Origin: Terebella lapidaria
Taxonomy: Eukaryota > Annelida > Polychaeta > Terebellida > Terebellidae
Direction of reading: 5' to 3'
DNA: 64,000 nucleotides
Assembly: GCA_949152475.1 (NCBI GenBank)
Contig: OX424570.1
Coordinates: forward strand, 21,882,694 to 21,946,693
Shown here: positions 1 through 64,000 of the stretch, in pieces
How positions within the stretch are numbered: position 1 is the first letter of the stretch
Layout of the letters: every line of letters starts with the position of its first letter
Position numbers and translations under genes: made by a program
The notes under the pieces: generated by a model
Seen by the model: the letters and a program-made list of their open reading frames with translations, nothing else
The model's database searches: none
What the model was told of the DNA's origin: nothing

Positions 1-198
1 ACACAAATAGCGTATACATAAGTTGGAGACAACAAATTATTGGGCAGACCAAAAATAGTACAAAATTCTAAGCTGTTAAGTAGATAATAAGTGAGATATG
101 CGCAAATAGCGTATACATAAGTTGGAGACAACAAATTATTGGGCAGACCAAAAATAGTACAAAATTCTAAGCTGTTAAGTAGATAATAAGTGAGATAT
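1..198. repeat. 99-bp direct tandem duplication
   Basis: Two nearly identical 99-bp copies lie head to tail (about 1-99 and 100-198). The phrase GCGTATACATAAGTTGGAGA recurs at a 99-bp offset. The second copy runs into a diverged GGTCA-type repeat. The left copy touches the window edge, so more copies may lie outside. No coding potential is seen. Confidence 0.9.
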
Positions 199-199
199 G

Positions 200-945
200 C
201 GCCATTTTGAGCTCTGACCCTGAAAATGGTGTCAAAGATCATATTCAAGGTCATGAGAACATTCAGTATATATCATTTCCCATATGTCCACAATTGATTC
301 CTAAGCTGTAAGTCGATGATAAACGAGATATTGGCCATATTGTGCTCTGATCCTGAAAACGAGGTCAAAGGTCATATTCAAGGTCACGAGAAAATTCATT
401 TCTCATATGACCACATCAAAACTTATGCATATTGTAATGATACATGAGGGGAAAATTTTGAAACTAAAATCTCAAAACTGCGATTGATCAGTTTTTTGAG
501 AAAATAATTTTGAAGAACATGCAAAAAACAGCCATTTCGGCATAAAAATGGCCGCCCAAATTGCATAAACATTCAATAAAAAAAATAGTAATAAAAACAT
601 CTGGGGGTATTGACCCAACACATATTCACACAAAATTATGGCCAAATTTATCAGCCCGAAAAAAAAGATAAAAAGTGTTAACAGAAAATGCGGACGACTA
701 CACCGACGACGACACCGACGACGACGGAAGAAAAACCATGACAATAGTTTATCGATCCTCATGGGTCGGTTATACCATTGCCGCATATATTCTCCCATAA
801 TGGAGATCGGGACATTGAAAACAACAATACAAACACAAGTTATCCATTTTAATTTGCGTGATAGAGACAAATTATGATTTACACAATAAACAAAATCAAA
901 AGATTTAGGTTGATTCAAACAAAATTGTCATGGGGTGCATGACAA
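200..945. repeat. GGTCA-type interspersed repeat
   Basis: The stretch has recurring phrases such as AAGGTCATATTCAAGGTCA, 'gctctgacc' and 'taagctgt', then a section rich in AAAATGGCCGCC and a CGACGACG tract at 698-730. The same order of phrases recurs at about 25.6-26.69 kb. Open frames inside it are arginine-rich or low-complexity and look like chance frames. It is best read as a dispersed, old repeat family. Confidence 0.65.
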
Positions 946-951
946 TATATG

Positions 952-2700
952 CTAATTACTACCATGACAGGCTTTACAAAATTGATTATCACATGTCACA
1001 ATACTCTCGTATGATGCCAGGAAATTCCTTTTAATGATTTCTTGAAATGATTTTTTTGTGTATGAGATAGTTTCCAGCCTATTGTTGCCAGGATTCCATG
1101 TATTCCAAATAACTGGAAAGTTGTAAAGGGTCAATTCGCCAGCAAAATTAGATTTTATTGGGTGTACATATAAATCATTTGATTGTCTAGTGCATGTACT
1201 GCAGTTTGATTTGATATCCTTGTTTAGTTTGAATGTATTTGAAAATGAATCTGGCAATTTACCAGTGAAGAAATCATTGACAAATGACATAACCTCATAT
1301 ATATAGTGGTCTGTTAATTTTAGAATACTAGAGCCCTTGAATATTGGTTCAGTATGGCTGTTAATTTTGGCTTTGTTTTTTTTCTGATTGCTCGTTTTTG
1401 GGTGGTGATCAAGTTATTTAGGTGGGTTGATGTGGCGTTTCCCCAAGCTAGTATCCCATATATGATATGGGGGTGAATCATGGAGTAATAGAGGGTTTCT
1501 AAGCATTTATTTAATAATAAATTTTTTCGCTTGTTTTATCATGAATAGAGCTTTTGAGACTTTGTTTTTAACATGTAATATATGGTGTTTCCAACTTAAG
1601 TTTTCATCCATACAAATCCCCAAAAATTTTGTGCTATTATTTCTGAAATGTTCTCCCACTCTTTCTAAGTAATCTCCATTTATCTGTATAGTAACATTTT
1701 GCTTTAACTTCGTATGAGGACTATGAAAAATCATATATTTAGTTTTTTTTTGCATTTCGGATAGTCGGTTTGCACAAAACCAATTGAACAATTTATTTAC
1801 TTCAGTATTTGCACTAGACTCCAAGCTGTTTATATTCGAGTCACTTATAATAGGCGAGGTGTCATCAGCGAAGGAAAGAATGGTAGATGATGTACAATGA
1901 TGAATGTCATTCACATATATTAGGTATAGAAGTGGTCCGAGTATCGACCCTTGTGGTACAGCGCAGGTGATGTTTTCTATATCGGATTTTATTTTCTCAA
2001 ATTCCACATACTGTTTTCTATTTGTCATGTAACAGCTGTGTAACTACGGATCCAATCATTTGTTATACTTCTAATCCCATAAAAATCAAGTTTCCTCAGG
2101 AGTATATCATGATTAATCACATCAAAGGCCTTTGACAAATCACAGAATACAGATAAAGTATATTTAGTTGGTGTGCTGTTTGCTGCTTCTGCACAATTAT
2201 TTAAAAGATGTATAATCGGATGAATGGTCGAATGTTTAGAACGAAACCCATACTGATGTTTGTAAAACATATTATTATTGAAACTCATTATTTTCTTGTA
2301 CATCACTTTTTCATATATGGAAATGGCAGGTAGCAAACTAACAGGTCTGTAATTTTTTATTAACTCTTGATTCGAAGATTTGTATATAGGTATAACTTTT
2401 GCAATTTTGAGCTGATCAGGAAAGACTCCTGTTCCCAAAGATTGGTTAATTAGGAAGGTCAGCGGGGTTAATATGAGATGCAAAGTTTCCTTTAATAATT
2501 TAGTGGATATATCGTCATGGCCACTGCTAACTTTGGGTTTCAATTTCCTCACGATTTCAATTATTTCACTCGACTGGATAGGTTCTAGAAATATACTACC
2601 CGGATTGGATATGTGTAAATAATCAGTGAATTGTTCATTTGATGGTGGAACATTTTCCCCTGTGATTTTTCCTATACTATGTGTGAGAAGTCTTATGCAT
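952..2700 (-). mobile_element. 5'-truncated LINE fragment (CR1/Jockey-like reverse transcriptase)
   Basis: Minus-strand frames give reverse transcriptase blocks in order. They include the region around [10 protein letters not shown], the [16 protein letters not shown] block with the first catalytic Asp, AVPQGSILGPLLYLIYVND, and the catalytic FADDT. A thumb segment (HPHIIYGILAWGN) and a C-terminal tail (FPVIWNTWNPG) typical of CR1/Jockey-group ORF2 follow. The reading is interrupted by a frame change near 2028 and another near a T-run at about 1380. No endonuclease domain or ORF1 is present upstream of about 2700, so this is a dead, 5'-truncated copy. The exact clade needs a phylogeny. Confidence 0.88.
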
Positions 2701-3089
2701 GAACTAGAGAAAGAACTAAATATACATCTTACAGATTATGAGAAAACGGCTATCATTTGTTTTGAAGCACACACATTTAGAAATTGAAAAATACATCCTT
2801 CTCGAATCAGTTTTAGGTAATTTTGTGCAAAATTTCAGGAAGACTCGATCGTAAACTCTGCTTATACCCTATCTTATTTCAGGCAGCAGCAGTATCATTT
2901 ACAGTGAACAAACAGAATTAATATTCGCAATGGACGAACAGAATAGGTATGAAATATTTCAGACACGTATAATTGTTCTTTGCTAGACAAAACCGGTATA
3001 GGTATAGAGCGTTATGATTGAATATACATTCTTATTAAATATATATTTTTATGGTTTTTATTTCTGTCTTGATAGACGTATTCATTGTA

Positions 3090-3370
3090 TGCTATTTCAG
3101 AGCTAGTTGAAGATACGGGAACTTGTTTACAGAAATGACAGAGTAGTCTCTAGCTTGCAGTAACAAGGGTATGTTATGATTAATATCTGCCTTCGAGAAA
3201 CTCCATGGACGTCATCACGATTTGGTTGATAAGTACGCTAGTCTATTACAAATATGCAGTAATACATTATCCCTTTTTATCGTTTTCGAAATGTATAGCG
3301 GACCCCAAGTGGAGCAGGAAATAATCACTCTTTCCGAAACACCGGATTCCACCTCGTTATAGCTACGTAT
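3090..3370 (+). repeat. Remnant of a further array unit (downstream flank of a missing VWA gene copy)
   Basis: The stretch with ACGATTTGGTTGATAAGTAC, then 'aatatgcagtaat' and 'gtggagcaggaaataatcactctttcc', matches in order the segments about 1 kb downstream of gene copy 1 (9480-9610), copy 2 (27540-27640) and copy 3 (52050-52180). The sequence therefore corresponds to the 3' spacer of another array unit to the left. The gene of that unit is not seen in the window. Confidence 0.65.
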
Positions 3371-3384
3371 CTAATGTTTTATGG

Positions 3385-3530
3385 AAGAATTTAGTCTTAC
3401 ATTGAACTTGCAATAAATACATTGAATTGAATTACATTGAATATCAGACTCATTTTTTTTGGTCTTACATTGAACTTGCATTGAATACACTGAATAACAT
3501 TGAATTGAATTACATTGAATAACAGACTGA
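3385..3530. repeat. ACATTGAATTGA short tandem repeat
   Basis: Repeated phrases ACATTGAATTGAATTACATTG and 'cttacattgaacttgca' form a degenerate minisatellite upstream of gene copy 1. The open frame across it on the minus strand is low-complexity and not considered a gene. Confidence 0.6.
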
Positions 3531-3991
3531 GTTTTAATCGATAGAATAGGCTGATGTTACGACATACATAAGTTAAAAAATTTACTAATGGTGACACAAA
3601 AACAGCAGTCTTGTCGCTTCTCAATAGGTAGATATTCAATGCCTAAAAACCCGTCTTAGAGGGTATATTCAATATGCCACTGTTTGTTTAAATGAAGTGT
3701 TTATACGTGTATGTGAGAGGCCCAAATCACAGCAGTAGGCTCATTTTAGTACTGCTAGTTCATGCTCCAGCATGTATGCGCACAATGTGCCAATATTCAT
3801 CACGAATCGAAACAGTCTGCACTACTGAACTTCTTTATTGCCAATGCGCCAGTTCAGATCATAAAATCAGGATTTGACAAGGACCACGAAAAGAGAGTCG
3901 TGCACATCAATATGAAAATTATTTTCACATTTCTATTGCTATCATGTCATTTCTATTGCTGTCATGTCATCTCATTTGAACAGTTCACAAG

Positions 3992-6900
3992 ATGGCGTCA
4001 GAAATGAAGGAATATGAGTCCATCGGCGACCAGACAGCCAGTAACGTCAGCGGGGAACAACCATACAGAACTCTGGATACTGGCAGCTATCTGACACCTG
4101 TGCCATCCAGAAGACATCAGACAGCTGACCATGACCAGACCAGATTGCTGAAGAAGTTGCTTCTGATCTACACACTCCCAGTGGCGGTCCTAATACTTCT
4201 GCTCATGGGTCTGGTGGGCGTTAACTTTTGGTACACGTACAAGCTGAGCACCTCCGTAAAGAACACGGCACGTGAGGTCGAAACTTTGAACACAATGGTT
4301 CAGGCAATTAATCAAACACTGGTGATTCGTGATGCTAATGTGAGAGATCAGTTGGAGGCGATAGCTAAAGAACTGCAATGCGGTGAGAACTCTTAGGACA
4401 CCACACATCATACTAATGGCATTCACAATTATATTGTTGTTGCATTATATATGGTTTATGGAAGTCAATATACACAGTGGTTACACCATGACACATTGAT
4501 CCTTATTCCCCGAACCATAACTATTTAACATCCAAAAGTAGCCGATATTATACCAACCAAAGAAGCCGATAGGCGACAGAAGTAAAAGATAATTAGAAAT
4601 GAGAAATATCATCGGACTCAAATCAACAATGTGCATTAGTTACGTAGTCCGCTACAAACAGGGAGGTAATGACATGTCAAAATTTAAAAGTTATATCTTG
4701 AATATTATCTCTTCAAAATAACATATTTTATAGAGTAACTGATCAGCATTCTAATGCTGAAAAGAAAATAGGGGGTCACCGTGCTCGTTTCTTCGACATA
4801 TTCGATCAAAAAATCAGAAACATTTACTAAAACGACTTAATTTATGGTATTTTTACACATTTTTTTGCCCATATTTACATCTTGCATCTTGTTTTCCAAG
4901 AGAACGGATACGGTGACCCCCTATTTTCTTTTCAGTTTTACGATGCCGATCAGTTACTCTATAAATATGTCATTTTGAAGCTCTAGATTTTGTTAATACA
5001 GTCATTTATTTTGAAAAACTCTTTGAACCCCTCCCCTCACTGTTTGGAGCGGACTACCTTGATGAGAACATAATGACATTCATCTGTAGATGTGGCAATC
5101 ATTCGTAATTTCAGAGATCGAACGAGCTTCATTATTCCGATCTTGTGACAATTTTATGATTATGCTAATACATGTAGAAAGAAACGACCACTTTTTGCTC
5201 TGTGAGCCTAACCCTTAAAATTTACTGAAGTGACCATACTGACCCTAGCACTAATTTTTTGCATAAATCTTGATGTTTGCAGGTTCAGATTTATAATGAT
5301 AATAATTTAAACTTCACCATCATCTTGATATATTATACATGTAGATAAAACACATCTAGTATGCTATTACTGTGGTATTTCCTTTCTCCTCGAACTCACA
5401 GACGTTGATGAGAGTGCTACAAATCAGACCAAATGCGCCGACGGCTTCACCTGTCTCAACACATCTAGCACCAGCAGCATCCCTCCAGCACCTGATACAA
5501 CCCCACCAAGTAAGCACAGTGACCCCATAGTGTAAATCTCTCCCCCCCCACCCCCTCCAAAATAAACACAGTAACACCATGGAGCAACAACCCCACCAGA
5601 TAACCATGGTGAACTCATTAAGTGGAAGCCTCATCAGATCACCATAGTGACCTCATACAGTACTAACCAAATAATCTTAGCAACCTCATATAATAATAGC
5701 CCTAACAGATGACCATAGTGGCCTCATACAGTAACAGTCGTACTGGGTGAGGGCGGATCCAGGAGTTTGTAAAAAGGACGTGGGGCCTGCTGTGGGTCCC
5801 AGAAGCCAGATCCCTTTTCATACAATGTTGTAGATTTCTACAACATGTTTCGCCTCTTCTGGGTATAAATTCCACCTAAATACATATTGATGTATGTCTG
5901 GTCTGTTGCCGCGTATAATATGTACTGTAATGCTTTCCATAAATGAACATCACTCTCAGTAGTTGCATATCATATACTTCTTACAATATTTTTTTATGCA
6001 TTTATTTTGTGTCTCTATTCTTCATTTTTCTCACTCTCTTTTTTCTTCTTTTTTTTAGGTCACCGGACCTTTGGACCAGTAACCTATTGGCATGGTGTTG
6101 CATCTGTCGTCGTCCATCATCATCGCCCGTCGTCGTCATCCGTCACAATTTTTATCTTTGAAATTTATGATCGAATCTTCCTCAAATTTTGCACAAAAAT
6201 ACATTAAAACATTTCAAGAGGGAGATTTTTTTTAGTTTTTTGTTTCCGATATTTTCTTGTCAAAATGGTGACAAGAAATGAGAAACATTTATTTGGAATT
6301 TGACGGCCGTTTTCTCAAAATCTGATCAGTAACTTTTTTTTCTAATTGATGTATGATATTACTCATATATACTCCTCTGATATGTATAAATTCCGTTTCC
6401 CTCCGAATCATACGAAGTGTGTTTCATAATAGGACACATTATTCCTAATATCTAACTCAATATTGAGACTAGAAATTTAGTTGTAGGAATCAATTGTGGA
6501 CATAAAGTATATGTTAAATAATGAATATGAATAGGCTTCATTTTCAAGGCCATAGAACAAAATGGCTAATATCTCGCTTATCATCAATTTTACAGCTAAG
6601 AATCAATTGTGGACATAAAGTGGTATATTCTAAATATTCTCATGACCTTGACCTCATTTTCAAAGTCAGAGCACAAAATGGCTACTATCTCGCTTATTAT
6701 TTATAGCTTAGCAGTCCACTGAAATCTTATAGGAAATTATATATGCTGAAGATTTTCGTGACCTTGACTTTGACTTTTGACCTCATTGCAAAATGGCTAA
6801 TGTTTTGATTATTTTTGACTTTACAGCTTAGCAAATCAATTGTCACCCCACTCGTATAGAAAATATTATATGCTGAATATACTCATGACCTTGATCTTAT

Positions 6901-8459
6901 TTTCAAGGTCAGAACACAAAAGGGCTGATATCTCACTTATTATCGACTTTACAGCTTAGGAATCAATCGTGGATAGGAATCAATTGTGATATATGCTAAA
7001 TATTTTCATGACCTTGAAGTTACCTCAGGCCCGATTTCCGAAGTCAGAGCAACAAGTACCTAATATCTCGCTTAATATCGACCTTACAGCTCAAGAATCA
7101 ATTGTGAACATATAGGAAACGGTATATACTGAATATTCCCCTGGCCTTGAATTGGACCCTTGACTTCATTTTCAAGGACAAATCACAAACTTGTTGATAT
7201 CACTCTTATTACATGTATTTAAATTACAGCATAGCGATCAGTTGTGGACATATCGGAAATGATATATGCTGAATATTCTCATGACTATGAATTTGATCAG
7301 TGACCTTACTTTCAAGGTCACTCGACAAAATGGCTAATATCTAAAATATAAAACATATATTGTCCGATAATCTTTCTTATCATTTGGGCTATTTTTTTCT
7401 TCTTGTTTTGTTGAAGGGGTTTCAGGACCACCCCCTTCCCCTGAATCCGCTGCTACTTGTAAGCATTGTGACTTTGTACCAACCCTATCAGATGGAACGC
7501 CGTGTATCCCGGTAGCGTGGCCTTAGGCTGTATCTGAATATTCATATATTGTGTGAGCATGAAAATTTTGGTCAACCAATCAACTCATGATCATATTACA
7601 TGTGTACAAACAGCTTGTGCTTTTTCGTTTGCAGCCTGTTCCGGTCAGTCGGACATTGTGTTCGTCGTGGACTCCTCTGGAAGTATCAATGAAAACGACG
7701 ACCAGAACTGGAACAGACTTCGGACCTTTATGTCAAATGTAGTCAACAATGCTCGACTGACTATTGGTCAAAGCCACGTTCGAATCGGTATCGTGGTCTA
7801 TAGTAACAATGCTAGAATCGAATTGCTGCTTCGCAACAGTGGCGATGCCCAGCAGGTGTCAGATGTCATAGGCGACCTGGTGTATGATGGTGCCACAACC
7901 AACCTAGCTGCCGGGTTAGAGCTGGCAAGGACGCAAGTCTTTCTGGCCAGTGTAGGTGATCGGGGAAATGCCAACGACGTCATCATCCTGATATCAGATG
8001 GCAAGCCAAACGAGCGTGAAGAGGATACAATTACTCAGGCACAGGCCACGAAGAATGCAGGCATCAGAATCGTCTCCGTCGGCATCACCGATCAAGTCGA
8101 CGAGGCTCAGATGAAGCAGATATCCTCTGATGGCAAACTCATCTCGGCTACCAGCTTTCAGGACCTTGATTCTATCATCAGTGACCTTATTGACCAAACC
8201 TGTCGGGATCCATCAGGTATTAATTGACAGACTCCACTATCTCATCAGCCGTACTTGCACCCTTCATGATTTGATTCACAGATATCAGAAACCCGTCTAT
8301 GAGTGAATATGGATTTCTGCATATATACATTTTTTACATATATATATATCCATGACAATGTACACATACACAACTAGTCTCAGTAGAATGCAAGTGAACC
8401 CTGATAATCACACATATAAGGACCGGTGACTGTGTGTTGCAGGAGGAGCGCTGGCCTAG
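3992..8459 (+). CDS. VWA-domain type II membrane protein, array copy 1
   Basis: Four exons are predicted: 3992-4382, 5402-5509, 7635-8216 and 8443-8459 (about 365 residues). All joins are phase 1 with GT-AG introns. Exon 1 gives a polar N-terminus, one transmembrane helix (around LPVAVLILLLMGLVGVNFW) and a helical stalk with NQT glycosylation sites, but no signal peptide, so it is likely a type II protein. Exon 2 aligns with the EGF-like exon of the other copies but has lost most of its cysteines. Exon 3 is a full VWA domain with MIDAS residues DSSGS, a threonine in TTNLAAG, and the Asp of ISDGKPN. VWA domains mediate metal-dependent adhesion or matrix binding; the ligand here is unknown. In the phase-1 frame exon 4 ends after GGALA. 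The start is chosen because the ATG and its context are shared by all three copies. Confidence 0.8.
4647..5054. mobile_element. MITE with TA duplication (Tc1/mariner-like)
   Basis: Long imperfect inverted repeats start GTCCGCTACAAACAG at the left and end CTGTTTGGAGCGGAC at the right. Both are flanked by TA (4645-4646 and 5055-5056). A strong inner match is GAAAAGAAAATAGGGGGTCA on the left and its complement near 4915-4935. It is about 408 bp, non-coding, and lies in intron 1 of gene copy 1. TA duplication and foldback structure fit Tc1/mariner-derived MITEs. Confidence 0.82.
5580..5745. repeat. Degenerate short form of the 38-bp minisatellite (copy 1, intron 2)
   Basis: A few diverged units contain 'ccatggtgaactcat', 'ccatagtgacctcatacagt' and 'ccatagtggcctcatacagt'. 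They occupy the same intron position as the longer arrays in gene copies 2 and 3, so this is probably the short ancestral-like state. Confidence 0.6.
6040..7375. repeat. GGTCA-type repeat array in intron 2 of copy 1
   Basis: Around 6060-6150 there is a CACCGGACCTTTGGACCAGT plus CGTCGTC head, as also seen at 50.9 kb. From 6510 to 7370 about eight diverged units of roughly 100 bp recur. They carry 'aaaatggctaatatctc', 'ttacagcttag', 'aatcaattgtggacata' and 'catgaccttga'. No coding potential is seen. It is an old interspersed or satellite-like repeat in the intron. Confidence 0.7.
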
Positions 8460-9350
8460 TGAAAGCCGGAGCAGTTTCGATCACCAACGTCACTGCCGGC
8501 GTCATCATAACAGCCGCGCTCTCCATTCACAACCTCCAATTGATATAGCTTTTTGTCTTGAAAAAAATATTCACCAATAAATTCACTGAATACAAAAGAA
8601 AACTAACTTGTATTTGAAAAGCGATTGACGCTTTCATGTTGTCACTTTTATTGTTTTTATTTTTGTTCTTTTTGCTTTGTTTGTATTGCAAAAAAAATTC
8701 ACCAATAAATTCATTGGTATTCAAAAAAGGATGGACTCTTTTATACACTCACATACACGATCATCAACACAGTCATGTTAACTCACAAACATATACACAC
8801 TCCTTCCACTACGCTCCCCCACTACGTCCCCAGCCACGAAAACACCTTGCCAGATCATGCTCATATGTACATTACCGGTCCAGCTCATATGTACATTACC
8901 GGTCCACCGGTACATTACCGGTGGACATTGTTAGCCATTTAGTAGAGTCGGCGTCAGTTTTGTCGCAATTCGTCTATGTTGATTTCTTAATATTACAGTC
9001 TCATAATTTGTTTCTACTCATTACATTCTCAACTTCTGATATATTGGCATTATGCCGTTCTTCAATACCTGCAGTGAAATGAATCCTGACACACTGAGGA
9101 CTTCTGATTATGAATAAAAAAAATCAGCATAGGTTGTGTAGGACATCGTGCTTTTTATGTGTACTTGTCGAAAACGTCGACAAACAAACGTCAAAAATAT
9201 TGGACCATTCTACTCCATTGTGCACATGCAAAATACTGAGGGCCAACTACATGTTTTGATTGGAGATAGGGGATGATTGTAAACTGTGAACCAAAATATA
9301 TGACAAATCAAATTGAATGATTTTGCTCATCCATAGTGAATTCTCTTTCC
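8460..9350. other. 3' flank of gene copy 1 with short duplicated segment
   Basis: The flank contains two related segments (about 8566-8630 and 8693-8750) around TTCACCAATAAATTCA. These are shared with 25260-25430, 26740-26830 and 51865-51900 and so belong to the array unit. A short CATATGTACATTACCGGTCC direct repeat lies at 8860-8925. No gene is seen. Confidence 0.6.
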
Positions 9351-12300
9351 TAGGTAACAAGTTGGAAATTTCCGAACTAGTTACGAGGACTCTGTACATC
9401 AAAGTTCCAAGCTAGTCTCTCAAATTGTTGGGACGAATATAGTTTACCAATAGGTGCATTTAAAGAATTATATGGGCATGAAGACGATTTGGTTGATAAG
9501 TACATCACCTCTATGATAAATATGCAATAAAACACACGTGCATATTCATTTTTGAGAATTTTTGACGGGTGCCACTTGTGGGGCAGGAGATGCTCAGTAT
9601 TTCCATAACACCTGGTGTCAGCTCGTTATGACAATGGGCCGCCATACCAGGAACTCAAGGTTACTTCCACAGAGTCTAATTCTCGAATTTTGTCACAGGT
9701 ATTACCAAGCTCAGTATCGGAGATGTCAGAATAGTCCACCTCATGTTTCTCAGTTGAACGTGATCTGCCGATCAATTTGGGTTCGAGCACTGCACTGCAT
9801 TATGTGTTGTCTAAATCTTTCAACAGATCTGAATAGCTGATAATCAATCCACGAGCCTCTGGGCTCGTGGATTCGGAGCTACGAATCAAGACTTGCTCGT
9901 GGATTCGGAGCTACGAATCAATACTTTCTCATGCTTCCTCCCTGACATAGATTCGTGTTAGTCGGGCATGTACGGGGGGTCCCTTTGCCCACCCCCCCCC
10001 CCCCATGATCCTCCAAAACCAACTTTTTTCTCAAGGTTTTTTAATACTAATAAACATTACATATGTTTCCGGTTGCGCATCCATTGCAAAAAAGTGGAAA
10101 CCTCGAATTTTGAGATTGCTTCACTTTAAGCTGCATAGATCTACAAAATAAAATCTTTGTTACCTTTTGCTGCTCATTGTAGGGGCATTATATATGTACA
10201 TGAGAAAACAGTGGTTAAATAAACATTTATAATATGAATATGTCCATAAATCCAAGATGGCTGCCAAATTTAGATAATTTTTCACTAAAATGTCCATAAC
10301 TTCGGACTGAGTCAACCTAGGATGTTCATTTTGGGGTCTATACCTAGGTTTTCATATACATGGAATCCATTTAGACCAAAATAAATACAATCAAGCTATT
10401 TCTTTTGATGCAGGCATCCAAGATGGCCGCCAAATTTAGATAATGTCTCACTAAAATGTCCATAACTTCGGACTGAGTCAACCTAGGATGTTAATTTTGG
10501 GGTCTATATCTAGGTTTTCATATACAGGGAATCCATTCAGACCAAAATAAATACAATCAAGCTATTTCTTTTGATGCATGTACACCTGCACACATGGTAC
10601 ACGCTACACATTCATTTAGATATCTCTCGAAAATAGCCCCCTTGACACCCCTATGGTATCAATTGTGGATCTTGCTTGGATATTTCTGATAGAGACTTTT
10701 ACTGATTTGCAATCCGACATATTAGTTGATGATGTCTTCACCATTGCCCTGCATTCTCTTGCAGTACAACAACGTTGTCTTGAGCTGTCCGACATCACTT
10801 GCATTACAACTGTACAGCCCCAGGAGAGTGGCAACCCGTACACGAAGGTGTGTCTAGATCAATGAATGAGACTAGATCAATGAATGAGACTATTGTGGCA
10901 AAAGTGATGTAGAATTTTCCAGAACTGAGTTAGAGGATGTTGAGTGGTATGATGTCGGACAGCTCAAGACAACGTTGTTGTACTGCAAGAGAATGCAGGG
11001 CAATGGTGAAGACATCATCAGTTAATATGTCAATTCAGCCAATATAGCAGTACCAATATCATAGTACCATGTTCCATCATGTTCATGTGTTAAGATAGCC
11101 AATGAAGATATTCTACATTATTGTTCTCTGTTTGTGATATAAAAAATATCCCAAGCATGTTGGTAAGTGATGCGTAATGCATAAGTGTATGAATAAATTC
11201 AAATAACAATATGTTTTTATTTGCTTTCCATCTCAATGAGATGCTGTTATCATTTTAAATTGATAACAGCATTATGGGGCGGCCATTTTGAAAAATGGCC
11301 CGAAAACCAATTTTTGCAATGGATGCGCAACCGGAGACATATGTAATGTTTATTAGTATTAAAAAACCTTGAGAAAAAAGTTGGTTTTGGAGGATCATGG
11401 GGGGGGGGGGGGGGGTGCAAAGGGACCCCCCGTACATGCCCGACTATTTGGTTAGGAAAAAAACGGGTTTTGTTTCAAATTTTGTCTGAATGTACAGGGG
11501 GTTACCAGTATTTAGGGTTTCCTTGAGTGGAATTACAAGTGCAAGTCGGTTGTGCCTGATATTATTGTAGCGGGATGCGAGGACGCATCCATTTTTTTAA
11601 AGAAGGATGGTGGTGTAATGAATTATGCATTTATCAAAATGTGCCAAAAAAAAGTACTACGAGTGTTCATCATAACGCGCCAATTTTGTTACCACAGCGT
11701 GCTACATTGTCGCTAACTCAGTCCAGTTATGTATACTATGTACTCAGGAATTTACATGAAATTGACCTGCAGAATACTTTGCTGTGATATTTGAGATCAA
11801 TTGTGGTCCAGGATAGAAAATATCGAGTGTATTGTAATTAAATGCATGAATTTCATGTTTGACAGACGACATTGTTGTACCGAAAATGAACTGTCTGTAC
11901 TCTCAAAACTAATTTAAACATAGCATAGAACCAATTTCAGTCTTTAAAATATATTTTAGGCAGGTTCAACATAGAATTGTATTGTTATATTAAAGTACAG
12001 TGAAGTAATAGAGGTTTTCAGGCATAAAGTGGCAATTTTAGGTATAATCGAATTTTTCGGTTGCCGGTTTGAGAGTAACATAAAATCTATAAATAGGGGT
12101 GCCCGACCTAGTTTCGGGGTCATTTCCAATCTGGGTCACCGATTGTCAACACAGAGAATTTGATGTTTTTACAGCTGCTGTCAGATTACGGTAACTAATT
12201 TTTAGTTAAAACTGGGTGTGAATTTAACTTTGCACAAGTGTTTTCCCCACAGTCAGGTGTTAAATGACTGTCACTGAGCTGTTGCCGATATATTTTCGGT

Positions 12301-13034
12301 AATCTCCATTTCGGTGCAATGTTCGGTTCTACATTGACTTTCGGCTCGATTTTCGGTTACTAAAATTTCGGTTGATATCTTTCGGCTGGCTTGTGTGATT
12401 AGTAATACCAAAAACCGAAAGGATAAACCGAAGTGAAAATTTACTAATAATATATGAGAACAGTATATCAGTAGCCTATTTACAGCCACTGGGGGATATA
12501 GTGTGGTGTACAGTGGTATGGTGCAAGGTGGAGCGGCACCTGCGGAATTTGGGCAACAGGTGGTCTGTGCACGGACAAGGAAATTTCCTGTTGTTTATTC
12601 TTTTTAATTCCGTCCTTGTGCAAGTGATAATCCATACTCGGGGGATCAGGGGCATATATTTTACACTATATTAGTGTTCGTGAAATACTTCAACTCTGCA
12701 AATTCAATATGATCTGATTATCTGACCTGCGTACAATGTGAGACCGAGACTGTGTGACTATATGTTTAATTTATTTATTATTTGGTGCTGTTGATTATTG
12801 TATATATTCCTGATAAACCACAATTTATTTGATTGTTATATGTACAACTTGTTGGGGAATTTTAATAAAATGACCGGTGCTGGAATATTGAGTTATCCTT
12901 GTGTCTCCAAGCCTTTGTCCGGTAATACTTGGAACTCAGTGAGAAAATATTCTGTAAAAATCTGTGAAATGTCTTGCGATAATGTCAAGTGATATTGTTA
13001 GAATGACACTGAAACAATGTATCTATGATGAAAT
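9350..13034. repeat. Spacer duplication A, left part
   Basis: The stretch is collinear with 27370-29394. Shared runs include CATACCAGGAACTCAAGGTT, 'cctgacatagattcgtg', the TTTCGGT-rich stretch (12280-12430 and 28635-28800) and 'gacactgaaacaatgtatctatgatgaaat' at the right edge. Spacer A carries extra DNA at 9961-11444 and about 11447-11605. Conservation between copies is nucleotide-level with indels, so the open frames inside are not supported as genes. A stem-loop with arms AATCCACGAGCC and GGCTCGTGGATT lies at 9845-9872. Confidence 0.8.
9961..11444. mobile_element. 1.48-kb foldback element with TA duplication
   Basis: Terminal inverted repeats of about 130 bp start GTCGGGCATGTACGGGGGGT and end with the complement. 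TA lies on both sides (9959-9960 and 11445-11446). Inside are a direct duplication (about 10247-10416 and 10417-10580) and a near-perfect 80-bp inverted repeat (10719-10800 against 10950-11030). Homopolymer C and G tracts lie near both ends. No transposase is encoded. It is absent from the matching place in spacer B (near 27946). The TA duplication suggests a non-autonomous Tc1/mariner-type element. Confidence 0.82.
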
Positions 13035-13069
13035 TGGCTGTTTTATGTTAATAAAACTAGTGTTATATA

Positions 13070-13224
13070 CTATACTTACCTCCAAAACACATTACGGGTT
13101 ATGGCTTATTAGCCTTACTGACATAGGAGTTCTCCATAGAGAGAACCCCATTTGGAAAATGGGCTAGACAATGAATTGTCCAAGCCACTAACCCACGTGA
13201 CCGGATGGTGACGTCATTCTCGTC
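13070..13224. repeat. DIRS inverted terminal repeat, left in window (element 3' end)
   Basis: This matches 19423-19577 in inverted orientation. Shared runs include CTCCAAAACACATTACGGGT, 'ccaagccactaacccacgtgacc' and GGTGACGTCATTCTCGTC. The outermost 35 bases (13035-13069) differ between the two ends, as is usual for the non-identical DIRS termini. Confidence 0.9.
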
Positions 13225-13278
13225 GATTCTAGGAACCAACCAGAAGGAGTACGCGGGGCCGGCCGGGTGGGCACTCTG

Positions 13279-13377
13279 AATGTGTTTTGGAGGTAAGTAT
13301 AGTATATAACACTAGTTTTATTAACATAAAACAGCCAGTTATATGCCTATATCTTACCTCCAAAACACATTACGGGT
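13279..13377. repeat. DIRS internal complementary region
   Basis: Positions 13279-13337 are the exact reverse complement of 13035-13093. Positions 13338-13377 are the exact reverse complement of 19548-19587. In the DIRS model this region templates completion of the ends and circle formation. It lies just inside the element's 3' ITR, the usual position. Confidence 0.93.
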
Positions 13378-13792
13378 AAAATCAGAATAAAGATTGGAGG
13401 CGGGGTGCTCCAAAAAGAACTCTGACATAACCAAAAGCTCAACCCTAGGGCCTCAGTGAGGGACAGGGTGGGCTTTTCCCCTGAATGATTGGAGGAACCA
13501 AAGGAGGGTGTCCTCAGGGTCACCAAAACATTTATGGTTTAACAATAGGGTAAGTAGAAAAACCACTTACCTCCGAGTGTCGAGTGACTGGCTTCCGGTC
13601 ATAAGTGACGTAACGTATGTACATGAGGATATGCCTTGCTGACGCAACTGAGTCACAATGCATACCGAACTAAGGAGTACGACCGTACTGACATAGGAGA
13701 CCAATTTAACGGTAATCGGAACCGGAACTCGCAACACAGAACTTCAACATATATACAAGAGGAACGTATGTACAAGATGGGCCACGTCATCT
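13378..13792. other. DIRS region between recombinase stop and internal complementary region
   Basis: This non-coding stretch lies downstream, in element sense, of the recombinase stop codon at 13793. No open frame or further repeat is recognised. It probably forms the 3' untranslated part of the element transcript. Confidence 0.6.
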
Positions 13793-16700
13793 TCAAGGGG
13801 TGACGACGCTCCGAGCAGCTACCACGGGCCCGAGGTGGTAGCCCTCACTCCCCGTCCACGTCAGGTCTCTAAGGTAGAAAGACGTAAAGGTGTTATGGGA
13901 TTGCCATGAACATGCTTGCATGACCTGATCAAGTGGAACCCGTCCCATATATGCAAGAGAGGCCGCCATGGCCCGAACATCATGGGCGCGTACCTTGAAC
14001 GAACAGGCGGAGTCCTGCTCGGCCAAATCGTAACAGGTGCGGATACATTTTTGAATCCAGGATGAGATGGTAGCGGAACGTATGTCCCGTTGGAATTTCA
14101 ACTGATGTGAAATGAACAACAGTCGCTTGCCAGCCCGGAGACCTTCTGTCCGCTTAAGGTACAAGCGCAAAGCCCGCAACGGGCACAGGAGACAGTCTTC
14201 CTCGAGATTCGGGCCTACAGACGCCGACAAAGCCGGAATCGTGAAGGCCAGCGGGGGAGACGACGCCAGCTGGGTTTTCGCCAGGAAAGAAGGGATGACC
14301 TGCAAGGAGACCTGGAGGCCATCCTCTCGCCATCTAACTTTTGAGAAATCCAAGGCGTGGATTTCGCTCCTGCGACGTCCAGAAGCCAGAGCCAGCAGGA
14401 AGACTGTCTTCCAAGTAAGGAACTTTAGGGGGGCGGAAGACATAGGTTCAAAGGGAGCAGACGCCAAATGGTTCAAAACCAGGGATAGATCCCACTCCGG
14501 AACTGAGTTACGGGTAAGCGGACGTTCAACTTTAAAGTTATTGAGCAAGGCGCTCAGATCTTGATCCTCGCCGAGATTGATGCCAGTGTGAGGCAAAATA
14601 GTCTTGGCTAGAGCGGTCCTATAACCCGCTAATGTCGAAGGGGCCACACCCGCTTGGAATTTCTCCAAGAGAAAATCAGCTACTGTCTGAGCAGAGGCGT
14701 TGAATGGATCAACCTGCCTGCCATCGCACCAAGCAGCGAAGACTCGCCATTTAGACTCATAGACTCCCAAGGATGAGTTTCTATTAGGGCGGGCGATCCT
14801 ACTGGACACTTCTGAAGAAAATCCCTTTGCGCGAAGGGATCCCTGGACAGAAGCCACGCATGGAGGTTCAGGCTCGCGGGTCGGCTGTGAAACAGCTGCG
14901 CCCGGGGCTGTTTGAGAAGGTCGTCCCGAGGGGGTAGGGCCACTGGTTGATCTACCAACAGGCCCAGAAGTTCTGGGAACCAAGGCCGCTGTGGCTGGTA
15001 TGGAGCGACCAGGAGAATACGGCATGTGTGAGACCTGATCTTGGCCAAAACCTTGGGCAGCAGAATCGCTGGAGGGTATGCATACCCGAACAGGCCGTCC
15101 CAATCCGTGGACAACGCGTCGATGGACATCGCAAGGGGGTCCGGAAGCGGAGAGACAAACACTGGAAGCTTGTTGTTCCACCTGGTCGCGAAGAGATCCA
15201 CTGTAGGGCGGTCCCACCTGAGGCACAGGGAACTGAACACCTGAGGATGGAGAGACCACTTTGTTGGCTGGATCTGCCCCCTGCGTGACAGCTGGTCCGC
15301 CAACACATTCAACCGGCCCGGGATGTGACGTGCACGCAAGTGAATGTTCCGAGACCGGCACCACAGAAGAAGCGTCGTGGCCTGCCGACACAGGGTAACG
15401 GACTTTGTACCCCCCTGTTTGTTTATGTAGGCCACGACAGTGGAGTTGTCCGTGGACACCAGGACAGCACGACCAGCACACTCCTCCTCCCAGTGGGCCA
15501 GGGCCAGGGAAACTGCCTCCAACTCTAAGCGGTTGATGTGCCACGAGCTCTCGGGCTCTGTCCACACCCCAGACACTTCCTTGAAGTCCAGGTGTGCCCC
15601 CCAGCCCTCCGTAGAGGCATCCGTAAATAGATGCTTGGAGGGAGGAGGCTGACGGAAGGGTGAGCCCTGAGTGAGGTTGGTAGCGGACATCCACCACAGT
15701 ATGGACGCCTTCCCTGCTGGAGAAAGGACGACCGGTTGCTGAGGGCAATCCGTGGCTGCGATCCACTGGGAGCGAAGGTCGATCTGTAACTCCCGCATGT
15801 GGAGTCGACCGTAAGGAACTAACTTCTCGGTTGCTGCCAGCAACCCGAGCATCGACTGCCAGATCTGTGCTGACTGACTGGGCTCGTCCAAGAATCTGCG
15901 GAGTAAGGACCGTATCTTTGACAGCCGCTCCTCCGTGGGAAAAACCATACCCAGCTGTGTCTTGTACCAGTACCCGACAAACACGAAGTCCTGGGCCGGC
16001 GTTAGCTCTGATTTCTGGAGATTGACCAGCAAACCCATGCGTTTGCACAAGTCCAGGACCCACTGTAAGTGCCGAGTCAGAACCTCGGGAGACTGGTGAT
16101 AGACAATCCAGTCGTCTAGGTACTGGTAGAGGAGGATGCCCTCCTTGTGGGCGAGTATCTGTAACTCTTTCACCACCATTGTGAAGATCCATGGAGCCGG
16201 GGACAGTCCGAATGGCAGGGCACGGAACTGATACACGGTGCCCCGGTGCACGAAGCACAGATATTTGCGGGAGACCGGATGAATCGGGATGTGAAAGAAC
16301 GCGTCCTTCAGATCCAGGGAGACGACCCAAGAGTTCTTTGGAAGGGACAAGCGGATCGATTCCGCCGTCTCCATGGCGAACTTGGGGGTCTTGACATGGC
16401 GGTTTAGAGCGGACAGGTCGATCACGGGGCGCCACCCGCCTGAGCTCTTGGGAGTCAAGAACAGGATACTGTAGTAACCTGGAGAGGAAATTCCTACTTT
16501 CTCGAGCGCGTTTTTGGCCAGCATATCGGCGATCTCGAGCGAGAGTGCTAACCGTCTGGCGTGAGCTCCAGGAAGTGAAAAGGGAATAGGCTCGGTAGCC
16601 AGTGCAGGACGCTGACTGAACTGGATGCGAAAGCCCCTGCGAAGGACCGACACGATCCACGGGCTGGCTCCGAGTGTCTGCCACTCTTGCCAATAATTTG

Positions 16701-18877
16701 TTAGACGGGCGCCCACAGGCTCGCTTGAATTTTGGAACGAGGGTGGGACAGCCCGAGGTATCGCAGGGTCCATCACAGGGAGCTGATTCTGTGAAGTACT
16801 CACCTGCTGCGGGGGCGGAGGACTTCTCCCCTGCTGGCTTGGGCTTGCCCTTGTGCTTCGACTTCTTGGTCGCTTTACTGCCGGCAGGGGCCCTCTGAAA
16901 GGGCTTCTTCTCCTTCTTCTCCTTGGACTTGGTCGGTGGAGGCTTGGAGGAAGAGGGGGCGTACGCCTGAAGAGGGGAGGCCAGACGCTTGGCGATCGTC
17001 TCCGTGAGACGCTTACTGGTCGAGACCGACTCCTCCTGACGGGCCAGCTCACGAGCTGCAGGCAGCTTAGACTCTAGGCCGGCGAAGAGAGGTGGAGGAG
17101 AGGTAAGAGCAGCCGCTGCTTCTGGATCTACGAGCGGGGCACAGCGAAGCTCCGTCACCAAGGCCGGGGGAAGCTTGAACCTAGCTTGGCCTAGAAAATC
17201 GTCTCTCCTCAGTAAGTGGAGGACCCACTCCACGTACGTGGACTGCTCCATCCGGTGGGCTGACGCCAAGTCACAAGACTCCAGGAGTTGGGACGCCGAA
17301 CTAAGGTGGTCGCCCAGGGACACTAGCTGAGACGGTGGGGATTCCAGGTCTTCCAGCGCTGTCAAGGCAGACTGTAGTTGGCGGTAAGCCGCAGTACGGA
17401 ACCAGTCCTCCAGGGAGGACACACAGGTGGCGGCGCGGACGGCGTGGTTCAGGGAGAGTAAGGTCTCCGGCTGAAGAGTCACGGGGCGAGCCTTGTCGCC
17501 AAGGTACTGGGCCGCCGCCTCGGGGAATACCGCTGGCTTATCCAGGTAGTCCGGGTTGGATGGGAGGTAGTCCTTCTTGTGGAAAGGAGGCCGACGGGGA
17601 AACTTCCCCAACTCTGTTTTCCCCTGGTCCAGTGTCTCAGAGCGGCGCCGGGAAAACTCCTCGCGGAGCCCGTCCGGGATAGGGAGACCCCGTCGAGGCT
17701 GACGTTCCGGGGAGCGCTGGGATGCCAGCAGCGACGTCGGACGCTTAGACACTGTGGGCTTCGGCTCAGCTGGAAAGAGGGTGGGCTCCAAGGTCGAACG
17801 CACGAGGTCGAGCTTGTGATCAAAGGAAAGGTCCTCCTCTCCCTCCTCACTGTCGGCCGGCTCGGCGTCAAGACGAGAGCGCTTGTCGCTGGGAGCCACG
17901 GAAGCCACGACGGAAGCTGGGCGCTTCCTGGAAACTGGAGCCAGTGGGGCCGAAGGAGTAGGCACATCCTGCCCGCACGCAAGCGACTCTTCCCCAGAGT
18001 CCTCATCAGACTCCTCCCCGAAGATCTCCGCAGGCAACTGCTGGGGAGGCTCCAAGGCCTGAGTACGCCGTAAGGCATCTGACGTGGGGGGAAGGGACAC
18101 ACCCGCGCGGGCGTCCAGGGCTGCCAAAACAGCCGTAACAAGGCTAGCCACATCCATCGCTGGGGCCGCTGGGGGAACTCCAGACGGAGAGGGGGGCCGA
18201 GAGACCACCGAAGAAGGACCTGGCAAGGAAGGCTGGGCCGCCGAGCTAGTCGTCACGGTGAGAGAGGCTGAAGAGGCAGTCAACGCCGATGAACTCTGCA
18301 AAGAGAAAGAAGCGGTAGAATTCTCTATAGAAGCAGCTGTCAACAGCATGCACTCAAGGCTCGGACCCCGTAGGACGGGGGCCAAGCCCCGAGCGGGCAA
18401 CGGCAGGGCAGAAACAGCACTGAGAGTCGAGTGCCGGATCCGCACCCCGGGGCCCGGACCCCGTGGGACGGGGTCCGGGCCCCGTCGGACGGAGCCCGGC
18501 CCCCGTGACACGGGGCCCGGCCCTCGAAGCACGGGGGCCGGCCACTGCGACTGAGGCTGTGCCAAGCGCAGAATACCTGAAGGGTCGGGGTCCGGACCCC
18601 GTACGGGGTCCGGACTCCGCGCCATCACACTAACCAGAGCACCGCTACGACGGGCCACACAAAGCCCCTGGACCGAAGTCCGGGGGCCGGGAACCGAAAA
18701 ACGCGGGAGAACTGGCCAGAAAAGGCGCGGGCGCAGCTGCAGGAACCTGTTCGCCGATAACAGCGGAGGTGACACGCGCAAACAGAATCCCCGCTGACGG
18801 TACAAGAAATACACAGTGAATTGACTCCCGGGGCGTGCCACCGTGGGTCGAGTGCGACTCTCCCACCAGCAGATCAT
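13793..18877 (-). CDS. DIRS gag-tyrosine recombinase open frame (1694 codons)
   Basis: One unbroken frame spans three parts. The N-terminal part is gag-like: low-complexity S/P/A stretch, acidic patch, KRPRS-type basic runs, then a helical region and a lysine-rich tail. The middle part lies opposite the RT frame in another phase and has no recognisable domain. The last 320 or so residues are a tyrosine recombinase. Recombinase signatures are the first arginine in ASGRRRSEIHALD, the His-x-x-Arg box AHDVRAMA, and the catalytic tyrosine in FTSFYLRD. Recombinases of this type integrate the circular element DNA without target duplication. The actual start is probably not the first ATG: a strong acceptor at 18295 suggests the gag body is spliced to the zinc-binding exon upstream. 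How the recombinase is expressed (frameshift, splicing or internal start) is not visible. Confidence 0.88.
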   Translation of the reverse strand: MICWWESRTRPTVARPGSQFTVYFLYRQRGFCLRVSPPLLSANRFLQLRPRLFWPVLPRFSVPGPRTSVQGLCVARRSGALVSVMARSPDPVRGPDPDPSGILRLAQPQSQWPAPVLRGPGPVSRGPGSVRRGPDPVPRGPGPGVRIRHSTLSAVSALPLPARGLAPVLRGPSLECMLLTAASIENSTASFSLQSSSALTASSASLTVTTSSAAQPSLPGPSSVVSRPPSPSGVPPAAPAMDVASLVTAVLAALDARAGVSLPPTSDALRRTQALEPPQQLPAEIFGEESDEDSGEESLACGQDVPTPSAPLAPVSRKRPASVVASVAPSDKRSRLDAEPADSEEGEEDLSFDHKLDLVRSTLEPTLFPAEPKPTVSKRPTSLLASQRSPERQPRRGLPIPDGLREEFSRRRSETLDQGKTELGKFPRRPPFHKKDYLPSNPDYLDKPAVFPEAAAQYLGDKARPVTLQPETLLSLNHAVRAATCVSSLEDWFRTAAYRQLQSALTALEDLESPPSQLVSLGDHLSSASQLLESCDLASAHRMEQSTYVEWVLHLLRRDDFLGQARFKLPPALVTELRCAPLVDPEAAAALTSPPPLFAGLESKLPAARELARQEESVSTSKRLTETIAKRLASPLQAYAPSSSKPPPTKSKEKKEKKPFQRAPAGSKATKKSKHKGKPKPAGEKSSAPAAGEYFTESAPCDGPCDTSGCPTLVPKFKRACGRPSNKLLARVADTRSQPVDRVGPSQGLSHPVQSASCTGYRAYSLFTSWSSRQTVSTLARDRRYAGQKRARESRNFLSRLLQYPVLDSQELRRVAPRDRPVRSKPPCQDPQVRHGDGGIDPLVPSKELLGRLPGSEGRVLSHPDSSGLPQISVLRAPGHRVSVPCPAIRTVPGSMDLHNGGERVTDTRPQGGHPPLPVPRRLDCLSPVSRGSDSALTVGPGLVQTHGFAGQSPEIRANAGPGLRVCRVLVQDTAGYGFSHGGAAVKDTVLTPQILGRAQSVSTDLAVDARVAGSNREVSSLRSTPHAGVTDRPSLPVDRSHGLPSATGRPFSSREGVHTVVDVRYQPHSGLTLPSASSLQASIYGCLYGGLGGTPGLQGSVWGVDRARELVAHQPLRVGGSFPGPGPLGGGVCWSCCPGVHGQLHCRGLHKQTGGYKVRYPVSAGHDASSVVPVSEHSLACTSHPGPVECVGGPAVTQGADPANKVVSPSSGVQFPVPQVGPPYSGSLRDQVEQQASSVCLSASGPPCDVHRRVVHGLGRPVRVCIPSSDSAAQGFGQDQVSHMPYSPGRSIPATAALVPRTSGPVGRSTSGPTPSGRPSQTAPGAAVSQPTREPEPPCVASVQGSLRAKGFSSEVSSRIARPNRNSSLGVYESKWRVFAAWCDGRQVDPFNASAQTVADFLLEKFQAGVAPSTLAGYRTALAKTILPHTGINLGEDQDLSALLNNFKVERPLTRNSVPEWDLSLVLNHLASAPFEPMSSAPLKFLTWKTVFLLALASGRRRSEIHALDFSKVRWREDGLQVSLQVIPSFLAKTQLASSPPLAFTIPALSASVGPNLEEDCLLCPLRALRLYLKRTEGLRAGKRLLFISHQLKFQRDIRSATISSWIQKCIRTCYDLAEQDSACSFKVRAHDVRAMAASLAYMGRVPLDQVMQACSWQSHNTFTSFYLRDLTWTGSEGYHLGPVVAARSVVTP
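14680..16773 (-). CDS. DIRS reverse transcriptase-RNase H-methyltransferase-like polyprotein
   Basis: The frame is open from 17052. The ATG at 16773 is a plausible start after an arginine- and proline-rich leader that overlaps gag. RT blocks include GGWRPVIDLSALNRHV, VVSLDLKDAFFHIPIH, LPFGLSPAPWIF and the catalytic YLDD near 16108-16125. RNase H follows with LFTDAST, INRLELEAVSLAL and the Asp of LVSTDNSTV. The next segment, with TVDLFATRWNNKLPVFVS and WDGLFGYAYPP, matches the DIRS methyltransferase-like (MT) region. The product copies element RNA to DNA. The whole frame overlaps the gag-recombinase frame, offset by one nucleotide. All RT and RNase H catalytic residues visible are kept. Confidence 0.92.
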   Translation of the reverse strand: MDPAIPRAVPPSFQNSSEPVGARLTNYWQEWQTLGASPWIVSVLRRGFRIQFSQRPALATEPIPFSLPGAHARRLALSLEIADMLAKNALEKVGISSPGYYSILFLTPKSSGGWRPVIDLSALNRHVKTPKFAMETAESIRLSLPKNSWVVSLDLKDAFFHIPIHPVSRKYLCFVHRGTVYQFRALPFGLSPAPWIFTMVVKELQILAHKEGILLYQYLDDWIVYHQSPEVLTRHLQWVLDLCKRMGLLVNLQKSELTPAQDFVFVGYWYKTQLGMVFPTEERLSKIRSLLRRFLDEPSQSAQIWQSMLGLLAATEKLVPYGRLHMRELQIDLRSQWIAATDCPQQPVVLSPAGKASILWWMSATNLTQGSPFRQPPPSKHLFTDASTEGWGAHLDFKEVSGVWTEPESSWHINRLELEAVSLALAHWEEECAGRAVLVSTDNSTVVAYINKQGGTKSVTLCRQATTLLLWCRSRNIHLRARHIPGRLNVLADQLSRRGQIQPTKWSLHPQVFSSLCLRWDRPTVDLFATRWNNKLPVFVSPLPDPLAMSIDALSTDWDGLFGYAYPPAILLPKVLAKIRSHTCRILLVAPYQPQRPWFPELLGLLVDQPVALPPRDDLLKQPRAQLFHSRPASLNLHAWLLSRDPFAQRDFLQKCPVGSPALIETHPWESMSLNGESSLLGAMAGRLIHSTPLLRQ
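18296..18866 (-). other. Candidate spliceosomal intron in DIRS gag, with GC-rich palindromic repeats
   Basis: On the minus strand a pyrimidine-rich tract ending CTTTCTCTTTGCAG lies immediately before 18295. A possible donor CTG|GTGGGA lies at 18866. Both are in phase 0 with the zinc-binding frame upstream and the gag frame downstream, so splicing would join them. The interval holds repeated GGGGTCCGGACCCCGTACGG-like palindromes (18355-18390, 18445-18545, 18585-18620). Introns are known in some DIRS elements; this one is a prediction. Confidence 0.5.
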
Positions 18878-19220
18878 CCGCGGAACAAAACAAAGAGGAA
18901 GGGGAAGAAAACTTAGCTTCTAGGCAAACCAGGGTACGATCCAGCTTGCCCAGCAGGGCAGAAGTCTTCCTCTCCTGACGGCGGCGAGGCTTGGCCGACG
19001 ACGCGGAAGATGAAGAGGACGGGGCTGAAGACACTTGATGGGACAGCTTGTCTCTCCGTGCGAGAACAGCTCCAAGAACCTGCCCCCACTCCTCCCGCGA
19101 ACGGTCCGCACACAAACCGCACGTAAGTTGATCCGTATGCACCGGGTCCTGGCACGCAATACACTCTAAGTGTACTTCCCACGACGGAAGCTGCTGCCCG
19201 CACTGAGCACAGCGGCGCAT
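18645..19220 (-). CDS. DIRS gag N-terminal zinc-binding segment
   Basis: Translation from the ATG at 19220 begins MRRCAQCGQQLPSWEVHLEC and continues with further Cys pairs (IACQDP, CGLC). This gives a C-x2-C ... H ... C-x2-C ... C-x2-C pattern like the N-termini of DIRS ORF1 proteins. A serine-rich and basic stretch (PRRRQERK) follows. The frame overlaps the start of the gag-recombinase frame by about 230 nt and is offset by one nucleotide. It is probably the first exon of gag rather than a separate gene. The upstream part of the frame (19331-19221) is hydrophobic and lies toward the ITR, so is unlikely to be translated. Confidence 0.7.
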   Translation of the reverse strand: MRRCAQCGQQLPSWEVHLECIACQDPVHTDQLTCGLCADRSREEWGQVLGAVLARRDKLSHQVSSAPSSSSSASSAKPRRRQERKTSALLGKLDRTLVCLEAKFSSPSSLFCSADDLLVGESHSTHGGTPRESIHCVFLVPSAGILFARVTSAVIGEQVPAAAPAPFLASSPAFFGSRPPDFGPGALCGPS

Positions 19221-19422
19221 CACGGCAAGAGGGGAGTCCGCGCTCCAAACACAAAACGAAGTCCGAGGAGCGGAAACTGTCCACGCGAAGCACGCCAAAA
19301 GAGCGAGGAAAAGAAATATCCAAAAAGGCATGCAAAGAAAGTGTTCGTAAGACGATGAAAACTAAAAACTTCGCAAAGTTATGTCAGCAAGGCAAATCCA
19401 ATGTGGTAGAGCAGCCATAGGA

Positions 19423-19577
19423 GACGAGAATGACGTCACCATCCGGTCACGTGGGTTAGTGGCTTGGACAATTCATTGTCTAGCCCATTTTCCAAATGGG
19501 TTTCTCTCTATGGAGAACTCCCATGTCAGTAAGGCTAATAAGCCATAACCCGTAATGTGTTTTGGAGGTAAGATATA
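19423..19577. repeat. DIRS inverted terminal repeat, right in window (element 5' end)
   Basis: Inverted partner of 13070-13224. With the outer ten bases (19578-19587) it forms the element's 5' end. The element promoter should lie in or just inside this repeat; no clear TATA box is visible. Confidence 0.9.
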
Positions 19578-19587
19578 GGCATATAAC

Positions 19588-22560
19588 ATGGCATAGTAAA
19601 TAAGTATTTTTGATCATATAATGTGTAATGGCATTGCACATTCACACTTAATATAATTCTAACAAGTACCACTGACCCTTTTCTCATGTACAATACGATT
19701 CACTTTTAAAAATAAATAAAATTGATGTGCATACTTTTTTTGGTTTCTTTACGGTAGAATGCATTTAGCTTACTTTTTGTGACATTTCGGGCCTCAGCTC
19801 CTCGCCAAGATTCACGATAGGGTACTTAATAATTATAGGGTGCTCAGTTACACTATTCAGAGTTATTATTAGACATACATACTAGTGAAGCCATGCATGA
19901 TGTGCGTTAAATATTGAGAAAGCGCAAATAATTTAACTTTTCTTGTAATCTTCCATTTTCTTGTAACATTTTATCAGGGATAGCTGTTTTGGCAACTGGC
20001 AGATTTTTGGTAGCATTTTCAGGTAAGAAAATGACACATATACTGCGTTGGAGATATTTATATCGAATTCAGCCAGCCATTTCGCTTGTAAAAGGTTGAT
20101 ACTTACATTTAGACATCCAGACAACGCATAGGCAATGTCGGGTGTTTGAGAAAACGGTCAGGTTAAAAATCGTTGAAGCTATCGAGCTATTTTTGCCGGA
20201 TATATCAGATGCAAAATATTGACCAATTACTGCATTGTACTGGGGTTTATTCCGCACATTTCCTTTCACGTGCTCCGCGGAAGGATCAGAGGATAACATA
20301 ACATTTGTTTCTATTGCAAAATGTTGCATTCTACGTTTGTTATTGAAATCATGAAAATTTGGCTGCATTGATGATAATAGATTGATACTTACATCAAGTG
20401 AGAAATAAATTCCAGTACAATGTAGTATTTGGTTTGTTTTATGTCTATAATAACGTTTTTCAGCACAGAAGAGACAATGAGTGACGTCACAATGAGTGAC
20501 GCCATGGCAACGAGTTCTGGCCAGTGCAGTAAAAACAACAATGCAATATGGATATTTATTGCACTCGCCAAATTACATTGAATAAAACAGGAATACACTG
20601 ACGAGACATATAGGTGTTTTTTGTGTACGGATCACAAACCTGATCCCAGATCACAAAACCCGATCCCACAAGACGCGTACGGATCTACGATCAGAAACAT
20701 CATACAGATCAAAGAAATCTAATAAACCTGCTCTCAGCAATTGCTGTTGCACTGTTCCCTCCATTTTGGAAATGATTTGTATTGCATTTGCTATGTTTTT
20801 ACCAGGCAATTATAATATATGTACAAAATGATCACATTTTGTGGTTAGAAGTGTTTTTAACGTACGGATCAGAAACCTGATCCTGATCCGGGATCAAGTT
20901 CGTGACCTGTACACAAAAAACGCACCCACTATAACACTTTTTACACCATTATTCGGTTAACCTCGTTATGGCCATCTATATACCGGTATGCCTGACATTG
21001 AACTGGAGGATTGAAAAACTAATCGGTTTTGATTGCTAGAATATTTCAATATATAGGCTGAGGTTACCGCACACTTATTGGAAATTAGCCCAAAGGCAAA
21101 GAAAGATTACCAGTGAATGTATAGTGTTCACTATTCAGCCGCAACTGCTTTTTTTTTATCATCAAAGTTGACGTTTTGTGTGACAGCATACATTGATCAT
21201 ACCAATAACCTGTTGTTTCATCACGCCTCGTCGTGTTAACTTCCACAACAAGATGTGTTGTGGAAATATCACGTTAAGTCAAGTCGTCATAACATGATAA
21301 ATTCCAGATATCTGTATCACTCAAAACACTATGAGCAATACGTAATGTTGAGTAAGAAAATATAGAAAGTTCTAAAAAGCTAAGTTCGCTTTGTGAGACA
21401 ATCTTCAACCAAATCATAAAAAAACTATTTTTTTCAAAATGGGCACTGTGGCACCAATCCATAAGGGGCGAGGGCAGCAAGTCCAATGATATTGTTGATA
21501 ACATCGATACTAGGTGGAATATTGTGACGGATCCTAGCAGACCACGGGCAATATATGCGGAGACAGTCAGCCCGGAAAATTGGCATCACTAGGGTATGTC
21601 TTCCTGATTGCAGTTGTCCTGCACTGACCTGCAAACATAAAGCAGTACATCCAAGAAAGCCTCGTATCAAAAGATTTCAGCAGGATCTTTCCTGGAACAT
21701 TGTGGCTCTTGAAGATGAATAGCTACAACGGGTCTAGTTCCCTAGTACAATGGCATGGACAATGGCGAGGCAGACCTTTCCAAATCAATCAATTGATGTG
21801 TTGAAAAGTGTCTCTAAAGTGTCTCTAAAATTTATTACCATGGCTTACGTGACTTGAAAAATACTACGTGTCTCTAAAATTCATTATCATTACTTACATA
21901 ATCAAATATAATTAAACTATATCAGCAATACTGAATGCATCTGGTAAATTGCTCACAATTCTAGTACCATACTTGATTACATACCCTTTTCTGAGATTTT
22001 TTTCGCAATAATTCTTTTTGATTTTGCTCCAGAGCCTTATGTTTGACCCAATATGTGTATGTTTCTATTTAATCAAAAACAGCCAATCGGATAAACGTCT
22101 TTAGTAAAATAAATTTCATTAGTCACATCAATTTATCTTGTACAAGGTCCTTATGTGAACTGATGTCGGTGAACTCTGACTAACAGGAATCGTATTCCAA
22201 ATTGTCTACTTTATTTATACCATCAAAATAAAAATTCGGAATGTGCAAACAGTGTTGGGTGGGAAGCACAGTGGTATTGCAAACCTATACATTTAGTTCA
22301 AAGGGAATCAAACTGATGTTAATATATGGGTAAATAATACATTTACTTGAAACTAACCCCAATTTGTCTCTTGCACTTTTTGACCTGGCGTCCTATAAAA
22401 AAGAAAACCTCATTTTTTAATCATATTTTTCGTTTCCTCAAGTGCAAAAAGTGTTGTTCTCCACAAGTTTTTTCACAAAAGAGTTAGTTGAATCATTGCG
22501 GATTATCACCTCTGTATGTGGATTGTTACAATGACAACCTGTAAAGAAACTTGTTATTAA
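19588..22560. repeat. Spacer duplication A, right part
   Basis: Collinear with 29395-32405 at high identity, for example CATATAATGTGTAATGGCAT, GAATGGGCACTGTGGCACCA-like runs and GTCTCTTGCACTTTTTGACC. No supported gene is found; open frames are not preserved between the two copies. It includes the MITE at about 20613-20928. Confidence 0.85.
20613..20928. mobile_element. MITE, spacer A copy
   Basis: Inverted termini GGTGTTTTTTGTGTACGGAT and the complementary GTACACAAAAAACGCACC enclose about 316 bp rich in 'gatccc' and 'ggatcag' motifs. It is present at the matching place in spacer B (30352-30670), so it is older than the duplication. Target duplication is unclear. Confidence 0.7.
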
Positions 22561-22769
22561 TTATTCATAAGCCGAACATCGTATTCATCGTACTTTTATA
22601 TTGTCAGTGCGTCAGTTCAGATCATGATATGACACTCATATCAGGATTTGATAAGGACCGCCAAAACAGAATAGTGCACATCAGTATAGTAATTATTTTT
22701 TCGCAATCTATTGCTAACAGATCCAGCACTTGTTATGGAATATATCTGTTTATCTCATCAGTTTACAGA

Positions 22770-25132
22770 ATGGCGTCAAAGGCAAACCACACGACCAACA
22801 ACAGCACTCTGGCCACTGACAGCTACACGACCCCTGTACGAGTCAACAGACATCAGATAGCTGATCAGGACCAGGCCAGATCGTTGAAGAAGTTACTTCT
22901 GATCTACACGCTACCAGTGGCGGTCCTAATACTTCTGCTCATGGGGCTCGTGGGCGTGAACTTTTGGTACACGTACCAGCTGAGCAGCTCCGTAGAGAAC
23001 ACAGCCCGTGAGGTCGAATCTTTGAACACAATGATTCAGGCAAGTAACCAAACACTGGTGAATCATGATGCTAATGTGAGAGATCAGTTGGAGGCGATAG
23101 CACACCAATTAAAATGCGGTGAGAATTCTTAGGACACCACATAACTTTTTTTTATCGTTGGTGCTATTCAATATATTGTTGGGGGTTGTCAATATACACA
23201 GTAGCTACACCATGACGCCTTGAATTTATCCCCGAACGATAAATACATAACAACCAAAAGTATTTCATTGCCCACAATAAAAAATAATTACGGTGATAAA
23301 CATTATTTGACTCCAATCATCACGTAAGGATAAGCTATTTGACTCAAATCATATATATTTACTTGTTAAAACAATAAGAACATATTCAAATGTTTCTGTT
23401 GTAATCATCCATGATTTCGGGGATCGAGAAAGCTTTAATATTCCAATCGTGTTACAATTACATGAGCTTGCTAATAGCAAATGAATGACCACTTTCACGC
23501 TTTGCCAAATTAACCCTGCAAATTTCTAAAGTGACCTTTCTGACACTCGGATTATTATTTTGTATAGATCATGGTGTTTGTAAGTTATTTTACAATGTTT
23601 TCATATATATATATTATAGAAATAAAACACTTCACTGGGGAGTTCCTGTGGTATTCCGTTTCTCTTCTATCTCACAGATGTTGATGAGTGCGCAGAGAAT
23701 CAGGCAAACTGCGACGAAGGCTTTTTTTGTGTCAACACCTGTGGCTGCTTCTGCTGCCGCAGACCAGCAACTGATCCAGCCCCACCAGGTAAACTCAATG
23801 ACCTCACAGAGTAGAAACTCCACCTCATAAGCATGATGACCTCATACAGTAATAGCCCCACCTTATAAGCATGGTGACTTCATACAGTAGCAACCGTACC
23901 AAGTAAGCATGGTGATCTCATACAGTAGCAGCCATACCAAGTAAGCATGGTGACCTCATACAGTAATATCCCACCTTATAAGAATGGTGACTTCATACAG
24001 TATTAGCTGTACCACTCAAGCATGGTGATCTCATACAGTAGCAGCCATACCAAAAAGGCATGGTGACCTCATACAGTAGCAGCCGTACCACGTAAGCATG
24101 GTGATCTCATACAGTAGCAGCTGTCCCACGCAACATGGTGGTCTCATACAGTAGCAGACGTACCTCGTAAGCATGGTGATCTCACAAAGTATAAGCCGTA
24201 CCACTCAAGCATGGTGCCAGCCCCATCAGATAAAAATGCTTGTATAACAGTAGTGTGGCTCATATATCTTTACAAGTATGTGTACAAGCAGTTTGTGCTT
24301 TCTCATTTGCAGCCTGTTCTGGTCAGTCTGACATAGTGTTCGTTGTGGACTCCTCTGGGAGTATCAATGAATATGACGACCAGAACTGGAATAGACTTCG
24401 GACCTTTATGTCAAATGTGGTCAACAATGCTCGGCTGACTATTCGCCAAAGCCATGTTCGAATCGGTATCGTGGTCTACAGCAACAATGCTAGAATCGAC
24501 TTGCTGCTTCGCGACAGTGGCGATGCCCAGCAGGTGTCAGATGTCATAGGCGACCTGGTGTATGATGGTGCCACAACCAACTTAGCTGCCGGGTTAGAGC
24601 TGGCAAGGACGCAAGTCTTTTTGGCCAGCGAAGGGGATCGGGCCAATGCCAACGACGTCATCATTCTGATATCAGATGGCAAGCCAAACGAACGTGAAGA
24701 GGATACAATTACTCAGGCACAGGCCACGAAGAATGCAGGCATCAGAATCGTCTCCGTCGGCATCACCGATCAAGTCGACGAGGCTCAGATGAAGCAGATA
24801 TCCTCTGATGGCAAACTCATCTCGGCTACCAGCTTTCAGGACCTTGATTCCATCATCAGTGACCTCATTGACCAGACCTGTGGGGATCCATCAGGTAGTG
24901 ATTGGTATACATGTATATTATCAGCCATATTGGACCCTTTATGATTTGAGCTACGGATATCAGAAGCCCGTCTATGAGTGAATATGGATTTTTGCAGATA
25001 TACACTCTTTACATAGATATATCCATGACAATGTACACATACACAATTCATCTCAGTAGGATGCAAATGAACCCTGATGACCACACATATGAGGATTGGT
25101 GACTTTGTGTTGCAGGAGGAGCGCTGGCCTAG
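22770..25132 (+). CDS. VWA-domain type II membrane protein, array copy 2
   Basis: Exons are 22770-23118, 23678-23788, 24313-24894 and 25116-25132, about 352 residues, all phase-1 joins. Exon 1 encodes NHTT/NNST glycosylation sites, one transmembrane helix and a helical stalk. Exon 2 starts DVDEC like a calcium-binding EGF domain but is short and ends in a cysteine cluster (CGCFCC). Exon 3 is a VWA domain with intact MIDAS (DSSGS, TTNLAAG, ISDGKPN) and is nearly identical to copy 1. The TAG after GGALA is shared by all copies. In the alternative frame of exon 4 this copy has an extra stop before the hydrophobic stretch. It is likely a cell-surface adhesion or recognition protein. Confidence 0.82.
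23800..24225. repeat. 38-bp minisatellite, about 10 units (copy 2, intron 2)
   Basis: Units follow GCATGGTGATCTCATACAGT plus AGCAGCCGTACCACGTAA with variants such as 'caaccgtaccaagtaa'. The array sits between EGF-like exon 2 and VWA exon 3, as in copy 3, where it is about seven times longer. Confidence 0.9.
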
Positions 25133-27370
25133 TGGAAGCCGGCACGGCAGCTGGAACCGGAGCAGCCTAAACCACCAACATCACTGATAGCGTCATCAAC
25201 GCAGCCGCTCTCTCCATTCTTAACTTCCAACTGTTATGGGGTTTTTTATGCTTCGAAAAAAAAATTATCCACCAATACATTCATTGAATACAAAAGAAAA
25301 AAGACATGCAATTGAAAAAGGATTGGCTCTCTCATACTTTCAACTGTTGTTTGTTTTTTCTTTGTTGTATTGAAAGAAATTATTCACCAATAAATTCATT
25401 GATTACAAAAGGAAAAACATACCACCAAGGGTCTTGTAGCTTACCGGCAGATCATGCGAATTGAATATTAATTTTCCATAATAATAATTTTAACACTTTA
25501 TTTTCAAATCATTTTCGTAAATGTTCACATTTTCTGTATCGACTATAATACGGAAAAAAGTTACACCTTGAAAGGTTTTGTTCGATATTGACAAATATTC
25601 ACGACGGGGGGGGGGGGGGATTTCGAAGGTCATTGAAGGTCAAATTAAAGATCACCATTCAAACCGCAACATGATTTCCCATTTGAATGTGCCAAAACTT
25701 AGGCTCTATCTTCAAGTATTGTAGGATTTTACTACGCACAGCTAAAATTATGAAGGAGAGAGCCTTGAAATTATTAGGGCAAAAAAAAAGGTTGGATTTG
25801 CTGAAAATCACTCAAAACGAATAGTGACTCTTTTTGGGACAAAAAAAAATGTTTTGTCGACTCGTCAAAAAATGAAAATTGCCGCCACACGCATACTGTC
25901 ATTTCAAAGGGAACAAAATTTATAAACATCACAGAGCTACATACGGAGAATCTTATGCATGATTTTGAGGAAAACTGTCTGAATAGATTTTGATAAAATG
26001 GCCACCAAAGACAAAAGTTTCGACAAAAAAGGTCGTTATGAGCTTCCAAGGTCATTGAAGGTCAAATTCAAGGTCACCATTCAAGCCGCAATATATGATT
26101 TCCCATCTGAATGTGCCAATACTTGGGCTCCATCTTGAAGTTTTCTGAGTTTACTCCGCACAGCACCCATTATGAAGGGAAAATTGAGTGAAATTTTAAA
26201 AAAAAGCGCAAAAGTTTTTTCAATGGCCAAAAAAAAATTTTTTTTTGCTGGAAATGGTTAAAAACGAATAGTGACTCAATTTGGGACAAAAATATTTTTC
26301 GTCGACCCGTCAAAAAATCAAAATAGCCACCACACGCAGACTGGCGATTCAAGGGCAACGAAACTTATACACATCATAGAGGTACATGTGAAAGGAATGT
26401 TTTGAAACAAGAATCTCAAAACTGATCTGACAGTTTTTGAGAAAATGGCCAAAAAAATCCAAAATTGGCCATTTTTCCTCACAAAATGGCCGCCAAATCG
26501 GCAAAAACCATTCAGAAAATTTTAAAAAACTTCTTTAGATACTGGCCCAAGGTATGATCTAACAAATTTATGGGGGAATGGACGAAAAACCACGACAATA
26601 GGTTATGGACGAAATAGCTTATGGACGATAAACCACGACAATAGCTTATCAGCCCAAATGGGCCGGGAAGCTAATGACATGCATTTGAAAAGGGTTGACC
26701 CTTGCATACATACAATTGTTATTGTTTGGTATTTTTTTTAAAAAGTTATTCACCAACAAGTTCATTGAATACAAAAGACAAATGACACGAATTTGAAAAG
26801 GGATTGACTTTTTCATACTCTCACATACACGCATCAACATAGTCATATTCACTCACAAACATATCCACATTCCCCCGCCACGAAGACACCTTGCCAGAAT
26901 GCATATATGTACATCACCGGTTCAACGTGGACATTGCTAGCCATATAGGAGAGTAGGTGTCAGCTTGGTCGCAATTCGTCCATGTCGATTTCATATATTA
27001 CAGTCTTGTAAAAGTTTTGCTATATTTTCTTCCCATTAAATTGTCGACTTCATATATTATTTCAATGTTGGCATTATGTATCTTATCGGTACTTGCAGTC
27101 AAATGTATTTTTTTGATAAACTGAAAAGCATTCAGGGAATACTCGAAAGGTCAAGAAAATATTTTAAGTCTTGTGAATGACTTCTGATTATGAATAAAAA
27201 TCAGCATAGGCTGTGTAGGAAGCAGATCGAACAAACGTCAAATTGTTTCACCATTCTACTCTGTTGTGCACATGCAAAATACTGATAGCCAATAGCCAAA
27301 TATTTTTATTGGAGACAGGAAATTCTAAACTGTGAACCAAAATATATGACAATGATGTTTATGTTTATCC
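25133..27370. other. 3' flank of gene copy 2, split by a GGTCA-type repeat
   Basis: Copy 2's 3' flank matches copy 1 at 25133-25430 and again at 26690-27640. Between them, 25600-26690 is a GGTCA-type interspersed repeat (AAGGTCATTGAAGGTCAAAT, AAAATGGCCGCC) ending in an 'accacgacaatagcttatcagccc' tail. A G-tract lies at 25607-25619. No gene is seen. Confidence 0.7.
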
Positions 27371-29394
27371 ATAGTGAATTATCTTTGCTATTTAATAAGT
27401 TAGCAACATCCCCTTATTTGTATCACAGATCAGACACCATTCCAGAGCTAGTTACGAGGAATCCGTTAGCCAAATTTTAGCTAGTCTCAAATTTGTTGGG
27501 ACGAGTATATTTTACCAATAGGTGCATTTAAAGAATTATATGGGCATGAGGACGACCCGGTTGACAAGTACATCACTTCTATGACGAATATGCAGTAAAA
27601 CACACTTGCATATTAATTTTTGAGAATTCCCTGGTGTCAGCTCGTTATGATAATGGGCCGCCATACCAGGAACTCAAGGTTACTTCCACAGAGTCTAATT
27701 CTCGAATTTTGTCACAGGTATTACCAAGCTCAGTATCAGAGATGTCAGAATAGTCCACCTCATGTTTCTCAGTTGAACGTGATCCGCGGATCAATTTGGG
27801 TTCGAGGACTGCACCGCATTATGTGTTGTCTAAATCTTTCAACAGATCTGAATAGCTGATATTCAATCCACGAGCCTCCGGGCTCTTGGATTCGGAGCTA
27901 CGAATCAACACTTTCTCGTGCTTTCTCCCTGACATAGATTCGTGTATATTGTAATGAATTATGCAGTTATCAAAATGTGCCAAAGAAAAGTACTACGAGT
28001 GTTTATCATAACGCGCCAGTTTTGTTACCACAGCGTGCTGTATGGTCGCTCACTCAGTCAGTCCAGGTATGTATACTATGTTATTGTATAATACTCAGGA
28101 ATTTATATGAAATTACCTGCAGAATACTTTGCTATGATATTTGAGATCAATTGTGGTCCATGATAGGAAATATCGAGTGTATTGTAACAAAATGCTTGAA
28201 TTTCATGTTTGACAGACGACATTGTTGTACCGGAAATGAACTGTCTGTACTCTCAATACTAATTTTACCATAGCATAGAACCAATATCAGTTCAACATAG
28301 AATTGTATTGTTATATTAAAGTACAGTGAAGTAATAGAAGTTTTCAGGCACAAAGTGGCAATTTTAGGTATAACCGAATTTTTTGGTTGCCAGTTTGAGA
28401 GTAACATAAAATCTATAAATAGGGGTGCCTGACCTAGTTTCGGGGTCATTTCCAATCTGGGTCACCGATTGTCAACACAGAGAATTTGACGTTTTGACAG
28501 CTGCTGTCAGATTACGGTAACTAATTTTTGGTGGACAAAAGCACCAATAACTGATAACTGGGTGTGAATTTAGCCTTGCACAAGTGTTTACCCCACAGTC
28601 AGGTGTTAAATGACTGTCACTGAGCTGTTACCGATATATTTTCGGTAGTCTCCATTTCGGTGCAATGTTCAGTTCTACATTGACTTTCGGCTTGATTTTC
28701 GGTTACTAAAATTTCGGTTGATATCTTTCGGCTGGCTTGTATGAGTTCACCAGCTTATGTGATTAGTAATACTGAAAACCGAAAGGGTAAACCGAAATGA
28801 GGATATACTAATAATTTATGAGAACACTATATCAGTAGCCTATTTACAGCCACTGGGGGATATAGTGTGGTGTACAGTGGTATGGTGCAAGGTGGAGTGG
28901 CACCTGTGAAGTTTGGGCAACAGGTGGTCAGTGCACGGACAAGGAAATTTCCTGTTGTTTATTCTTTTTAATTCCGTCCTTGTGCAAGTGATAATTCATA
29001 CTCGGGGGATCAGGGGCATATATTTTACATCAAAATACATCAAATACTTCAACTCTGCAAATTCAATATGATCTGATTATCTGACCTGCGTACAATGTGA
29101 GACCGAGACTGTGTGAATGTATGTTTAATTTATTTATTATTTGGTGCTGTTGATTATTGTATATATTCCTGATAATCCACAATTTAATTAATTGTTATAT
29201 TTACAAATTGATGGGGATTTTTAATAAATTGACCGGTGCTGGAATATTGAGTTATCCTTGTGTCTTCAAGCCTTGGTCCGGTAATACTTGGAACTCAGTG
29301 AGAAAATATTCTCTAGAAATCTGTAAAATGTCTTGCGATAATGTCAAGTGATATTGTTAGAATGACACTGAAACAATGTATCTATGATGAAATA
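27370..29394. repeat. Spacer duplication B, left part
   Basis: Counterpart of 9350-13034 without the 9961-11444 element. It ends 'tatgatgaaat|atggc', which is the empty DIRS insertion site. Short open frames inside are not conserved as proteins. Confidence 0.85.
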
Positions 29395-32300
29395 TGGCAA
29401 GATAAATGAGTATTATTGATCATATAATGTGTAATGGCATTGCACATTTACACTTCATATAATTCTTACAAGTACCACTGGCCCTTTTCTCATGTACAAT
29501 ACGATTCACTTTAATTTGTTACGTGATGTTCACTACATCAGCAATGCTGTTGAATAAACATAAATAAAATTTATGTGCATATTTTTTTTGGTTTCTTTAC
29601 GGTAGAATGCATTTAGCTTACTTTTTGTGACATTTCGGGCCTCAGCCCCTCGCCAAGATTCACGATAGGGTACTTAATAATTATAGAGTGCGCAAATACA
29701 CTATTAAGAGTTATTATTAGACATACATACTAGTGAAGCCACGCATGACGTGCGTTAAATATTGAGAAAGCGCAAATAATTTAACTTTTCTTGTAACCTT
29801 GCATTTTCTAGTAACATTTTATCAGGGATAGTTGTTTTGGCAACTGGCAGATTTTTGGTAGCATTATCAGGTAAGTAAATGACACATATACTGCGTTCGA
29901 GGTATTTATTTCGAATTCAGCCAGCATGTTCCGCTTGTAAAAGGTTCATACTTACACTTAGACATCCAGACAACGCATAGGCAATGTCGGGTGTTTGAGA
30001 AAACGGTCACGTTAAAAATCGTTGAAGTTATCGAGCTATTTTTTGCCGGATATCAGATGCAAAATATTAACCAAATACTGCATTGTACTTGGGTTTATTC
30101 CGCAGGGGTCCTTTCACGTGCTCCGCGGAAGGATCAGAGAGTAACATAACATTTGTTTCTATTGCAAAATGTTGCATTTTACGAAATCATGAAAATTTGG
30201 CTGTATTGGTGGTAATATGAGTGACGTCACAATGAGTGACCCCATGGCAACGAGTTCTGGCCAGTGCAGTAAAAACAACAATGAAATATGGATATTTATT
30301 GCACTCGCCAAATAACATTAAATAAGACAGGAACACACTGATGAGACATATAGGGTGTGTTTTTTGTGTACGGATCACAAACCTGATCCCAGACCACAAA
30401 ACCTGATCCCACAAGAAGCGTACGGATCTACGATCAGAAACATCATACAGATCAAAGAAATCTAATAAACCTGCTCTCAGCAATTGCTGTTGCACTGTTC
30501 CCTCCATTTTGGAAATGACTTTTATTGCATTTGCTATGTTTTTACCAGGCAATTATAATATATGTACAAAAGATCACATTTTGTGGTTAGAAGTGTTTTT
30601 AACGTACGGATCAGAAACCTGATCCTGATCCGGGATCAAGTTCGTGACCCGTACACAGAAAACGCACCCACTATAACACTTTTTACACCATTATTCGATT
30701 CACCTCGTTATGGCCATCTATATACCGGTATGCCTGACATTGAACTTGAGGATTGAAAAACTAATCGGTTTTGATTGCTAGAATATTTCAATATATAGGC
30801 AGAGGTTACCGCACACTTAATGGAAATTAGCCCAAAGGCAAAGAAAGATTACCAGTGAATGTATAGTGTTCACTGTTCAGCCGCAACTTTTTTTTTATCA
30901 TCAACGTTGACGTTTTGTGTGACAGCATACATTGATCATACACATAACCTGTTGTTTCTTCACGCCTTGTCGTGTTAACTTCCACAACAAGATGTGTTGT
31001 TGTGGAAATATCACGTCAAGTCAAGTCGTCATAACATGATAAATTCCAGAAATCTGTATCACTCAAAACACTATGAGCAATACGTAATGTTGAGTAAAAA
31101 AAATTAAGTTCTAAAAAGCTAAGTTCGCTTTGTGAGACAATCTTCAATCAAATCATAAAAAACTATATTTTCAGAATGGGCACTGTGGCACCAATCCACA
31201 AGGGGCGAGGGCAGCAAGTCCAATGATATTGTTGATAACATCGATACTAGGTGGAATATTGGGACGGATCCTAGCAGACCACGAGCAATCTATGCGGAGA
31301 CAGTCAGCCCGGAAAATTGGCATCACTAGGGTATGTCTTCCTGATTGCAGTTGTCCTGCACTGACCTACAAACATAAAGCAGTACATCGAAGAAAGCCTC
31401 TGTTCATCACACCACTTGACGCCTAGAAAACTTGTCAAAACTCGTATCAAAAGATTTCAGCAGGATCTTTCCTGGAACATTGTGGCTCCTGAAGATGAAT
31501 AGCTACAACGGGTCTAGTTCCCTAGTACAATGGCATGGACAATGGCGAGGCAGACCTTTCCAAATCAATCAATTGATGTGTTGAAAAGTGTCTCTAAAGT
31601 GTCTCTGAAATTTATTACCATGGCTTACGTGACTTGAAAAATACTACGTGTCTCTAAAATTCATTATCATTACTTACATAATCAAATATAATTAAACTAT
31701 ATCAGCAATACTGAATGCATCTGGAAAATTGCTCACAATTCTAGTACCATACTTGATTACATACCCTTTTCTGAGATTTTTTTCGCAATAATTCTTTTTG
31801 ATTTTGCTCCAGAACCTTATGTTTGACCCAATATGTGTATGTTTCTATTTAATCAAAAACAGCCAATCAGATAAACGTCTTTAGTAAAATAAATTTCATT
31901 AATCACATCCATTTATCTTGTACAAGGTCCTTATGTGAACTGATGTCGGTGAACTCTGACTAACAGAAATCGTATTCCAAATTGTCTACTTTATTTATAC
32001 CATCAAAATAAAAATTCGGAATGTGCAAACAGTGTTGGGTGGGAAGCACAGTGGTATTGCAAACCTACACATTTAGTTCAAAGGGAATCGAACTGATGTT
32101 AATATATGGGTAAATAATACATTTACTTGAAACTAACCCCAATTTGTCTCTTGCACTTTTTGACCTGGCGTCCTATAAAAAAGAGAACCTCATTTTTTAA
32201 TCATATTTTTCGTTTCCTCAAGTGCAAAAAATTGTTGTTCTCTTCAAGTTTTTTCACAAAAGAGTTAGTTTCCTCAAGTGCAAAAAATTGTTGTTCTCTT

Positions 32301-32405
32301 CAAGTTTTTTCACAAAAGAGTTAGTTCAATCATTGCGGATTATCACCTCTGTATGTGGATTGTTACAATGGCAACCTGTAAAGAAACTTGTTATTAATTA
32401 TTCAT
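29395..32405. repeat. Spacer duplication B, right part
   Basis: Counterpart of 19588-22560. It lacks the DIRS element and carries a 55-60-bp direct duplication at about 32215-32330 (TTTCCTCAAGTGCAAAAAAT twice) that is single in A. Confidence 0.85.
30352..30670. mobile_element. MITE, spacer B copy
   Basis: Inverted ends GGTGTGTTTTTTGTGTACGG and GTACACAGAAAACGCACCC; same element as at 20613-20928 and inherited through the duplication. Confidence 0.7.
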
Positions 32406-32417
32406 AAGCCGAACATC

Positions 32418-32500
32418 GTATGTGGGTAAATAGCCAATTGGCTAATGTTTTATGTTTTGTTGATCCGACGTTAAATAAATCTTATCTTATCTTATCTTAT
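32418..32500 (+). mobile_element. Short retroposed tail, (CTTAT)n-ended SINE or LINE 3' end
   Basis: About 80 bp that include TTGTTGATCCGACGTTAAAT and end in CTTATCTTATCTTATCTTAT occur in unit B but not at the matching place in unit A (near 22580). A 5'-truncated insert with a pentamer tail is typical of SINE/LINE retroposition. The parent element is not recognised. Confidence 0.6.
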
Positions 32501-32681
32501 CGTACTTTTATATTGTCAGTGCGTCAGTTCAGATCATGATATGACACGCATATCAGGATTTGATAAGGACCGCCAAAACAGAATAGTGCACATTAATATG
32601 GTAATTATTTTTTCGCAATCTATTGCTAACAGATCCAGCACTGGTTATGGAATATGTCTGTTTATCTCATCAGTTTACAGA

Positions 32682-35600
32682 ATGACGTCAAAGGCAAACC
32701 ACACGACCAACAACAGCACTCTGGCCACTGACAGCTACACGACCCCTGTACGAGTCAACAGACAGCAGACAGCTGATCAGGACCAGGACAGATCGTTGAA
32801 GAAGTTACTTCTGATCTACACGCTACCAGTGGCGGTCCTAATACTTCTGCTCATGGGGCTGGTGGGCGTGAACTTTTGGTACACGTACAAGCTGAGCAGC
32901 ACCGTAGAGAACACAGCCCGTGAGATCGAAACTTTGAACACAATGATTCAGGCAATTAATCAAACACTGGTGACTCATGATGCTAATGTGAGAGATCAGT
33001 TGGAGGCGATAGCACACCAATTACAATGCGGTGAGAATTCTTAGGACACCATATATTTTTTTTTATCGTTGGTGCTATTCAATACATTGTTGGTGGTGGT
33101 CAATATACACAGTAGCTACACCCTGACGACTTGAATTTTTCCCCGAACGATAAATACATAACAACCAAAAGAATTTCATTGCCCACAATAAAAATAATTA
33201 CGGTGATAACATTATTTGATTCCAATCATCACGTAAGGATGGCTATTTGACTCAAATCATATATATTTACTTATTAAAACAATAAGAACATAATCAAATG
33301 TTCATGTTGAAATCATCCATGATTTCGGGGATCGAGAAAGCTTTAATATTCCAATCCTGTTACAATTACATGACCTTGCTATAGTAAATAAATGACCACT
33401 TTCATGTTTGGCCAACCTAACACTGTAAATTTCTAAAGTAACCTTTCTGACACTCTGACTATTATTTTGTATGAACCATGTTGTTTGTAAGTAGGGTGTC
33501 CCTGTGGAATTCCGTTTCTCTTCTATCTCACAGACGTTGATGAGTGCGCAGAGAATCAGGCAAACTGCGACGAAGGCTTTACTGGTCTCAACACCTGTGG
33601 CTGCTTCTGCTGCCGCAGACCAGCAACTGATCCAGCCCCACCAGGTAAACTCAATGACCTCACAGAGTAGAAACTCCACCTCATAAGCATGATGACCTCA
33701 TACAGTAATAGCCCCACCTTATAAGCATGGTGACTTCATACAGTAGTAGCCATACCACTCCAGTATGGCGATCTCATACAGTAGCAGCTATGCCAAGTAA
33801 GCATGGTGATCTCATACAAAAGCAGCCGTACCACTCAAGCATGGTGATCTCATACAGTACCAGCCATACCAAATAAGTACGGTGACCTCATACAGTAGCA
33901 GCCGTACCATGTAAGCATGGTGATCTCATACAGTAGCAGCCATACCAAATAAGCATGGTGACTTCATACAGTAGCAGCCGTACCACTCCAGCATGATGAT
34001 CTCATACAGTAGCAGCTATGCCAAGTAAGCATGGTGACCTCATACAAAAGCAGCCGTACCACTCAAGCATGGTGATCTCATACAGTAGCAGCCATACCAA
34101 ATAAGTATGGTGATCTCATCTAGTAGCAGCCGTAACAAGTAAGAATTGTAACAACATACAGAGGCAGCCGTACCACGTTACCATGGTGATATAATACAGT
34201 AGCAGCTGTACCAAGTAAGCATGGTGATCTCATACCGTAACAGCCATACCACGTAAGCATGGTGACCTCATACAGTAGCAGCAATACCACTCAAGCATGG
34301 TGATCTCATACAGTAGCAACCGTACCACTTAAGCATGGTGATCTCATAGAGTAACAGTCATACCACATAAGCATGGTGACCTCATACAGTAGCAGCAATA
34401 CCACTCAAGCATGTTGATCTGATACAGTAGCAACCGTACCACTTAAGCATGGTGATCTCATACAGTAACAGTCATACCACATAAGCATGGTGACCTCATA
34501 CAGTAGCAGCAATACCACTCAAGCATGTTGATCTCATACAGTAGCAACCGTACCACTTAAGCATAATGATCTCATACAGTAACAGTCATACCACATAAGC
34601 ATGGTGACCTCATACAGTAACAGCCGTACCACGTAAGCATGGTGATCTCATACAGTAGCAGCCATACCGAGTAAGCATGGTGATCTCATACAGTAGCAGC
34701 CATACCAAATAAGTATGGTGACCTCATACAGTAACAGCCGTACCACGTAAGCATGGTGATCTCATACAGTAGCAGCCATACCGAGTAAGCATGGTGATCT
34801 CATACAGTAGCAGCCATACCAAATAAGTATGGTGACCTCATACAGTAACAGCCGTACCACGTAAGCATGGTGATCTCATACAGTAGCAGCCATACCAAAT
34901 AAGTATGGTGACCTCATACAGTAACAGCCGTACCACGTAAGCATGGTGATCTCATACAGTAGCAGCCATACCGAGTAAGCATGGTGATCTCATACAGTAG
35001 CAGCCATACCAAATAAGTATGGTGACCTCATACAGTAACAGCCGTACCACGTAAGCATGGTGATCTCATACAGTAGCAGCCATACCGAGTAAGCATGGTG
35101 ATCTCATACAGTAGCAGCCATACCAAATAAGTATGGTGACCTCATACAGTAACAGCCGTACCACATAAGCATGGTGATCTCATACAGTAACAGCCGTACC
35201 ACTTAAGCATGGTGATATTATACAGTAGCAGCCGTACCACATAAGCATGGTGATCTCATACAGTAGCAGCCGTACCATGTAAGCATGGTGATCTCATACA
35301 GTAGCAGCCATACCGAGTAAGCATGTTGATCTCATACAGTAGCAGCCGTAACACTCAAGCATGGTGATCTCATACAGTAACAGCCGTACCACTTAAGCAT
35401 GGTGATATCATACAGTAGCAGCCGTACCACTTAGGCATGGTGATATTATACAGTAGCAGCCGTACCACATAAGCATGGTTACCTCATACAGTAGCATCCA
35501 TACCACATATGCATTGTGATCTCATACAGTATCAGCCGTACCACATATGCATGACGACCTCATACAGTAGCAGCCATACCATGCAAGGTGACCTCATACA

Positions 35601-38600
35601 GTAGCAGCCTTACCACGTAAGCGTGGTGATCTCATACAGTAGCAGCCGTACCATGGAAGCATGGTGACCTCACATATTAGCAGCCATACAACGTAAGCAT
35701 GGTGATCTCACACGGCATCAGCCATACCAAGTTTGCATGGTGATTCATATAGTAGCAGCCGTACCACATGAGCATGGTTACCTCACACAGTAGTAGCCGT
35801 ACCACATAAGCATGGTGATCTCATACATTAGTAGCCGTACCACAAAAGCATGGTGATCTTATACAGTAGTAGCCATACCACATAAGCATGGTGACCTCAT
35901 ACAGTAGCATCCATACCACATATGCATTGTGATCTCATACAGTATCAGCCATACCACGTAAGCATGGTGATCTCATACAGTAGCAGCCGTACCATGTAAG
36001 CATGGTGACCTCACATATTAGCAGCCATACAACGTAAGCATGGTGATCTCACATGATATCAGCCATACCAAGTTTGCATGGTGGTTCATATAGTAGCAGC
36101 CGTACCACATAAGCATGGTTACCTCATACAGTAGTAGCCGTACCACATAAGCATGGTGATTTCATATAGTAGCAGCCGTACCACGTAAGCATGGTGATTT
36201 CATAGAGTAGCAGCAGTACCACGTAAGCATGGTGATTTCATGGAGTAGCAGTCATACCACATAAGCATGGGAACCTCATACAGTAGCGGCCGTACCATGT
36301 GAGCATTGTTACCTCATACAGTAGCAGCCGTACCAAGTAAGCATGGTGATCTCATAGAGTATCGGCCAGACCACTTATGCATTGTGAGCCTTACCACGTA
36401 GGCATGGTGATATCATACAGTATCAGCCGTACCACGTAGGCATGGTGACCTCATACAGTTGCAGCCGTAAGAGTAAAACATGGGGCGCCTAACCATGTAA
36501 GCATGGTGACCTCATACAGTAGCAACCGTACCCCGTACAATGTAAGCATGGTGACCTCATACAGTATCAGCCATACCATGTAAGCATGGTGCCAGCCCTG
36601 TCAGGTAAAAAAGCCTGTATCACGGTAGCTTGGCTTTAGGTTGTATCTGAATATTCACAGAGTGTGTGAGCATGTTGACTTTGGTCTACCCACCAAATCA
36701 TGAACATGTCTATAGCAGCTTGTGTTTTCTCGCTTGCAGTGTGTTCTGGTCAGTCGGACATTGTGTTCGTTGTGGACTCCTCTGGAAGCATCAATAGGGA
36801 TGACTCAGACAACTGGGGGAGACTTCTGGAATTTATATTAGATGTGGTCAGCAATGCTCGGCTGACTGTTGGTCAAAACCATGTTCGTATCGGTGTCGTG
36901 GTCTACAGCGACTATGCCACGATCGAATTGTTGCTTCGCGACAGTGTCGATGTCGAGCAGGTGTCAAATGTCATACGCAACCTACCATACATTAATGGCA
37001 GAACCAACATAGCTGCCGGGCTAGAGCTGGCGAGGACGCAAGTATTTCTGGCAAGCGAAGGGGATCGGGCTAATGCCAACAACGCCATCATTCTGATATC
37101 AGATGGCATGCCAAACGAGCGTGAGGAGGAGACAATTCCTCAGGCACAGATGGCAAAGAATGAAGGCATCAGAATCGTCTCCGTCGGTATCACCGATGAA
37201 GTCGACGAGGCTCAGATGAAGCAGATATCCTCTGATGGCAAACTCATCTTCGCTACCAGCTTTCAGGACCTTGATTCTATCATCAGTGACCTTATCGACC
37301 AGACCTGTGGGGATCCATCAGGTAGTGATTGCGGTATATTATCAGACATACTTGGACCCTTTATGATTTGATATATACATTATAAAACATATCTATAAAT
37401 AAATATGGGCTTCTGCGGATATAAATTATATACACATATATATATAAAAAGACAAAACTAGGTGAGTGTGTTTTCCAGCACGCGGAAAAGATCGAGTTTG
37501 AACTGGCGGAAGAATACAAGAGAGCACGAGACCGAATGTCGAGTGCTTTCTGATGTTCTCCCGCCAGTTCAAATGAGATCTTTCCCGTGTGCTGAAAAAC
37601 ACACGAAACAGGTTTTGTTTTTATCACATGCTATGGATTTATGATCCTGAAATATTTGAAAACCCAACACATGTAAAGTAAAGTGAAATTGTACCAAAGA
37701 TTGCAAGAACTTCATAAATCTTTGATTGCACTCAAGGACCTCTTCTACTCATGAGTAGAAGACCCGTGAACATGTGCGTTGCTAGGAAACAATATAAATG
37801 TAAGTATCAATCTATTACCACCAGGGGCGAGTTCGATTGGACGACGAATTTGTCGGTTTGTCAAAATGGTCAATTTGGATCCAGCCGAACTCGTATGGTT
37901 TGACCTGGATTTGTCTTCGTGACGTCAGAGCGACCAACGAAAAGTGCCGCCGCCTTCAACCTGCGGTGGGATTAGTCAGTGCACAAACCATCATGGCGTC
38001 GCTCAAAAACTCGGTGTCGAGCGGTAAATCTGAGTAAGCATAAACTGTACTATTGATGTCCGTATCGGGCTTGTGTTCTTTCGCATGAGTACAATACCCA
38101 AATTTACGTTTTGTACATTGTGAGTTTAATCGAGTGCCCCGCCGACATAACCATATGAAGAAGTTTATAACAGTTTGTCACTCATTATCGCTCACCCCCC
38201 CCCCCCCCCCAATTCCCGCCCCGGGTCATGTACTCACTCTCCGTGTCACGGGCGTGTGTAGCCTACTACTTATACAGTAGTGGTTATGTTTTGCTGAATG
38301 TTCTATATATTCATTGAGGATTAAAGACGCGAGATGATTAAGCCAAGCGGGACACTGAATATCGGGGATGGGATGTCAAGGGGCAAAAAAAAATACGACT
38401 AGGCCTGTAGATCAATGCGAACAAATTTTGTATCGTTCAATAGGTTTTGTCCAGTAGAGATTTCATGGCCGTAACCGAATAACTTAGTGTTGGTTTTACT
38501 AGTTAGGTCTATTATTGACCTCAATAAAAATAGTCAAGATATGAAACATTTATTATTGGGCTCAACAAGGTAAATGTTCTGTCCAGTACAGAGTTCATGG

Positions 38601-41600
38601 CTGTAACGGAATAAGGTAACGTTAATTATACCAGTTTTAATCAGTCTATTACTGACCACAGTAAATATAGCCAAGGCCGGAAACATTTTTGATTGGTCTC
38701 AAGCAAGGTTAAGGTTCTGGTCAGTAAAAATTTGATGGTTGTAGTAATACAGGTCATATTATGAAATAAGTTAACAACAATTTCTGGCAGTTGAGCCTAT
38801 TAATAGTTCGGGGGTAACAGGGAAGATAGGGCTGCGGGGGGGGGGGGGGATACACCCCAGCGGTCGTTGGCGCCGAGAGCCTCTAGTTTATAAGCACTCT
38901 GATTGTTGAGATGGACTATTGAAACATTTGTTTACAGCTGTTCTATGTTATTCAATCAATATGGATCCATTCTGATGATATAAGCATACCTGTCAGGTCA
39001 GGGTGAATACAACAAGTAACATATTCATTACTTTGATTCAATTTCAGCCTCTCAGCAGAATGTATGAGGATTCAACTGAAGTACAGTGATGGCCTTCTGT
39101 TAAATTGCGAAGTTTCTGAAAATGTCATGCTGCAACTTCAGAACTCAGGTACAGCAATCTATAAATCATTTCATCGAATAATGTTAATAAATTGGAATGA
39201 TAGACAAGATCTTTGCTTCGTTTAATTTAACAGGGTATGGTAACTGAAATAAAGTTTCTTTGGAATAAGATTGAATTTGAATGTATCACACATGCCGGAT
39301 TTTTGGTAGTGCCCTAATTAATTCAATTAGTGATTACATCGCCTTTCAGAGCAACGAGATAAGGTGATGGAACATATTCGTCGAAAAGTTGAAAGGCAGG
39401 TTGGTATCAGTGTTAAGCTGATTTTGTGTAATGATATGTTCATGGGATATGGTACTATTGGGAGGATTAAATGGAACATAAAAGATAATGCCACTTACCA
39501 GTGTTTTTTTTTCAACAATCCTATAGCTACATAGCTATAGGATCGTCGGTAATATGTCAACAATAACAGCACCACATACATTCATGTCTCATAGATAAAA
39601 AGTAGTATGCAATGCATAGAAACATTACCATGTTTTGTCCCTTAATGCTATGAAAAGTAAATTGATCATGTTCTGACTAATGGAATTCACCACACAATTA
39701 AAATGTGTGTCCTGTCTTGCAATTCCACAGGCAAAACCAGTGAACCCACTCCCATGGCGGTGTCACCCGAACCCACCCCCAGTACAAGTAGCAACTCTGC
39801 AGCTGCTCCAGACACAGATGACAGCCTTCAGAATAGTGGTACGAGAATATCCATGAGATTTATGTTAGATTTTCTGGAAGGAGCTACTGTACTGAGTTGA
39901 TTAGATTTCTCTTACTTCATCCGCATTATGTCTATTAGGGTTTCAAACATTTTGAGATTTTGCTTTTCATTTTTTCTAAAAAAACGGTGTTTCTAAATAT
40001 CGAGTGTTTTTGATCCACTGGTTTAAATTGCATAGTGTGCCTTTGTTTTATCAGGATACATTTGGATTGAACCAACATATAAGACTGGTTTGAAAGCCTG
40101 GATAAATCGAATGTTGCCAGGCGCCACTTATGAATTTATAAACAGCAGCCACGATGAGGACCTTCTGAAACTAGTCATTTATGGAAACCACCACAGCCAT
40201 GTTGTAGCTACTTATGCTTGGCTATGTGACATACCAGGGGAAGGGATGTGGGACTTAGTTAAAGCATGTGATTGTTTCAAAGAGTATCTCCGGTGGTGGA
40301 AGAGTGAGAATTTTGTGCTGCAAAAATCCATGCCTTTCAGTAACGTTTAGTTTTGCTTGTTTCCAGGGGTCTCTGAAAGTGATCAGTCATGTACAGACAG
40401 AACAGGACACATTTGGTCGGAGGATGAAACTAAACTCCTGATAGAATTACGCTTGGAGAAAGAGGAAGCATTCAACCAAGGGAAATATTCTCACGACAAA
40501 CTATGGGGACAAATATGTGATTGTATGGCTGCCAAGGGTCATAGTGTCAGAGTGAAACAGGTCAGGGATAAGTGGTATGCCTTAAAGAAAAAATGGCGTG
40601 AAGTTGTCGATCAAAACCACCAGACAGGCAACTCAAGAAAAATCTTCAAGTTCAAGGATATCTTCGACGAAGCGTATGGAACCAAAGCCTCAACCCGTCC
40701 AGTATTCTCTATAGACAGTGGTAAAATTAACAGTTCTGAATGTGAGGATGATGATGTAAGCAATGATGGTGACAACACAAGTACTGATGTACAAGGGAAA
40801 ACAAATAAGGCTCCAGCTAGAGCTGTTCAGAAACGTAAATCCAACACTGACAAAATGGTTGAAATTGTGGAGAGGATAGATTCTCGTTCAGAAAAATTCC
40901 AAAATGATATGCAACACATGCATGATGACAAAATGGCCCGTTTAGATCGGCTCTTGGACATTTTGTCAAAGAAATAAGTCCTGTACATATACAAGTATTT
41001 GTTCCATCTCCTGAGTGGTAAACTGACCATTTACAAGTTGTCCTGTTCTGTACTGAAATGACTGATCACTTGTATCTATAGGTATTGATTACCATTGTGC
41101 TTTGTTATTGTTATTCAATCTCATGACATATCTGTACCCATATCACAATTATTTGTTTCTGCAAAAGGTTGCCATTATGTTGTATCATACATTCTGAACA
41201 AGAGAAGTCACACGATATATTCCTAAATCTTTGTGTTTGTAATTTTGTACATTGTGAAGCTACGTAACCGGTAATTTTAATATTGATTGCCATTTTTTAT
41301 ACACATGACATATCAGTATTCAGTACTAACATTTGTTTGCCACCATATGGTGATATTATGTTGTATCGTATGGCAAGTAGAGATGTCATGCACATGAGAT
41401 CTTTGAGAAATGTGTGGGTTTCATTTTGGTGGAACTACTGGTAATCTCGATCTTGTTACTCGTCATCTTGTAATTTTGTAAAAGTGATGTACCAATACAT
41501 GTTTGTTTGAACTTTCATTGATGCAATGACAGGTATACTTGATCTTGTGATTGTGCTAATTGTCATAAGTGAAGAGGCTCATCTTCATTTATGTGATTTT

Positions 41601-44600
41601 TGGTTACCTTTTCAAATATTCTAGTCAGGAACTTTGGTTTCAGTGTCTAGTCTGTAAGTTTTTCTCTTTTTTCCACAAATAAAACTGTTCCAGTTAGCAT
41701 GTGTTTTTATTTCCCTTCATGTCGAAAAATAACTTTGGAACACTGATATATACCTGCAAATGCAGTTACCACTTGTACACATATGAAGTTCAATGAAAGC
41801 ACATAATACCTCACACATACATCACATTGTTATGTTTAGTGAAACAATCGCAGTAGTTCGTCTCGCTTATCAACTCCACTAATTCCTGTACACAGGTGGG
41901 TGGTTGTTAGGATGTAAGAATCAATCTATTACCACCAATACAGCCAAATTTTGATGATACCAATAACAAACGTAAAACACAATATTTTGCAATAGAAACA
42001 AAGCCCGACCAAATACTTTATCAGAAGACACACTGGCGTCATCAGGGGCAGACAGTGTGGTAAGTGTAGTTGTTTCTACTGTACACCTGATGGGATTAGC
42101 ATACAACTGCCCAACAACCTATGAAAATAATTTAGAAATCCGAAACAAACCCATGGAATAGATATATGAAAAGTACATAAGTACCTTATCACAAGCCAAA
42201 AGGCTACTGAGTTGATGGTATCCTCGGGGACAGACTTAACGTCCACCAGCAGTGACACCGGCTCAGTGGTATGAATGTAAGAATCAATCTATTACCACCA
42301 ATACAGCCAAATTTTGATGATACCAATAACAAACGTAAAACACAATATTTTGCAATAGAAACAAAGCCCGACCAAATACTTTATCAGAAGACACACTGGC
42401 GTCATCAGGGGCAGACAGTGTGGTAAGTGTAGTTGTTTCTACTGTACACCTGATGGGATTAGCATACAACTGCCCAACAACCTATGAAAATAATTTAGAA
42501 ATCCGAAACAAACCCATGGAATAGATATATGAAAAGTACATAAGTACCTTATCACAAGCCAAAAGGCTACTGAGTTGATGGTATCCTCGGGGACAGACTT
42601 AACGTCCACCAGCAGTGACACCGGCTCAGTGGTATGAATGTAAGAATCAATCTATTACCACCAATACAGCCAAATTTTGATGATACCAATAACAAACGTA
42701 AAACACAATATTTTGCAATAGAAACAAAGCCCGACCAAATACTTTATCAGAAGACACACTGGCGTCATCAGGGGCAGACAGTGTGGTAAGTGTAGTTGTT
42801 TCTACTGTACACCTGATGGGATTAGCATACAACTGCCCAACAACCTATGAAAATAATTTAGAAATCCGAAACAAACCCATGGAATAGATATATGAAAAGT
42901 ACATAAGTACCTTATCACAAGCCAAAAGGCTACTGAGTTGATGGTATCCTCGGGGACAGACTTAACGTCCACCAGCAGTGACACCGGCTCAGTGGTATGA
43001 ATGTAAGAATCAATCTATTACCACCAATACAGCCAAATTTTGATGATACCAATAACAAACGTAAAACACAATATTTTGCAATAGAAACAAAGCCCGACCA
43101 AATACTTTATCAGAAGACACACTGGCGTCATCAGGGGCAGACAGTGTGGTAAGTGTAGTTGTTTCTACTGTACACCTGATGGGATTAGCATACAACTGCC
43201 CAACAACCTATGAAAATAATTTAGAAATCCGAAACAAACCCATGGAATAGATATATGAAAAGTACATAAGTACCTTATCACAAGCCAAAAGGCTACTGAG
43301 TTGATGGTATCCTCGGGGACAGACTTAACGTCCACCAGCAGTGACACCGGCTCAGTGGATTTTCAACCTGGTCCATGTCGATGAAGTCCTGGAGCTCCTC
43401 GTCAGAAAGTATACATAAGTTGTGTAATATGCATCCTGAGTATATGGTCTTGCAGACTCCTTCAGCATTGTACACGTAGATTTCCCTCAAACGACGAAAG
43501 CGTCCTTTGACATGCGCGAAGCACCGCTCGACAGCTTGCCTCATTGATGACAGAACACTGTTAAATGCTTTTTGTTCCACTGTCAAGTGACCATTGTCCC
43601 GAAAAACTGTTATGAGCCACCATGTTAACGGATAAGCAGAGTCTCCAATGATAAATTTTCCTGCAGAGAATCCTTCACCAACTTGTGCTTTCTGATATAG
43701 ATCACTGTTTCTGAGGACTCTAGCATCATGTGTGCACCCTGGCCAGCCTGTGTAGGCGTGAGTTATCAGCATTTTGTCGTCCACCACAGCCTGTAGAGTG
43801 AATACAACAATTGATTAGCTCACTGCTAAAAGTGACTTGAAAAACAGTGGGGTTTTTTTGTAACAGTATTTTTTTATCAAGAAGCGAAAATTATGCTTCT
43901 GAATTATACTAATATACCTGGAGCTGCATGGACGGATAACTTTTCCTGTTGATATAATCCTGATCGCGTCCAATGCAACCTGACAATCGAACGTGCGTGC
44001 CGTCTATGATGCCAACTACCCCTGGAGTTGCGTGCTTCGCTTGGAATCTGTCAGAGATTTGTTGTTGCTGTGCAGCATCAGGCCAATGGATATACTACAA
44101 TAAATGTGTTTACAACATTACATTAGCAGGCGTGAAACTGTAAAATAATTATAATGCGATTAGTTGGTTACTGTTGGTTTTAACATTAACTTTCCTTGCC
44201 AGTAGACTTACGTGTGCAAGTTTTGTGCAGAAGACATTCAAAACTTGGTTGATAATTCCATGAGTGGTAGATTTTGATATGCCAAAAGTATGGGCCACTT
44301 GCCGCACGCTTTCTTGATTTGCCATATACCACACGAAGCAAAGTAATTTCTTCATGGGAGTAATTTCTTCTTTGCCACCAACATGATCGGAAACAAGATA
44401 AGCTGCCGTAAGGTTCAATACATATTCGAATGTAGATGCAGACATTCTAAAATGAAAGCGAAAGTCATTCATACTGTATTGTGGTACCACTTCTTCAACG
44501 TATCCTGTGATTTTTGGAACACTGTCTCGACGTGTCAGCTGGGTCACTGATAAGATACACGTTCTTACATAGTTTTGATATATCAATATATTGGTGATAT

Positions 44601-47600
44601 CGGAGTCATCACATATTTCTTCAAAGAACAGCAAGCTCAAGGCATCCATTTTGCTTGACTAAAGCCGACAAAAGTGGCGTTCGATTGCCGTCAAGACTGC
44701 GCATGCGCAATCGATATCACTTAGATCTAACTTCACATGGTCAAATTCGTCGCACAATCGAACTCGCCCCAGTATTGCAGATCAGCGGGTTGTCAAATAC
44801 TTTGTAATATGACGTCACAGTTGTACGTTTTCTGCGTGGTTATTATGTTACTAAGGCTGAATCGCGTGAAGTTTCATTGTCACGTCATAGAACACTCGTG
44901 CTTTTATTGTTGTTTCACATCAAGAAAAGTGCATGTGAGTAGTATGGGGGGGGATTTGGGCCCATTTTTGGCCCGCTACGTGTGGCACCTGCCTTGGGTG
45001 GATGGCATACCTCTGTCACCCCTCGAGGTCATTGTCTTCCATTGTTATAAATAGAGGCAGGTGAGAAGCCTGGACTACATGCCGTATCCCCCTCAATCCG
45101 TGACACCATCTGCTTCCCATGCAATGGAATGTCGGGCAATACCTCCGTAACATTCCTTATCCCCTGTGGGGCATGACTCCCCCTGCGCCTATTTACAAAC
45201 GGGACAATGGGGCATCTGCTCTGCGTAGCGTCCCCCACCTGACTCGTCGCACCACCTGTGTCCTCCAATCGAATGGTCCAATAGGATACCTCAGCCGGGA
45301 AATCCATCCACGCTTTTACCATCTGCCCCACGGCGGTTTGAGCAAAGTTTGACCTAGTTTTCTGGGGCTTAGGTTGACCTAGATATGACGTCATAGGCAC
45401 CTCCAAATATGGGCATGTGTCATAACGTTCGCCATTTACTCGTCATAACGTACCCATAAATGTTTGGAATATCATAACGTACCCATAAATGTTTGGAAAA
45501 TCATAACGTGCCATAAATGTCTGGAAAATCATAACGTACCCATGAATGTTTGGGAAATCATAACGTACCCATAAATGTTTGGAAAATCATAACGTACCCG
45601 TAAATGTTTGGAAAATCATAACGTACCCATAAATGTCTAGAAAATCATAACGTGCCCAAAAATGTTTGACAAATCATAACGTACCCATCAATGGTTTGGA
45701 AATCATAACGTACCCATCAATGGTTTGGAAATCATAACATACCCATAAATGTGCAGAAAATCATAATGTACCCATAAATGTCTAGAAAATCATAATGTAA
45801 CCAATAATGTTTGGAAAATCATGTATTCATGTATTAATTTTTGCAATATTTTTAAACATTTTTTAAAATAAATTTTCCTTTTTATGCCAATTATCATATT
45901 ATCATAAAAGCATCATATTAAAATGAGTCTATGCCATTTTCTTAGTTTTTTTATTTCACACCACACGTCTACTATATATACAATTTCTACACAATGGACT
46001 ATACAGGTACTACTTTTTTTGGAATTTTGCAAATTTGTATTTTTTGGTTCGCTAAACTACGCTTGCACAAAAATTATATACACTTATCATGACAGATATG
46101 AAGTAGGGTTCATTAATATTCAATGTCCTCATCCATGGAGTCCTCTTCTCCCGGCTGAACGACATCATCGAATAGATGATTGAGTTTCTCCATTGACAAA
46201 TTCAGCGCTTCCTCGAAGTTGGCTCCCCGTCCCATGTATTTTTCCACAGCTTCCGTGATTTCCATGTGGATCATGCTTCTTTGCAACAAATGGCTCATCT
46301 TTACCATGGTTTTGTACATTTCCATCAACCCCGTCTTCATTTCCAGTTTCACCTCATCTTCGGGCAACTCGGGTGTATATTCCATGACGCGATGCAGCAG
46401 GTACTCGAAGGCCGTTTCGCATACGCCATGGACCTGGAATCTCTTGCATCCATTTCGGAACCAGCTTACGAGTTGATCGAACCCATCATGTTTCATCATG
46501 ATAGCCATGTTAAGCGCATCCTTGAATGTAGCACCTCGCGCTCTGTATTCTTCAACCGCCTTTTCAATTTCAGCATGAATCCGACTTCTCTGGAGCAGAT
46601 GGATGCAATTCGCCACTCTCTGGTATGCATTAATCAATTCTTCTTTCGTTTTTTGCGCGACCTCCTCTTCTGGCACTTCTTTTTCCTCAATTTCGGCCTG
46701 AATAGACTTTAGCATGCGTTTGAAGGCGCTTTCGTCCATTTTTCTGGGGAACTCGTCTTCCGATGACTCGTCATCGTATGCGGGACATTTCGGCAAGTGC
46801 ATGTGTAGCTCGTAGTCACTCGAAAACAGCGCTCCGCAGCTGAAACATTTCGCTGTCTTGTCCGACTGCCATCCCATGGATTTTGTGATACTTTGAGATG
46901 CTGCGGGCTGGTCCGGAGCTGGGCTCTCGTTAGACTGACTGGGAAGGGGGTTCGGTCTGAGGCGTTTATCTTCCTGCGTTGTCGGTTTCAGGTCCACGAC
47001 GAGATGTCCGTAGGGCTTTGAGGTTGCTCTGTCGAACTCTTGAAGAAACTTTTGGGGGCAGGCGGGATACATTTGCCTGGCCAGGGTCACGATTTGCTGC
47101 TGATCGATAGGGTTTCTGAACAGAGTCAGATAATGACAGTTTCTCCTCTGAGTCGGGTCTTTGCTGTAGTAGAGGTTTTGATTCAAGCAAATGACGCTCA
47201 GGTTCCGGTGGTGGCTCCCTTCCGTGAACAAGTCCGTAATTCTCGGATCCTTGGCGGAAATAGACATGAGGTCGTCCAGAACGATGACGTTATTTTCCAT
47301 AGGTGAGACGAAGTCATCAGAATCCAGATTGACAGGTATCCCCTGTATGAACTGCACGGGAGGCTGAACAGTAGACCTTATGATGCCGTAGAGGGGTTGC
47401 CATCTCTTGTACAGCCATATGATCCTGGTAGGGGCGGGGAATATTTGACCGGACTCCAAGAGGGATTTTACCCAAGCTGTCTTCCCACAACCAGTAGGTC
47501 CTGACACGTTCAGGGTGAAGGGGTGTTGAAATACCAGGGGGTCAATATAGTTGACGGACCAGTGCTTTTGCGGCTGCTGTGGCTGAGGCTGCCAAGCCTG

Positions 47601-50600
47601 AGGCTGCTGAGGATGAGGCTGTGGCTGTGGCTGCCAAGCCTGAGGCTGCCAAGGCTGTGGCTGTGGCTGTGGCTGACGCTGAGGCTGAGGCTGCCAAGGC
47701 TGCGGCTGAGGCTGCCAAGGCTGTGGCTGAGGCTGAGGCTGAGGCTGAGGCTGAGGCTGTGGCTGAGGCTGAGGCTGTGGCTGAGGCTGTGGCTGAGGCT
47801 GAGGTTGAGGCTGCCAAGGCTGTGGCTGAGGCTGAGGCTGCCAAGGCTGTGGCTGAGGCTGAGGCTGAGGCTGAGGCTGTGGCTGCGGCTGAGGCTGTGG
47901 CTGAGGCTGAGGCTGTGGCTGAGGCTGAGGCTGTGGCTGAGGCTGAGGCTGTGGCTGAGGCTGAGATGGATAATCCATATGGTGCAACTTTTGATGTCTT
48001 CTCAAGTCTTGCGGCCAATTATATGTCTTGTGGCAGAGAGCACAAGAATTCATGTTGCCTCTTCAACGTCTTTTCTTGGAATGACATTCTCCAACTGATA
48101 TCGCCGCTTTTATACTCTTCAGAACCACTTCTGATGTATACTTCAAAATGATGTCTTCCCTTGCTTGATCAGCAACTTGGCCCGTTCCACCGTCTGTTGT
48201 GTAGGTGAAACCAGTTTCACTTGAATGGGTTCAGTTCGTTTCTCCCTGATGGCGTGACTCTTTTTTTCTTTCTTTTCCTGTTGATATTTCTTCCACGCAT
48301 CCACTGCGGGAAGGTATGGCTTGAGCGGCATGTTGATGTCGATCCTTCAGCGTCCGAAATGCGAATGAGAAGATAGAGCTCAGTGCAAAGACTTTAGTTT
48401 TCTCCTTTGAAATGCTCGATTCTGATTGGTCCGTTCGAATAGGGGGGACGCCATTGACGTCATAATTTACCTAGCCTATTTTGCGACCGCCTATTACTTA
48501 ATCACCTACTACATGACCTATCACATATCCAACTATAACCAACGGGACCACGGGACCTATAACCACCAAATCTACGTGATGTATAACCACCGCTTGCCCA
48601 TATTTGGAGGTGTCTATGACGTGATATCTAGGTCAACCTGAGGTCCAGAAACTAGGTCAAGCTTTGCCCAAAAGATGTGCATTTAAAATTTCAACAATAG
48701 AAGAAAACGCAGATTTCACACTTTTACACACTTTATTAATATCACTACTACACAAAAATCTAGTACACTCGTGGTGGGAAATAGACATATGATAAAGACA
48801 AAATTCGGTTATATACATTATAAATATTGGTATGTATCAATGGAAAAAAATTTTTTTACAGCTTTGAAAACTCGAATGCAACAGAGTTGAAGAGGAACCA
48901 AAATTCGTTTTCATTATTGTCCATTTCTTTGACGTCTTTTTCACAGAAGTTCGCTTTGATATCGTCCAAGGGAAAATCTCCGAGTTCGATCTCGTCCCCT
49001 TGTCGTCCGCACCGCTCCATGACAGCTCTGTAGAATTTCACCACGTTGTCATCTTGAATTTGCGCCACGGCTGCGTCGAGGTATGTTTCCACCAGACTGT
49101 CCCATCCCCCCAAACACCCGAGCATGTGGTCGAACTGACTGGGAGAGTCGATTTGACAGGCTTCGCAGTCCTTCTTGGCGTTTTCGTTTATCGCGTCCTG
49201 CACTAGAAACAGAAAGATATTCTTGAGCCAGACATCGCGTGACGGGAACGAGGCCTGCATGCTGGATATTATGGGCTCCTCGTCCTCGTTGCCGTACTTG
49301 GCGTGGTGGCCTCGACACTCCTTTTCCGTGAAGAAAATAAACTCCGATGTACCTTCGGAATCAGCCCACATGTATTTCTTACATGGCAGGTCTTCCGTTT
49401 TCCTCTTCTTGAAGGGTGGCCTGTTGGTTTGCATCCCTCTGCGCTTGGGGGCCTTCGAAAACTTCTCAACGACCTCGGCGAATTTGTCCCACTCGCAGAC
49501 GTTGAGATTGATTCTGCTCGCGTAACGTACCCCGTCTTTTTCTCTAGATACGAGTAGGCACGCATACATCTTCCCCCTGAATGTCTCCACGTCGATTCTG
49601 GTGGTCGAATCCAGCACCACCCCGAGTTCTTTTTCTCCTTTCATGGCGTTGGAGATCTCAGTGATGTGCCTACCGATCTCGTCCATAATGCGGTCGCTGA
49701 GATTGTGCCATCTCGGAGATTTCCCCCCCGTTCTCGTCAGCTTGAAGTAGGGTCCGTAAGTGCCTTCCACCCTAGAAAGAGTTAGACTGTCGCTGAGATC
49801 CATGTCGAAAATGTCGTTGCTGCTGCGTCCGCATTCGGAATAATTGTGAAGGTTCTGTCCGCCACTTATATATACCCGGCTCGGCGTGGGCACGCCGTGG
49901 GGCAGATGGTAATAGGGTGGGTGGATTTCCCGGCTGAGGTATCCTATTGGACCGTTCAATTGGAGGACGCAGGTGTTGTCACGGGTCAGGACAGGGACGC
50001 TACGCCGCCGAGCGATCCTATTGGCCCTTTCGAGTGGAGGACGCAGGTGGTGCCACGGGTCAGGTGCGGGGGACCCTACCCCGACCAGATGCCCAATTGC
50101 GAATAAACGCGGGTGGAGTCATGCCCCACAGGGGATAAGGAATGTTACGGAGGTATTGCCCGACATTCCATTGCATGGGAAGCAGATGGTGTCACGGATT
50201 GAGGGGGATACGGTATGTAGTCCAGGCTTCTCACCTGCCTCCATTTATAACAATGGAAGACAATGACCTCGAGGGGTGACAGAGGTATGCCATCCACCCA
50301 AGGCAGGTGCCACACGTAGCGGGCCAAAAATGGGCCCAAATCCCCCCCCATACTACTCATGTGAATGTGTGAAATGTGAAGCAAAAATGTGAAAAAAAAA
50401 ATAGTGCAAACATGATGTTTCCGGCAAAGGTTGTCACACTGTCGGAAATCACTGTGTGTTCCTACTGTTTGTGGTTTGAGATAAATTCATAGCATCTGAT
50501 AAATGACAACATACACACTGTTTCTCAGTAGAATGCAAATGACCCTTGATGGTCACACAGATAAGGATTGATGACAATGTATTGCAGGAGGAGCGCTGGC

Positions 50601-50604
50601 CTAG
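32682..50604 (+). CDS. VWA-domain type II membrane protein, array copy 3, with 13-kb last intron
   Basis: Exons are 32682-33030, 33534-33644, 36740-37321 and 50588-50604, about 352 residues, phase-1 joins throughout. Exon 1 is close to copy 2 (transmembrane helix plus stalk). Exon 2 is DVDEC-led and cysteine-rich. Exon 3 is the most diverged VWA of the three but keeps MIDAS residues (DSSGS, RTNIAAG, ISDGMPN). Intron 2 holds the 2.9-kb minisatellite. Intron 3 has received a hairpin MITE, a Harbinger transposon and a Polinton-like element, so exon 4 lies 13 kb from exon 3. Exon 4 and its acceptor (TGTATTGCAG) are still intact. Whether the long intron is spliced in vivo cannot be judged here. 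Confidence 0.75.
33680..36600. repeat. 38-bp minisatellite, roughly 75 units (copy 3, intron 2)
   Basis: Consensus GCATGGTGATCTCATACAGT plus AGCAGCCGTACCACGTAA. A higher-order pattern is visible from 34620 to 35160, where pairs or triplets of variants ('ccataccgagtaa', 'ccataccaaataagta', 'ccgtaccacgtaa') repeat in order. Units carry no spacers, so it is not a CRISPR array. It appears non-coding. Confidence 0.95.
37467..37604. mobile_element. Hairpin MITE in intron 3 of copy 3
   Basis: Arms of about 44 bp: GTGTGTTTTCCAGCACGCGG ... GTTTGAACTGGCGG, and the near complement CCGCCAGTTCAAATGAGATC ... ending AAAACACAC. The loop is about 50 nt. It lies at the left edge of the extra DNA in this intron. 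Confidence 0.8.
37605..37824. other. Short unassigned stretch left of the Harbinger element
   Basis: No gene is seen. It contains the palindrome CTTCTACTCATGAGTAGAAG. The last 27 bases before the element (TGTAAGTATCAATCTATTACCACCA region) match the start of the 363-bp repeat inside the element. The target copy CAG is at 37822-37824. Confidence 0.6.
37993..40977 (+). CDS. Harbinger Myb/SANT-like accessory protein
   Basis: Predicted exons are 37993-38033, 39048-39148, an optional 39350-39403, 39731-39838 and 40367-40977. Joins after exon 2 are phase 1. The last exon encodes a trihelix Myb/SANT-like domain (GHIWSEDETKLLIELRLEKE ... VKQVRDKWYALKKKWREV), an acidic linker, a basic run (RAVQKRKS) and a C-terminal helix (KMARLDRLLDILSKK). 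In Harbinger systems the Myb-like protein binds element ends and helps transposase nuclear import. An in-phase exon at 40055-40350 has its own stop and could give a shorter isoform. The start is the only ATG just inside the left TIR that opens into a splice donor (GA|GTAAGC). Confidence 0.8.
40055..40350 (+). CDS. Alternative terminal exon of the Harbinger Myb-like gene
   Basis: After an acceptor TTTTATCAG the phase-1 frame reads GYIWIEPTYKTGLKAWINRM and runs about 98 residues to a TAG at 40348. It has a non-random composition (WLCDIPGEGMWDLVKACDCF) but I recognise no family. It shares splice phase with the Myb exon that follows 17 bp later, so the two exons could be alternatives. Confidence 0.5.
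41911..43358. repeat. Four 363-bp tandem repeats inside the Harbinger element
   Basis: Units start near 41911, 42274, 42637 and 43000 and seem identical over their length. On the minus strand each holds a donor-like AAG|GTACTT and an acceptor-like TTATTTTCATAG flanked by short open frames, so each unit may carry an exon-intron-exon piece from the 3' end of the transposase gene. The last unit fuses directly to transposase exon 3 at 43358. Confidence 0.95.
43293..44649 (-). CDS. Harbinger DDE transposase
   Basis: Exons on the minus strand are 44649-44212, 44094-43918 and 43790-43293, phase 0 at both joins, about 370 residues. Exon 1 has the N-terminal helix-turn-helix region (VRQVAHTFGISKSTTHGIIN). 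Exon 2 carries the first catalytic Asp in GIIDGTHVRLSG. Exon 3 carries GWPGCTHDARVLRNS, the second Asp in IIGDSAYPL, and the Glu in AVERCFAHVKGRFRRL, giving a complete DDE set. The enzyme cuts and joins the element ends at 3-bp targets. The last 22 or so residues come from the first 363-bp repeat, so the native C-terminus may differ. Confidence 0.92.
44770..44937. other. Spacer between Harbinger and Polinton-like elements
   Basis: 168 bp without a gene, starting with the CAG duplication and ending with the CATGTG duplication (44932-44937) of the next element. The two elements are therefore separate insertions. Confidence 0.8.
44938..45340. repeat. Left TIR of the Polinton-like element
   Basis: Near-identical inverted match to the right TIR for the first 240 or so bases, and more diverged after 'ggcatgactcc'. 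It ends at 'ccatctgccccacggcg'. Confidence 0.92.
45342..45416. repeat. Inner inverted repeat, left arm
   Basis: Pairs with 48594-48667 in inverted orientation: GCAAAGTTTGACCTAGTTTT ... GACCTAGATATGACGTCATA ... CTCCAAATATGGGCA. It directly follows the left TIR. It contains a CRE-like TGACGTCA. Confidence 0.88.
45442..45825. repeat. 29-bp direct repeats (about 13 units)
   Basis: Consensus TCATAACGTACCCATAAATG plus TTTGGAAAA with drift toward the inner end. It lies between the left TIR and the 3' end of the ATPase gene. The regular spacing resembles replication or partition iterons; function is unknown. Confidence 0.93.
45948..45956 (-). promoter_or_regulatory. Putative polyadenylation signal for the ATPase gene
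   Basis: AATAAA is read on the minus strand in TGAAATAAAAAAAC, about 160 bp after the ATPase stop codon and before the direct repeats. Confidence 0.4.
46113..48053 (-). CDS. A32-like packaging ATPase with zinc fingers and QP-repeat linker
   Basis: The product is 646 residues. Residues 4-25 form a C2H2-type finger (CALC ... H ... H). Residues 30-170 or so are almost pure Gln-Pro repeats with some Trp. The ATPase follows: Walker A GPTGCGKT at 185-192, Walker B VIVLDDLM at 256-263, and a Gln sensor in SVICLNQNLY. A second finger lies near 401-425 (CFSCGALF ... HMHLPKC). The C-terminal 190 residues contain two related helical repeats (LLQRSRIHAEIEKAVEEY and LLQRSMIHMEITEAVEKY). The order and motifs match FtsK/HerA-type A32 ATPases that package DNA in Polintons and related viruses; the family call is by motif. 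A TATA-like TATAAAAG lies about 60 bp upstream. Confidence 0.85.
   Translation of the reverse strand: MNSCALCHKTYNWPQDLRRHQKLHHMDYPSQPQPQPQPQPQPQPQPQPQPQPQPQPQPQPQPQPQPQPQPWQPQPQPQPWQPQPQPQPQPQPQPQPQPQPQPQPQPQPQPQPWQPQPQPWQPQPQRQPQPQPQPWQPQAWQPQPQPHPQQPQAWQPQPQQPQKHWSVNYIDPLVFQHPFTLNVSGPTGCGKTAWVKSLLESGQIFPAPTRIIWLYKRWQPLYGIIRSTVQPPVQFIQGIPVNLDSDDFVSPMENNVIVLDDLMSISAKDPRITDLFTEGSHHRNLSVICLNQNLYYSKDPTQRRNCHYLTLFRNPIDQQQIVTLARQMYPACPQKFLQEFDRATSKPYGHLVVDLKPTTQEDKRLRPNPLPSQSNESPAPDQPAASQSITKSMGWQSDKTAKCFSCGALFSSDYELHMHLPKCPAYDDESSEDEFPRKMDESAFKRMLKSIQAEIEEKEVPEEEVAQKTKEELINAYQRVANCIHLLQRSRIHAEIEKAVEEYRARGATFKDALNMAIMMKHDGFDQLVSWFRNGCKRFQVHGVCETAFEYLLHRVMEYTPELPEDEVKLEMKTGLMEMYKTMVKMSHLLQRSMIHMEITEAVEKYMGRGANFEEALNLSMEKLNHLFDDVVQPGEEDSMDEDIEY
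48107..48115 (-). promoter_or_regulatory. TATA box of the ATPase gene
   Basis: GTATAAAAG on the minus strand, about 55-60 bp before the ATG at 48053 and just after the stop of the 62-residue gene. Confidence 0.6.
48143..48331 (-). CDS. 62-residue basic protein of the Polinton-like element
   Basis: The product starts MPLKPYLPAVDAWKKYQQEK and is rich in Lys, Glu and Gln, with a basic centre. It lies between the inner inverted repeat and the ATPase promoter on the same strand as its neighbours, and fills the only gap between them. A CCAAT motif lies about 100 bp upstream; no clear TATA box is seen. I do not recognise the family. It could be a small DNA-binding or virion-associated protein, but that is only inference from charge and position. 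Confidence 0.5.
   Translation of the reverse strand: MPLKPYLPAVDAWKKYQQEKKEKKSHAIREKRTEPIQVKLVSPTQQTVERAKLLIKQGKTSF
48594..48667. repeat. Inner inverted repeat, right arm
   Basis: Inverted partner of 45342-45416, but here it is 1.2 kb away from the right TIR, separated by the PC4-like gene. Confidence 0.88.
48733..48738 (-). promoter_or_regulatory. Putative polyadenylation signal for the PC4-like gene
   Basis: AATAAA on minus (ATTAATAAAGTG), about 120 bp after the stop codon at 48856. Confidence 0.5.
48856..49803 (-). CDS. PC4-like single-strand DNA-binding protein of the Polinton-like element
   Basis: The product is 315 residues from the ATG at 49803, chosen because it lies about 65 bp after a TATA box and just inside the TIR; the open frame extends further into the TIR. 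Residues 10-110 resemble the PC4/p15 transcription coactivator fold, with the segment VETFRGKMYACLLVSREKDG followed by RINLNVCEWDKFAEVV. A basic tract (PPFKKRKTED) follows. A Cys/His motif C-x2-C-x9-H-x3-C (CEACQ ... DHMLGC) lies in the C-terminal third. PC4 folds bind single-stranded DNA and act in transcription and replication. The role here may be genome replication or early transcription. The call rests on motif similarity. Confidence 0.7.
   Translation of the reverse strand: MDLSDSLTLSRVEGTYGPYFKLTRTGGKSPRWHNLSDRIMDEIGRHITEISNAMKGEKELGVVLDSTTRIDVETFRGKMYACLLVSREKDGVRYASRINLNVCEWDKFAEVVEKFSKAPKRRGMQTNRPPFKKRKTEDLPCKKYMWADSEGTSEFIFFTEKECRGHHAKYGNEDEEPIISSMQASFPSRDVWLKNIFLFLVQDAINENAKKDCEACQIDSPSQFDHMLGCLGGWDSLVETYLDAAVAQIQDDNVVKFYRAVMERCGRQGDEIELGDFPLDDIKANFCEKDVKEMDNNENEFWFLFNSVAFEFSKL
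49866..49876 (-). promoter_or_regulatory. TATA box of the PC4-like gene with upstream hairpin
   Basis: GGGTATATATAAGTGG on minus. Immediately upstream in gene sense is the stem-loop CGGCGTGCCCACGCCG at 49882-49897. This is the inner edge of the right TIR. Confidence 0.7.
49889..50357. repeat. Right TIR of the Polinton-like element
   Basis: Inverted copy of the left TIR but about 70 bp longer, because a block around CACCTGCGTCCTCCA and CCAATAGGAT is present twice in tandem (49930-50060). Confidence 0.9.
50364..50587. other. Original 3' part of intron 3 of VWA copy 3
   Basis: From about 50500 on, the sequence (TCAGTAGAATGCAAATGACC, 'aaggattgatgacaatgt') matches the last introns of copies 1 and 2 up to the acceptor. 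This shows where the ancestral intron resumes after the inserted elements. Confidence 0.75.
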
Positions 50605-50720
50605 TGGAAGCCGGAGCGGCAGCTGGAACCGGAAGAGCCTCGATCACCAACGTCACTGCCCGCGTCATAATTGCAGCCTCGCTCTCCGTTCTCATTCTCC
50701 TAAACTGTTATCAGTGTAGA
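50588..50720 (+). other. Conserved alternative frame in exon 4 of the VWA genes
   Basis: In the frame offset from the phase-1 reading, copy 3 gives RSAGLVEAGAAAGTGRASIT then RVIIAASLSVLILLNCYQ, like a small-residue region plus hydrophobic tail (GPI or membrane anchor). Copies 1 (8444) and 2 (25117) share the frame, with an in-frame 18-bp deletion and a stop respectively. Confidence 0.4.
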
Positions 50721-50859
50721 ATATTTATTATCCCAGTAACTTTTACACTATATAAACACGCAGACTTTCACAAAGCAACAGAACAAGACAATATAGAAAA
50801 CCAGCTATCTATACATCCTTCCCGCCACTTATGTAGCCTTAGCAACATAGGCTAATGTA

Positions 50860-51340
50860 AATTGGCCTCTTATGGTGGTCATCGAAAGTTGTGTCTGTTC
50901 GTGTTTCAGTTCTTAGGTTACCGATCCTTTGGTCTGATAACTTATTGCCACGACATTGCGTCCGTCGTCCGTTTACATGTTTGTCCTTCATGTTCACGGA
51001 CCAATCTTTCTGAAATTTCGCAGCACAACATTACCCAAACATACTTCAAAAGAAAAATATTTTTTACTTCTTTTATTTTCACTTTTTGGCTGTGATTTTC
51101 TCAAAAAGTGTCTGCTCAGCTTTAACATTTTTGCTTCAAAAGATTCGCCATATTTACCTTCGTATGACGTGTATAAGTTTCCTTGCCCTTGAATCATCCA
51201 TATTTTGCTAATGGGAGCTGTATGGAGTAAAGTCTTAGAGCTTGGCAGAGAAATTGGCACATTGCAATGGGAAGTCATATAAGGCAAATTTCAGGTGACC
51301 TTGAATGTGACCTTCAATGAACTTGAAAGGTCAATTTTGG
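50860..51340 (+). repeat. GGTCA-type interspersed repeat
   Basis: It contains 'ttaggttaccgatcctttggtctgataac', GCGTCCGTCGTCCG, 'ttcaaaagattcgccatat' and 'gtgaccttgaatgtgaccttcaatgaac'. The same order recurs at 61850-62290. Confidence 0.75.
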
Positions 51341-51859
51341 TGAGCACAGTTGGATTTTAACACTGAAAATTTCTGCGGTAACCTTTCTTAGGGCTAATTT
51401 TAGTATAATTCTGTGCTAGTTTGTCTGTAATTGATTACCCTATTTTATTTTGCATAATGGTATGTTCAACAGCAGTAATCCTGTGCATAAATTATACTTA
51501 TCATGACATTTACGAACTATATAATTGCTTCAAATACATTATGTATTTAATGATGGTGACGGTGTGCTTCTTAAACAATCTTAATATAGGGCTGCCCTGT
51601 TGATTATTCAATAAATATTGTTTATATAAAAAAACACCCAAAAAGGTAGGTCCGAAAATGGCTCCGGAGTTATCTCGAATGGACTGTGAAGAGTGAATGA
51701 CGCATTGACTCTCATATGTTTGAACTAACAAACGATCGGAAAATGCCATTCCGCTTTGATTTTGCTCAATATTTTAGGATACTGTACAATCTGAAATATG
51801 CTACGTATTTATTCTCGTGAAAAATACGCTAATTCAGCCTTTTGTTTTCGACAAAAATC

Positions 51860-52200
51860 ACTTCATTCACCAATAAGATCATTGAATACAAAAAATAGGT
51901 TAGTATCAAGTATTGTGGTCGTGGTCGATAGTAAGAACAAAACAGTGAGATTGCCAGAATCATAACTTCTATTAATTTTTTTTTAATTAGTCTCTAATTG
52001 TTGGGGCCGATGTATGTTTACCAATAGTGATATACACGTGGCTGTCTTCAAGATATACAATTATGGACATTGTCACGGTCTGGTTGATAATCACATCACT
52101 TTGATAAATACGAGCAAGACTTATTTGCGTATTAGGTTTTTGTCGGGTGCCACTTGTGTGGCTGAGAATGTTCACTATTCTTGTAATAAATGAAATAGTT
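51860..52200. repeat. Downstream flank of array unit 3
   Basis: Matches the spacers after copies 1 and 2 (CACCAATAAGATCATTGAAT, 'aattgttggggccgatgtatgtttaccaatag', TTTTGTCGGGTGCCACTTGT). The array similarity fades after about 52.2 kb, which marks its right end. Confidence 0.7.
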
Positions 52201-52879
52201 CCATAAGCTCCATAATTTTTACTACTCAGGAGGCCTCGAGTACGTCAGAGCTATTTTGCTTGTGCTGTGCTCTACAAACATGCCAGATTATACAAATGAA
52301 CGTTATTGTATTTTAGATTAAATCCATATAGTACAACTAGTATATCATACATCCAAATGTCAACCAATTAATGCACAATGCCCCGGGTAAATTGTGTTTT
52401 CATCGAAAGAAAATCCTGATCATACTCTGGCATAGAAGAGTAATATTGAATGGCGATATACATGTATGGTGTGGTATTTTACAGAGCTGTTCAATTCAAT
52501 AGTAATATATTATTTCATAATAAACATCACATACGACATGAATACAATATAATGATACAATAATCATAGCAATTACACTGGAATTACTGTGATTACAATT
52601 CGATTTCCTAATTGTTATGAAATTTACCTCACAAACGATATATTTCCCTAAATATGATAAATATGCTTACGTACTAGGTTCATAGATTCCACGACCCCAC
52701 ATAAAGCTGAAGACATGCATGCTAGTACTTAACGTAAGTAATCAAACAACACAATACAACAGTTCAATCACATCACTGGCATCGCAATCACATTTCATAC
52801 GACTGTTCCTCATGCCACCTACAAATGGTATATACTCCATCAAAATACAACCACTGACGACAGAAGACCAGAGTTGCAC
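52200..52879. other. Intergenic stretch
   Basis: AT-rich, no supported gene or clear repeat. It lies downstream of the minus-strand NHL gene and should include its 3' untranslated region. Confidence 0.5.
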
Positions 52880-53743
52880 TCACATTCCAAACAGCTGGAC
52901 ACGGTAATTACCAAAGTCGTACACGATAACTGTCTTACTATTTACAGCAACACTAAAAGGCTTCCTGAATTCTCCCATGCGATCTCCCTCTCTCCCCACC
53001 ACACACACAAACTCTGCCCTGTCACTGAGTACTATCAGCTGGTGATTGCCTTCCTCTGCTACAACAATGTTACCAGCAGAGTCAACAGCGACGTCATTAA
53101 CTCTGACATCACTTTGTACATTCGGTACACTGACTGTAAAATTTCGTAGATGTTCTCCCCCCAAGGTGAACATCTTCAATCTCGATCTGTTATATTCACT
53201 CACGAGCACAAAATTGTCTCCTGTCACAGCAACGCCATTAGACCAGGTCCTAAACTGACCAGGTTCTTCACCCCTTGACCCGATAGTGCGGATGAATTTA
53301 CCCTCGCACGTCCAAACTTTCACACAGTAATGGTTACTATCAGACACCAGCAGCTCACCCGTATGTGACAAGGCGAGGTTCACGGGTTGATCGAACTGAT
53401 CGTCCTCACCTCCCTCAGAACCAAACATCCTGATAAGTTGATAAGATTTGTCGTAAACCTTCACTCGGTTGTTACAGCTGTCAATCACGTACAACTCACC
53501 AGACATACTCACACACAACCCTCGAGGACGATCGAACTGATGTGGCCCGTCACCTTCCTCACCAAAGATCAACACCAAATTGAGGTCCTTGTCATATACT
53601 TTGATACGATGGTTGAATGTATCAGACACGATGTACCTGTCATCTGTGGAGGCCACGTGGCCTAGACTTGCATACTCTTCTCGACCACAGCCTTGACTGC
53701 CTCGCACAGCTAAGGACCTCAGTTGTGCGTATTCGGGTGTCAT
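52880..53743 (-). CDS. NHL-repeat protein (TRIM/NHL-like C-terminal domain)
   Basis: The product is 287 residues made of five or six NHL blades. Typical units are YIVSDTFNHRIKVYDKDLNL, then GDGPHQFDRPRGLCVSMSGE and LYVIDSCNNRVKVYD, then EPGQFRTWSNGVAVTGDN, ending FGNYRVQLFGM. NHL domains form a beta-propeller for RNA or protein binding, often at the C-terminus of RING/B-box TRIM proteins. No RING or B-box is seen upstream in the window. An open frame just upstream (53923-53744 on minus, VPAESRSPNEWVRDNLAYLH) follows an acceptor TTTTGCAG but is out of frame with the NHL part, reaching a stop where the NHL ATG lies. The gene may be a fragment, or an exon boundary has been missed. Confidence 0.8.
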   Translation of the reverse strand: MTPEYAQLRSLAVRGSQGCGREEYASLGHVASTDDRYIVSDTFNHRIKVYDKDLNLVLIFGEEGDGPHQFDRPRGLCVSMSGELYVIDSCNNRVKVYDKSYQLIRMFGSEGGEDDQFDQPVNLALSHTGELLVSDSNHYCVKVWTCEGKFIRTIGSRGEEPGQFRTWSNGVAVTGDNFVLVSEYNRSRLKMFTLGGEHLRNFTVSVPNVQSDVRVNDVAVDSAGNIVVAEEGNHQLIVLSDRAEFVCVVGREGDRMGEFRKPFSVAVNSKTVIVYDFGNYRVQLFGM

Positions 53744-53923
53744 GTTTTCTGATATTTCCTGATAGATATCTGGATTGCTTCAGTTGTGGCAACTGCCTTG
53801 GAGATCTCCCTGTTGATGAATTTTTCATCTACTATCAGATTTGCTGATTTCTTGTCTTCCCGATGAAGATAGGCTAGGTTATCTCTCACCCACTCGTTAG
53901 GACTACGTGACTCTGCAGGCACC
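53744..53923 (-). pseudogene. Upstream segment of the NHL gene, out of frame
   Basis: After an acceptor at 53923 the frame reads VPAESRSPNEWVRDNLAYLH and REDKKSANLIVDEKFINREI and ends in TGA at the NHL start. The NHL frame itself is open back only about 45 nt before its ATG. A one-base indel or an unrecognised small intron would explain this. Confidence 0.45.
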
Positions 53924-53979
53924 TGCAAAATAAACATCAGTCTTTTAAAGTGCTGGTAATGCGTGGATGTGAGTATCAA

Positions 53980-56900
53980 CCTAATATCATCGATATAACT
54001 GGATATCTCACTACTTCCACGGCATACTTGTCGAGAACATTACACACTTTAAACACTGCTCTATCGAATTGCACCAGGTTCACAGGTCATTGATTTCACC
54101 TGACACATCAGCTGATTCGAGCATATTCTCTCGAAAATCTTCTATAAAGCAAGGTCAGCCACGGCATTGTATCTGGAAAATTTCATATATTATGGTGAAT
54201 TGATATTTCATTGCCAGTGATATGTCACCATCACATGATACTGACGCTTGATTATTCCATCAAAAGCCCAATTGAATATGCTGGACGTGACACGAGAAGA
54301 ATATCGCGAGGCCATTTCACACAAGATACATGTAGGTGCGAAGCTATGGTTTGAGTATTAATCATCAAAAATCGCAAAACGAAATACATAAATACACATA
54401 ACTACAATGTATATCCACCAATACAATAGTATGTATTTTGTCAAACTTCCTAAGACATAATACTGTGGAAGAAGCAAGTGTACCGACGATGAGCACGGTG
54501 TTTGGGGGCTGATTGAGGCTGATGTGAATAATCGATATTGTCCCTGACAACACAGGCAAATAAAACCATGGGCCTATTGATACCTACCTGTTTTTGTGTT
54601 TAATATTCCAAGCATAGGTGATATATCTTTTGAGGAAACGTTGTCTTTTAGAAGCTCTATCTGTGATACTTATCCGCCCAAATGAAACCTGGTCACCTGG
54701 AATCTCCTGCGTATTCACAGACGTATTGATACGGAGTCAGCTATGTTGTGTGGTTGTGATAGGTAGCACGTTATGAAGGCTCTGTCAATCGTTGGTACAA
54801 CGCTCACAATCAGTTTGTGCTATTCGGGGCAGATCAATATTTGCGTTTCTCATAACGCATGAGTGGTTGCGGTGAGAGCAACTATGGTAGAAGGTTCTTG
54901 ACTGTCAAGTTTCATGAAAAGCTTGGGGTGTAAAGGGTACATGTATGTGTAGAGTATATGTGCCTAAATGAACAATCAGAATTTCAGCTCCCTCGTGCAT
55001 GTCCCTCGTGCATGCTCCTTTGTTAATCTAATTAATCATTGGTGAACTTCTTTATTAAATAGACTACTGGAACACATGTTCAATTTAGTGGGCAATTCTG
55101 TTTCTCCTTGAGAATCAATGATCATGAGGAGTTTATCAGTCGTTCAAGATGATAATCACAGATAAAATAACATGGTGTGTCACGGTGACCAGTTTTCTAT
55201 CATAACCAATTGTCATTCCGGATCTAAATTATATGAAATCAACTGCGAATGAAATTGCCCACTAAATTGAACACGTAACCCTGATCACATTATTCACATT
55301 AATCAGAGTGCGTGAAACGCGTCCACTGCTGCCCCCTGTTCAATGAATGTATGACACGTTCAGTGATGTTCAGGATATTTAGCGAACGATATCGGATATT
55401 TTTTATTCTCTATGAGCATAGAAATACTAATTCTGGGTAATGTCTGGACCGAAATCGGTCGTGTTTGAAAAGCATTGCCGTTTTGTTCATAATGTAGGGC
55501 TGACGCTTGATACATCTAATGTGTTGTATACCTGTATGTATACAAGTAAGCGTCAGGAAATGTAGTAAATACATATGTCGCCTTCTAGCAGTGCGTAGCT
55601 TGATTCCAGTGTGGAGAATGGGGAGAAAGAAAGTTTATTTGAGTATGGACTTCTATAGTGATGGCATATTGCAATTATATTCACATGGTTCCCACTATTT
55701 TGTGGATAACAAAATCAGGACTTATATCAATTGACCCATATCAACTCGAAACCTCTACAGCTCCCACTATCACAAAGCAAAAAATAGGACCGGCAGCTCG
55801 TCGATATAAATTTGACATGCCTCATAAATTTAACTTGTACACTTAGGCCACTATATTCACATTTATACATTAAGGACTCCACTTGAAAAACAACATCCAC
55901 TACAAAACATTTACCGCATAGCATTGTGCACCATGTTTTGCACCATTTTGCGTGTAAAAAATCAATACAGAGACTTTGGTGTTATTACCCCTTTGCCAGT
56001 TTATAACTGACTTCCATAGGCCTATCAATATACAAATGCCATATTTTAATCTCTGCAAAATAAAGTGATCATTTCATCATGTTCAAACCATCATGCACGA
56101 TAGTATAGGCGTTGGAAAGTCGGTCGATACGAAGGGATACGAACGTTATGTGCAAAATATTCTATGACAAAACTTTTTCTGCGACCATATATAGCACAAT
56201 TCAAATGGTCGGCAATACTTTCTCATTCAAGAACGATATCTTTCGGAACAGTGCTCAAGCAATAATGGCGATGAACCAGCCATCCGCTAGGATTCGGGTA
56301 ACTCCCCTGGAGTCGCCGTCTGATCGGTCAAATCTATCGAAGTCCACCCAATATTTTGCGGTTGTCAGGCATGAATAAATTTTAAAGCTATAATCACTTT
56401 TAGAATTGACAAAATTTATTCATTCTGCGGTAGCTTTATTTTGTCTATAGAATGAGATATCGTACAAATTTGGGTCTGAAAATGTGTATTGCGTGCCTAA
56501 ATTGAGTTGTCAAATCAAGATTCAAATCTTTTTTTTTCCTCAAAGCGGCCCGCCTTGCGAGCGATTTCTACACACAGTCTCATGACGTCATTGGTATTTG
56601 CGTAGATACTGTGGCAACCGGCAATGTAGGCAGGCCGATCATTCTCTATCCACTGTTTTCATGCACGATTAACGGCAATTTTCTGAGTATCTGTTGTCGA
56701 ACTGTGCCTATTTCCTATATATTCCTGACTCTCTCGAGATGTAGTTTCAAATTTGCGTGACAATCAATATAGCTAAATTTGGCTGATTTTAAAATTGATT
56801 CCAACTTTAACATTATACAAACTACCGGAAATATTTTTGAGAAATTTCATTGTCGCCTGGTGGAGGCGAGAATGAAAATGTCTCAGCCACACATGTGGAA

Positions 56901-58833
56901 AACATGATAATGGAATATATACCACAATTGCCCGCGGACACTGCATATTTCCCTGCAACGTTAACCACTCTCGTGTGACAGCAGACGAAGTTATGTACAT
57001 GGAGAAAACGCTACCAACAGAAAATCATTTATAATGGAGTATTGGATTGGTCTATATTTAAATGGGAAATATTCTATGAATGCATAATGTGAGTCTGCAT
57101 GGAAGCATTTGTGTACACCGTGTGTATTTTTATTGCAAAAACTGGACTCTAATGATCAATCAATTTAGTCATGTGAAACATACATGGGTTAATAATGGGG
57201 TACCGGCGACTATGGCAAATTGGTTGGAGTCGTTCAGTAAAGACCCGACTTGCATTTCACACCCTCATGTGGGGAAACCATTCATGCATAGCACACTCAG
57301 TGATTTGGTCACCCTACTGGTCAACACTGATCAGCTCCTATGAATATTGATTTTAGCCATGCCCGATTAACTCTTGGACATTGGAATATCCGTATAAGGC
57401 AAGTCGGGTCTAAATACAGAAAGTCACATCTATTTTGTGACTCTCGATAATGTATCCCATTGGTGTGTTATATAACTTTGGATGTAAATATTTGATCGTG
57501 TTTAACTTTATTTTTATTAGTTGTTTTTTCAGGTGTGTTCTTGCCATCATCAAAATCAGGTTGGGTTGATGGTAATGTACATTGTAGTCAGTGATCAAAG
57601 TAAAAATCCAGTCTGAAGTAAAATCCTAATAGATATCACTAGTGATCAAAGAATTTTTTTTTATTGCTGGTTTTGACTTGAAAAACAAAACAAAACGAGG
57701 ACATTCCTTAAATAAGGGAAATCCTCTTCCAAAACTCTTCCAATGTATATAAATCGTACTATATACATGTATACGCTATTGTTATATATGTATATATACA
57801 AAGGTTCCACTCATTGACGAGTTGTATCTGCGAAACACAAAAGGACATGTTTAAAGGAGAAATAAGGATGAGTGCGAGATAAAGGTCAAGATCGAACAAA
57901 TGCAATGAAGTGAAACCCCAGATATATATTTCTGATTGTTTCTGCCTCTTTCTTTCATGGCCGATTCCCATCGTAAGGTGAGTCCTTACTTTCCGTATGA
58001 CCAACTTATCGCCTTAGGTGAAAATTTAGATTTTTATGAATTATAGTGGCTAAATGAAAGGGATGTGGATTTGCAATCCTGATTATATAGATTTGTTTGT
58101 AATTGGTCATTTGGAAGGATATAATGCGATTGTAATTTTGAAACCAATGTTCAACTGCTTTGGAAAGTAAATGTAATGATATAAAAAGATAACAATGGAC
58201 ATGATTCCGATTGATTGGTTTTGTCTCCAGTCAATTCATCCCCTAGTGCATAGTGCCCTGGTTGTCATTCGAAAAAGAATTTTGTCGATATTCAATCGTG
58301 TAAATATAAGTGAAGCGTTCGATATGTGGTAGTTAGATTAGTGGAATATGACTTCAAGTTTCCATTGTTAAAAAAGTTTGGTACTACTGTAGTGGGATTA
58401 TTGAATTTTCAATGGATAAAAGAAATAATTTTCACTTAACAGAAATCATAGTGTTTCGTTTTCCTTTGATATTGCGTTAGACATTTTCCTTTATTACTTG
58501 AAATATTAGGATATGAATAGATATTATCTTTCCCGATACTCGTCACCATGTTCGCCTAAGTGTTCAATTGTCACGGATTGAAGACACCTAATAAGGTTTG
58601 TATTTATAAGTGCTTCCACAGCACACGCCAATACCAGTATCTCCTTACGATATGACACATGATCTACTTATTCTCCTATTGGCTATTGTGTGTGCGCAGG
58701 GAGGGGGGCGTTGTGGTGCCCGTTGTCAGGTGCCCGTATGTGTATGGTTGATGAACATTTGTACAGTTAAGAATGGAGGAAAATCAGAGCATGTTACCTA
58801 CCTTGAATAAATCATATTTCTGAAGTGAACTAA
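53980..58833. other. Long intergenic region
   Basis: No supported gene. It includes a small foldback element with 20-bp arms GTTCAATTTAGTGGGCAATT (55078-55097) and its complement (55253-55272). The open frames present (for example 57080-57343) are short, lack recognisable domains and are not flanked by convincing splice sites. Confidence 0.55.
55078..55272. mobile_element. Small MITE-like foldback
   Basis: 195 bp bounded by a perfect 20-bp inverted repeat, GTTCAATTTAGTGGGCAATT. No clear target duplication. Confidence 0.6.
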
Positions 58834-58848
58834 ATGTCTTTGACAGAT

Positions 58849-61800
58849 ATGGATTCTCTAAATGCTTTGCTGTTTGGAGTTTTGCTACCTATAATTGTAA
58901 GTGGTGAAGACCTTTTTGGTGACTTTGCCCGACTGAAGAATCAGATTTTTAGTTCACCGTTGGAGTGTGGCAGACACGGTGCGCGGTCAGTCTTCGACTG
59001 TGCTGCCCTCTGTGGTCAGACTGACACCTGTATGGCGGCAAATGTCCGGACACGGTCTGGAGCTCTTGGCAAGTACTGGTGTGACGTCATGGCGTCAGTC
59101 AACGCCAGCAGTCTGGTCGAGTCAATCGGAGAGACAACACTCATCAAAATAAGTAAGTATTCAATTCATTAGAAAGACGAAAATGTAATTTTGTCATCTA
59201 CGTTGGCTCTTTACCGCCAATTACATTCGTGCATTTCTCACTCCATCTATAATTATCACCTCACAATTTTCACCGCGTTTATAATTTCCATCCCGTTTAT
59301 AATTACCACCTCAGAATTATCACCGCGTTCATAATTACCACCCCGTCTATAATGATCACCTCACAATATTCACCGAGTTTATAATATTCACCCCATCTAT
59401 AATTATCACCTCACAATATTCACCGCGTTTATAATTTCCACCCCGTTTATAACAACCACCTCAGAATTATCACCACTTTCATAATTTCCTTCCACCTCAG
59501 TGAAAAAAATGGCAAATTGAAATACTTTTTTTTAAATAGACACAAGGACCAGAAAATTGCCTAGTGACTTTCCGTATCAGATGTATATTTTATCATTATA
59601 GTTAATTATTACCTATAAATCGGCTGTTAACTAGTAGATTCTCGTTACTTTCCGAGGCGAAAATTCGGCAGTGGTCATGCGTTATGATTGAAACCCCAAC
59701 ACGCAAATATATTTACAGCCCGCATTTACGACGTAAATACTTCATAACAGCCCAGCAGTCACGTGATCTGATATAGCATAGAACATCAGGCAAGGTTAAT
59801 GAGGTTAGCAGTAAACATTGATTTGTACCAGCAATGTATGTGTGATATGTTCTTGAAGTTATGTTTACCGGTAATTCTGGCCTCGTGATGTAACCTGGAA
59901 GGTAATAAATGATGTTTGTTGACTACTGTGTTTATCTCCTTGTAGACCAATTGATATAGGTAATAATAGTAATAATATGTTTTTGGCGGGCGTAGTGATT
60001 ATTTACGGCCCAGCTCAGATTATTTACAGCTCTCCAAGATTTTGCAGCCCTCGCAAGCTCGGGCTGCAAATGAACCTTGTCGGGCTGTAAATAATCTGAG
60101 CTGGGCCGTAAATAATCACTACGCCCTCCAAAAACATATTAATGTTATATTGCCGACAAGAACATATATGTGAAACTAAATTACATGTTCTTCTTCTGCC
60201 ATAATTTGCATATCAATGTAATCCATCATCTGCAAACACACAAGTCACACAAACGAAGCAATAAGGTGATTCTGAGACATTGTCACCTGCTGAGTGTGAT
60301 CTATCAAAACGTGATTGAGCTGTACAATTTTTCTACATAATAATTACATTTGATAGTATTCTCTATACAAACATATTTCTTCGAATAATATTTATTACGT
60401 ACGGAAGTCTGATTTCCTATACGGAGATTGTGACAAATGTGAAGACAACATATTTCCATAATATTATTCCTACAACATATTAGGCCTATTATTAGCTCCC
60501 CAAAAATGCATTTGGGATAGATTTATATCATTTTCGGGAATGAGGCATATCAGATCCTCCAAAAAACAATATATGAACAATATAAAATAACATATAATAA
60601 TATGAATGATTACTGCTGTCGTTGCATTAGGCTACATTTTACAACGACAGAATGATGATATCAATGCATTTTTTCAAAAGATATTTTCATGTATTCTTAT
60701 ATATGTACTTCAAATTGAATGAGGCATATACTTTTCACAACAGTTCAGATTAATTGGGCGTTAGTTGCAATTATACGGGTGTTAGTCCTCTGTGTGTATA
60801 TAGCGGAGGGCTATGGAAAAATACGATTCAGCACGTTCGTGAGAACCACATTCGTGGATTCGTGTGTAGAAAACAAACCCGGAGTTGAAATTTGCAGTGT
60901 AACCTTGTAACACCGGGCACACCTCGCGTGCTCAGCTGTAACATGGATCCCGTTTTCTCGGAGGACCCTGTGTGTCTACATGCAATGTGATACACCAGTC
61001 GTGACAATGGTCTTAAATAATACGCAAGCGCTATCGATAAAGAGGAGTAGTCACAAAAATGGCTGTTTAGACACTATCGAGTTCTGCTGCATACATTCTG
61101 AAGACCGCGATTCACATCAAATAATAAATACTACAAAAGGTGTCAGGTGGCATTTTCCAAACACACCACTACCAAAGCACAATATCGTACCTTACATCGA
61201 GTATTCACACCTATATTGGGCATCTATTAGTGATCAATAATTCATGTATTTTTGAATCAGCAATGTTTCAGAAAATGAGTGATAGAACACGCTGATATTT
61301 GTCCACATGTGCCCCTTCCATTGTTTTAGGAAACAATGCATGCCAAAAAAAAACCTATCTAAAATTCCCAGCAAATTTGTCTCCAAACGTGAAACAAATC
61401 ATATTAGTAATTTCTATAAGCATAAACATGATACATCTTGGTAAAACTTATATTTAGGATTAATACGTCATGTTTTTTTTACATTATCCAGTTGACCACT
61501 GTCCGTCCAACCCATGTCAAAATGGCGGTACTTGTACAACGGGACTCTATGGGTACACGTGCACCTGCCCCGCCCACTACACTGGAGTCACGTGTGGATC
61601 GTGCACTTTTATAGAAGCATTCACTGACGAAGTGACCACGGCAACCGTTTCTCTGTATCAGTTTCCTGTTCTGATACAGAAAGGAACAGCCGGACACGAC
61701 TGGATTGTGAGTATCGCAGTTCAAATCGCAGTCTGAATGTTGTTCAATAGAAAACTGAGCCGAGACCCCCCCCCCCCCCCTCCAAGATGTGCATTGGTAG

Positions 61801-63728
61801 AAACTGCGACCATTGTATTAACCTTAAGTGTATTTTACATAATTCATTTTTAGACTTTTGTCCGATAACCTGTTGGCGTTTTAATTTCTCGATGTTCGCA
61901 TTTTTTAGACGAAAAATGCTTGGTAGCAATTTTCTCAAAAACTTTTCTGACAGTATTGACATTTTTGTTTCAAAAGATTCATCATATGTACCCTTGTGAA
62001 GTGTACGTTTCTTTGTCCTTGAATCGCCGATTTGCGTGTCGCAGCCATTTGGTTTTTGGAAGGATCGGCAAGTCACTATTCGTTTTGAGCCATTTGTAGC
62101 AAAAAAAAAAAAAAAATTGTCATTGAAGAATTGTTGGACATCTACTTTTTCCTTCATAATGGGAGCTGTCCGGAGTAAACTCCAAGAGCACTTCAAGACA
62201 ATATTGGCCCATTCAAATGGGAAGTCACATATAGTGATTTCAGTGGTGACCTTATATTTGACCTTCAGTGACCTTAAAAGTCAAAACGGTAATTCTGGTG
62301 AAAAACCAACAATCTTGGCCCAACATTATATCTTTCTCCGGTGGCCTTCCTCAGCCCTATTGGCTGATTATTTAACACAGTGGCAACAAATCAGAACTTG
62401 CATACTCTACGTCCCCGATAACATCAGCGAAGATTTCAATGTAATTTTGAGATTTTCAATTGACATAATAGAACAAGATTGACATTCACATTCATAAAGT
62501 GGACATGCAAGTGTATAATCTAGTATACAATCAAACCATGATACTGTTTAACAGAATGCACATACAATTACAGATGTTGATGAGACGCCAGGACGGTTCT
62601 GTGGATTTCGTCAACAGACTCTGGAATGACTACACTGTAGGGTTCGGTCAATTCGAGAGCGAATTTTGGCTGGGTGAGATGTGTTCTGTGTTCTATTCGA
62701 CAACAAATAGAATGATGTTTAACAAATATATTATGGAATGTCATCCCCTGCATTATGGTCTGTATCGCAGTGTCTTAACTCATCTGATTTCGGTGCAAAA
62801 CTGTCTTGAACATCGTATTCATTTGTTCATATGGATGAAAAAATATCTGATATCGTTCTCTGATGGCATCTATATAATATTGGATGCATTTTACACTGCT
62901 CTCTGAATATTTTTTTTGTTATCCTAACCAATCATTTGGCGAAAATGATCAAGGGGTGGCATATGTCCAGTGTGTGTAGCTGCGTGTAAAATTGTTCAAT
63001 TTCAGTTGGCGAAGAGATGTCAATTAAACCCTGTTTTTGTATGGTGGTTCCAGGTAATTACAAAACCCATTTGCTGACAAACAACGGGAGCACTTATACC
63101 CTGCGTGTCGACATGAGAACATTTGGTGGAGAATGTCGTTATGCCGAGTACTCAACATTCAGAGTGGGGCCTGATGCTAAGAAGTACATGCTAACCTTAG
63201 ATGGTTACAGCGGAGATGCTGGTTTGTATCCTTGCAATAACGTAGCTTAGTGATTTAAGTGGGCTAATTTCATGCGTTTTATGGGAGGCCTCTCCAACAC
63301 CTTGTTGTAGTGTAATTGTTTGTATTGTTAAAAAAAATATGCGAATGTCCTTTGTGATACATCTCCTGATGGTCTCGTAATGGTTTGTGAGGCCAGACAT
63401 TTTCGAGCGGAATTTGAGCATCGTTTGTTTGTATATTTGTGGAATATTATGGGGCAAACAGTGCATTTATTCTGCAGGAAATGCCATGTATGGACCACTA
63501 CCCAGCGCTGACTTGCGAAATAAGTCATTTGCGACCTCAGATCAGGACACGCCAGCTTGGTGCGCTACAATCTTTAAGGGTGGATGGTGGTATGCTAACT
63601 GTTTCCAAGCCAAGCTAACAGGACGATACGGACAGAATGAGTTCATCAGCTACGGGATACACTGGGATGGCGTCTCCGGATACTCGGAAGGACTAGAGTA
63701 TGCCGATATGAAAATCAGGGTGAATTAG
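58849..63728 (+). CDS. Secreted PAN/EGF/fibrinogen-related protein (FReD, ficolin-like)
   Basis: Exons are 58849-59152, 61492-61706, 62574-62673, 63054-63221 and 63478-63728, about 345 residues; phases 1, 0, 1, 1 all agree. Exon 1 gives a signal peptide (MDSLNALLFGVLLPIIVSG) and a PAN/apple-like cysteine segment (CGRHGARSVFDCAALCG). Exon 2 gives one EGF domain with all six cysteines (CPSNPCQNGGTCTTGLYGYT ...). Exons 2-5 give a fibrinogen C-terminal domain: MRRQDGSVDF, EFWLG, then NYKTHLLTNNGSTYTLRVDM and the GWWYANCFQA block. It is probably a secreted lectin-like recognition protein. The usual calcium and ligand loop is shortened (SDQDTPAWCA), so binding may differ. An alternative start lies 15 bases upstream. 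Confidence 0.88.
59215..59510. repeat. Short tandem repeat in intron 1 of the FReD gene
   Basis: Recurring 'taattatcacctcacaatattcaccgcgtttataatttccaccccgtt' in about nine half-units of 28-30 bp with drift. Non-coding. Confidence 0.85.
59974..60140. mobile_element. Foldback MITE in intron 1 of the FReD gene
   Basis: Arms of about 60 bp (AATATGTTTTTGGCGGGCGT ... CGGCCCAGCTCAG) and near-perfect complement. The loop centre (GCAGCCCTCGCAAGCTCGGG) is itself partly palindromic. Confidence 0.85.
60150..61491. other. Remainder of intron 1 of the FReD gene
   Basis: AT-rich intron DNA, no supported gene. Open frames at 60719-60910 and 60980-61240 show no domain and no conserved splice structure. Confidence 0.5.
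61800..62310 (+). repeat. GGTCA-type interspersed repeat in intron 2 of the FReD gene
   Basis: Carries 'gacttttgtccgataacctgttgg', 'ttcaaaagattcatcatatgtaccc', an A-run (62100-62116) and 'gtgaccttatatttgaccttcagtgacc'. It is parallel to the repeat at 50860-51340. Confidence 0.75.
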
Positions 63729-64000
63729 ATGTTTGTTTTTGCATCATGATAACTTGAAACTTAGCCATTATAGTTTATCATTGAAGTCTTACATCAGAGT
63801 TTACATCGGTGTTTGATAGATACATCATCTTTGTTGCAACCGACGTAATTCCTTAGTTTATATGGACGAAATTAACTCAAAGACTGGGTTCAGTCCCATA
63901 ACAAAAAAAAATATAACATAGATTTTTTTCCGCTCCACATGTTTGGAGCCAAAATATGATTGGGATTAAAATTGTATATAAGTCATCTGTAATTTCAATG
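63729..64000. other. 3' flank of the FReD gene
   Basis: AT-rich, no gene. Probably 3' untranslated sequence; no standard AATAAA is evident close to the stop. Confidence 0.5.

What the first reader, a model, noticed from the sequence alone, without database searches (positions are those of the whole stretch)
44938..50357. Miniature Polinton-like element with only an ATPase, a PC4-like protein and a 62-residue protein
Seen: AG...CT termini, 400-470-bp TIRs, perfect 6-bp duplication CATGTG, three same-strand genes. Known: Polinton/Maverick elements have AG termini, long TIRs and 6-bp duplications, but are 15-20 kb and carry PolB, integrase, protease and capsid genes. Here those are missing while a packaging-type ATPase and a single-strand DNA-binding-type protein are kept. 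Inference: a satellite of Polintons or adintovirus-like agents that borrows integrase, polymerase and capsid but brings its own packaging motor, or a separate small TIR element family.
Basis: partly seen in the sequence, partly recalled or inferred. Interest (0 to 1): 0.88.

Follow-up and report, generated by a model that had tools for sequence, protein, structure and literature searches.

The report
Polinton satellite carrying its packaging ATPase
This 5.4-kb piece of an animal genome is one copy of a large family of small mobile elements that appear to live off virus-like Polintons: it lacks the genes needed to copy, insert or build particles, but keeps a DNA-packaging-type motor gene and two other genes that look Polinton-derived.

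Summary
In detail: 5,420 bp, AGTAGT...ACTACT ends, long TIRs, a CATGTG duplication. In its own 761.6-Mb genome it is one of many. Of 25 elements with both ends read (window included), 24 have perfect 6-bp duplications, 23 of them distinct, and ATPase copies lie in at least 83 places. The genes have Polinton relatives. An ATPase of the same clade, 67% identical, follows an rve integrase in L041 of this genome. The 'PC4-like' protein is 62% identical to the end gene of a PolB-bearing Polinton family. The 62-residue protein probably matches the N-terminus of a basic Polinton protein. ATPase and 62-aa genes show purifying selection, and the seven satellite ATPases sampled form one clade: an old lineage, not recent deletions. 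A second form is a palindrome with one shared junction at a 6-bp inverted repeat, as fold-back copying of a linear genome would leave. Best reading: a Polinton satellite replicated, integrated and perhaps encapsidated by full Polintons, bringing its own motor and a 29-bp repeat array as possible packaging signal. Helper use and packaging are inferred.

The parts
44932..44937 (.). Left copy of the 6-bp target-site duplication CATGTG
   Evidence: perfect 6-bp duplications at 23 other elements
44938..45335 (+). Left terminal inverted repeat, starting (AGT)2 then a G run
45337..45415 (+). Inner inverted repeat, left arm (contains TGACGTCA and CCAAATATGG)
45442..45817 (+). Array of 12 AT-rich 29-bp repeats; 9 of 12 units have CG at the core and 9 of 12 have TTTG; proposed packaging signal (inference)
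   Evidence: 9-13 units at the left ends of the copies (6 in one arm of L022), none in the seven Polinton pieces scanned
46113..48053 (-). Packaging-type ATPase, 646 aa: C2H2-like finger, Pro/Gln repeat, A32/IVa2-type P-loop core (about 46958-47573), second finger, duplicated C-terminal domain
48143..48331 (-). 62-aa protein; probable counterpart of the N-terminal part of a basic Polinton protein encoded beside the presumed capsid gene, without the basic tail
   Evidence: and weak results
48350..48451 (.). Promoter-side segment bounded by the 6-bp inverted repeat GCGTCC/GGACGC, the junction of the palindromic class
48425..48590 (.). Stretch 80% identical to subterminal DNA of a PolB-bearing Polinton (L043:1516-1672)
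48595..48672 (-). Inner inverted repeat, right arm
48856..49803 (-).
49893..50357 (-). Right terminal inverted repeat, ending ACTACT
50358..50363 (.). Right copy of the 6-bp target-site duplication CATGTG

Best explanation
It is one copy of an old, successful family of Polinton satellites. Shown: a Polinton-type insertion (AGTAGT ends, 6-bp duplication), many copies, ATPase and 62-aa genes under purifying selection, Polinton relatives for the ATPase and the PC4-like gene and probably for the 62-aa gene, no polymerase, integrase, protease or capsid gene found. Inferred: a full Polinton in the same cell supplies integrase and the protein-primed PolB, which starts at the similar (AGT)2-plus-G-run end; strand-displacement copying once folded back at a 6-bp inverted repeat and founded the palindromic class; the satellite's own ATPase, recognising the 29-bp array near the left end, drives the small genome into the helper's capsid, with the 62-aa protein as its link to the particle.
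For: 6-bp duplications perfect in 24 of 25 elements. Ends match the (AGT)2//(ACT)2 motif and 6-bp duplications reported for vertebrate Mavericks (PMC8097293, passages). ATPase in at least 83 places (98 near-full-length hits, 15 inverted pairs); 95 of those 98 have no stop in the matched core. No capsid, minor capsid, protease, integrase, pX or PolB match by tblastn (E 1e-3) in the window element or in L010-L034. omega 0.177 for the ATPase (17 sequences), 0.156 for the 62-aa gene (20 sequences); 0.25 for the PC4-like gene against the Polinton gene of L043. ATPase just downstream of an rve integrase in L041, beside PolB fragments in contig L001, joined to protease or integrase parts in some gene models. 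PC4-like gene within 14 kb of a PolB hit at 17 of 21 loci of the 60-63% group. A Polinton end AGTAGTTAGGGGGGCACTTT beside that gene in L043/L044. Same palindrome junction in 6 of 6 class-B elements. The gene-poor derivative L022 keeps TIR and array at both ends and has a perfect duplication.
Against: No particle, expression or transposition data. No full Polinton with the same TIRs was found: DNA comparison of the element with L035/L036, L037-L040 and L042 gave nothing significant; with the L043/L044 Polinton only the outer 40 nt (gapped, untested) and parts of the subterminal DNA match, and its other end was not read, so its 6-bp duplication is unchecked. The PolB beside the L041 ATPase is called by motif by eye only: no Pfam match and no match to the other PolB frames. 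Most ATPase copies seem to lack the PC4-like gene (about 17 close copies, against 98 ATPase hits). The 62-aa homology rests on one Polinton protein (2 of 5000 shuffles); with L036's it is weak (178 of 2000 local, 50 of 5000 global, 244 of 5000 for its first 60 residues), and those two Polinton proteins do not match each other significantly (1332 of 5000). Among recent copies constraint looks relaxed: window-L012 2 synonymous and 4 nonsynonymous changes, window-L024 0 and 3; 13 PC4-like copies give omega 0.38 on few changes. Several ATPase frames are broken.
Confidence: 0.6

Rival explanations
1. A non-autonomous Polinton transposon that is never packaged: helper integrase and polymerase copy and insert it inside the nucleus, and its genes serve replication or expression, not encapsidation.
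For: Everything shown (ends, duplications, copies, palindromes) needs only helper replication and integration. The gene-poor L022 has its own perfect duplication with ends and array alone.
Against: The ATPase is of a packaging family, the 62-aa protein probably has a capsid-side relative, and both are under purifying selection.
Confidence: 0.27
2. Recent internal deletions of a single Polinton, with no satellite life of their own.
For: The genes have Polinton relatives, and DNA of the right arm aligns at 73-80% with a Polinton end. Loci with ATPases at 70-80% were not read.
Against: One ATPase clade 67% from the nearest Polinton ATPase read; a duplicated C-terminal domain absent from the 22 relatives aligned; dS 0.94 from the Polinton PC4-like gene; many copies with open frames.
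Confidence: 0.06
3. A Polinton-interfering element whose products harm the helper (a decoy motor and a tail-less core protein), kept because host or satellite benefits.
For: The 62-aa protein lacks the basic tail of its probable Polinton relative and the ATPase has an extra domain; only three loci of the L041 type (68-69% over about 185 residues) are in the list, against 98 satellite ATPases.
Against: No functional data; it can also be true together with the satellite reading.
Confidence: 0.07

Closest known systems
Polinton/Maverick elements (and adintoviruses)
   Same: AGT...ACT ends, long TIRs, 6-bp duplications, packaging ATPase family, an end gene shared with PolB-bearing Polintons, probably a small capsid-side protein
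   Different: 5.4 kb instead of 15-20 kb (size recalled); no PolB, integrase, protease or capsid gene; left-end 29-bp array; palindromic sister class
Mavirus-type virophages (recalled)
   Same: small DNA parasite thought to depend on another DNA virus and able to integrate
   Different: virophages carry their own capsid genes, mavirus also polymerase and integrase; none is found here, and the presumed helper is a Polinton in an animal
Phage satellites such as P4 and PICIs (recalled)
   Same: lack capsid and much else, but keep genes acting at packaging
   Different: bacterial; unrelated proteins; packaging is only inferred here
Adenovirus left-end palindromic genomes such as SYREC (recalled) and the left-end packaging domain bound by IVa2 (PMC5033970, passages)
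   Same: AT-rich left-end repeats with TTTG and CG; left end duplicated in palindromes
   Different: TTTG-N11-CG here (six places), N8 in adenovirus (recalled); binding not tested; here palindromes are inherited genomic copies
MITE-like non-autonomous DNA transposons (recalled)
   Same: ends moved in trans, gene-poor derivatives such as L022
   Different: most copies keep a long open ATPase frame, with a record of purifying selection

Membership tests
Polinton/Maverick | 6-bp target-site duplication | tested here: met
   24 of 25 elements perfect, 1 of 25 (L025) five of six
Polinton/Maverick | AG(T)...(A)CT ends and long TIRs | tested here: met
   motif in PMC8097293
Polinton/Maverick | protein-primed PolB | tested here: not met
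   no match to four frames from Polinton PolB regions in the window element or L010-L034; frames listed
Polinton/Maverick | rve integrase | tested here: not met
   no match; present in L036 and L041 and by similarity in L037 and L039
Polinton/Maverick | adenain-type protease and capsid genes | tested here: not met
   no match; present in L036 (protease just under the Pfam cut-off; capsid gene recognised from memory) and, for the capsid, by similarity in L037 and L039
Polinton/Maverick | A32/FtsK-type packaging ATPase | tested here: met
   (just under cut-off)
Polinton satellite (helper-dependent) | lacks replication and integration genes yet has spread | tested here: met
Polinton satellite (helper-dependent) | shares cis ends with a helper in the same genome | tested here: inconclusive
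   first 40 nt similar to a PolB-Polinton end, subterminal DNA 73-80%; whole TIRs differ and that Polinton's other end was not read
Polinton satellite (helper-dependent) | is encapsidated by the helper | not testable with these tools
   needs particles
PC4 ssDNA-binding family | PC4 fold | tested here: inconclusive
   no family or PDB match; AlphaFold pLDDT 36 and 42
Virophage | own major capsid protein | tested here: not met
   no match to a Polinton capsid gene; frames; virophage capsids themselves were not used as queries

The most novel reading that the evidence does not exclude
An animal genome hosts a true satellite virus of Polintons: a helper-dependent linear DNA element that brings its own packaging motor, a packaging array and a tail-less core protein to take over the helper's capsids, and whose palindromic sister class is an inherited lineage of what are elsewhere known as defective genomes. 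It would be indirect evidence that animal Polintons make DNA-filled particles.
Probability: 0.4. Interest if true: 0.9.

Novelty: new variant of a known kind. Interest (0 to 1): 0.78.

Why it matters
Whether animal Polintons form virions is open: the vertebrate Maverick paper says particles have not been observed (PMC8097293, abstract start in the listing). A satellite without polymerase, integrase and capsid genes that kept a packaging-type motor under purifying selection is what one expects if packaging matters, and it turns the question into a test: is satellite DNA protected in particles? It also gives a genomic record of fold-back copying of a linear genome. I found no description in print: the searches (open-access PMC only) listed none on non-autonomous or satellite Polintons of animals, judged from listed titles and abstract starts; one search had no paper at all. 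Subscription papers and Repbase were not searched.

Tried and rejected
PC4 fold: two AlphaFold jobs were too poor for a fold search, so none was run. Homology of the PC4-like protein to the 219-aa end protein of Polinton L035: 26 of 2000 shuffles, single-sequence hhalign 2.7%, no hit at E 10 with a small profile: not claimed. Viral contig scans with the ATPase and with a Polinton capsid found no relatives. Protein searches with the PC4-like and 62-aa proteins found nothing. TIR ends of three Polinton piece pairs were not found. The C2 Polinton end was not located. L045 gave only a PolB C-terminus. The careful tree search did not finish; the quick tree is cited. Recent-deletion and chance-repeat readings rejected as above.

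Rows dropped before counts: one search left out ATPase frames without the HPFT motif or under 300 aa, PC4-like frames without the start motif (hence only 5; redone with 13 full-length satellite copies), and 62-aa frames of other length. One search used 96 hits and by mistake left out two that meet the same bounds (89% or more, at least 187 of 197 residues); one search recounts with them: 98 hits, 15 pairs, 83 places. Fragments and lower hits were left out. One search scored 150 of 441 candidates and one search scored 40 of 59, so copy numbers are lower bounds; separate places may include segmental duplicates. Only the 25 elements nearest to the window's TIR were read and may not represent all. 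The tree used 91 of the 120 listed protein hits and 7 satellite sequences. For the PolB distances I used the hits near PC4-like loci.
Full report
Observation. The element is as described: 5,420 bp between CATGTG duplications, AGTAGT...ACTACT ends, TIRs of about 400-465 bp with two mismatches in the outer 240 bp, and three minus-strand genes. G+C is 48% against 39% on both flanks. It also has an inner inverted repeat and a left-end array of 29-bp repeats.

Copies. The window lies in a 761.6-Mb genome. I read 25 elements with both ends, the window included. Of these 24 have perfect 6-bp duplications and one (L025) matches at 5 of 6; L014 counts as perfect once its end is placed at ACTACT, as printed. 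Two elements (L015, L022) share the hexamer GGTGGA; the others differ. By architecture: 15 have the PC4-like gene and the ATPase, and 14 of these also the 62-aa gene (not found in L029; in L026 and L031 the PC4-like frame is broken, L021 lacks its ATG); 2 (L011, L024) lack the PC4-like gene; 6 (L012, L013, L014, L017, L018, L025) are palindromes with two outward-reading ATPases, not all frames intact; L022 is a 2-kb derivative; L023/L034 is a 9.9-kb copy with foreign DNA in place of most of the PC4-like gene. A protein search of the genome gave 98 near-full-length ATPase hits at 89-100%, with 15 inverted pairs, so at least 83 places; 95 of 98 have no stop in the core. The PC4-like gene is rarer: about 17 copies at 97-100%, three of them partial.

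Gene identity. The ATPase is a P-loop packaging-type protein: weak Pox_A32 (21.8 bits, cut-off 22.8) and IVa2 matches, 391 relatives among 568 candidates; the organisms named among the 120 listed are bivalves, apart from one bacterial MAG. Of those 120, four end in a protease-like part and at least five in an integrase/chromodomain part (Pfam on five of these proteins: rve in P0064, chromodomain in P0059, protease over the cut-off in P0094 and under it in P0038, neither in P0116); some may be gene-model joins. In L001, a contig of a Bathymodiolus symbiont MAG that I take for host DNA, it lies beside PolB fragments. In the own genome, L041 has an rve integrase, then an ATPase 67% identical to ours in the core, then a facing frame that I call PolB by motif only: Pfam and the other PolB frames do not match it. 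Its capsid genes were not read. The own genome also holds Polintons with other ATPases (35%, 33% and 38% identical: L036, L037, L039). The seven satellite ATPases sampled form one clade; the duplicated C-terminal domain is absent from the 22 relatives aligned and, by eye, from L041.

The PC4-like gene. Fold evidence is absent. But 21 own-genome copies at 60-63%, without stops, form a group of which 17 lie within 14 kb of a PolB hit; in 16 every such PolB faces the gene, and in the 17th (C9:12070232) a second PolB, probably of the neighbouring element, does not. Of five copies at about 30%, three lie near and face a PolB. In L043 the gene is next to the element end: 73% DNA identity over 1,082 bp, then a 166-bp stretch at 80% that in the satellite lies upstream of the 62-aa gene, then, in L044, what I take for the end, AGTAGTTAGGGGGGCACTTTAGG, whose first 40 nt resemble ours in a gapped alignment without a control. 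That Polinton's other end and middle were not read, apart from the PolB C-terminus.

The 62-aa protein. Its two patches (PxVDxW+K and PTxQxVxRAK) occur in the same order in a 140-aa basic protein encoded between the presumed capsid genes of Polinton L037; 2 of 5000 shuffles of the whole protein, and 1 of 5000 of its first 95 residues, score as high. Against the L036 protein the match is weak. I call it probable.

Selection and mosaicism. omega is 0.177 (ATPase, 17 sequences, dS 0.105) and 0.156 (62-aa, 20 sequences), 0.38 among 13 satellite PC4-like genes with dS only 0.013, and 0.25 for the window against the Polinton PC4-like gene. Recent pairs show little constraint, as expected of transposons after insertion. 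The window's ATPase differs from palindrome L012 by 2 synonymous changes (over at most 363 codons, the L012 frame being partial) while its 62-aa gene differs by 11; with class-A copies L015, L016, L019, L020, L026, L027 and L028 it is the reverse (41-49 and 0). So arms have recombined.

Palindromes. All six share one centre: a single-copy stretch of about 90 nt between GCGTCC and GGACGC, with inverted flanks. The window has the same stretch with the same 6-bp inverted repeat at 48446-48451 and 48350-48355, but no inversion. A fold-back at this repeat during copying of a single strand explains the junction. The shared junction and the diverged 62-aa genes point to one founding event and later spread. 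The 15 inverted ATPase pairs, all reading outward, suggest that the class is common; only six centres were read.

Mechanism. Shown: insertion signature, spread, selection, Polinton relationship of ATPase and PC4-like gene, palindrome junction, conservation of array and ends, retention of both in L022. Inferred: replication by helper PolB, integration by helper integrase, packaging by the satellite's ATPase through the 29-bp array. The array is AT-rich and left-terminal, with TTTG in 9 and CG in 9 of 12 units; adenovirus IVa2 binds the CG motif, and its partner L4 22K the TTTG motif, of AT-rich repeats near the left end (PMC5033970, passages). The spacing differs, so this is an analogy.

Literature. 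PMC8097293: passages and abstract start. PMC5033970, PMC11071296 and PMC11071308: passages only. Others: listings only. SYREC, P4, PICIs, virophages and the usual Polinton size and gene set: recalled.

Host. Unnamed; the nearest named ATPase relatives are bivalves, which suggests but does not prove a mollusc.

Noticed in passing
window 13793-18919 (-): Retroelement: RVT_1 and RT_RNaseH in the frame 14683-17073, overlapping a 1708-aa frame without Pfam match that by eye ends in a tyrosine-recombinase-like stretch; looks DIRS-like.
   Followed up: partly
window 40351-40977 and 43293-44658: Myb/SANT protein and DDE_Tnp_4 transposase pieces, probably a Harbinger-type element, ending about 280 bp from the satellite's left end.
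   Followed up: partly
window 7538-8227, 24234-24944, 36679-37371: Three similar frames on one strand, the first with a von Willebrand A domain; likely a local gene family.
   Followed up: no
G000 C11:31706908-31902766: Ten fragments covering only ATPase residues 92-197 in the same orientation, four of them 1.24 kb apart: tandem copies of a satellite piece.
   Followed up: no
G000 C16:15682539/15694430, C1:2934797/2946534, C17:27762159/27777456: Inverted pairs of PolB or PC4-like genes 12-15 kb apart; larger Polintons may form palindromes too.
   Followed up: no
L018: The left 1.7 kb of this palindromic copy occurs twice in tandem, with the same 15 bases before each start.
   Followed up: no
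L015, L026, L029, L032: The right TIR is present twice in tandem at one end, possibly another trace of slippage during copying.
   Followed up: no
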